This document shows positions 1-38,109 of a stretch of 38,109 bases of DNA, in pieces. The stretch is from Chryseobacterium gleum (lineage in GTDB: Bacteria; Bacteroidota; Bacteroidia; Flavobacteriales; Flavobacteriaceae): positions 1 to 38,109 of the forward strand of contig CAMDGB010000022.1 in assembly GCA_945897915.1 (NCBI GenBank), written 5' to 3'. The position numbers were made by a program, and so were the translations under genes. The notes under the pieces were generated by a model that worked only from the letters and a program-made list of their open reading frames with translations, was not told the origin of the DNA and ran no database searches. Position 1 is the first letter of the stretch, and every line of letters starts with the position of its first letter.

Positions 1-821
1 ATTGAACCCGCAGTCATATTTACTGCGTAAACTCTAGAACCATACACTAACTCTTTCCCAGGATTAGAAGCGATAATATCTACTACTACTACATCAATAG
101 CAGTTCCTGTAGAACCGGAAGTTGCTCCAATATAATTTAAAGGAGTTCCAGCAACTCTTTTGACCAAAGCGCCATTTACAATTCCAAAGATATCTGAACC
201 TAATACAATTTCGGCTGTACCATCTTCGTCGATATCAACGATGTAAGGAGTTACAAGATTTGTATATTGAGAAGCAGTGGTTGATTTGAATAAAAAATTG
301 GTTTCTGTTCCGGCTACATTATCAAAAATATAAACAAAACCTGCACTGTTAACCATCACTACTTCGGGAGCTGAAGAAGCTGCACCAATAATGTTCGCAA
401 TAGCAGGTTGCACTGAACGAGCATTAGAGGTAGCAATTACATATTTTTTCGTCGCAGTGGTTTTATTCGAACCGTTTCCTTTGTAAACAAAATAGCCCGA
501 ATTATCAGAAGCGGTAGCTAAAATTTCCGAAATACCATCGCCGTCCAAATCGGCAGCGGTTGGAGTACAGCCATTCCAAATTACAGGATTGGATTGAAAT
601 TTCTCAGCAATTCCCCAAACGGTTGCTGGTGTTGGATTGTAGGGTCCATAACAATTGGCGTTGGATTGTGCATTTACATTGGTGTTTGCGCCAAGCAATA
701 AAAAAACCAAGGCAAAAGTTGCCACCAAATTTTTGAGGAACCCATTGTTGGTTTTGAAATTAGGGTTTTGAGAACGGTTAGTAACTAAACGAGAAATACA
801 GTTTGGTAAAGAGTTGCTCAT
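1..821 (-). CDS. Secreted FG-GAP/VCBS-repeat protein (5' part, runs off the left edge)
   Basis: Reading the minus strand from the ATG at 821 gives about 273 open codons to the window edge, so the C-terminus is missing. An N-terminal basic stretch (about 30 residues) is followed by a hydrophobic segment (LVATFALVFLLLGANTNVNA) ending in a plausible signal-peptidase site before QSNANC. The mature part has two calcium-binding-like loops of the FG-GAP/VCBS type, DLDGDGISEI and DIDEDGTAEI, each introducing a beta-propeller blade. Such proteins are exported and in Bacteroidota often leave by the type IX secretion system; the C-terminal sorting domain that would prove this is outside the window. It is divergent from the AraC gene at 1326 and has no evident link to the pigment cluster. 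Function is unknown beyond a surface or secreted adhesin-like propeller. Confidence 0.85.
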   Translation of the reverse strand, partial: MSNSLPNCISRLVTNRSQNPNFKTNNGFLKNLVATFALVFLLLGANTNVNAQSNANCYGPYNPTPATVWGIAEKFQSNPVIWNGCTPTAADLDGDGISEILATASDNSGYFVYKGNGSNKTTATKKYVIATSNARSVQPAIANIIGAASSAPEVVMVNSAGFVYIFDNVAGTETNFLFKSTTASQYTNLVTPYIVDIDEDGTAEIVLGSDIFGIVNGALVKRVAGTPLNYIGATSGSTGTAIDVVVVDIIASNPGKELVYGSRVYAVNMTAGS

Positions 822-1325
822 GTGAGTTGTATTTAGATTTTGTTTTAATTTGAAAAAATTAAAATTATGTTTGTAAGAAAGTCTTGCTTTTTTATTTTCG
901 ATCACAGCGTTTTTACATTTGAATTGTAAAACTGTTTCGTGGCAAATTAAAGTGGTTTCTGAATTAGTTTTCAGATGATGTGTTTTTTTGTAAAATCGCG
1001 TCATGTACAATTACTTCTAATTTTCTTTTACAAAATTATTATGTAGAACTTGTTCTACATTTAAAAATTTGTAGTTTGGATTCCTATTTACTTAAATACG
1101 ATAATTTAAACCCCATAAAACACCTACTAAATTTTTTGTTAGCCCTATTAAACGCTAAAAAAAAATAAAAATTAAACAAACCATAAAAAAATACGTTATT
1201 ATCCAAAAAACCTTTTTTTTTATAAAAAAAATAGTGGTTTTTCACTTTTTAGGAATGATTAGTCATGATTATTACTTGTTTTGGATAAAAAATGGTTTTT
1301 TTTGTACTTCAAAATAAAACAACTT
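822..1325. other. Intergenic region between divergent genes
   Basis: About 500 bases of AT-rich DNA separate the FG-GAP gene and the first AraC gene, so both promoters must lie here. I see no convincing protein in it: the one open plus-strand frame (980-1168) has no family resemblance and low-complexity AT-driven composition. It contains a perfect inverted repeat at 1041-1060 and homopolymer runs near 1160-1230. I could not find an exact TAnnTTTG element at a sensible distance from either start. Confidence 0.6.
1041..1060. repeat. Perfect 8-bp inverted repeat, 4-base spacer
   Basis: ATGTAGAA-CTTG-TTCTACAT: both arms match exactly. It lies about 265 bases before the AraC start and 220 bases before the FG-GAP start. 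There is no T-run after it, so it looks more like a dimeric-protein operator than a terminator. This is sequence observation only; no regulator is assigned. Confidence 0.55.
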
Positions 1326-2495
1326 ATGGAAAAACTTGCTTACTTTTTACAGATAGTTACCACTATTAGTAGTGCGATTTTTGCGATTGTTTTTTTGTTT
1401 TATAACTGGAACAAGAGTGTTTTCAAAAAACTTTTGGCAGTTCAGTTTTTAGTAATATCGTATGGGCTTTTTATTAGCTTCTTGTCAATAAATAATTTTT
1501 TTTCCTATTTTCCTCATTTAAGTAGAACGGGATTGTTATGTGCTTTTTTAATACAGCCCATACAATTTTTAGCTATTTATAAAAGTTTTAATGATAAAAG
1601 ATTTCGCTGGTTAGATGTATTGCATTTTTTGCCTGCATTACTTTATATAGCAAATTTTTACAATTATTTTTTATTACCCACTTCAGAAAAAATTATTATG
1701 TTAGAAGCCAACACTATTGCAAGATTTGCAGAAGGTTTTTTACCCGATTATTTTTTACCTCTTTTTTCAATATTTCAAACTACCATTTATATTATATGGT
1801 TTGGCTTCTTATTGAAGAAAATAAAGAAAGAGATTTCTTCAAAAACCGTTTTGTATTTTATTTATTTTATGATGATTTACATGGTGTCCCATTATTTGCC
1901 TCCATTTATGTTGGTTTTATATTACTACGACACCCATAATATTACCAGTTGGATGCCTATTGTTTATGCAACAATTAATTTGGTTGTTTTCTTTAAAATA
2001 TTAGCTACTCCAGAATGGTTGTTTTACCATAAACCCAGCATAGTTGAAGTTTCAATAATAAAACCTACACATTCTAGACAAGATCAAAGTTTGTTAGAGT
2101 TGGAGTTAATTACCACCCTTTCTCCAAAAAAATTACAATTTAGCACAGAAGAAAACCGCCTATTTGAAAGATTTACGGAAGCCGTAGAAGCAGATCAGTT
2201 GTTTTTACTTCCTAATTTTAGTCAGAAAAATGTGGCAGAGAAACTAGATGTTTCTGAATATAAAATCCGGTTAATTATTGAAAAAGCGTATGGAATAAAA
2301 TTTTCAGAATTTTCGAATTATCGAAAAACGTACTTTTTATTAAATGAAATGCGAAAGAACCCGCAATGGCAAAAATATTCTTTTGTAGCAATTGCAAGGA
2401 AACTAGGCTATTTAAGCGTGAATTCTTTTTATTTGAATTTTAAGAGAATCTCTGGCGTTACGCCTAAAGAGTATTTTGATTCTTTGGGTGATTAA
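1326..2495 (+). CDS. Membrane-anchored AraC-family transcriptional regulator
   Basis: A 389-residue protein if the ATG at 1326 is used. A TTG start at 1281 is in frame but would add an unlikely hydrophobic lead before MEKLAYFLQ. The first 230 or so residues form about seven hydrophobic helices with a conserved RWLDVLHFLPALLYIANFY stretch, i.e. a 7TM-like sensor region. The last 110 residues are an AraC/XylS double helix-turn-helix: a first helix around QKNVAEKLDVSEYKIRLII and the typical second motif with NSFYLNFKRISGVTPKEYF. This architecture (membrane sensor fused directly to AraC DNA-binding domain) is common in Bacteroidota. It is paralogous to and convergent with the next gene. Ligand and targets unknown; control of the neighbouring pigment cluster is possible but unproven. 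Confidence 0.88.
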   Translation: MEKLAYFLQIVTTISSAIFAIVFLFYNWNKSVFKKLLAVQFLVISYGLFISFLSINNFFSYFPHLSRTGLLCAFLIQPIQFLAIYKSFNDKRFRWLDVLHFLPALLYIANFYNYFLLPTSEKIIMLEANTIARFAEGFLPDYFLPLFSIFQTTIYIIWFGFLLKKIKKEISSKTVLYFIYFMMIYMVSHYLPPFMLVLYYYDTHNITSWMPIVYATINLVVFFKILATPEWLFYHKPSIVEVSIIKPTHSRQDQSLLELELITTLSPKKLQFSTEENRLFERFTEAVEADQLFLLPNFSQKNVAEKLDVSEYKIRLIIEKAYGIKFSEFSNYRKTYFLLNEMRKNPQWQKYSFVAIARKLGYLSVNSFYLNFKRISGVTPKEYFDSLGD

Positions 2496-2499
2496 TGTT

Positions 2500-2533
2500 T
2501 TATTCAAAAACTATTAGTTTTCTTCTTGAATAA
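2500..2533. terminator. Hairpin between convergent AraC genes
   Basis: TTATTCAA (2500-2507) pairs with TTGAATAA (2526-2533), and inside it AAAACT pairs with AGTTTT. It overlaps the stop codons of the two tail-to-tail genes, as bidirectional terminators often do. GC content is low, so stability is modest. Confidence 0.4.
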
Positions 2534-3674
2534 TTTCATTCTTTTTTAAATTTTCAAAATAAGTTTTAGGTGTGCACCCTACTTTGTTTTTAAAATGCGC
2601 ATAAAAATTATTGACACTATTGAAACCAATTTGATAAGCTAAATCTTGGATATTTGTTTTAATAGCAATGTCTAAAGGAACTTGCTCTAACAAATAATTA
2701 ATTCTGAATTCATTTAAAAATTGATTGAAATTTTGGTTTCGTACTAGTTTTATCGACTTACTTATTAATCGGGCTGGAATTTTAATTTCTTTTTCCAACT
2801 GAGTAATAGTGTAATCATGATTTAGAAACGATTTGTGCAATATAAAGTATTGTTCCGCTTGTTCTATATAGTAGTAGTTTTTGCTTTTAAATGATGTTTT
2901 TTTTAACAACGTAATGTTGTTGGTTTCTTTATACAAAGAAGTTTGATAAATAAAATTTGGAATGAAAAAGAAAGATAGTAATATAAAAAAAGAAGTTAGG
3001 AAAGCAACAATATTAGCATCATAAACACTGTTTATACTAAATTGATTAAAGACTTTGGATACTATTACAGCAGTTAAATTTAAAAGTATATAAACTATCA
3101 GTATTTTTAAAAAATAATTTAAGCCAGTGCTTAGTTTAGTGGTTTTTTTCCTTCCAAAAACAAGAACTAGTGCCGCGATTGTATAAAAAACAAATGGAGC
3201 AAAACGAAGTAAAATAATATCACTATTTGATAAGAAAGAACCATAAGTCCATAAAAAGTTATATCCTTTTTCATATATTTTGGCAATTATTTCTAGTTTT
3301 TCAGGAGCAGATTTTGAATACAAATTCCAATAATTAGCTAAAAATAACAACGCCGGTAAAAAGTGAATGCTGTCATACCACTTAAATTTTCGTTGGTATT
3401 TTTCAAATACTATCATTAAAAAAAATATTGGTACACTTATTCTAGACACTAAGTCGCTCAATAGGAGAAAATGAGGGAATTGAACTATTTCTTTAGATAG
3501 AAATAAATGGATGGAAAAGGTTCTTAATAAGAATAAAAAAAGTACAGTTGTTATTAATTTATGCGTAAGACTTAACTTAAAGTTTCTTACAGAAAATATT
3601 ACCGCCACAAAAATGTTTAAAACGAACAAAGAGGCCGTAAATAAATCATATATGTTAAAGTTTGATCTCATCAT
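2514..3674 (-). CDS. Membrane-anchored AraC-family transcriptional regulator (paralogue of the gene at 1326)
   Basis: A 386-residue protein with the same plan as its convergent neighbour: about seven hydrophobic helices in residues 10-240, including KWYDSIHFLPALLFLANYW, which matches RWLDVLHFLPALLYIANFY in the other gene. The C-terminal AraC DNA-binding domain ends NSVNNFYAHFKNKVGCTPKTYF. The two genes are clearly paralogous yet diverged, pointing to an old inverted duplication. Two consecutive ATGs (3674 and 3671) are possible starts. A TATATTTG box lies only 6 bases upstream of the first, so the message would be leaderless or start at a later Met. Targets unknown. Confidence 0.88.
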   Translation of the reverse strand: MMRSNFNIYDLFTASLFVLNIFVAVIFSVRNFKLSLTHKLITTVLFLFLLRTFSIHLFLSKEIVQFPHFLLLSDLVSRISVPIFFLMIVFEKYQRKFKWYDSIHFLPALLFLANYWNLYSKSAPEKLEIIAKIYEKGYNFLWTYGSFLSNSDIILLRFAPFVFYTIAALVLVFGRKKTTKLSTGLNYFLKILIVYILLNLTAVIVSKVFNQFSINSVYDANIVAFLTSFFILLSFFFIPNFIYQTSLYKETNNITLLKKTSFKSKNYYYIEQAEQYFILHKSFLNHDYTITQLEKEIKIPARLISKSIKLVRNQNFNQFLNEFRINYLLEQVPLDIAIKTNIQDLAYQIGFNSVNNFYAHFKNKVGCTPKTYFENLKKNEIIQEEN

Positions 3675-3679
3675 GAAAT

Positions 3680-3687
3680 CAAATATA
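3680..3687 (-). promoter_or_regulatory. Candidate -7 element TATATTTG for the 2514-3674 AraC gene
   Basis: Exact match to the Bacteroidetes -7 consensus TAnnTTTG on the minus strand. Its closeness to the annotated ATG implies a start of transcription at or near the A of the start codon. No clear -33 TTTG is seen, so this is tentative. Confidence 0.3.
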
Positions 3688-3733
3688 GTAATTTTTTTAT
3701 TGAAAGTATTATTCTAAATAATTTAAATAAATA

Positions 3734-3895
3734 CTATGTGTTTTTTTTCAATCTTAATGTTTCTATAATTTCTAAATCTTCAAAGAGACTGTTAGACATT
3801 TCACTTGTTAGGTGTACTGACTCAAACCAAAAACCTCTAAATTTTTTTAGGGGTTTTTTTATCCAACATAAATAACTGTTAATTCTAACTATTCT
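3734..3895 (-). other. Orphan open fragment, possible gene remnant
   Basis: A minus-strand frame open for 53 codons before a TAG stop at 3734 encodes a well-formed, charged C-terminal peptide: GFWFESVHLTSEMSNSL followed by FEDLEIIETLRLKKNT. It has an internal ATG giving 21 residues but no good start for the whole. The upstream part is interrupted by stops. It could be the tail of a lost gene or chance. I do not recognise the family. It also overlaps the hairpin at 3829-3858. Confidence 0.2.
3829..3858. terminator. Strong intrinsic-terminator-like hairpin
   Basis: AAAAACCTCTAAA (3829-3841) and TTTAGGGGTTTTT (3846-3858) form a 13-bp stem with one G-T wobble and a 4-T loop. The arms end in A/T runs on both sides, so it can act in either direction. 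It is downstream of the pigment operon and the AraC remnant on the minus strand and would stop read-through into the AraC gene at 3674. Confidence 0.6.
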
Positions 3896-3984
3896 CTAAA
3901 ATAATAGTTGTAAATCTATGTCTCGAACTTTTTAAATTCAGATTTGAAACTGTTTAAAAAAGCACCTAAATTAATATTTGTTTA

Positions 3985-4229
3985 TCAACCTTTTTGTTTA
4001 TAGTTCTTCAAATTATATGCAAATTCTTTAGGAGTGCAGTGGTTAACTTTTTTGAAAACACGGTAAAAAGTTACTTCAGATTGAAATCCCGAATCTTTAC
4101 ACAGTGATTCAATAGAATAGGTATCCAAATAGCCATTGGAAATTAATTGTTCAGCATGTGCAATTCTATACGAATTTATGTAAGTTGAGAAATTTTTGTA
4201 GCATCTAAATAAAAATTATTCTGATCCAT
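3985..4229 (-). pseudogene. Remnant of a third AraC-family regulator (C-terminal DNA-binding domain, frameshifted)
   Basis: The minus strand reads FSTYINSYRIAHAEQLIS, then SIESLCKDSGFQSEVTFYRVF and CTPKEFAYNLKNYKQKG before a TGA at 3985. This is the second helix-turn-helix and tail of an AraC domain. Just upstream, in another frame, an ATG at 4229 reads MDQNNFYLDATKI, resembling the start of the same domain, and then hits a stop. The first helix-turn-helix and the frame between them are lost, consistent with an internal deletion plus frameshift. No sensor region is present. It lies between two intact AraC genes and the pigment operon, so it may be a decayed former regulator. Confidence 0.7.
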
Positions 4230-4268
4230 AAACAAGATTTGGATATTTTGCGATTAATTAGAAAATAA

Positions 4269-5558
4269 TTATTTTCTTGTGTCAATAAAACGAATTGGCT
4301 TTCTATTCATTGGATTAAATACAATCGGATTTAAAATCTCTTTTGATACAAATTCAATCTTAGGCGTAACTCTTAATTTTGCTCTAAAATGATCTTTAAC
4401 TTCTATAAGAAATTTATCGTTTGGGACTTTGACTACAATTTTGATTACGATTTCATCAGTTCCTAAATCATTTGTATAAATTTGTATTAAATAGTTGTCA
4501 ATATTTTCGAAATTATTTAAAAGATCATTCATTGCTGGCGGATATAAAGTTGTCCCTTTATATTTTATCATTTGTTGTTTTCTGCCAACTACTGGACCAA
4601 TACGAAGCGTGTTTCTCCCACAAGAACAAGAATCAGTGTGCAACTTTACAATATCACCTGTTTTAAAACGAATTAAAGGCATGGCTTCTACTCCAATAGT
4701 AGTAATTGTAAGTTCGCCGATTTCTCCTTCTTTAACTGGTTTGTTTTCATCATCTAAAACTTCTACTATGATTAACTCAGGATGATGATGGCCTCCAACT
4801 CCGTGTTCACATTCTGTAAAAGCAGTGCTCATTTCTGTAGATGCATAAGTTGAAAACAATTTTATATTCCACTTACTTACAATTTTTTCAGCTAATATTG
4901 AATTTGTAAAATCCTGTTTTCGTAATGTTTCACCAATACAAATAGCCCCTTTTATTCCTAATATATTATAATCAATTCCTTTTGAATCAGCATATTCTAT
5001 TAACTTTAAAAGAAACGATGGAACCGTAATTAAATAGTTTGGTTTGTATTTTAATATGGAATCCCACTGCAATTCGGGAATCCCTGCACCTACTCTAATT
5101 ACACCAACTTTCATTTTTCTAAGGCCTAAAAAGTAGGCTAAGCCCGCCATAAATCTTCGGTCCATAGTAGTCATGAGTTGTACTAAATCTCCTTCTTTTA
5201 TACCAGCACAATCAAAAGAAATAGCTTCATTATAAGCTAGCCTCTCTAAATCTTTATCCGTTAATCCAAAAGTTACAGGATCACCTAAAGTTCCAGAAGT
5301 TGTAGCAAAATCTATTATTTTATTAGTAGGGACACATAAAAAATCATTATTTTTTTTTTGTAAATCTTCTTTTGTTGTGATTGGAATAATTTGTAAATCT
5401 TCTATTTTATTTATTTTAGAAATATCAATATCTTGTTCTTGAAATAAATTCTTGTAGTACACAGAATGTGTATTCACATATTGCAAAACTTCTTGTAGTT
5501 TTAATTCTTGAAATGCTTTAATTTCCTCTAATGATTGTGTTTCAATATGTGGTATCAT
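4269..5558 (-). CDS. PaaK-like adenylate-forming ligase (probable 4-coumarate activation)
   Basis: 429 residues, typical of the phenylacetate-CoA ligase/adenylate-forming family. The ATP loop is TTSGTLGDP (residues 86-94). The adenine-site motif is STYASTEM (236-243), and RFKTGD (298-302) and GRKQQMIKYKG (325-335) are the hinge and C-terminal subdomain motifs. Cys250, nearby His residues and the CSCGR motif (Cys311, Cys313) resemble the zinc site seen in some family members. Last gene of the minus-strand operon, overlapping the preceding gene by 4 bases. With a tyrosine ammonia-lyase in the cluster, the likely substrate is 4-coumarate, loaded to CoA or an ACP as starter for the aryl polyene; this is inference, and acyl substrates for other steps are possible. 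A weak palindrome (4261-4276) overlaps the stop codon. Confidence 0.85.
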   Translation of the reverse strand: MIPHIETQSLEEIKAFQELKLQEVLQYVNTHSVYYKNLFQEQDIDISKINKIEDLQIIPITTKEDLQKKNNDFLCVPTNKIIDFATTSGTLGDPVTFGLTDKDLERLAYNEAISFDCAGIKEGDLVQLMTTMDRRFMAGLAYFLGLRKMKVGVIRVGAGIPELQWDSILKYKPNYLITVPSFLLKLIEYADSKGIDYNILGIKGAICIGETLRKQDFTNSILAEKIVSKWNIKLFSTYASTEMSTAFTECEHGVGGHHHPELIIVEVLDDENKPVKEGEIGELTITTIGVEAMPLIRFKTGDIVKLHTDSCSCGRNTLRIGPVVGRKQQMIKYKGTTLYPPAMNDLLNNFENIDNYLIQIYTNDLGTDEIVIKIVVKVPNDKFLIEVKDHFRAKLRVTPKIEFVSKEILNPIVFNPMNRKPIRFIDTRK

Positions 5559-7228
5559 ATCAGTTTCTTTTTTGATTTTTTTAATATTTTTTCAACTTGC
5601 AATTTACTGGTTCTTGTAGTAATTTCAAATAATAAAGCTTTTTCAAATTGCACTTTAGCCTGAGTAAAATCTTTAATATTGTAAAAATATAAACCCACTT
5701 TGTAATAAACTAACCAAAAATTTGGATTTAAAGATTGGTAATTCGTAATTTGATTAAAATCTAATATTTTCTTTTGTTTTAAATCCAAATCAATTTTCGC
5801 GTCTGCAATTCTAAATTGCTCATATTTTTGGTAATCATCCGAATTTAAAAAAGGATCTTTTGCAATTGATAAATCGACGCGTTCAAACGATTCTACTCTT
5901 TCAAAATTCTTTTGTTGCATGAATATTTGATTTAAATCGTAGCAAACAAATTCTCCTAATTGATAGGGATTTGCGGATACCCAAACTAATAATTCTTTGG
6001 GTTTAAAAACAATTCCATGATGTGCTAATAATTGGTTCAATGCTTTTTCATTTCCAAATCCAATTTCTTTATTATTTAATCCTTTTGTATTTCTTAATAT
6101 TTCAGCAGCAATAGTTGGGTTAATTTTCGGATTTGCATCAAACAATTCTGTCATTTTATCAAATCGATATTTCGAATGGCTATCTCTAATTTGCTTCAGG
6201 TTTCTTCTATCATTTTTAAGCTCGTTACTTTGAAAATGATTGGCACAAATAATTTGATTGCTATTTTCTATTTCAAAAACCCCAAAATTATTAGGAGAAA
6301 CTTCAACAAGAATCGCTTTATTATCCAGAGCACTTCCTATCATAATAGATTCGGAAACAAAAACTTTTCTTTTTTTTGCTATAGCAATTGCTTCGTCAAT
6401 ATTTGTTGCATATTGCAAAATTTCACGAGCTAAAATTGAAATGGGTGTTTTTGCAACTAAGGGAATTTTTGACTTACAAGCATTTAATGTTATAGTTAAT
6501 CCTTTAACATTCATTCCCGAAACGGCACCAGTCATTCCAGCCCAAGTATATATCATAAATGGATTTCCTTGAGTTGGTTTTATGAAAGCGATAACTTTAT
6601 CTTTTGCAAAATCGTCTCCAGCATAAAAATCAAAATTTCTTCCTAAAATTAAATTCCCATCTTCTGATTTTGAATCCCAAGCGGCAAAAGAAGAACAACC
6701 AACTAAAGCTAAATCTTGTAAAGCGTGACCAATATCATGAGCGCCATGTAAATATAAACTTCTTAAATAAGCTGGTGCAATAGCATCAAATTGTTTAGAA
6801 GAGTATCTTGAATAACCATAAATTTCTGTTTTATATTCTTCTGGAATGTTTCGATATAATTTTCGATTGTACCATTTTAAGAAAAAACGCAATAGCTTTT
6901 GCTTTGATTGAGAAGGAACCAAATCTTTAATTTTAGAAAAGAAAATAGTTTCTTGTTTTTTCAATAAAGAATCTGTTAAAGCTCCAGAAATTAAACCAAC
7001 TTGTAATGGATCACCCTCCACATATAATTCCCAAAGTTGGTGTTTGTTTTTAAGTAAAGTGTTTTTTCCAGAAACAAATAAAGTATCCGCTTTTTTATCT
7101 ACAACAGGAATTGTTTGCTTATAACCAGCTGTAATTGGCTGATGTTTTAATGATTTTTTAATTCCACAAGAAACAAACGACAAAAAAACGCCTGTTGAAT
7201 AAAAAAGAAAGAAAAATCTATTCTTCAT
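5555..7228 (-). CDS. C45/AAT-like Ntn-hydrolase lipoprotein with C-terminal TPR-like region
   Basis: 557 residues. The N-terminus has a lipoprotein-type signal ending FLSFVSC with Cys21 as acylation site, so it is probably anchored facing the periplasm. The centre matches the C45 family (acyl-coenzyme A:6-aminopenicillanate acyltransferase/acid-ceramidase-like): the putative nucleophile is Cys178 in LVGCSSFAAWD, followed by LILGRNFDF and TWAGMTGAVSGMNVKGL. In this family the Cys becomes N-terminal by self-cleavage. The last 60 residues look like one tetratricopeptide helix pair. Its position in the operon, between the CrtI-like oxidoreductase and the ligase, suggests acyl transfer or hydrolysis in pigment assembly or maturation. 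Ester formation between the polyene acid and the resorcinol is one possibility; amide or ester hydrolysis in the periplasm is another. Confidence 0.8.
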   Translation of the reverse strand: MKNRFFFLFYSTGVFLSFVSCGIKKSLKHQPITAGYKQTIPVVDKKADTLFVSGKNTLLKNKHQLWELYVEGDPLQVGLISGALTDSLLKKQETIFFSKIKDLVPSQSKQKLLRFFLKWYNRKLYRNIPEEYKTEIYGYSRYSSKQFDAIAPAYLRSLYLHGAHDIGHALQDLALVGCSSFAAWDSKSEDGNLILGRNFDFYAGDDFAKDKVIAFIKPTQGNPFMIYTWAGMTGAVSGMNVKGLTITLNACKSKIPLVAKTPISILAREILQYATNIDEAIAIAKKRKVFVSESIMIGSALDNKAILVEVSPNNFGVFEIENSNQIICANHFQSNELKNDRRNLKQIRDSHSKYRFDKMTELFDANPKINPTIAAEILRNTKGLNNKEIGFGNEKALNQLLAHHGIVFKPKELLVWVSANPYQLGEFVCYDLNQIFMQQKNFERVESFERVDLSIAKDPFLNSDDYQKYEQFRIADAKIDLDLKQKKILDFNQITNYQSLNPNFWLVYYKVGLYFYNIKDFTQAKVQFEKALLFEITTRTSKLQVEKILKKSKKKLI

Positions 7229-7233
7229 AAACT

Positions 7234-8751
7234 CTATATGATTTCTTGATTTATTTTATCTACTAAATATTCTTTTCCAATAATTTCTGAGCAAGTTAAA
7301 ACAGCTCCAATAGTAACTCCTAAAACACCATGCATATTGATGCTTTGTCCCGTAAGATACAAATTGTCTAATTTTGTTTTTGGTGCTATAAAAGACAACA
7401 TTGGATTGTTACAATCTTTTACATAACCATACATATTCCCACTACTTCCACCAATATAATCTCTGTAAGAAAGTGGTGTTGAAGTATGAATTGATTTAAT
7501 ACAACTTCTAATATTTGGAAACTTAACTTCTATTTCTTTTAGAAATTTTTCTGTTTTTTGAGCTTTGAATTCTTCGTAACTAATTCCTCTATCATTCTTT
7601 TCAGCAGTAGTATTGAAGGTTTCTTCCCATTCTTTTACATCATCATATTTCATGTAAGTGATAAAAGTCATCCCTTCAGCCCATTCTTCATTTTTTCCAG
7701 AATAATTCATAGATGACATATAAGCTTTTGGCCAGCTTGCATCATCATAATCGTAGGCAGACCAAACATCATTAGCCTTTTTAAAATGATAATAATTACA
7801 ATTTAAATATTTAAAAGTGTCCGGTTTAAAAACAATATACAAACTGAAAGCTGAAATTACACTCTCTAATTTTTCAATTCTCTCATAATACGATTTTCTA
7901 AAATGAGACAATCCAACCATTTTTAATGTCGCTTTTGGATCTATATTTGAAATAAATAAATTAGCTTTAACGACTTTATTTTCTTTGGTTCTTATAGACA
8001 CCACTTTATTTTCTTCTACTTGAAAAGCTGCAACATCTTTATATTTGTAGATTTCTCCACCATATTTTTTTAATTGCTTGATTAGTTGTTTCGTAATTTG
8101 ACTACCTCCATTTACACATCTCCAAGAACTTTGTATGTATGAATTTACAGATAATGCATGTACATAAAAAGGTGATTTTTCAGGAATACCGGCATATAAA
8201 AAATTAGTTCCTGCTAAAACAGCTCGTAATTTTTCGTTTTGCGTAATTTCATCAATACAATCTTTGGCGTTTAATGCTAAAATTTCACTTTGGTATTTTC
8301 CTTCTGCATTTAAATTATATAATGGAAAAGTATCACAAATATCAACAACCATTTTACAATATTTTTCCAAAGCTTCCTTTTCATTAGGAAAACTTTTAAG
8401 TAACTGATTTACGAAGTTTTCATAACCTTGCGCATGAGGATATTCTTCGCCTTCATCTTCAAATGAAACAATATCAAAAGCATCTTCATCCATTTTTTTT
8501 AAACGAAGTTCATCCATTATACCAATATACTTAAAGTATTTATATAAATTTTGACCTTCAGATAAGCCGCCGATGTAATGAATTCCTGTGTCAAAAATGG
8601 TTTTATCTCTTACAAAAGTTTGTAAATTTCCACCAAATTGATTGTTTTTTTCCAAGACACAAACTTTGTATCCTTCTTTTGCTAAGATAATCGAAGAAAC
8701 CAAACCGCCTAAACCACTTCCTACAATTACTATGTCATATTTATCTTTCAC
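7234..8751 (-). CDS. CrtI/RetSat-like FAD-dependent oxidoreductase
   Basis: 505 residues of the phytoene desaturase/carotenoid isomerase-like flavoprotein group. The N-terminal dinucleotide-binding motif is VGSGLGGLVSS (residues 10-20) with an acidic ribose-binding end at VLEKNNQFGGN. The C-terminal FAD motif is LYLTGQSINMHGVLG. No transmembrane segment is obvious. It overlaps the end of the MMPL fusion gene by 11 bases. A second family member lies at 28298-29953. In polyene pigment clusters such enzymes could desaturate, saturate, isomerise or oxidise the polyene or ring; the sequence cannot tell which. Confidence 0.87.
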   Translation of the reverse strand: MKDKYDIVIVGSGLGGLVSSIILAKEGYKVCVLEKNNQFGGNLQTFVRDKTIFDTGIHYIGGLSEGQNLYKYFKYIGIMDELRLKKMDEDAFDIVSFEDEGEEYPHAQGYENFVNQLLKSFPNEKEALEKYCKMVVDICDTFPLYNLNAEGKYQSEILALNAKDCIDEITQNEKLRAVLAGTNFLYAGIPEKSPFYVHALSVNSYIQSSWRCVNGGSQITKQLIKQLKKYGGEIYKYKDVAAFQVEENKVVSIRTKENKVVKANLFISNIDPKATLKMVGLSHFRKSYYERIEKLESVISAFSLYIVFKPDTFKYLNCNYYHFKKANDVWSAYDYDDASWPKAYMSSMNYSGKNEEWAEGMTFITYMKYDDVKEWEETFNTTAEKNDRGISYEEFKAQKTEKFLKEIEVKFPNIRSCIKSIHTSTPLSYRDYIGGSSGNMYGYVKDCNNPMLSFIAPKTKLDNLYLTGQSINMHGVLGVTIGAVLTCSEIIGKEYLVDKINQEII

Positions 8752-11700
8752 TTAACTTATTTTTTAAAACAATAATGTTACCATCATTTGAATGGATTTC
8801 AAAACTTGCCTGCTCAAATTTATGCAATAAATTAGAACTATTTAACAAAATTACCGTCTGAAAATTATTTAAATTACGAGAAATCTTGTCGAAATTAAAA
8901 TTATTTTCAGAAATTAACAACGTATCATTTTCTAAAATATCTTTTTCGATATTATCTACATAATTAATATTGTATTTTTGAACCAAATAACTTGAATTGG
9001 AAACAGCTCTTTTTTCTAAATTTTTGTTATAAGATTTTATTTTTCTATTTGCTTGTTGCAAACACAAAAGAACATCTATTTGTCCGAAATCTGATGCGAT
9101 ATGTAAAATTTTAGCATCAGGATTAATGTAAGAATTTAGTTTGTAATAATTATTTTTATTAACTAAAAAATCCGATTTTACTTCTGAAATAATTTCTCTT
9201 TCTTTATATAAAAAACTTAAGAATAATTTGTCTTTAAAATAGTTTTCACCTTCAAATTCTTTTCGTAATTTATTAAATTCAGTTCTAAAATATTTATTAA
9301 TAGATTTTGTTCTTTGCGAATAATTTTCACCAAACGATTTATCATCAGCTTTTATCCTTTTATCTATAACAACTGTAATATTATCATCATATATAATATG
9401 ATCTCCTTTTGGTAACGTTTCAGAATTTCCGTGTATGTAAATAGGTAAAATATCAATATTGAAATGTTCGGATAAATAAAAAGCTCCTTTATAAAACCTA
9501 TTAATTTCGTTAGTATTGGAACGTGTTCCTTCTGGGAAAATCATTAATGAATATCCTTTTTCAATTTTATCTCTCAAATGCTCGACACTAACTTCAATAC
9601 CATGAGAAGCCGGATAATAACCAGCTAATTTTACAATTCCCCCAAAAAACGGAGAATTATAAACCCAATCATTAACCAAATAAATTATTTTAGGCGTTAT
9701 CATTCCAACCGCTAAAATATCTAGAAACGAAGTGTGATTTGAAATAATAACAGCAGGTTTACTAAAATCTTCTTTAAAATTATTAACAATTTTTTTATAC
9801 ATAAATGGATTAGAATATAAAACCGATTTCATAAATTTTGAAATGATAATTCTAAACCACATCATTTTTCTTTCTTTGTTTACTGGCATTAAAAACAAGA
9901 ACATTTTTCCGAAAAATGAGAAAAACAAACCACCTAAACCATAATATAAAAAGGATAAAGTAGAATGAATTAACAATCGTAATGTAATTGGCGATTTACC
10001 TTTTTTTACTCTGTTAATAAAACAAATACGAAATAGTAAAGGATAAAAAATGAAAGTAATCAATAACGCTGCAAATACACCAATCAAAGAAACAGATGAA
10101 ATTGATTTTAAGGCAGGATGTTTGGCTAAAACTAAAGCACCAATAGCTAAAATTGTGGTTAAAGCAGCTAAAATGATAGAAGTTCTATAAGTTGGCATTT
10201 CATTCTTACCTGTTGTGTATTCCTTTTGTAAAGCACTTGTCATAAAAATACTAAAATCGACACTATGACCAAATATTAGCGTACAAACAATTGTACTAAA
10301 AATGTTTAATTGTATGTTGAAAAACCAAATAACTCCAGCTGTAACAAAACCTGTTAACACTATCGGAATAGAACTAACTAAAACCAATTCTATTCTTCTA
10401 AAAAAAACAAAGAGGATTAAAACGACAGCGATAAATGAATAATTCAATAAAGAATTAAAATCGTCTCTAAGTTTACCTAAAAAAGTTTCGTTCATTTTTT
10501 GTCTGTCGATAGCTAAAACCCTGGATTTTGTTTCAATTGAATTCACAAATTTATCGCGTTGAACATCCGAAACTTTTGCAACTGATGTAATGGTATAAAA
10601 CCCGTTTTTAGAAGCTACGAATTCATCCAGATAAAGCGCAGTAATATTTTTGTAATCTTCAAAATTCAACAGCTCAAATTTCTGATTCAATAAATTATAA
10701 AAACCTTGATGCATTTCTGGTTTAAAACCAATTGCATTTCCATGAGAAATAAGTGCGTTCTGAACAAATTGTTTTTTATTATTTGACCAAAATGCATTCC
10801 ATAATTTTAATTTTTCTTCTTGAGCTTCTTTTGACAAAATGATTCCGCCAATAGAACTAAAATTTATGATTTTGTTTACTGCTTTTTGATTTGAAAGTTT
10901 ATTAAAAAGTTTACTGTTATTTTGAATAGCTTCTTCAATCGAATTTCCATAAGCGGCCAAATAAATTGACTTTGAAGTTAGATTGGTTCTCTTCTCTAGT
11001 TTTTCTTCCGTTTTTTTAATATCATCAGGAATAAAATTCAAATCTGACAAATTGTTGTTGAACGTAACTTTTCCGAAAGTAAAAAATGATAGAACAATTA
11101 TGACACAAGTAATTCCGATTAAAGCTTTATTGTTTTCGAAAGAAAATTTAGCCACTTTATCTAAGATATTTTCTTTAGCTGTCAACAAACTATCTTTTGG
11201 TTTATATAAATGAGGAATAATCAAAAGGGAGAAAAAAGCGGATACAATTACACTAATTGCGGCAAAAATTCCTAAATCTTTTAACGCTTCCGAATTCACA
11301 AAAAGCAAACATAAAAATGCCAAAGCAGTTGTTGTGCTACTCATGATTAAAGGCATTGTAATATCTTTATAAACCGTTTTTATATCGTTGTGATGTTTAT
11401 AATGTGTGAGAATATGCAAAGAATAATCGATGGTAACGCCTAATAAAACGGCACCAACACTTAATGAAATGGCAGAAATGGTTTGTCGTAAAAAGTATAA
11501 ACAAGCAATTGCGGTTACTACTCCAAAAATGGTTGGAATAAAAATAATAACTGGAATCAATATTTTACGATAAAACACAATTAATATTAACATTAACGTT
11601 CCTAATGAAACCAAAATGGTAGTAATAATATCCGTTTTAATTTGCTTTGCATTGGCAACGGCAATTAATGAAGATCCATAATAATCTAAAGAAACTTTAC

Positions 11701-12430
11701 CTTTATTTAAGTTATTAAACTGTGATTTAATTTTATTTAGTTCTTCAACAAAAAGCGTATTTTTTTCGGTTTCGCTTCCACTTAATTTTGGATTGATAAA
11801 TAATAAAAGTGTAGATTCATCTTTTGTAATAATAAAGCCGTCTTTTAAAATAAAATCGTCACCTAGGCTTAATTGTTGTAATTTTTTTAATGCAATGAAA
11901 GAAATTCCTAATGGATCATTTACAATAAAATCTTTTGCTATAATTCCAGTTGGTGAAATTAAGGTTTTATAATTATTTTCAACTTGTTTTGAAATACTAT
12001 CATTAACTAACCTTTTCTCTAAATTAGCATAATCTTTTTCATCTAAAAAGTAAGGTAAATTCTGGTAAACAAAATCAAACGTTTGTTGAATATTGTCATC
12101 CTCAACTTTACCTTGAATGTTTTTTATATACGACTCGCATGATTTTAAACTATCAATGAAATTTGTGGCAGTTTCTGTTAAATCATCAATTGAACCATTT
12201 TTATCTTTCTCAATAATAACAGTGATTTTATCCGAAAAATTTAATTGTTTAATGACTTTTGTAGCTACATCTGCGTTTTCATTCTTTGGAATTATTCTTG
12301 TAATATCTTCTTCAAATCTAATTTTTGAAGCAAAAAATCCGAATACTAATAAAAACAAAAATACCATTGCCAAAGAGAGCAATTTATGTTTCTGAATAAA
12401 ATAATGAACCTTAATAAAAAAATTATGCAT
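8741..12430 (-). CDS. MMPL exporter fused to PlsC-type acyltransferase and a degenerate methyltransferase-like domain
   Basis: 1229 residues in three parts. Residues 1-820 are an MMPL/RND-type exporter: TM1 at about 17-36, two large periplasmic loops, and two membrane blocks at about 270-410 and 660-800. Residues about 890-1040 are a lysophospholipid acyltransferase domain with the HX4D motif NHTSFLD (His899) and FPEGTRS (Phe965 onward). The final 190 residues resemble a Rossmann-fold SAM methyltransferase, but the glycine-rich motif is degenerate (KILHIASDFGQ) and the acidic residue after strand 2 is missing. From memory, a trifunctional MMPL/acyltransferase/methyltransferase class exists in Bacteroidota pigment clusters. 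Likely role: inner-membrane export of the pigment and acyl transfer on the cytoplasmic side. The exporter/acyltransferase call is firm; the methyltransferase is probably inactive. Confidence 0.9.
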   Translation of the reverse strand: MHNFFIKVHYFIQKHKLLSLAMVFLFLLVFGFFASKIRFEEDITRIIPKNENADVATKVIKQLNFSDKITVIIEKDKNGSIDDLTETATNFIDSLKSCESYIKNIQGKVEDDNIQQTFDFVYQNLPYFLDEKDYANLEKRLVNDSISKQVENNYKTLISPTGIIAKDFIVNDPLGISFIALKKLQQLSLGDDFILKDGFIITKDESTLLLFINPKLSGSETEKNTLFVEELNKIKSQFNNLNKGKVSLDYYGSSLIAVANAKQIKTDIITTILVSLGTLMLILIVFYRKILIPVIIFIPTIFGVVTAIACLYFLRQTISAISLSVGAVLLGVTIDYSLHILTHYKHHNDIKTVYKDITMPLIMSSTTTALAFLCLLFVNSEALKDLGIFAAISVIVSAFFSLLIIPHLYKPKDSLLTAKENILDKVAKFSFENNKALIGITCVIIVLSFFTFGKVTFNNNLSDLNFIPDDIKKTEEKLEKRTNLTSKSIYLAAYGNSIEEAIQNNSKLFNKLSNQKAVNKIINFSSIGGIILSKEAQEEKLKLWNAFWSNNKKQFVQNALISHGNAIGFKPEMHQGFYNLLNQKFELLNFEDYKNITALYLDEFVASKNGFYTITSVAKVSDVQRDKFVNSIETKSRVLAIDRQKMNETFLGKLRDDFNSLLNYSFIAVVLILFVFFRRIELVLVSSIPIVLTGFVTAGVIWFFNIQLNIFSTIVCTLIFGHSVDFSIFMTSALQKEYTTGKNEMPTYRTSIILAALTTILAIGALVLAKHPALKSISSVSLIGVFAALLITFIFYPLLFRICFINRVKKGKSPITLRLLIHSTLSFLYYGLGGLFFSFFGKMFLFLMPVNKERKMMWFRIIISKFMKSVLYSNPFMYKKIVNNFKEDFSKPAVIISNHTSFLDILAVGMITPKIIYLVNDWVYNSPFFGGIVKLAGYYPASHGIEVSVEHLRDKIEKGYSLMIFPEGTRSNTNEINRFYKGAFYLSEHFNIDILPIYIHGNSETLPKGDHIIYDDNITVVIDKRIKADDKSFGENYSQRTKSINKYFRTEFNKLRKEFEGENYFKDKLFLSFLYKEREIISEVKSDFLVNKNNYYKLNSYINPDAKILHIASDFGQIDVLLCLQQANRKIKSYNKNLEKRAVSNSSYLVQKYNINYVDNIEKDILENDTLLISENNFNFDKISRNLNNFQTVILLNSSNLLHKFEQASFEIHSNDGNIIVLKNKLSER

Positions 12431-12436
12431 TTTAAT

Positions 12437-13615
12437 TTAATTGTTTGATTTACCTTTAAGCGAAAGTAAGAAATAACTACATAATCCGAAAGTAATTGCT
12501 GATATTGTAGCTAAAATAAAACTTCCAACAAGATATTGAAAAGTATGATATTTTATAGATTCGAAAGTCAAATTGTGATAAAATGAAAAATTTTCTTTTC
12601 CTTTTACAAAGAAAGAACCAACATGTAAAGAAGCGTAAATGATAAAAGGAATCAAGGGTGGAAAGCTAATATTCGAAAAAGCAAAAGCTAACATTTTATT
12701 CCATTTCAATACTATGGCTAAAAAAAAAACTAAAACTGTTTGAAATCCCCAAAATGGTGCAATCCCAACAAAAACACCCAAAGCAATTGAAAAGGATTTA
12801 ATTAAATTAGAATCATTACGCTGTAAGATTTCCTCATTGATGAATTGTTTTAATTTTTTTTTTTTGAAATTTCTAAAAAAATCTCTTGGCTTTATGTATA
12901 AAAGGGTAATTAGAACTAAAATAGTATTTAGAATACTAATTCTGGTAAAATCTTTAAAAGGTCTGAAATGAGTTACACGTTCTGTAGGGTCGTATAAAAT
13001 TTTTACAGGAATGTTTTTTACAAGAGTTCCTTTCCATGCTGCCCGAACAATTACCTCAATTTCAAATTCGAATTTATTAGTAAAATATTTTTTTGTAAGA
13101 TGTAATAAAGGATATAATCTATAGCCGGATTGTGTATCTTCTAATTTAATTCCAGTTTCAAACCAAAACCAAAAATTAGAAAACTTATTGCCAAAACTAC
13201 TTTTTTTAGGCACATTTTCTTGATTCATATTTCGGCTACCGATAAGTAAAATATTACTTTCATTTTTAGCTAATTCTTCTAAAAAAACCGGAATATCATC
13301 TGGGAAATGTTGTCCATCAGAATCAATTGTAATCGCATAATGAAAACCGCTTTCAATAGCTTTTTTAAAACCTGAACGAAGCGCATTTCCTTTTCCTTTG
13401 TTTTTTGAAATCGTTATAGACTCTAAGGAATAATAGGAATTGATTATTTCAAAAGTACTATCAGTTGAGCCATCGTTTACAACAATAACATTTAAAGTAT
13501 ATTGCAATACACCGTCAATTACTCTTTTTAAAGTTTTGTGGTTATTATACGTTGGAATAATTACACAAACTTTTTTAAGATTCAATGTTTCTGAAATAGT
13601 TGAATTTGAAAGCAT
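12437..13615 (-). CDS. GT2 family glycosyltransferase with C-terminal DUF2062 membrane domain
   Basis: 392 residues. Residues 15-230 are a GT-A fold: VCVIIPTYNN at the start, VVNDGSTDST (46-55) and the metal-binding DSD (Asp98-Asp100) in TIDSDGQHFPDD, then DTQSGYRLYPL. After a hydrophobic segment near 230-245, residues about 265-385 carry the DUF2062 pattern GVFVGIAPFWGFQ with further membrane helices. This fusion is recurrent in aryl polyene-type clusters. It probably transfers a sugar or phosphosugar at the inner membrane; donor and acceptor are unknown. One base separates it from the secreted protein upstream, and 6 bases from the MMPL gene downstream. Confidence 0.87.
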   Translation of the reverse strand: MLSNSTISETLNLKKVCVIIPTYNNHKTLKRVIDGVLQYTLNVIVVNDGSTDSTFEIINSYYSLESITISKNKGKGNALRSGFKKAIESGFHYAITIDSDGQHFPDDIPVFLEELAKNESNILLIGSRNMNQENVPKKSSFGNKFSNFWFWFETGIKLEDTQSGYRLYPLLHLTKKYFTNKFEFEIEVIVRAAWKGTLVKNIPVKILYDPTERVTHFRPFKDFTRISILNTILVLITLLYIKPRDFFRNFKKKKLKQFINEEILQRNDSNLIKSFSIALGVFVGIAPFWGFQTVLVFFLAIVLKWNKMLAFAFSNISFPPLIPFIIYASLHVGSFFVKGKENFSFYHNLTFESIKYHTFQYLVGSFILATISAITFGLCSYFLLSLKGKSNN

Positions 13616-13616
13616 T

Positions 13617-14108
13617 CTATTTATTTAATTGTTGCTTTTCAGCAATAGTAAAAACTAAAGACTGAGTAGCGTATTTTTTTATATATTCCTTTAAATCAAG
13701 TGATTGTTTAGGAAACAAAAGTAGAATTTGTTTTTTATCTGCTTCTATATTTCCTTTGTATTTTAGTAATTTAGGTGTGTTTTCCTGAATGCTTAATCTG
13801 ACAAGTCGCGCTTCCAAATTATTTGGATTGGCTTTTATCACAGCTTCCAAAATAGTCACTCCTTTAATAAAACCTTCTTTTTTTTGCTTTACTCCAGAAG
13901 TAAATTTTGATTTCAAAGCGATTGAGGCCCCTTTATATGCTAATAAAGTTTCATCATTTTTTGAATATTTATTCATAAAATCATAAAACTTATTTGTGTT
14001 TGTATTGGAATCAGAACAAACAACATACATTTTCCGAATGTCTGTTAAGTTATAACTCTGAAAAACAGAAAAAGTTATTGCAAATACTATGGAAAAAATT
14101 ACTTTCAA
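13617..14108 (-). CDS. Small secreted protein of unknown function
   Basis: 163 residues with a signal peptide (MKVIFSIVFAITFSVFQS). The mature part is helical and basic; NPNNLEARLVRLSIQENTP resembles a tetratricopeptide helix, so a short helical-repeat fold is plausible. It starts 4 bases inside the dehydratase gene (ATGA overlap) and ends 1 base before the glycosyltransferase start, so it is translationally coupled with pigment genes. I do not recognise the family. A periplasmic partner of the exporter or glycosyltransferase is a guess. Confidence 0.8.
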   Translation of the reverse strand: MKVIFSIVFAITFSVFQSYNLTDIRKMYVVCSDSNTNTNKFYDFMNKYSKNDETLLAYKGASIALKSKFTSGVKQKKEGFIKGVTILEAVIKANPNNLEARLVRLSIQENTPKLLKYKGNIEADKKQILLLFPKQSLDLKEYIKKYATQSLVFTIAEKQQLNK

Positions 14109-14482
14109 GAAGAAGTTTTTTTATAAGTATTTGATAATTTCAATGCTACGGTTTCTTCAAAACTTGTAGTGTTTTTGACTTTAATTTCAGAATTTTCGTT
14201 TTCTGAAATTTCTAAATTTAAAACTAATTTTGAATTGACTTCTGGATTTATCAAAGCCATAAATTTAACGTTAGAAGTACTTACCATTGTTAAGTTTGTG
14301 TTTAAAATACATTCTGTTATTTCTTTAACAATTTGCATCATACAAACCCCTGGGGTCACAGGATTTCCAGGGAAATGTCCCTTAAAAATATCGTGATCTT
14401 TATTTAAAGTAATGGCTGCACTATATTTATTTACGTCCGTATTTTCAATACTATCAATTATATAAAAATCTTTTAAAAGCAT
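14105..14482 (-). CDS. FabZ/ApeI-like hotdog 3-hydroxyacyl-ACP dehydratase (His kept, Glu replaced by Gln)
   Basis: 125 residues, one hotdog domain, shorter than FabZ (about 145-150). The active-site loop GHFPGNPVTPGVCMMQ holds the catalytic His36. The residue 14 positions later, where FabZ has its catalytic Glu, is Gln50. The dehydratases at 25333 and 25793 show the reverse pattern, so it may work as a heterodimer with one of them. Role: removing water from 3-hydroxyacyl-ACP during polyene elongation. It is the first gene of operon 2, with a promoter box 19 bases upstream and a 4-base overlap with the next gene. Confidence 0.85.
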   Translation of the reverse strand: MLLKDFYIIDSIENTDVNKYSAAITLNKDHDIFKGHFPGNPVTPGVCMMQIVKEITECILNTNLTMVSTSNVKFMALINPEVNSKLVLNLEISENENSEIKVKNTTSFEETVALKLSNTYKKTSS

Positions 14483-14500
14483 AAGTTATTTTATTTAGTA

Positions 14501-14508
14501 CAAAAATA
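14501..14508 (-). promoter_or_regulatory. -7 promoter element TATTTTTG for operon 2
   Basis: Exact TAnnTTTG match on the minus strand, in the 58-base gap between the palindromic terminator and the dehydratase start. Transcription would begin near 14494, giving a leader of about 12 bases, as is common in Bacteroidota. A -33 TTTG is not clear. Confidence 0.5.
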
Positions 14509-14540
14509 CATTTATGAAAGTTAATATAAAACTAAACATA

Positions 14541-14570
14541 AAAAAAAGTCAACAATTGTTGACTTTTTTT
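14541..14570. terminator. Perfect palindromic terminator separating the two pigment operons
   Basis: AAAAAAAGTCAACA and TGTTGACTTTTTTT flank a central AT dinucleotide; the entire 30 bases are a perfect palindrome with a T-run on either strand. It lies 15 bases past the stop codon of the barrel protein gene (minus strand) and before the operon 2 promoter. Confidence 0.8.
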
Positions 14571-14584
14571 TCAAATTGTAAATA

Positions 14585-15220
14585 TTAAAATTTTGCAGTA
14601 ACACCTATTTGGTAAGTAATAGCGTCTTGACCATCATAAACATCAACCACGCCTTTCTTAATTCTGGCTTCAATACCGAAGTTTTTAGTAAAGTCAATTC
14701 CAAATCCACCAACAAAACCAATATCAATAGCGGAGTAATCATTATAATTATCATAATAGTTGAAGTTATATTGATTGTAAGAATAATTGTTGTCTAAAAC
14801 TTTTTTCTCTGGAGAAATATTTATATCTAAAGACGGGCCAGCTTGAAAATATGCTTTGTTTATGAAAAATTTATTCATTAAACTTAAAGTTAAGTAGTGA
14901 ACTTTAAACTCAGCTGTTTGGTTTTGAGTCACATTTGAATTTTTATCTGGAATGGAAATTGTAGTAACATATTCCTTTTTAGAACCTTCTTTTGAATAGC
15001 CAATTTCAGGCTGTAAAGCATAAAATTTAGATAGCTTTAGTTCCCCAAACCCTGCAATATATAAATCAGTTATTGCAGAATATTTTTCATTTAAATCATC
15101 ATTCTGAGTTAATCTCGAAAAATTTACTCCTCCTCTAATACCAGGTTTAAAGCTAACTTGAGCATTAGCTATAATTATACCGCCAATAAAAATAGCAAAT
15201 AAATAAAATGTTTTTTTCAT
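14585..15220 (-). CDS. Outer-membrane beta-barrel protein (PorT/OMP_b-brl family)
   Basis: 211 residues with a signal peptide (MKKTFYLFAIFIGGIIIANA, cut before QVSF). The mature part alternates short amphipathic beta strands with polar loops: FKPGIRGGVNFSRL, KFYALQPEIGYSKEG, YFQAGPSLDINI, and a final strand ending in GVTAKF with a terminal Phe, as is usual for Bam-inserted barrels. An eight-strand barrel fits the length. A Tyr/Asn-rich loop lies near residues 143-160. It follows the lipoprotein gene by 1 base and ends operon 1. It could help anchor or place the pigment in the outer membrane, but may be a generic barrel. Confidence 0.82.
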   Translation of the reverse strand: MKKTFYLFAIFIGGIIIANAQVSFKPGIRGGVNFSRLTQNDDLNEKYSAITDLYIAGFGELKLSKFYALQPEIGYSKEGSKKEYVTTISIPDKNSNVTQNQTAEFKVHYLTLSLMNKFFINKAYFQAGPSLDINISPEKKVLDNNYSYNQYNFNYYDNYNDYSAIDIGFVGGFGIDFTKNFGIEARIKKGVVDVYDGQDAITYQIGVTAKF

Positions 15221-15221
15221 G

Positions 15222-15836
15222 TTAATAAATTATTTGATTAAATTCTATTTTTAGTTTAATATTTTTGTGTTGAATTGTGATATTTTCTGCAAAACTAGGT
15301 TTTTTTGAGTGAAATGTAAAAATTACCCTCTCCTTTCTTTTATTGGTTTTAATAATTTTATTTAAATTATTTGTAATTAAATCATTATAAAAGTACAGTT
15401 TATTTTTGGTTTGATAAATGATTTCGTTTTTTGTTTTGTACGTTTTCATTACGTTATGGTTGACTTGTAATAAAGTTCTGAAATCATTTTTAAGAGTATT
15501 AATGATTATCTTCTTGTTAAGATTATTAACAATAAAATTTAATTTAAAACTGTTTTCTGAAATTTCAAAATCTAATAATTTATTTCCAAAATCTGTTGTT
15601 AAAACCATCCTGTGAAGGCTATCATTTAATCGTTTAGTTATAAAAATTCCGCTTAATTGATTTCCATAAATTTCAATATGAGTTTTATATACATAATCAA
15701 TTGATTCCTCTAAAAAATATTGATTTTGAACAATTGAAGTCGTATTTTCAACTCCAACTGCATAAGGAATTTGATACGATTTACAAGATAAAAAAAGATA
15801 TAGGAAAGCGCTAATTAGTAAATACCGAATCATCAA
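15222..15836 (-). CDS. Lipoprotein of unknown function in pigment export block
   Basis: 204 residues (or 203 from the second ATG). The signal ends LYLFLSC, Cys18 being the probable lipid-modified residue. The rest is beta-rich with little homology I can name. The block MVLTTDFGNKLLDFEI is vaguely like the DUF3261 lipoproteins that accompany aryl polyene clusters, but this is weak. The start overlaps the end of the LolA-like gene by about 26 bases, indicating tight coupling. Likely a periplasm-facing or outer-membrane lipoprotein acting with the LolA-like protein. Confidence 0.75.
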   Translation of the reverse strand: MMIRYLLISAFLYLFLSCKSYQIPYAVGVENTTSIVQNQYFLEESIDYVYKTHIEIYGNQLSGIFITKRLNDSLHRMVLTTDFGNKLLDFEISENSFKLNFIVNNLNKKIIINTLKNDFRTLLQVNHNVMKTYKTKNEIIYQTKNKLYFYNDLITNNLNKIIKTNKRKERVIFTFHSKKPSFAENITIQHKNIKLKIEFNQIIY

Positions 15837-16437
15837 TTTTTGTATTTATTATTTTATTTTTAAATGTAATTTTTGTGTAATCGCCTGAAGATTCTATTAA
15901 TTTTACTTCAGAAAGAGTATTTTCTTTTAATGGAAAATGTAAATCAATTTGCTTAATCATTTTTTTGATTACTGCCGTTTTAGGTATTAATTTTGCAATA
16001 TAATGTTGATTGTTTTTAAAGTAAGAAATATCAAATTCTTTATCGTCAAACATATTCCCGCTTACACTTCCAATGATAAGTTTATTGATTTTTTCGAAAA
16101 TTTTACTTTTAGCATCAACTGTACTTTTTTTACCTTGATCATTAATATAAACTTTATTGTTTTTAAAAATAATACTGTAATGATATGGCTTTGTATATTG
16201 CCAACTTAATAAATTTGGTGATTTAAAATTTAATTCCCCAGAACTTTTAATGTCTTTCGTTAAAAAATCCATGTGTTTTAGTTGAACGAAATTCGTTTTA
16301 ATAGTTTTAATAGTTTTAGATTGACTTTCAAATGTTTCCTTAAATTTAGAAATTTCTTGAGCTGTCATTTTTTGCTCTTGTGGTATGATTTTAAAACTAT
16401 AAATGGCCAGTACTAAAAGTAATATTTTCATTTTCAT
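15811..16437 (-). CDS. LolA-like periplasmic carrier protein
   Basis: I chose the Met at 16437, because it leaves a clean signal peptide (MKMKILLLVLAIYSFKIIPQ). A longer in-frame form starting at 16464 puts basic residues before it and overlaps the deacetylase gene further. The mature protein matches the LolA fold: TIKTNFVQLKHM, then SSGELNFKSPNLLSWQYTKP (the hallmark region after strand 2), then SIIFKNNKVYIND. LolA carries lipoproteins across the periplasm; the version in aryl polyene clusters probably carries the hydrophobic pigment or its lipid form. It still overlaps the deacetylase stop by about 40 bases. Confidence 0.85.
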   Translation of the reverse strand: MKMKILLLVLAIYSFKIIPQEQKMTAQEISKFKETFESQSKTIKTIKTNFVQLKHMDFLTKDIKSSGELNFKSPNLLSWQYTKPYHYSIIFKNNKVYINDQGKKSTVDAKSKIFEKINKLIIGSVSGNMFDDKEFDISYFKNNQHYIAKLIPKTAVIKKMIKQIDLHFPLKENTLSEVKLIESSGDYTKITFKNKIINTKIDDSVFTN

Positions 16438-17191
16438 CTTTCGAAATTTCAAGTAATTCATCAATAGTTATAGTTTTATAACTTTCTGATTGCAAAAATA
16501 GCAATAACTGTTCCAAAACCGAAACTGTTTTTGTAGAAGTATCATGCAATAATATAATACTCCCTGGTTGCACTCTTTTTTTTATTCTCTCTAAAATTAA
16601 GTTTTCACTTTCTATAACCGTGTCTAATGAACGTATATTCCAACCAATAGCTATTTGATTGGTTTTAGAAATAGCTTTTGCAATATTCGGATTTGTGATT
16701 CCAAATGGAGGTCTATAGAATCTAGTTTTTACATTTACCAGTTGAGTTATTAATTCATTAGTTTGTACAATTTCAGCAACTATTTTTTCTGTCGGAAAAA
16801 AACCATTTAAATTAGAATGAGAGTAGGAATGATTGCCAATGTTATGACCTTCAGTAATTATTCTTTCAACAGTTTTTGGATATTTTTCAATCTGTTTTCC
16901 GATGAAAAAAAAAGTGGCTTTTGCATTATATTTCGATAATAAATCTAAAATTTCAATCGTTTTTTCGTGTGGACCATCATCAAAAGTAAGTGCAATAACT
17001 TTGTCTTTACATGTGTTTGATTTAGAAATATTTCTTGAAAAATAATTCAATCTCATGTCGAATGCGCCCCAAGTTGTAATTCCTAAAAAGGCTAAACACA
17101 ATACAACGTAAGAAACTGTACTAACTTTTATAAAAAAGAAAAATAGTAGCAGAATAAAAAATAAAAAAACAGAATATTTATGTTTTAACAT
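16397..17191 (-). CDS. Polysaccharide deacetylase (NodB-type, membrane-anchored)
   Basis: 264 residues. Two hydrophobic helices occupy residues 7-42. The NodB catalytic domain follows: TFDDGPH (69-75, catalytic Asp plus metal-binding Asp), the metal-binding His pair in GNHSYSH (His121, His125), FYRPPFG, and ILLHD near residue 220. This is a full motif set, so an active carbohydrate esterase 4 deacetylase is expected on the periplasmic side. Its substrate here is unknown; it may deacetylate a sugar added by the cluster's glycosyltransferase or act on an acyl group of the pigment. It overlaps the chain-length-factor gene by 7 bases. Confidence 0.87.
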   Translation of the reverse strand: MLKHKYSVFLFFILLLFFFFIKVSTVSYVVLCLAFLGITTWGAFDMRLNYFSRNISKSNTCKDKVIALTFDDGPHEKTIEILDLLSKYNAKATFFFIGKQIEKYPKTVERIITEGHNIGNHSYSHSNLNGFFPTEKIVAEIVQTNELITQLVNVKTRFYRPPFGITNPNIAKAISKTNQIAIGWNIRSLDTVIESENLILERIKKRVQPGSIILLHDTSTKTVSVLEQLLLFLQSESYKTITIDELLEISKDENENITFSTGHL

Positions 17192-18246
17192 TTGGATAAT
17201 AGTACTAAACTATGTTCTTTACCTTGAAACTGATTATATAAAAGTGCTTTTGAAAAATTAGATTTCTCAATAGCATTAATTTTTACAATTGATGGAATAA
17301 CTTGATTTTTAAGAATTGAAGCTGCAACCCAAAATCCAAATGCAGAAGCCGTATTGAATTCACCACATAAATGTTTGTAATAAATTTGCGGAACTTCATT
17401 AAAAATTTCCCCTGCAATTATGTAATATTCATCAAAATTGATATCACCATTGTTTCCAAAAACAACCGTATCAATATCTTCTTTTTTTAAGTTATTCTTA
17501 TTTAAAAACTCACTTATAAAACTTTCAATTTCATTAGGCTCTAATTCATTTTGAATTTGTAAAGCTTCTAAAACAGCATAAGTACTTTCTTTTTGAACAT
17601 TTTCAAGAGTAACGAATGTTGCACCTTCGCTATAAACTACTCCAGAAGAATTGGAATTTAAAACAGAATAGGGTAAATCATTTTCTTTTTTAATAATATT
17701 AGTAAGTTTAAATAACTCCATTGTATGTGAAGATGTTTCATCTGCAGCACCAACTAAAATGGTATTTTCTTCCTTGTTTTCAATTTGCATTTTTGCATCT
17801 AACAAAGCAGATTCAAAAGAAATGGCGCCATTCACATAAGTAAAATTATAACCTTTACAACCTAACCCTAAAGCAATTTGTGCGCCAACTGTGTTATGAG
17901 TTGATTGTATAAAATTGGTTGGCGTTAAATATTCTTCGTTATTATCTATTAATGCCTTTAAAAATTTTTCTGAATCTTCAATGCACCCCATTCCAGTTCC
18001 TGTAATAATCGCGTCTGGAATAGTAATATTCGCTTCTTTTAAAGCTTTTGTAGAAGCTGCTATACTAATTTTAACAACTTTTGACATTCTTCTTGCTGCT
18101 GCTGGTGAAATTAATTCTTTATAAGATGGTTGAATCGCGTACACAACATTTTCCGTTGTATTGATTATAACCGATTCTAAGAAAGAAGTTTCAAAAGTAT
18201 CTTGAGCTGAGACGCATCCCATGCCATTAATGTAGCACTTTCCCAT
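17185..18246 (-). CDS. Ketosynthase-like chain-length factor (no catalytic Cys)
   Basis: 353 residues with a ketoacyl-synthase fold (MGKCYINGMGCVSAQ start, HNTVGAQIALGLGC near 117-130). The nucleophilic-elbow region reads TYVNGAISFES (136-146), where active ketosynthases have ACSS or ACASG, so the catalytic Cys is absent. This matches ketosynthase-like chain-length factors (ApeC type) of aryl polyene systems. The start overlaps the stop of the ketosynthase gene as TAATG, so both are probably made in equal amounts and form a KS/CLF heterodimer that sets polyene length. Confidence 0.85.
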   Translation of the reverse strand: MGKCYINGMGCVSAQDTFETSFLESVIINTTENVVYAIQPSYKELISPAAARRMSKVVKISIAASTKALKEANITIPDAIITGTGMGCIEDSEKFLKALIDNNEEYLTPTNFIQSTHNTVGAQIALGLGCKGYNFTYVNGAISFESALLDAKMQIENKEENTILVGAADETSSHTMELFKLTNIIKKENDLPYSVLNSNSSGVVYSEGATFVTLENVQKESTYAVLEALQIQNELEPNEIESFISEFLNKNNLKKEDIDTVVFGNNGDINFDEYYIIAGEIFNEVPQIYYKHLCGEFNTASAFGFWVAASILKNQVIPSIVKINAIEKSNFSKALLYNQFQGKEHSLVLLSKC

Positions 18247-19436
18247 TAGTTTTTAGAAAATATTAACGTAGAACAGTTCCCTCCAAATCCGAAAGAATTA
18301 GAAAGCACATGCTGTATCTCTTTTTCTTTAAGCGTTAATTGTGGCGTTAAATTGAATTCTGCCATATTTGTTTTAAAATTTAAATTTGGAAAAATAATAT
18401 TATTTTGAAGCGCTAAAACGCTATAAACTGCTTCAATACCTGCGGCTGCGGCTAAAGTATGACCTGTGAAAGGTTTTGTAGAACTAAAATCTGGAACCTT
18501 GTTCCCAAAAATTCTAATAATAGCTCTTCCTTCAGATAAATCATTATTAGGTGTTGCTGTTCCATGTGCGTTGATATAATCAATTGCACTTGGTTGAATT
18601 TTAGCCATTTTGAACGCTTTATTCATAGCTAAAAAAGCACCATCACCGTTTTCAGAAGAAGCCGTTTGATGAAATGCATCATTCGCATTTCCGAAACCAG
18701 CAACATAAGCTAACACTTTTTTATTTTCTTTTTGTACGATTTTTTCAGATTCTAAAACAAGAAAAGCTGCGGCTTCACCTAAATTAAGACCTTTTCTATT
18801 ATTATCAAAAGGAGCATTACACTCGTCAGATAAAATCATTAAAGTTTTAAATCCATTGATGGTAAACTTTGCTAAAGCATCAGTTCCGCCAACCACTACT
18901 CTATCAAGCTCGCCTGAGTCGATTAATCTTGCGCCAAGCATTATTGAATTTGCTGCAGAAGAACAAGCTGTACTTATTGTTGTAACTAACCCTTTTAATC
19001 CAATACAATTAGCAATTTTTTGAGAATTATCTCCAATATCATGACTGGCAATGTATTTTCTACATGTTTTATTTTCAAAATAATCGTAATAATATTTTTC
19101 AGTCATATCCATTCCGCCAACGCTAGTTGCTGAAATTAGACCTGATTTATATTCATTGATATCTACAATATTAGCATTTTCTAAGGCTTGTTTTGCCGCA
19201 ATAGCTCCTAATAAAGCAGTTCGTGAAAAATTATTATCACTGGGTAAATTAAGTTGCTCTGCTAGTTGCTGATTAGTTTGTTTGATTTCTCCTACTTTAA
19301 TCACATTTTTATGAATGGTTTCAAAATTTGAAATTGTTGAAAGACCTGTTTTTATAGAAACTAATGAATGAAAATTTTCTTCAACCGTAGTACCAATTGA
19401 AGAAATAATTCCCATGCCTGTTATTGCAACTTTCAT
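18246..19436 (-). CDS. Beta-ketoacyl-ACP synthase (FabF-type KS, partner of the chain-length factor)
   Basis: 396 residues from the Met at 19436, where MKVAITGMGIISSIGT begins the fold exactly. An upstream Met at 19502 would overlap the ACP gene and add 22 residues with no family match. The catalytic triad is visible: Cys158 in STACSSAAN, His in INAHGTATPNND, and His in KPFTGHTLAAAAG. Role: decarboxylative condensation of malonyl-ACP during aryl polyene elongation, in the cytosol. It begins 13 bases after the ACP stop and ends as TAATG with the chain-length factor. Confidence 0.9.
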   Translation of the reverse strand: MKVAITGMGIISSIGTTVEENFHSLVSIKTGLSTISNFETIHKNVIKVGEIKQTNQQLAEQLNLPSDNNFSRTALLGAIAAKQALENANIVDINEYKSGLISATSVGGMDMTEKYYYDYFENKTCRKYIASHDIGDNSQKIANCIGLKGLVTTISTACSSAANSIMLGARLIDSGELDRVVVGGTDALAKFTINGFKTLMILSDECNAPFDNNRKGLNLGEAAAFLVLESEKIVQKENKKVLAYVAGFGNANDAFHQTASSENGDGAFLAMNKAFKMAKIQPSAIDYINAHGTATPNNDLSEGRAIIRIFGNKVPDFSSTKPFTGHTLAAAAGIEAVYSVLALQNNIIFPNLNFKTNMAEFNLTPQLTLKEKEIQHVLSNSFGFGGNCSTLIFSKN

Positions 19437-19449
19437 ATATTTATCTATA

Positions 19450-19707
19450 TTATTTTGTTCTGTTTTCAGAAATATATTTTGCCATTTTTTCAACTGATTC
19501 AAAAATAGATTTTCCTTCTTTTGGATCTGCTAATCTGATTCCGTATTCTTTATCTAAAAGAACAATTAATTCTAAAGCATCAATAGAATCTAATCCTAAA
19601 CCTTCACCAAATAATGGATCATTATCGTTTATATCTTCAATTGCAATATCTTCTAAATTTAGTGCTTCAATAACTTTTGTTTTCAATTCTAACTTTAATG
19701 CTTCCAT
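19450..19707 (-). CDS. Acyl carrier protein (ACP 1)
   Basis: 85 residues, acidic, four-helix ACP pattern. Ser41 in GLGLDSIDALEL is the predicted phosphopantetheine attachment site. Located directly before its likely ketosynthase. No phosphopantetheinyl transferase gene is in the window, so a housekeeping one must activate it. It differs from the second ACP at 30887 in the segment after the serine (IDALELIVLLDK here, LDYVDLVVSIES there), so the two probably serve different synthases. Confidence 0.93.
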   Translation of the reverse strand: MEALKLELKTKVIEALNLEDIAIEDINDNDPLFGEGLGLDSIDALELIVLLDKEYGIRLADPKEGKSIFESVEKMAKYISENRTK

Positions 19708-19709
19708 AA

Positions 19710-20324
19710 TTATTTGTTATATAATGTTTGTAATATTTCTTTATTGTGTGCTATTTTTCCTGATTTTTCAACCAAATAAACAAAAGCTTTGTATTCATTT
19801 TTATAATATTCTACCCAACCACATAATACTTTTTTAGCTTTATTACTTTCTAATAAATAAGAAGTGTAATTTGACATAAAATCTGCTTTAAAATCATCAA
19901 AAACAAAAAAAGCATTTTCCGTTTTCAATTGATTTTTAATACTTATTTCACCCACGCAAATATTAGGCAAGGTATAAACAAAAACCGCAGGACTTGGAAA
20001 ATAATTTTCACTATCTGATATGGATTCTTGGTATTTTACATCTGAATCTAAACTAGAGGAATTATTTGCAAAAATAAGTGCAATGTTGTTTTCTTCTTCA
20101 ATATTAATATTGTTTTTCAAAATTGCTTCTGCTGCTAAAAAGGCTAATTTACTTAAATTATCCATCTTAAAAAATTTTGGATAGTCTAAACCAATCGCTT
20201 TTGAAGCGTTTTTTATAAACTCAGGAAACAACACTTCTTTCATTTCTATAACGGAAGTTCCATTTAGTTGAAGCGAATTATTTTCTATTTTACAATAGTT
20301 TGATATGTAATAATTTGTTGTCAA
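19710..20324 (-). CDS. Half-size ketosynthase-like protein, no catalytic Cys
   Basis: 204 residues resembling only the first half of a thiolase-fold ketosynthase: [15 protein letters not shown], then [14 protein letters not shown], then the region [19 protein letters not shown], and [10 protein letters not shown] where the nucleophilic elbow would be. No Cys, His or second-half motifs are visible. Between the ACP and another ketosynthase, 2 bases from each. It may be a structural or regulatory partner of a ketosynthase. The family has been labelled 3-oxoacyl-ACP synthase by similarity; catalysis is unlikely from the residues seen. Confidence 0.75.
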
Positions 20325-20326
20325 AT

Positions 20327-21463
20327 TTAATTTATTTTTTCAAATAATACTGCTGTATTACATCCCCCAAACCCTGATGCTGTTTTTAAGAAATATGTAA
20401 TTTCTGTTTTTTTGTTTTCTTTTAAAATAGCAATCGGGATTGAAACTCCAGAGTTTACAAATCCTTTTGAAGCTAATAATTCATTGTGGTATAACGACTT
20501 TAAAGCTATTACAATTTCTAATAATCCCGAAGCGCCTAACGTATGACCGAAATATCCTTTTAGACTATTTGTCGCAACAGTATCAATGTTTGATCTTGAA
20601 AATGCAATTGCTTCCATTTCATCATTATACAAAGTTGCTGTTCCATGAGCTGAAATATAATCCAATTTGTCCTTTCTAATTTTTGCTTCTTTAAAGGCGC
20701 TTTCAATACTTTTATGTAATCCTTCCCCGGTTCTTGATGGTCCAGAAATGTGATTAGCATCGTTTACTGCTCCGTCACCAATAATTGCAATGGCATTATT
20801 TATTGGCTTTTGTGTTGTAATAAAAACTGCTGCGCTCGCTTCTCCCAATGTCACTCCATTTCGTGAAGCATCATAAGGTGTGCAAGGCGTTTTACTTATA
20901 GCTTGAAAAGAGTTAAATCCTGAAAAAACAAATTCTGAAATTTCATCACCAGCAATTACAAATGCATTTTCGTAGGCCCCTAATTGTATCATTCTTTTTG
21001 CAACAGAAACGGCTAAAACTCCAGAAACACAGGCATTGGAAACTACAATAGGTTCCGTTTTAAATCCAAAAAATGTATTGATTTTTTTTGCTAATGTACT
21101 TAAAAGTGCATCTTCAATTGGTAATTCCTGATTTTCTAACAAAGATATGTTTCCTTTTGTTGTAGAAAGTATTAAAACTGATTTCTCAGAAATTTTATTT
21201 TTAGTAACAATGGGATGCAATACTAAAATTAGCATTTTTTCTAATTTCGTAAATTGTCTTTCATTGGTAACTTTTAAGAAACTTTCATTCAGTTTTTCAG
21301 TATCAATATTTGAGGCATAAACAGATGTAAGATTCCCAAAATTTTCATGAAATTGAATTCCAGATTGCCCATTTATTAGTGCCTCCCAATTGGTTTCTAA
21401 ATCAAAACCTAAGGGAGTAACGCAATTAGCATCGGTAATGTAAATTGGTATATTTGTTATCAT
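20327..21463 (-). CDS. Beta-ketoacyl-ACP synthase (second KS)
   Basis: 378 residues from the ATG at 21463, which overlaps the thioesterase stop as ATGA; a start at 21490 would add 9 residues of no family match. Catalytic Cys145 lies in SNACVSGVL, His in [12 protein letters not shown], and His in [12 protein letters not shown], so all three residues are kept. The N-terminal half is less conserved than in FabF ([18 protein letters not shown]). Together with the half-size KS-like protein it may form an initiation or priming synthase acting on the coumaroyl starter, an inference from position. Confidence 0.88.
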
Positions 21464-21909
21464 TTTAATAATCCTACACTTTTTTTCCATTCTTCATAAA
21501 AAGAAGGCGCATTTAATACTAAATTTCCGTCGCTATCTAAAAATACTTGAACCGTTTCACCTGTACAAGCTACTTCATTATTACTATCGTAAATTACATA
21601 TCTAAAAATCATTTTAGCAGCTGGCGAATCTACAATTTTAGTTTCAATTCTAGCCACGTCACCATATCGTAAAGATAGTTTATGTTCACAAACAGATTTT
21701 ACAATTGGCGTAGTAAATCCATACTTTTGTACATCTAAATAGGAAATTCCATGCAATCTTCCAAAAGCTTCTCTTCCGTCTTCAAAATAGGAAATATAAC
21801 AGCCGTGCCATACAATTCCTAATGGGTCTGTTTCATTAAATCGAATTCTAATATCATTAGAAACACTTAAATGTGAGGCTTCGTTATACTGCTCTTTTCT
21901 TTTTATCAT
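21460..21909 (-). CDS. Acyl-CoA/acyl-ACP thioesterase, hotdog fold (4HBT type)
   Basis: About 149 residues from the Met at 21909; a Met at 21921 would add 4 residues. The 4-hydroxybenzoyl-CoA thioesterase signature is FNETDPLGIVWHGCYISYFEDGRE, where the Asp is the catalytic base and the Tyr/Phe pair caps the site. A thioesterase here could release the finished polyene acid, free stalled ACPs, or hydrolyse CoA esters. Start overlaps the end of the ABC permease by 26 bases. Confidence 0.85.
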   Translation of the reverse strand: MIKRKEQYNEASHLSVSNDIRIRFNETDPLGIVWHGCYISYFEDGREAFGRLHGISYLDVQKYGFTTPIVKSVCEHKLSLRYGDVARIETKIVDSPAAKMIFRYVIYDSNNEVACTGETVQVFLDSDGNLVLNAPSFYEEWKKSVGLLK

Positions 21910-23179
21910 ATTTAATCGCAATAAAAATAGTAATTACAAAAAACAAAAGTAGTAAAAATATTTCTGGGAGAATTTCTACAGGGTTTGCTTTACGTAGTAA
22001 AACATCGTAAAATGCATTTAATCCCCAATTCATAGGAGAAATATGTGAAATAATTTGCATTACTTTTGGCATGGCAAATACTGGAACCCAAACTCCGCCT
22101 ATTGCAGCTAAAATAACTACGGAAGTAGCTCCAAAAGGAGCAGATTGTTCTTGTGTTTTTGCAATTGTTCCTAATAAAATTCCAAACCCAATTGCTGCTA
22201 ATCCTGAAAACAGTGCTACAACACTCAATAAAAAGAATTTTCCGTCTAAATCTAAAGTTGGTAATATTAGGTAAGGGAATAAATACATTCCAACTAAAAC
22301 CATAAGATAAAACTGAATCATACAAATTACCAAATAAGTAATTGTTTTACCTGCAATAACTATAGAGTAAGAAACTGGATTGGTTAATAATCGAATTTGT
22401 GTGCCTTGACCTTTCTCTTTAACAATGTTAATAGATAAAGGAACTATTATAAAAAAAATGGCGAATAAAGTCCAAGCTGGTACATTGTGTTGTACTGAAT
22501 TTGGGAGCACTTCTTTGTTATCAACTGTAGGCATAATTTCTTTGAAAGTAATAAAACTTTCTTGTTCAAAAATAGGCTTTTCTCCTTCTCCTAATTGATC
22601 TTGAAAAGTAGCGTATATTGATTTGGTTTCAATTTGAGAAATCATTTTATCTATACTACTTTTCACATTACTTTTAAAAGTGGCTTGAGTAGCTGGATCA
22701 AAATAAAGTCTGACTTCTTTTTTATCAATTTTTTGTAGTGATACTTCTTTTTTTGGTGCTTCAGAAAGATCTCCAATTCCGAAATTTGAAACAATTTTAT
22801 CTACATTTTGATTTACTTTCAATTGCAAATCTTTACTTAGATTATTAGGAATAATTATAGCCAATTGAAATTTTCCTTTAAAAACAGCTTCTTTGGCAGT
22901 AATTTCTGTTAAATCTTTTCCATCAAGAGAAGATATTATTTCAAACTGACCACTTTTATTTAAATTATTAATTACTGTTTTTGAAATTTCTCCTTTATCG
23001 TTATCGACTAAAATAACAGGAATTTTGCTTTCCGTAATTGTTCTAAAAGTACTATCTTGAATTAATGTAATAGTTATAATTAGTACTAAAGGCATCACAA
23101 ATAAAATGATTAAACCTCCAAAATCTCTCTTCAGTAAAAGAAACTCTTTGTAAACCGACATCCATAATTTATATATCAT
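21884..23179 (-). CDS. ABC-2 type transporter permease
   Basis: 431 residues. One helix at about 22-42 is followed by a roughly 200-residue soluble loop, probably periplasmic, then five helices from about 240 to the C-terminus, including the GVWVPVFAMPKVMQIISHISPMNWG signature before the last helix. Typical ABC-2 permease half-transporter, needing to dimerise. It overlaps the ATPase gene by 11 bases. In this setting it likely exports or flips the pigment or a lipid precursor across the inner membrane, complementing the MMPL protein. Confidence 0.9.
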   Translation of the reverse strand: MIYKLWMSVYKEFLLLKRDFGGLIILFVMPLVLIITITLIQDSTFRTITESKIPVILVDNDKGEISKTVINNLNKSGQFEIISSLDGKDLTEITAKEAVFKGKFQLAIIIPNNLSKDLQLKVNQNVDKIVSNFGIGDLSEAPKKEVSLQKIDKKEVRLYFDPATQATFKSNVKSSIDKMISQIETKSIYATFQDQLGEGEKPIFEQESFITFKEIMPTVDNKEVLPNSVQHNVPAWTLFAIFFIIVPLSINIVKEKGQGTQIRLLTNPVSYSIVIAGKTITYLVICMIQFYLMVLVGMYLFPYLILPTLDLDGKFFLLSVVALFSGLAAIGFGILLGTIAKTQEQSAPFGATSVVILAAIGGVWVPVFAMPKVMQIISHISPMNWGLNAFYDVLLRKANPVEILPEIFLLLLFFVITIFIAIKYDKKKRAV

Positions 23180-23930
23180 CGCGAAGTTCTTTACCAGTTA
23201 ATGAAATGAAAACATCTTCTAAATTATGTGCACAAGTTGTATTCTGAATCAATTGATTTGGCGTACCTTCTGCATAAATTGTTCCTCTATCAATGATGGC
23301 AATTTTCGTGCAAAAATCTTGTGCTTCAGATAAATGATGCGACGTATAAATTATTGTAGTACCTTTTGCATTAAGCTCTTTTAAATAACTTATTATTACA
23401 TTTTTAGCCTGCACATCTACTCCAACTGTTGGTTCGTCTAAAAACAAAATTAAAGGTTCGTGTAAAATTCCTGCAATAAGATTTATTCTTCGTTTCATTC
23501 CACCTGAAAACGTAACAATTTTTTTATCGGCAAATTTTAATAATCCAAGTTGGTCTAAAGCTACTGTAACTTTTTCTTTTAGATTTTTTCCTTTAAGTCC
23601 GTACATACTTCCGAAATACGATAAATTTTCTCTGGCTGTAAGTGTTGGATAAAGTGCATATTCTTGTGGAACAACTCCGATTGACTTTTTGATTTCAAAG
23701 GCATTTTTTTCATAAGTCATATTATTAATGCTGAAAGTACCTGAAGTTGGTTTTATAATTCCGCAAAGCATTGACAACAAAGTAGTTTTCCCAGCTCCAT
23801 TGGGACCAAGCAAACCATATATTTCTTTTTCTTCAATAGTAAGATTTAGATTATTTACTGAAAAACAATCTGCATCTTTATATTGCTTATAAAGTTGGTT
23901 AATTTGAATTATATTTTTGATGTTACTCAC
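23169..23930 (-). CDS. ABC transporter ATP-binding protein
   Basis: 253 residues, complete ATPase: Walker A GPNGAGKTT (42-50), Q-loop GVVPQEYALYP, signature SGGMKRR, Walker B LILFLDEP, and a switch His in YTSHHLSEA. ABCA/DrrA-like subfamily, which drives ABC-2 permeases such as the overlapping neighbour. Cytosolic face of the inner membrane. Confidence 0.93.
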   Translation of the reverse strand: MSNIKNIIQINQLYKQYKDADCFSVNNLNLTIEEKEIYGLLGPNGAGKTTLLSMLCGIIKPTSGTFSINNMTYEKNAFEIKKSIGVVPQEYALYPTLTARENLSYFGSMYGLKGKNLKEKVTVALDQLGLLKFADKKIVTFSGGMKRRINLIAGILHEPLILFLDEPTVGVDVQAKNVIISYLKELNAKGTTIIYTSHHLSEAQDFCTKIAIIDRGTIYAEGTPNQLIQNTTCAHNLEDVFISLTGKELRDDI

Positions 23931-23931
23931 T

Positions 23932-24927
23932 TTAGATTGCTTTTTTAAGTTTTTTGAAAAACTTTTCTTCTAAATCGGCAAGATGAAGCAACTGATCTGC
24001 TAAAGTATTATATACGTCTTCTAAATTACTTCTGTTTTTACAAACTCGAGACGTATTTAATGCGAAATCTCTCCACAAATCACCAATTTGAGTCATTTCA
24101 AATGAGAGCTCTTTCAATTGATCATTCTTTAAAATAACTGCTGCCTCTTGTAAAAAAGCAGCATATATAAATCTGAAACCACCGCCACCTGTTCCAATCT
24201 CTTCTTGCATACGTATCATTTGAGCTAAGTAGTGATTGGCGACTTTTATTCCTTTTGCTTTAGCCCATTTCCTAATGCTTTTTGCTAAATATCTCATGGC
24301 AGCAACACCAACAATTGGAACTGGCGCAAGCATATCATTACAAGTATTTATAATTCCTTTTTTTATGGCAAATCCCCAATTAATTTGAGATGGAAAATGT
24401 GTTGGATAATACATTTGTCCTTTTGGAGAAAGAGTCCCTTTTGCAAACCTGACTTTTTCTAACTCAACTTCTGTAAGTGTTGTTACATTTTCCATTACGG
24501 GATCACTGATTAAAAAAGTATTTCCGCTTTTACCATAAACCACTAAATTGTGTGCATTGAAATGAAAACGATATTCGTCAGGAAAATACTTTAAATTGTA
24601 AACCCCAACTTGTAGTCCTGTTGGAATATTATATTTTAAATTATTTTCTAAAGCAATTTGTGCTTTCTCAGGACTTGAAAATTTTATTCTTTTTACTTTA
24701 ATTCCTAATCTTTTTGCTGCTTTATTGAAAATAAATCCAGGCATTGTTCGGTAACTAATTGCAGGTGCTTGATTGACTTTTAATATTGGTAAATAAAAGA
24801 ATAAAAGCCCAGAACCAATGCCAAAAACCATAGGCTCACTTATATTTATTCCGTTAAATTTTAATAAATTTGAAGCTACTCCGTTTTCACAATGTGCTGA
24901 TTGATAATGTTTAAATTTGGTGATCAT
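23932..24927 (-). CDS. BtrH-like acyltransferase (BtrH_N plus DUF4872 regions)
   Basis: 331 residues. The start matches the BtrH_N domain: HYQSAHCENGVASNLLKFNG with Cys13, SEPMVFGIGSGLLF (30-43), then His126 in FNAHNLVVYG and Asp142 in LISDPV. A Cys-His-Asp triad is therefore plausible. Residues about 190-331 correspond to the DUF4872-type C-terminal half. BtrH of butirosin synthesis moves an acyl group from an ACP to an amino sugar, so this protein is a good candidate to move the aryl polyene acyl group from ACP to the resorcinol hydroxyl. That is inference; no direct evidence distinguishes it from the other acyltransferases here. Lies 1 base from the ATPase gene and overlaps the next by 1 base. 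Confidence 0.82.
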   Translation of the reverse strand: MITKFKHYQSAHCENGVASNLLKFNGINISEPMVFGIGSGLLFFYLPILKVNQAPAISYRTMPGFIFNKAAKRLGIKVKRIKFSSPEKAQIALENNLKYNIPTGLQVGVYNLKYFPDEYRFHFNAHNLVVYGKSGNTFLISDPVMENVTTLTEVELEKVRFAKGTLSPKGQMYYPTHFPSQINWGFAIKKGIINTCNDMLAPVPIVGVAAMRYLAKSIRKWAKAKGIKVANHYLAQMIRMQEEIGTGGGGFRFIYAAFLQEAAVILKNDQLKELSFEMTQIGDLWRDFALNTSRVCKNRSNLEDVYNTLADQLLHLADLEEKFFKKLKKAI

Positions 24928-25331
24928 TACGTTACTTTATAATTTATTAATTCATGAACTGAAATTTGAAATGCGTCAGCATATTTTTGTAAAATTTTGG
25001 TATTTAGTTTTTTAAATACCGTTGGTTTAATGTGTCTTTTAATACGCCATTGCCACATTCCAACATAATCGGCTAATGTTGGCCAATCCATCCTATGAAG
25101 TTCCATGTAATATGCAATTGGACTTACTTTACCTAATTTTATATTTTGTTTCGCTTCTTCAATACGTTCATTAATCGTATTTATAGAACTTTCTAAAGCA
25201 ATAGTTTTTGCTTCCCAACCGGTGCTTAATCCTGTAGTATAATTTCCATTTTCGTCTGTAGCGTAACATAATTCTTTTACATTACTTTTAGATAAATTAC
25301 TTTCATCTTGAGGTATTTCTTTTTTCTTCAT
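24927..25331 (-). CDS. Small protein with HTH-like C-terminal half
   Basis: 134 residues. Residues 1-75 are polar and helical (ESSINTINERIEEAKQNIKLGK). Residues 76-134 read like a variant Cro/CI helix-turn-helix: WPTLADYVGMWQWRIKRHI, then FKKLNTKILQKYADAFQISVHELIN, where the last part is the typical C-terminal helix pair of XRE domains. The recognition helix is unusual (MWQWRIKRHIKP). It sits between the BtrH-like gene and a dehydratase, overlapping the former by 1 base. It could be a cluster regulator or an adaptor that kept only the fold. Confidence 0.72.
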   Translation of the reverse strand: MKKKEIPQDESNLSKSNVKELCYATDENGNYTTGLSTGWEAKTIALESSINTINERIEEAKQNIKLGKVSPIAYYMELHRMDWPTLADYVGMWQWRIKRHIKPTVFKKLNTKILQKYADAFQISVHELINYKVT

Positions 25332-25332
25332 C

Positions 25333-25800
25333 TTACTTTAATTCTTGAATGAATAAATTTATAACCGCTTCTAATAAAATATTTTCTTCATGAAAAGATT
25401 GACATTTCATAGTACAAATACTATATTCATCAGAATCAAATCTTGACACTAAAATAGCAGATGTTTTTATCGTTTGATTTACTTTTGGTAACGTCGAAAC
25501 GGTAGCTTTTTTTATTCCACTAATAAAACCAACTAATTTTACATTTTCTTTTACTTCGTTATCCGCTGAAAGAAAAAAAGTTTGTCCAACAATTGAAGAG
25601 CAAGTTTGGGCTGCATTTTCGATTAATCCTACTTCCGAAAAATAATTTTTCGCTACAAAAACATTATCTTCTTTTATTTTAAAAATAGAAATTACTGAAT
25701 TCGATGTTATCTCCTCTAACACATCAACCATAAGCATTGGTTCTCTGTGCGGTAAAAAATTATTTATATTTATTCCTGTATCCTTCAAAACTTCACTCAT
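25333..25800 (-). CDS. ApeP-like hotdog dehydratase (Glu kept, catalytic His missing)
   Basis: 155 residues, FabZ/ApeP group. NFLPHREPMLMVDVL (14-28) is the conserved N-terminal block. The active-site helix is GLIENAAQTCS with Glu61 in the FabZ catalytic position. The HFPGxP loop that supplies the catalytic His is reduced to AKNYFSEV, so that residue is absent. It overlaps the next dehydratase gene by 8 bases. Likely half of a heterodimeric dehydratase with the His-bearing protein at 14105. Confidence 0.82.
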   Translation of the reverse strand: MSEVLKDTGININNFLPHREPMLMVDVLEEITSNSVISIFKIKEDNVFVAKNYFSEVGLIENAAQTCSSIVGQTFFLSADNEVKENVKLVGFISGIKKATVSTLPKVNQTIKTSAILVSRFDSDEYSICTMKCQSFHEENILLEAVINLFIQELK

Positions 25801-26239
25801 TATGTTGGGCTAAAACTGTTTTCATTTGACCGCTTGCAATTTCAACATTATCTGATAATACTGAAATATCCACTAAAGTAACTCCTGAAAATTCGTGAAG
25901 AACTTTTACTTTAGTAATAAGATTATCTTTTATTTTTGGCAATTGAAAAATTTCGATTGATTTTATTGCTCCGATATAGCCTGTAGAAGCGGGTTCGTTT
26001 TTTAAATAAAACTGATAACCTGTATATAAGGCTACTGATTGTGCCATGTGTTCAATTAATCCCGCTTCTTGAAAAATTTCGTTTTTGGTGAAAATATTTG
26101 ATTCTTCGATTGTAAAACCAGAAGTAATAAAATTTTCGCCAAAAGCGAGTACTTTATGCACCATAACAAATGGAAATTTTTGAGGAATTAATTTTCCAAC
26201 AAAATCTCGGTCTAAAATTGGTAAAACTATATTTTGCAT
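25793..26239 (-). CDS. ApeP-like hotdog dehydratase, second copy (Glu kept, catalytic His missing)
   Basis: 148 residues from the ATG at 26239, which overlaps the DarB stop as TAATG. A longer open frame to 26407 runs inside darB and has no family match. The block LIPQKFPFVMVHKVL corresponds to LPHRYPFLLVDRV in FabZ, with the structural His changed to Gln. The helix AGLIEHMAQSVA keeps Glu63. As in its neighbour, the HFPGxP loop is missing (TKNEIFQEA). The two are tandem paralogues and may pair with different partners for the polyene and the resorcinol acyl chains. Confidence 0.82.
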   Translation of the reverse strand: MQNIVLPILDRDFVGKLIPQKFPFVMVHKVLAFGENFITSGFTIEESNIFTKNEIFQEAGLIEHMAQSVALYTGYQFYLKNEPASTGYIGAIKSIEIFQLPKIKDNLITKVKVLHEFSGVTLVDISVLSDNVEIASGQMKTVLAQHNE

Positions 26240-27372
26240 TAGTACACTGTTAAAAAACAATAAGAATAAGAAAAACGACCGCTCTCTGGAACAGATAGTA
26301 GAATTTTGTCTCCTTTTTTTAAATTTCCAGAATTCATTAACTCTTCTAACATTAAGTAAATTGATGCTGAACCAATGTTTCCAACTTTTTTTAAATTCAT
26401 AAACCAACGCTCCATTGGAATTTCTATGTTTTCTTCTTTCAAAGCAGTATAAAGTCCTTTTACAAAATAATGTGAAGAAACGTGTGGTAAAAAATAAGTT
26501 ATTTCATTTGCGTTACTTTTATTTTTATCTAAAGCTTTTTTCATACTTAAAGCCCCCTTTTGTAAAACATGAGCATCTAAAAGTTTTACATCTTGTTTTA
26601 AAGCAAAAACTGAATCTGACAACCATTCGTTTGCTTTATAATCGCTCCATGGCTTTATATTTCCATCCGCTAATTTATCGCCACCCGCATACATACAAGT
26701 TTCTAATTCGTAAGCATAGGAAAAAGCTTCCATCCATTCTATCTTTAATGAAACCGATCCGTTTGATTTATTTTCTAATAAAAATGCCCCAGCACCATCA
26801 GATAACATCCAACGTAAAAAATCTTTTTTAAAAGCGACGATTGGTTGTTCTTCTAATCTTTTAAGATTGATAATTTCGTTTTCGAATTTTTCAGCTAAAA
26901 ACCAAGATGAAACTCTTTCAGAACCTGTACAAACAGCATTAGAAGTATTTCCTGATTTAACAGATAAATATCCAAATTTTAAGGCATTCATTCCGGCATT
27001 ACAAACTCCTGAAGATGAATTTAATTCAACAGATTGGTTTTGTAATAATCCGTGAACCATTGCTGCATGTGATGGCAAAAGTAAATCTGGCGTTGATGTT
27101 CCACAAGAAAGCAATTCCATACTTTTAGATGTAAATTGTTCATCAAACAATTTTTCAATTGCCATAAAAGTTAAATCTGCATTAGAATGAGTTGGATTTC
27201 CATTTTTATCTAATGCATAGTATCTATTTTCAATTCCATTGCTTCTTAAAACAATTCGTCTTGCTTTTGAAGATTCTTCATTAATTAATCCCAACATACT
27301 CTCCATATCATCATTTGATATAGGATTATTTGGCAAGAATTTACTCGATTTTGTTATATAAACTTCAGACAT
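26239..27372 (-). CDS. darB: DarB-type ketosynthase III (dialkylresorcinol synthase component)
   Basis: 377 residues, KAS III-like thiolase fold. Cys124 in SSSGVCNAGMNA, His297 in FLPHVSSHY and Asn332 in VGNIGSASIY form the Cys-His-Asn triad. It is larger than FabH (about 320), as for DarB. DarB condenses a beta-ketoacyl-ACP with a second ketoacyl unit to give a cyclohexanedione-type product, which DarA oxidises to the resorcinol. The neighbouring darA gene (12 bases away) strongly supports this call. Confidence 0.88.
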   Translation of the reverse strand: MSEVYITKSSKFLPNNPISNDDMESMLGLINEESSKARRIVLRSNGIENRYYALDKNGNPTHSNADLTFMAIEKLFDEQFTSKSMELLSCGTSTPDLLLPSHAAMVHGLLQNQSVELNSSSGVCNAGMNALKFGYLSVKSGNTSNAVCTGSERVSSWFLAEKFENEIINLKRLEEQPIVAFKKDFLRWMLSDGAGAFLLENKSNGSVSLKIEWMEAFSYAYELETCMYAGGDKLADGNIKPWSDYKANEWLSDSVFALKQDVKLLDAHVLQKGALSMKKALDKNKSNANEITYFLPHVSSHYFVKGLYTALKEENIEIPMERWFMNLKKVGNIGSASIYLMLEELMNSGNLKKGDKILLSVPESGRFSYSYCFLTVY

Positions 27373-27384
27373 TATAATTACTGA

Positions 27385-28287
27385 TTATATCTTTTTGTAT
27401 GCGCTTTTTTCATCAGCTATTTTATTAGCTATAAAAGGATATTTTAAAAGGTGCAAGATAAACACAATTGGCGATATTAACCAAATAGCAACCCATAAAT
27501 AAACATTAAAAACTTTCAACCAAGATTTTCTTGATTTTTTTTTATTTATAATGAAATTAGACCAAATTTTGAACATTTTATTAGCTTTTTTATCCATTTC
27601 TACTAAAAAAACTCTAATTTCTACAGCATCTAATTTTAATAATTGATTTTGTAATTCTATAAAATTATTATTTTTAAGTGCTGGTTTAATAACATTTCCA
27701 AATTTAAATGCGTTTTTAATTTCAGTTTCCAAAACACCTGGTTTTGGAAAAATACCTAAATATTTTGTTTTTTCACCAGAAAACATCCAATGAACTATAG
27801 TAATTACACTAATATGATTTATATTTCTATCTACTAATGCAATATTCCCAACTAAATTTGCTTTTAAATCAGTAAGAAGTACTTTCATTTTTTCTTGAGC
27901 TTTCACCCACATATTTCTAGCGCCAATAACTGTAATTACTGGTGTATTTTTGAAAAGCTGTTGAGCGAAAGTGCTTTTAAGAAATGAATTTACTGGTATC
28001 GATGGAGATAAATACCAAACTTGATAACCTAAAATAATTAAGTCGTATTTTTTTTCTAGAATAACATTTGCTGGTGTTTTTATTGGTAAAGGAACTTGTA
28101 AAAATGATTCGGGAAACGCGTCAAAAAAAGCGGTTTTATTCCACGGAAAAGGAAACTCATTCTCCATTTCAATTTTATAGTACGTTACATTAATTTCATC
28201 ATCACTTGAAAATGGGAGCGTAATCGATTCAAGTATTTCTGTAAGTTGACCTGATTGTGAGTAATGAATTACTAAAACATTTTTCAT
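27385..28287 (-). CDS. darA: DarA-type dialkylresorcinol condensing/aromatising enzyme
   Basis: 300 residues. The N-terminal 170 residues are flavodoxin-like: VLVIHYSQSGQLTEIL (FMN phosphate loop) and IILGYQVWYLSPSIPV. The C-terminal third has a positively charged stretch (NKKKSRKSWLK) followed by one long hydrophobic segment at about 260-285, suggesting membrane attachment. This matches, from memory, DarA proteins of dialkylresorcinol loci, which aromatise the DarB product. Adjacent to darB in the usual order. Confidence 0.85.
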   Translation of the reverse strand: MKNVLVIHYSQSGQLTEILESITLPFSSDDEINVTYYKIEMENEFPFPWNKTAFFDAFPESFLQVPLPIKTPANVILEKKYDLIILGYQVWYLSPSIPVNSFLKSTFAQQLFKNTPVITVIGARNMWVKAQEKMKVLLTDLKANLVGNIALVDRNINHISVITIVHWMFSGEKTKYLGIFPKPGVLETEIKNAFKFGNVIKPALKNNNFIELQNQLLKLDAVEIRVFLVEMDKKANKMFKIWSNFIINKKKSRKSWLKVFNVYLWVAIWLISPIVFILHLLKYPFIANKIADEKSAYKKI

Positions 28288-28297
28288 ATAGATAGTC

Positions 28298-29953
28298 TTA
28301 ACTTTGCTTAATTTCCTTAAAATTTCTTACTTTATCTTCTCTTTTCTTTTTTATAAATTCACTCCAAGTAGAATTGTCTTCTGCATCATAAATTTTAATT
28401 TTCTGCGAATCATCTTTAATCAATAAATCATCTGATTTACAATTTAAAATTTGAGCTGCAGTCTCTAAACCCGAATAAGTTGCTCCCGTTACACCATGTG
28501 ATAAAGTGCTGGCACCACATAAATATAAATTTTCAATTTCTGTCTTATTTTTATACGAAAACGGCCCTACTTGATTTAATGTTTTGTTCGTTCCGTAAAC
28601 ATTTCCATTTGTAGAATTAATATAAAACTGATTTGTTTTTGGCGTTCCTAATTCTACCTGAACGATATGATTTCTTAATTCAGGAATTAATTCTTCCAAA
28701 TTATTTAAAAACTTTTCAATGATTTTTTTCTTAAATATTTCGTATGCTTCTGAATGATAGTTTTCCGAATTATTAAAATCTTTAAAACTATCATAATTCA
28801 CATAAGTGACAATTTCAAAGTTATGATATTTACCGTTAAAACTAACGGGATCTTTTAAGGTCGTACAACTTATAAAAAGTGCAGGAAATTTTTCACCTTC
28901 AATAATATTTCCTTCAGTTAATTCAGTAAAATGTTCATCAATATTTTCATTTTCAAATTTCCAAATATTTCCAGAATCGATACCATATTTTGTAACGTCT
29001 ATCTCTACTGTTAGAAACATGATTAGCGATGTAACTGAATATTTAGTTTTTGAAAGTTTTTTGCTTAATTTTTTACTAATATTTTCTTCACCAACAAGTT
29101 TTAAATATGTAATTGACGGATCAGCATTAGAAACAATTATATCTGCAAAAATAGATTCACCTGATGCTAAAACAACACCTTTTGCTTTGTTATTTTCTAC
29201 AATAATTTTATTCACCTTTTGGCTGACTCTAATTTCCCCATTACAACTTTTAATTTTATTCGTCATCGCTTTCACAATGCTACTTCCGCCGCCCATAGGA
29301 TAAAATCCCCCATCAAAATAATGATTCATAACAGAACAGTGCACAGGGAAACAAGCTTGCGAAGGCGGAACACCGTGATCCCCACATTGCGAATTAAGAA
29401 TAGCTTTTAGTATTGGGTCTTTAATGTGCCAACCAATAACACGTTTTAAACTAAATAGAGAAAATTTTCCAAAATTTTTTGTTCGAAAAGGAACTGTAAT
29501 TTTTTGCCAAAAACCTATTAATTTAGGCATTAATTGAAGTTCATTGTTAACTTTTTGAATTAAAGATAAATATTTTTTGATATTTTTTTCTTCTTTTGGA
29601 AATGTGGCAATTAATTTATTTTGAAGATTATCAAATCCAGCAGGTAAATCAAATCTTTGATTGCCAATTAAACAATGATCATATCCATTTTTATTCATTC
29701 TAAAAAAAGTCAAATCATTTGCAATTCCTAAACCTTTATATAGTTCATTTGTAGATAGTCCTTCATCTAATAATCCGATGTAGTGAACTCCAGGGCTAAA
29801 TCGCTGACTATTAAGCGTAAAAGTATGACACCAACCACCAGGAACATAGTGTTGTTCTAACACTAAAACTTTTTGTCCACTACGTGCTAAACACAAAGCT
29901 GTAGATAAACCTCCAGCACCAGAACCGATAATAATTGTATCAAATTTTTCCAT
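28298..29953 (-). CDS. CrtI/RetSat-like FAD-dependent oxidoreductase (second)
   Basis: 551 residues. N-terminal FAD motif IGSGAGGLSTA (9-19) followed by VLEQHYVPGGWCHTF; C-terminal motif LYLCGASTLSHGVTG. Same family as the protein at 7234 but about 45 residues longer, mostly a polar C-terminal tail (residues 510-551). Two such enzymes in one cluster suggest distinct oxidative steps, for instance on the polyene and on the resorcinol part. The true reaction is not deducible from sequence. Confidence 0.87.
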   Translation of the reverse strand: MEKFDTIIIGSGAGGLSTALCLARSGQKVLVLEQHYVPGGWCHTFTLNSQRFSPGVHYIGLLDEGLSTNELYKGLGIANDLTFFRMNKNGYDHCLIGNQRFDLPAGFDNLQNKLIATFPKEEKNIKKYLSLIQKVNNELQLMPKLIGFWQKITVPFRTKNFGKFSLFSLKRVIGWHIKDPILKAILNSQCGDHGVPPSQACFPVHCSVMNHYFDGGFYPMGGGSSIVKAMTNKIKSCNGEIRVSQKVNKIIVENNKAKGVVLASGESIFADIIVSNADPSITYLKLVGEENISKKLSKKLSKTKYSVTSLIMFLTVEIDVTKYGIDSGNIWKFENENIDEHFTELTEGNIIEGEKFPALFISCTTLKDPVSFNGKYHNFEIVTYVNYDSFKDFNNSENYHSEAYEIFKKKIIEKFLNNLEELIPELRNHIVQVELGTPKTNQFYINSTNGNVYGTNKTLNQVGPFSYKNKTEIENLYLCGASTLSHGVTGATYSGLETAAQILNCKSDDLLIKDDSQKIKIYDAEDNSTWSEFIKKKREDKVRNFKEIKQS

Positions 29954-30010
29954 TATTCCTAATATAGCAACAACTGAAAATTACAATTCTGCTTTTTAAA
30001 TTTTATTTAT

Positions 30011-30880
30011 TTACTTCCAAAAATCAAAATAATTAAACCATTGCAAAGGATATTTTTTAATCATTCCTTCTAAATTTTCTGTATAAGCTTTTAGCAACGC
30101 TTTTTCATCACGATGTTTTGCATTAGCTTTTCTAGCATATAAATGATAATGCAAATTAGCTTCTTTCATTACATAAACAAAAATTACAGGAACATTTAAT
30201 CTTGAAGCTATTAAAATTGGCCCCGATGGAAAACTTGCTGTTTCACCTAATAATTCTTCTCTCATTACTTTAGATCCTAGAAAATATCTATCACCTGTAA
30301 AACAAACTAATTCATTATTTGCTAATGCATTATTAATTTCAAAAATATGTGATAAATCATCTTGAATAATAATAAACTTAATAGAAGATTTTTGGGTAAC
30401 AGAATCTAAATATTGTTTAATTTCTGAGTGTTCTCTATCTGTAGTAACTAAATTAATTTGACATGCAAAGTTAATATCCCCAAAAAAATGTTCGGCAATT
30501 TCAAAGTTACCAATATGAGCACTAATAAGTATTCCGCCTTTTTTTTCAGCTTGTAAATTATTTAAAATTTCAATTCCATCAAATTCGTATGTGAATTTTT
30601 TTCTTAATCCAGCTGATATCGCAATTTTATCAATTATAGTTTGTCCGAAAGTAAAATAACTTTTGAACACCATAATTTTGGATTTGAAATAAGTGTAATG
30701 TAGCCTGTTATGGAAAAAATAAAATATTTGTTTGTTGCTTTCTTTTAGGAATATAAAATAATAAAAAGCTACAAAAACTAAAACAGAATAAGCTGTTTTA
30801 ATTCCGAGCTTTTTTATACAAAAAACGAATATTCTATATCCAAGTACAGTGCCTTTAGATTTTCCATCCCACTGAATCAT
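30011..30880 (-). CDS. LpxL/HtrB-family lysophospholipid-type acyltransferase
   Basis: 289 residues. A hydrophobic segment at about 28-46 anchors it to the inner membrane. The catalytic HX4E motif is HIGNFE (His122, Glu127) in ISAHIGNFEIAEH, followed by FTGDRYFLG and FPSGPILIASRLNVPVIFVY, normal for the family. Housekeeping LpxL acylates lipid A; cluster-encoded relatives are thought to acylate pigment intermediates from acyl-ACP. It directly follows the ACP gene by 6 bases, fitting an ACP-dependent acyl transfer. Confidence 0.87.
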   Translation of the reverse strand: MIQWDGKSKGTVLGYRIFVFCIKKLGIKTAYSVLVFVAFYYFIFLKESNKQIFYFFHNRLHYTYFKSKIMVFKSYFTFGQTIIDKIAISAGLRKKFTYEFDGIEILNNLQAEKKGGILISAHIGNFEIAEHFFGDINFACQINLVTTDREHSEIKQYLDSVTQKSSIKFIIIQDDLSHIFEINNALANNELVCFTGDRYFLGSKVMREELLGETASFPSGPILIASRLNVPVIFVYVMKEANLHYHLYARKANAKHRDEKALLKAYTENLEGMIKKYPLQWFNYFDFWK

Positions 30881-30886
30881 GATATT

Positions 30887-31141
30887 TTAATTATTAGCGT
30901 TTTGTGTTTTAGTTTCAATTAAGTTATAAAAGTCTTGAAAAGAAGCAATCCCTATAAAATCGGCTTCCCCTAACTTAACTCCAAAATTCGATTCAATAGA
31001 AACCACTAAATCTACATAATCTAAACTATCTAAACCAAGAGTATCTTTTAAATTTAATTCAGGGGAAATTACATCACCATCAACCTCAAACTCATCAACA
31101 AAAATTTCATTTACTTTTTCAATAATATTTTCTATTAACAT
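30887..31141 (-). CDS. Acyl carrier protein (ACP 2)
   Basis: 84 residues, acidic. Ser39 in LGLDSLDYVDLVV is the phosphopantetheine site. Lies between a ketosynthase (7 bases away) and the LpxL-like acyltransferase, so it probably carries the acyl chain made by that ketosynthase and FabG, then hands it to the acyltransferase or DarB. Confidence 0.93.
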   Translation of the reverse strand: MLIENIIEKVNEIFVDEFEVDGDVISPELNLKDTLGLDSLDYVDLVVSIESNFGVKLGEADFIGIASFQDFYNLIETKTQNANN

Positions 31142-31148
31142 ATTCTGT

Positions 31149-32375
31149 TTAAACTTTATATTTTTTAACTACAATTGCTGAATTTGTCCCACCAAATCCA
31201 AAAGAATTTGACAAATATACATCAAATTTCTTATTTATTGTTTTGGAAACAATATTTAATTTTTTTGAATCTTCATCAGGGTTTTCATAGTTAATATTTG
31301 GCGCTATAAAATCATTTAACATCATAATTGTTGAGTAAATTATTTCACTTGCTCCTGCCATCCAACACTCGTGACCTGTCATGGATTTTGTTGAGCTTAC
31401 ATATGGTCCATTTTCTCCAAATACTTCTAAAATAGCTTTAGCTTCATTAGCGTCGCCTAAAGGTGTTGATGTCGCATGAGCGTTTATGTATCCTATTTCA
31501 GAAGGTTGAATATTAGCTTGATCCAATGCTCTTTTCATAGCAGTAGCTGGCCCCTCTACATTTGGTGTTGAAATATGTCCCCCATTTGAAGAAAATCCGT
31601 AACCAATAATTTCTGCTAAAATTGTCGCACCTCTTTTTACAGCAGATTCATAACTTTCAATAATTAATGTTGCACCACCACCACTAGGCACTAAACCATT
31701 TCTATTCGCGTCAAATGGTCTTGATGCCTTTGAAGGATTGGCTTCACTAGGAGAAAAAACGCCTAATCCATCAAAACTTGACATTGCATATTTATTAATT
31801 TCTTGAGATCCTCCACTAATTACAATATCTTGGAGTCCGCTTTTAATTAGAAGATAAGCCAACCCGATAGAATGTGAACCACTTGCACATGCAGCACTAA
31901 TTGTCATATTTACACCACGCAATCTAAAAATTGTAGATAAATTCATGGTAATTGTTGAATTCATTGACTTAAAAATAGCCCCCGAACCAATTAAAGCTGT
32001 ATCTTTTTTATCTCTAACGATATCAATTGCGTCAATTATTGCTTTTGAAACACTATCATTTCCATAAAGAATCCCAACTTCATTTTCATCAAAAAAAGCA
32101 TCATTAATTTTTGCGTTTTTTAATGCCTCAAGAGTTGATAGATATGCATATTCTGTTTCTTCTCCAATACTAATTCTTTGTCTTCTACTTAAATAATTTT
32201 TTAAATCTGGTCTTAAGACTGATCCAGTAAGTGCCGATTGAAAGCCAAATTCTTTTCTTTCTTTGTCAAATATAATTCCCGATTTGCCTTCGAATAAAGA
32301 TTGCTTTACTTCTTCAATGGAAGTTCCAATACAAGAATAAATTCCCATTCCGGTTATAACAACTCTTCTGTCCAT
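31149..32375 (-). CDS. Beta-ketoacyl-ACP synthase (FabB/FabF type, third KS)
   Basis: 408 residues starting MDRRVVITGMGIYSCIGTS, an exact fold start. Cys163 in SAACASGSHS, His in INAHATSTPLGD, His in SMTGHECWMAG: full Cys-His-His triad. Grouped with ACP 2 and FabG, it may make the saturated acyl chains for the dialkylresorcinol or extend the polyene. Confidence 0.92.
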   Translation of the reverse strand: MDRRVVITGMGIYSCIGTSIEEVKQSLFEGKSGIIFDKERKEFGFQSALTGSVLRPDLKNYLSRRQRISIGEETEYAYLSTLEALKNAKINDAFFDENEVGILYGNDSVSKAIIDAIDIVRDKKDTALIGSGAIFKSMNSTITMNLSTIFRLRGVNMTISAACASGSHSIGLAYLLIKSGLQDIVISGGSQEINKYAMSSFDGLGVFSPSEANPSKASRPFDANRNGLVPSGGGATLIIESYESAVKRGATILAEIIGYGFSSNGGHISTPNVEGPATAMKRALDQANIQPSEIGYINAHATSTPLGDANEAKAILEVFGENGPYVSSTKSMTGHECWMAGASEIIYSTIMMLNDFIAPNINYENPDEDSKKLNIVSKTINKKFDVYLSNSFGFGGTNSAIVVKKYKV

Positions 32376-32385
32376 AAATTATTTA

Positions 32386-33117
32386 TTAAGAATAAATACC
32401 TCCATTAATATTGATTACTTCACCTGTAATGTAACTTGCTTTTTTTGAGGTTAAAAAACCAACTAATTCAGCTACTTCTTCAGCTTCTCCAAAACGATTT
32501 ACAGGAATCATTTTAACCAATTCCTTTTCATCTAATTCGCTTGTCATATCTGTTCTAATAAATCCAGGCGCTACTGCATTTACTGTAATGTTCCTTTTTG
32601 CAACTTCTTGAGCTAACGCTTTAGTAGCTGCAACTACTGCTCCTTTTGCTGCAGAATAATTGGTTTGTCCAGGAGTTCCTTTTACGCCAGAAACCGATAC
32701 CATATTTACTATTCTACCATATTTATTGCGTAACATATTTTTAATAAAAAAATTAGTAACGTTAAAAAATCCATTTAAACTAGTACTAATAACATTATTC
32801 CAATCTTCATAGGTCATCCACATAAATAAACCATCTTTAGTGATTCCAGCATTATTTACAATTACTTCCACAATTGCATTAGGATTTGCTTCTTGCCAAT
32901 TTGTTAATACTTCGTTTACTTCGTTTACATCTGAAACATTAAATTTAATTATTTCTCCTGTTGAACCATTTAATTTTACTGATTCTAAAGTTTTGTTTGC
33001 CGCTTCAATATTTGATTGATAATTAATCAAAATATGGTGTTCTTTTGACTCTGCTAATTTTTTACAAATAGCACTTCCAATTCCTCTTGATCCGCCAGTT
33101 ACTAATACACACTTCAT
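32386..33117 (-). CDS. fabG: 3-oxoacyl-ACP reductase (FabG type)
   Basis: 243 residues, classical short-chain dehydrogenase. Cofactor loop TGGSRGIGSAI (7-17), NNAG (88-91), and catalytic Ser141, Tyr154, Lys158 in SVSGVKGTPGQTNYSAAKGA. It is the only ketoreductase in the window, so it must reduce the beta-keto groups for every chain-building step unless the housekeeping FabG helps. NADPH-dependent, cytosolic. Confidence 0.93.
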   Translation of the reverse strand: MKCVLVTGGSRGIGSAICKKLAESKEHHILINYQSNIEAANKTLESVKLNGSTGEIIKFNVSDVNEVNEVLTNWQEANPNAIVEVIVNNAGITKDGLFMWMTYEDWNNVISTSLNGFFNVTNFFIKNMLRNKYGRIVNMVSVSGVKGTPGQTNYSAAKGAVVAATKALAQEVAKRNITVNAVAPGFIRTDMTSELDEKELVKMIPVNRFGEAEEVAELVGFLTSKKASYITGEVININGGIYS

Positions 33118-33123
33118 ATTTTC

Positions 33124-34233
33124 TTATTGAAATAATTCAACATTTTCAAACCATTTATCACCTAATAAATTACCTTCTTTGGTTATAAAACCCCATTTTT
33201 CTTTATATTTTACCCTAGCAATTCCATTAATAAATCCCTTTTCATTATCTTTAAATATTGATGCAAATCCAACTGCAGTTATTTGATAATTAGCTGATAT
33301 TAATAATTTTCCTTTTTCATCAATAAATCCCCATTCTTTAAATTTTACAGGGGCTAATCCATCATTACTAAAAATTTCAGCATCCTCAAATTTCAAATCA
33401 ATAATTTTTTCGCCTTTCAAATTTATATATCCCCATTTTTTGTTTAATAAAACAGGGGCTAAATTTTTATTAAATGCTTTAGCTTTTTCATATGCTGGTT
33501 CAATAATCCAATTTCCATTTAAATCAATAAATCCAATTTTATTATTTTTTCTAGCATAAGTAACATCTTGATAAAGAAAATCCCATATTTTATCTACCCC
33601 ATCTATTGCTTGAAATTTGTTTGAGATTACCAACCCAAAAGCATTATCTGTACGTGCCCATGTTATGTTTTTGTAATAATTTCCAATTTCGTCATAAATA
33701 GTTTTAACAACCAATTTTCCATTTATGTCAATTATACCCCATTTTTCGTTTTGTTTTACTCTAGCAAAACCATTTTCAAATGATTTTATTACTTGATAGG
33801 TTGGAGCAACAATAATTTCTCCTTTTGGATTGATTAGCCCAACTTTTTCAGCAATTTTAATAAATGCAATACCATCTTCAAAATCGTAAACTTTGTCGGA
33901 AAAAGGCATTTTTAATACTAAACCTTCCTTATTTATATAAAACCAGCTTTTGTTTTTTTCAACAACACAAATTCCACTATTAAAGTATTTTACATTTGAA
34001 AAATTAGGTGCAATTACCATTTCTCCTTTTACATTAATAAATCCCCATTTACCATCAATTTCAACAGCCGCTAAACCGTCAGAAAAATTTTTAGCTTTTT
34101 TATATTTTGGATCTATACTAAATTTTCCTGTTCTAGAAATATAACCAAATTTATCATTTTGTCTAACAAGCGCTAATTCTTGAGCAAAAAAAACTTGACT
34201 AAATATGAGTAATAATAAAAGTATGTTTTTCAT
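33124..34233 (-). CDS. Secreted WG-repeat protein
   Basis: 369 residues with a signal peptide (MKNILLLLLIFSQVFFA, cut before QEL). The rest is about ten WG repeats of roughly 30-35 residues, e.g. KWGFINVKGEMVIAPNF, KWGIIDINGKLV, KWGYINLKGEKII, EWGFIDEKGKLL. WG repeats form beta-structured scaffolds; no enzyme motif is seen. It sits between the ammonia-lyase (55-base gap) and fabG. A periplasmic or surface scaffold for pigment placement is speculative; it could simply be a co-transcribed passenger. Confidence 0.85.
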   Translation of the reverse strand: MKNILLLLLIFSQVFFAQELALVRQNDKFGYISRTGKFSIDPKYKKAKNFSDGLAAVEIDGKWGFINVKGEMVIAPNFSNVKYFNSGICVVEKNKSWFYINKEGLVLKMPFSDKVYDFEDGIAFIKIAEKVGLINPKGEIIVAPTYQVIKSFENGFARVKQNEKWGIIDINGKLVVKTIYDEIGNYYKNITWARTDNAFGLVISNKFQAIDGVDKIWDFLYQDVTYARKNNKIGFIDLNGNWIIEPAYEKAKAFNKNLAPVLLNKKWGYINLKGEKIIDLKFEDAEIFSNDGLAPVKFKEWGFIDEKGKLLISANYQITAVGFASIFKDNEKGFINGIARVKYKEKWGFITKEGNLLGDKWFENVELFQ

Positions 34234-34288
34234 TTTTTGTATATTAGAATTGTAAGCAATTTAACCTTTTATATTTATAACAAAAAAT

Positions 34289-35806
34289 TTATTGCATTAA
34301 ATATTCTTTTACTTTTTGAACTATAGGATACATTATTTGATCTTCTTTAAACTCAGGAACAATTACCCTAACATCGTCATATATCTTTCTAGTCACTGAA
34401 GATATTTCGTTTTTATAGTTAAGAGCATCAATAGCCTGAATAATAGTAATTAATTCAATAGCTAAGACTTCAAAAGCATTTTCAATTACTTTGCTTGTGA
34501 TTAATGCTGCATTAGTCCCCATACTAACAATGTCTTGATTGTCATTATTGTTTGGAATGCTATGGACATACATTGGATTTGAAAGCATTTGACTCTCTGC
34601 TGTTGTTGAAGTTGCTGTAAATTGAACACCTTGCATTCCAAAATTAAATCCTAAAACCCCCAAGTTAACAAATGGCGGCAAAATCTCATTTAACTTTGAA
34701 TTTAACAAATAATTTAATTGACGCTCAGATAACATTGTTAATTTTGCAATAACAATTTTTAATTTATCCATTTCTAATGAGATATAATCGCCATGAAAAT
34801 TTCCTCCATGAAAAACTTGCTTGTTTTTTACATCAACTATTGGATTATCATTTGCTGAATTAATTTCATTTTCGAGTATTTGAGAAGTATAATTAATAGT
34901 ATCTAATACAGGTCCTAAAATTTGAGGTACACAACGAATTGAATAATATTCTTGCACTTTTTCTTTAAAAACATCTTCGTTATTGTTGCCTTTATACAAG
35001 TGCTCATCTCTTTTTCTTACTAAACTACTATCAGATAAATTATCTCGCATTATTTTTGCAATTTCTTGCTGTCCAAAATGTTTTTTAGCGTTATTTAATT
35101 CTAAAGATAAATGATCATCATATGCTTTCACAATTTCGTTAATTGCACAAGAGCATTTAACAGACCAATCTAATATTTTTCTTGAATTATGTACATTCAC
35201 AATTCCAATACCCGTCATTACAGAAGTTCCGTTCATTAAAGCTATGCCCTCACGAATTTCAACATTAATTGGTTTTAAGTTTTCAATTTCAAAAACTTTT
35301 TTAGTTGGTAATCTTTCTCCTTTATAAAAAACTTCTCCTTCACCAATTAATGCTAATGCCAAATGTGCTAATTGCACTAAATCACCACTTGCCCCTACAC
35401 CCCCATGCTCAAAAATTAAAGGAGTAATGTCTCTATTTAAAAACTCTTTCATTAAATGAATTACAGATGGATGTACTCCAGAATTTCCTAAAGAAAGTGT
35501 ATTTAATCTTGCTAAAATAACCGCTTTTACATTTACTGCATCTAACGGTTTACCAATGCCAGAAGAATGACTTCTAATCAGGTTATATTGAAGCTGCAAT
35601 CTGTCTTCCTCTTTAATTCTGTATTGGGCCATGGGGCCAAAACCAGTATTAACACCATAAATAACTTTATTCTCAGAAAACTTCTTTAAAAAAGCGAAAC
35701 TTTCTTCAACTCTATCTATTACAGCGCTACTAACTTCTACTTTATTATTATTAAAAATTATTGAAGTAAAATCTTCTATAGTTAAATATTCGTTTAACAT
35801 GCTCAT
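34289..35806 (-). CDS. tal: Tyrosine ammonia-lyase (MIO enzyme, HAL/TAL/PAL family)
   Basis: 505 residues. The MIO cofactor forms from Ala139-Ser140-Gly141 in GGVGASGDLVQL. Tyr50 in VIYGVNTGFGP is the catalytic Tyr; NDNPIVD and the QSTTA-like TATSTTAESQ block are also conserved. The substrate-selectivity pair is Ser79-His80 (LIRSHSSG). That pair is usual in histidine lyases but, as I recall, is also present in the confirmed TAL of Flavobacterium johnsoniae, which this protein strongly resembles throughout. No hut genes are nearby, so deamination of tyrosine to 4-coumarate, the flexirubin starter, is the best call. First gene of operon 1; starts at 35806 or 35800 (two in-frame Mets). Confidence 0.88.
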   Translation of the reverse strand: MSMLNEYLTIEDFTSIIFNNNKVEVSSAVIDRVEESFAFLKKFSENKVIYGVNTGFGPMAQYRIKEEDRLQLQYNLIRSHSSGIGKPLDAVNVKAVILARLNTLSLGNSGVHPSVIHLMKEFLNRDITPLIFEHGGVGASGDLVQLAHLALALIGEGEVFYKGERLPTKKVFEIENLKPINVEIREGIALMNGTSVMTGIGIVNVHNSRKILDWSVKCSCAINEIVKAYDDHLSLELNNAKKHFGQQEIAKIMRDNLSDSSLVRKRDEHLYKGNNNEDVFKEKVQEYYSIRCVPQILGPVLDTINYTSQILENEINSANDNPIVDVKNKQVFHGGNFHGDYISLEMDKLKIVIAKLTMLSERQLNYLLNSKLNEILPPFVNLGVLGFNFGMQGVQFTATSTTAESQMLSNPMYVHSIPNNNDNQDIVSMGTNAALITSKVIENAFEVLAIELITIIQAIDALNYKNEISSVTRKIYDDVRVIVPEFKEDQIMYPIVQKVKEYLMQ

Positions 35807-35871
35807 TATTAGCGATTTAATTTTTATTAAAAAATTACAAATTATTTATAGATTAATAAAAAATATGTGAT

Positions 35872-35879
35872 TAAATTTG
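35872..35879 (+). promoter_or_regulatory. Candidate -7 element TAAATTTG for the halogenase-like gene
   Basis: Exact TAnnTTTG on the plus strand, 43 bases before the ATG at 35923, in the 116-base divergent region. No -33 TTTG at the right distance. The opposite promoter for tal must lie in the same region but I found no exact match. Confidence 0.35.
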
Positions 35880-35922
35880 ATGCCATAAAGGTAACATATT
35901 CTTACAAACAAAAAAGAAAAAT

Positions 35923-37152
35923 ATGACTCAAGAATTTATAGATGTTTTAGTAATTGGTGCAGGTCCATCAGGTTGCGTTTCGGCCTCTTATTTACATAAC
36001 AATAATGTAAAAGTAAAAGTAGTTGAAAAAACAAAATTTCCAAGACTAGTTGTTGGCGAAAGTTTAATTCCTAGAGTTATGGATCATTTTGATGAAGCGG
36101 GTTTATTTCAGGCATTAGATAGAATGAATTTTGAAAAAAAACTAGGTGCGCGTTTCATACGAGGAAATGAAATTTGTGTTTTTGATTTTAGTAATAAATT
36201 TTCTGAAGGTTGGGATTGGACTTGGCAGGTGCCTAGAGCAGATTTTGATAATACATTAGCAAAAGAAGTTATAAATAAAGGAATTGATTTAGAATTTGAA
36301 TCGGAAGTGATTGCTGTCCAATTTGATGGCAGAAATTCAGTAACTACGGTTAAAGATAAAAATGGAAATTTAAATGAAATTCATGCTAAATTTATTATCG
36401 ATTCTAGTGGTTACGGGCGTGTTTTGCCTAGATTATTAGATTTAGATACGCCATCAAAATTAGACCCACATTCTTCTATTTTCACACACGTACAAGATAA
36501 AAACAGGCCAGAAGGTGAAGAAGGAACTTTAATTTCATTTGATATTTTAGAGACTGAAGTTTGGCTTTGGGTAATTCCTTTCTCAAATGGCAACACAAGT
36601 ATAGGGGTTGTTGGACCTACGCCATATATAAATTCATTATCTAATAATAACAATACCGAAGCACTAAAAAATGCAATTCAATTATCCGATTATTACATAA
36701 AACGATTTGGCGATGTTGAATTCTTATTTGATCCTGTTAAACTGGAAAATTATTCGCGTTCTGTAAAACAAATGTACGGTGCAGGTTTTGCACTAACTGG
36801 AAATAGTTCAGAATTTTTAGATCCTGTTTTCTCCTCTGGTGTTGCTTTCGCTACAGAATCTGGTATGCTTGCTGCAAAATTAATTCATAAAGAACTGAAT
36901 GGAATAACTGTTGATTGGGAGGTTGAATTTAGTCAATATATGAAAAGAGGAATTGGTGTTTTTACTACTTATGTAAAAGAGTGGTATACAGGAAATTTAC
37001 AAACCCTTTTCTTTCACCAACCTGAAAATCCAGATGTTAAAAGAAAAATTTGTGCTGTTTTAGCGGGTTATGTTTGGGATCAAGAAAATCCTTTTGTAAA
37101 AAAACACGATAATGTTATTAAAAACATGGCACACATGTTAAACTTAAAATAA
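35923..37152 (+). CDS. Flavin-dependent halogenase-like monooxygenase
   Basis: 409 residues. FAD motif GAGPSG (12-17). Two family markers of flavin-dependent halogenases are present: WLWVIP (214-219), fitting WxWxIP, and FLDPVFSSG (298-306), fitting the FxxPxxSxG pattern typical of enzymes acting on phenols or carrier-bound substrates. Lys72/Lys73 in NFEKKLGA stand where the catalytic Lys lies in relatives. Reduced flavin must come from another reductase, none being in the window. Chlorinated flexirubins are known, so the likely job is halogenating the hydroxyaryl ring. A hydroxylase of the same fold remains possible. The gene is divergent from operon 1 and ends at a hairpin. Confidence 0.82.
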   Translation: MTQEFIDVLVIGAGPSGCVSASYLHNNNVKVKVVEKTKFPRLVVGESLIPRVMDHFDEAGLFQALDRMNFEKKLGARFIRGNEICVFDFSNKFSEGWDWTWQVPRADFDNTLAKEVINKGIDLEFESEVIAVQFDGRNSVTTVKDKNGNLNEIHAKFIIDSSGYGRVLPRLLDLDTPSKLDPHSSIFTHVQDKNRPEGEEGTLISFDILETEVWLWVIPFSNGNTSIGVVGPTPYINSLSNNNNTEALKNAIQLSDYYIKRFGDVEFLFDPVKLENYSRSVKQMYGAGFALTGNSSEFLDPVFSSGVAFATESGMLAAKLIHKELNGITVDWEVEFSQYMKRGIGVFTTYVKEWYTGNLQTLFFHQPENPDVKRKICAVLAGYVWDQENPFVKKHDNVIKNMAHMLNLK

Positions 37153-37153
37153 C

Positions 37154-37183
37154 AAAAAACGAGCAATTAATTTCTCGTTTTTT
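37154..37183. terminator. Bidirectional terminator hairpin
   Basis: AAAAAACGAG (37154-37163) and CTCGTTTTTT (37174-37183): perfect 10-bp stem, 10-base loop, T-run on either strand. It starts 2 bases after the halogenase-like stop and lies 19 bases from the convergent gene's stop. Confidence 0.8.
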
Positions 37184-37201
37184 ATATTAAAATTATACTT
37201 T

Positions 37202-37807
37202 TTACTTAATTTGTTTTGCGATTATTTTAGCTAACGTTTTCCCTGTTTTCGCAAAACCTTCTCCAATTCGAGTCTCATTACTAAAATTGCTCCCCCATTG
37301 ATCTCCTGGAGCATTTTCACTTGACATAAGAACCACAACATTTGATTTATTCGCTGTTTCAACTATTTTTAAATTAGTTGTAACTTTAGCTGGTTGTTTC
37401 ATCATTGCAACATCCCAACCTGGATAAATCCAGACTACTTCTACAATTAATGTGTATTTAGCTGTTGGGAGACTCTCTTGAAATGAAATATTAGTCTTCT
37501 CTTTTAAACTAACTACATTTATTAACTCTAAAAATTTAGGGTTCCAGATCATATCTTTGCTTCCTTGCCATTTCTTTTTCCAAATGTCTCCAATTCCTTT
37601 TTTTTCATTTAATTCAGTAACTCTATTGTTTACATATTGCTCTTCCGTTAAATTATCCTTCATTAACTTTAGAATTGAATAATCAAATTCAACATTAACC
37701 TCTTTTTCTCCGGCTAACAATTTAAAATCGCCTGAAATAATTTTTGTGTTTTGAGCAAATACAAAAGAAGTTACTAAAATAAAAAATAATGTTGTGTGTT
37801 TTTTCAT
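37202..37807 (-). CDS. Secreted protein of unknown function
   Basis: 201 residues with a signal peptide (MKKHTTLFFILVTSFVFA, cut before QNT). The mature protein alternates short strands and ends in an amphipathic helix, GEGFAKTGKTLAKIIAKQI. The middle (TLIVEVVWIYPGWDVAMMK) is a beta segment. No family recognised. It is convergent with the halogenase-like gene and has its own upstream region shared with prfC, so it is likely not part of the pigment operons. Confidence 0.8.
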   Translation of the reverse strand: MKKHTTLFFILVTSFVFAQNTKIISGDFKLLAGEKEVNVEFDYSILKLMKDNLTEEQYVNNRVTELNEKKGIGDIWKKKWQGSKDMIWNPKFLELINVVSLKEKTNISFQESLPTAKYTLIVEVVWIYPGWDVAMMKQPAKVTTNLKIVETANKSNVVVLMSSENAPGDQWGSNFSNETRIGEGFAKTGKTLAKIIAKQIK

Positions 37808-37990
37808 TGGTTACATATTTTGTTGATTATTACTGTGTTACTATATAAATTTAAAAAAATTTATGTTAAATAATATATTATAATTGTTTTGTTTCTATCT
37901 ACAACTTCTTTTTGTAAATGTATTCTATTTAATAATCATTTCCAAAAAAATAATATTATGCTATATTACAATAAAACCATATCTCTATGA

Positions 37991-38014
37991 AAAATAGTAT
38001 TTAAAATAGTATTT
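37991..38014. repeat. 12-bp perfect tandem duplication before prfC
   Basis: AAAATAGTATTT occurs twice with no spacer. The second copy supplies the start of the prfC -7 box; the first copy, followed by AAAA, does not complete a TTTG. Confidence 0.7.
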
Positions 38015-38017
38015 TTG
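38010..38017 (+). promoter_or_regulatory. -7 promoter element TATTTTTG for prfC
   Basis: Exact TAnnTTTG match, 16 bases before the prfC ATG, giving a leader of about 10 bases. Confidence 0.5.
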
Positions 38018-38033
38018 CGGAAAATTAATACTC

Positions 38034-38109
38034 ATGAGTTTCGAAAAAGAAATTGCCCGTAGAAGAACTTTTGGAATTATCTCGCATCCAGATGCAGGAA
38101 AAACTACGT
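38034..38109 (+). CDS. prfC: Peptide chain release factor 3 (first 25 codons, runs off the right edge)
   Basis: The open frame begins [20 protein letters not shown] and continues into the GTPase P-loop (AGKTT) at the edge. [16 protein letters not shown] is diagnostic of RF3, a translational GTPase that recycles RF1/RF2; the housekeeping gene marks the end of the pigment cluster. Confidence 0.9.

What the first reader, a model, noticed from the sequence alone, without database searches (positions are those of the whole stretch)
14105..26239. Three hotdog dehydratases carry complementary halves of the FabZ active site
In FabZ the active site joins a His from one subunit and a Glu from the other. 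The 125-residue protein at 14105 has the His loop (GHFPGNP, His36) but Gln50 in the Glu position. The proteins at 25333 and 25793 keep the Glu (Glu61, Glu63) but lack the HFPGxP loop. Each alone should be inactive or weak as a homodimer; a heterodimer would rebuild one complete site. From memory, ApeI/ApeP-type heterodimeric dehydratases exist in aryl polyene systems. Here there are two Glu-type partners for one His-type, possibly one each for different chains, and they sit in different operons.
Basis: partly seen in the sequence, partly recalled or inferred. Interest (0 to 1): 0.72.

Follow-up and report, generated by a model that had tools for sequence, protein, structure and literature searches.

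The report
One histidine subunit, two glutamate partners
In a bacterial orange-pigment gene cluster, one small protein carries the histidine and two sister proteins each carry the glutamate of a split dehydratase active site; the histidine protein is predicted to pair with either sister, and the second sister, found intact in sampled relatives of the same family only where the pigment's resorcinol half is also encoded, would likely serve that half.

Summary
Observation confirmed. The window is a Flavobacterium-type flexirubin cluster. ORF 14105 is ApeI-like (His36 kept, Gln50 in the Glu place). ORFs 25333 ("P1") and 25793 ("P2") are ApeP-like (Glu61, Glu63 kept; Val47, Ile49 where FabZ has His). 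His and Gln are kept in 120 of 120 listed homologues, each Glu in 120 of 120, and Glu in 168 of 168 ApeP-like proteins from 111 loci, never with His opposite. The heterodimer itself is known: PDB 6QSR, "The Dehydratase Heterocomplex ApeI:P", holds the top match of the ApeI model.

New is the second Glu partner. In a family draw, 82 of 82 genomes with two ApeP genes have DarB (dialkylresorcinol synthase); 32 of 34 with one lack it. P1 sits in a DAR block around P2 and is broken in one genome without DarB. Against: only three of six independent contrasts show the link (p 0.25), and 18 of 19 DarB+ genomes outside the order have one ApeP. Best reading: ApeI:P2 makes the polyene; ApeI:P1 is predicted to serve the resorcinol half. 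Pairing and activity are untested. "Different operons" is weakly supported.

The parts
14105..14482 (-). ApeI-like hotdog protein, the His subunit (His36; Gln50 in the Glu place)
25793..26239 (-). P2: ApeP-like hotdog protein, the Glu subunit kept also in clusters without DarB (Glu63; Ile49 where FabZ has His)
25333..25800 (-). P1: second ApeP-like hotdog protein, Glu subunit linked to DarB within the family (Glu61; Val47 where FabZ has His); overlaps P2 by 8 bases
26239..27372 (-). DarB, dialkylresorcinol ketosynthase; shares one base with the P2 start
   Evidence: NF053539 665.5 bits, cut-off 550
27385..28287 (-). DarA-type protein next to DarB (label from position and recall; no NCBIfam match at E 1e-5)
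   Evidence: Azoarcus darB-darA neighbours in PMC3949708
23932..24927 (-). BtrH-like protein, in the DAR block
   Evidence: PF14399 165.3 bits and PF16169 200.6 bits
24927..25331 (-). small HTH-like protein, in the DAR block (weak family match)
   Evidence: PF13443 17 bits, below cut-off 22; co-located
21884..23930 (-). two ABC-transporter genes of the DAR block (permease 21884-23179, ATPase 23169-23930; labels read from the sequence, not searched)
21460..21921 (-). 4HBT thioesterase that borders the DAR block
   Evidence: PF13279 57 bits
30011..30880 (-). acyltransferase-type gene on the other side of the DAR block (label read from the sequence, not searched)
34289..35806 (-). FlxA tyrosine ammonia-lyase, the flexirubin marker
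   Evidence: NF053541 891.8 bits, cut-off 700
4269..5558 (-). FlxY acyl-CoA ligase
   Evidence: NF053551 731.2 bits, cut-off 520
32386..33117 (-). FlxB ketoreductase
   Evidence: NF053542 409.7 bits, cut-off 340
14540..14571 (-). terminator-like hairpin (14 pairs) just upstream of the ApeI-like gene
   Evidence: 12 terminator-like sites against 4.6 +/- 2.1 in shuffles

Best explanation
One ApeI-type protein carries the catalytic-type His and two ApeP-type proteins each carry the catalytic-type Glu of a split FabZ site, so the ApeI protein is predicted to form two alternative heterodimeric dehydratases: ApeI:P2, likely for the aryl polyene, and ApeI:P1, likely for the dialkylresorcinol half of flexirubin. 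Shown: the residues, their conservation, the folds of the ApeI and P1 models, the gene order, and that in the family sample an intact P1 was seen only in genomes with DarB. Inferred: that the subunits pair, that only mixed pairs are active, and that P1 supplies the 2-enoyl thioester which DarB-type ketosynthases condense with a 3-oxoacyl thioester. P2 fits the polyene because it stays in clusters that lack the DAR genes, nearly all of which keep FlxA, the ketosynthases and ApeI.
Against: Outside the order, 18 of 19 DarB+ genomes tested have a single ApeP, and two genomes of one genus in the family (G537, G688) keep DarB without P1: P1 is not needed for DAR everywhere. On the tree six independent pairs differ in DarB: P1 goes the same way in three, never the other way, and does not differ in three (sign test p 0.25). 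DarB-minus clusters also lack the ABC and BtrH genes, often ACP2 and KSa too, and BtrH follows DarB better than P1 does (4.3 of 6), so P1 may simply travel with a module. No complex was modelled and pairing was not tested. The housekeeping FabZ could supply the enoyl thioester. In 6QSR chain A the Glu place is Asp, so the solved relative may keep an acid that the flexirubin protein lacks. In three DarB-minus clusters the ApeI protein has an acid of its own (Glu in G242 and G270, Asp in G744).
Confidence: 0.5

Rival explanations
1. Both ApeI:P1 and ApeI:P2 act on the polyene, for example on early and late chain lengths; P1 tracks DarB only because both belong to one cluster type.
For: DarB-minus clusters lack several other genes at once; three of six contrasts show no P1 difference; DAR without P1 is the rule outside the order.
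Against: Nearly all clusters without P1 keep FlxA, ketosynthases, P2 and ApeI and so still look polyene-competent; P1 lies inside the DAR block, and no intact P1 without DarB was seen in the family sample.
Confidence: 0.25
2. P1 is a non-catalytic subunit (P1:P2 dimer, or an acyl- or DAR-binding scaffold for the BtrH-like protein), with the Glu kept for structure.
For: P1 and P2 genes overlap by 8 bases; both lack the His; P1 sits beside the HTH-like and BtrH-like genes.
Against: Glu61 is invariant (120/120; 57/57), and the fold is FabZ-like with Glu61 in the long helix 56-76.
Confidence: 0.15
3. P1 pairs with the FabZ half of the housekeeping LpxC-FabZ protein, or works alone with other residues.
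For: That protein is the only other FabA/FabZ-like protein over the cut-off in the genome.
Against: It has its own His and Glu and such proteins act as homo-oligomers (recalled); no result here links P1 to it.
Confidence: 0.07

Closest known systems
ApeI:ApeP dehydratase heterocomplex of aryl polyene clusters (PDB 6QSR, Xenorhabdus doucetiae; Acinetobacter baumannii ApeI/ApeP)
   Same: Two hotdog subunits, an ApeI-type with the HFP loop and an ApeP-type, in a cluster with KS, KR, ACP and LolA genes; the A. baumannii paper speaks of a heterodimer with a single active site (passages).
   Different: Here two ApeP-type genes accompany one ApeI-type gene, and the ApeI Glu place is Gln; in 6QSR chain A and in 3ESI it is Asp. 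The ApeP chain of 6QSR was not read residue by residue.
Flexirubin dehydratases FlxF and FlxS of Chitinophaga pinensis (PMC3992019)
   Same: Same pigment pathway; the authors name two dehydratases for the polyene (passages).
   Different: No heterodimer and no second ApeP-type partner is mentioned in the passages seen; the DAR genes are named as a cluster apart. Which of FlxF and FlxS is ApeI-type was not checked.
FabZ (type II fatty acid synthesis)
   Same: Fold and motif positions.
   Different: FabZ carries both His and Glu on each subunit; here they are on different proteins.
HadAB / HadBC of mycobacteria (recalled; search listing only)
   Same: Heterodimeric hotdog dehydratases in which one subunit is shared by two partners (recalled).
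   Different: Recalled: there the catalytic residues sit on one subunit. Not tested here.

Membership tests
ApeI-like dehydratase (PF22818) | Pfam model match | tested here: inconclusive
   PF22818.3 precomputed on 120 of 120 listed homologues, the window's own included; local PF22818.2 gives 24.5 bits, cut-off 28.5
ApeI-like dehydratase (PF22818) | HFP-type loop with the His | tested here: met
   His36, 120/120 and 91/91
ApeI-like dehydratase (PF22818) | fold of the solved ApeI chain | tested here: met
ApeP-like dehydratase (PF22817) | Pfam model match | tested here: inconclusive
   PF22817.3 precomputed on 240 of 240 listed homologues of P1 and P2; local PF22817.2 finds neither protein; 2 of 14 P2-type and 1 of 20 P1-type relatives match it at E up to 1
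ApeP-like dehydratase (PF22817) | fold of the solved ApeP chain | tested here: met
ApeI:ApeP heterodimer | the two subunits form a stable complex | not testable with these tools
   Only single chains can be predicted here
ApeI:ApeP heterodimer | aryl polyene gene neighbourhood | tested here: met
   FlxA, FlxB, FlxY, KSs, ACPs, LolA, MMPL-type transporter
FabZ | NCBIfam equivalog cut-off and His plus Glu on one chain | tested here: not met
   TIGR01750: 37 bits for ApeI, 23.0 for P1, 18.5 for P2, cut-off 155.15; no chain has both residues

The most novel reading that the evidence does not exclude
A shared-half enzyme: one His-bearing subunit is combined with either of two Glu-bearing subunits to give two pathway-specific dehydratases from three genes, one building the polyene and one feeding the resorcinol synthase DarB, so that both halves of the pigment depend on the same subunit.
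Probability: 0.4. Interest if true: 0.75.

Novelty: new variant of a known kind. Interest (0 to 1): 0.5.

Why it matters
If true, it shows how a split active site lets one catalytic half serve two product lines, and it gives flavobacterial flexirubin clusters a dedicated source of the unsaturated thioester that DAR synthesis needs. It makes the roles of two hardly described genes directly testable by single deletions, and it would correct public records that call P1 homologues 'ABC transporter permease'.

Tried and rejected
FabZ homodimer reading: rejected, no chain of the three carries both residues. Catalytic His in P1 or P2: rejected; six of 168 ApeP-like proteins have a His one residue upstream of the FabZ His place, one has one two residues upstream, none conserved; P2 His64 next to Glu63 is 120/120 among listed homologues but Asn in many other clusters. 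P1 tied to the tyrosine-derived starter: rejected, FlxA is present in clusters without P1. A regular-expression count of the Glu mis-anchored a few rows and was replaced by an alignment-based count (its 57 P1 rows include the broken G548 copy and one lone ApeP of G158 that scores nearer the P1 profile but falls outside the P1 branch). First tree (54 loci) was superseded by the second (90 of 111 loci; 21 loci with under five of eight genes were dropped; G168 was left out of the P1 counts because its second copy scores nearer P2). The FabZ root in the ApeP tree is a very long branch and few forks are well supported, so the order of P1 and P2 origins is not settled. Papers: searches (listings, and passages of nine papers) showed no description of two ApeP-type partners; the Grammbitter 2019 JACS paper is not held and was not read.
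Full report
WHAT IS THERE. The window is a flexirubin gene cluster of a Flavobacterium-type genome: FlxA (NF053541), DarB (NF053539), FlxB (NF053542) and FlxY (NF053551) all pass their curated cut-offs, and the nearest named loci are Flavobacterium. The cluster genes from 35806 down to 4269 run on the - strand. The three hotdog proteins are at the stated places. I call 14105-14482 ApeI, 25333-25800 P1 and 25793-26239 P2.

Alignments to solved FabZ put Gln50 of ApeI opposite the catalytic Glu and Val47 of P1 and Ile49 of P2 opposite the catalytic His. In the 120 listed homologues of each (of 3429, 951 and 2210 found), His36 and Gln50 are 120/120, Glu61 120/120, Glu63 120/120. Across 111 cluster loci (88 of the window's family, the window included, and 23 from outside it; fetched), Glu is kept in 168 of 168 ApeP-like proteins (57 P1, 108 P2, 3 not assignable), and the residue in the His place is I, L, V, F or M in 164 and never His. 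Of 91 ApeI-like proteins in these loci all have the His; the Glu place is Gln in 83, His in 3, Glu in 2, Met, Lys and Asp in 1 each. The two with Glu (G242, G270) lie in genomes without DarB or FlxA matches.

KNOWN AND NEW. An ApeI/ApeP heterodimer is known: A. [quoted passage not shown] In 6QSR chain A and 3ESI the Glu place is Asp, so the flexirubin ApeI is the more fully stripped half. For flexirubin itself the literature names dehydratases FlxF and FlxS (PMC3992019, passages). Two ApeP-type partners for one ApeI were not described in the listings and passages seen.

WHAT THE SECOND PARTNER TRACKS. In a draw of 395 family genomes of at least 90% completeness, 116 have an ApeP-like match: 82 two, 34 one. 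All 82 with two have DarB (32, one of them, G404, as a partial gene at a contig end; 50); of the 34 with one, 32 lack DarB and 2 (G537, G688, one genus) have it. The 20-kb regions of all 34 were read: a second ApeP is absent in 33 and, in G548, P1 is broken by a stop; genome-wide P1-profile searches of 13 of the 34 agree. Of the 82, 51 regions were read and all have P1 next to P2. DarB+ order is thioesterase-ABC-ABC-BtrH-HTH-P1-P2-DarB-DarA-acyltransferase; DarB-minus order is mostly thioesterase-P2-acyltransferase. P2 thus looks like the resident polyene gene and P1 like part of a DAR block that surrounds it. FlxA does not track P1: 11 of 12 DarB-minus family genomes have it, as do 19 of 20 further DarB-minus regions. 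In the 80 named loci kept (the best of at least 580, chosen by likeness to P2) all have P2 followed by P1, and DarB.

RESULTS AGAINST. Outside the order 18 of 19 DarB+ genomes tested have a single ApeP, so DAR does not need P1 in general. On the tree of 90 loci six independent pairs differ in DarB; over pairings P1 goes the same way in three, never the other way, and does not differ in three (p 0.25). BtrH follows DarB better (4.3 of 6). The clade of ten DarB-minus clusters is sister to G537 and G688, which lost or never had P1 while keeping DarB. So the link is consistent within the family but rests on few independent events.

MECHANISM. Shown: split residues, folds of two of the three, order, phyletic link. 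From the literature: DarB-type ketosynthases join a beta-ketoacyl and an alpha,beta-unsaturated acyl thioester (PMC4578411, passage on the dialkylcyclohexanedione ketosynthases), the latter being what a dehydratase makes. From the genome: ApeI is the only free His-type partner found. Inferred: ApeI:P2 dehydrates the polyene intermediates and ApeI:P1 the DAR precursor.

OPERONS. Gaps are mostly 12 bases or fewer, or overlaps (exceptions 102, 57 and 55 bases); P2 overlaps both DarB and P1. A 14-pair terminator-like hairpin overlapped by a promoter-like site lies in the 102-base gap before ApeI; promoter-like sites are at chance level overall (79 against 77.3). 'Different operons' is possible, not shown.

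Noticed in passing
23932-24927: A BtrH-like protein (PF14399, PF16169) accompanies DarB in this family and in several loci of other families; BtrH is recalled as an acyl-ACP acyltransferase, so this is a candidate for the polyene-resorcinol ester bond. Azoarcus darE is called 'BtrH-like peptidase'.
   Followed up: partly
25333-25800: Public records name several P1 homologues 'ABC transporter permease', a likely misannotation.
   Followed up: no
L051 (genome G548), 5841-6173: A DarB-less flexirubin cluster with a P1 gene cut short by a stop and a leftover DarA-type gene, apparently a DAR block in decay.
   Followed up: partly
L061:9369-9746 and L070:10075-10572: ApeI-like proteins beside an ApeP gene that keep both His and Glu, in genomes without DarB or FlxA matches: possible state before the split.
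   Followed up: no
19710-20324: 204-aa protein without any Pfam or NCBIfam match between a ketosynthase gene and an ACP; its size and place recall the short chain length factor of the X. doucetiae aryl polyene cluster (211 residues).
   Followed up: no
8741-12430: A 1229-aa protein joins an MMPL/RND-type transporter to an acylglycerol-phosphate acyltransferase-type domain.
   Followed up: no
14540-14571: Terminator-like palindrome just upstream of the ApeI-like gene.
   Followed up: no
L077, L090 against L031; L081 against L094: Within one genus some genomes carry the DarB-plus and others the DarB-minus cluster type, placed far apart on the cluster tree, which hints at exchange of whole clusters.
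   Followed up: no
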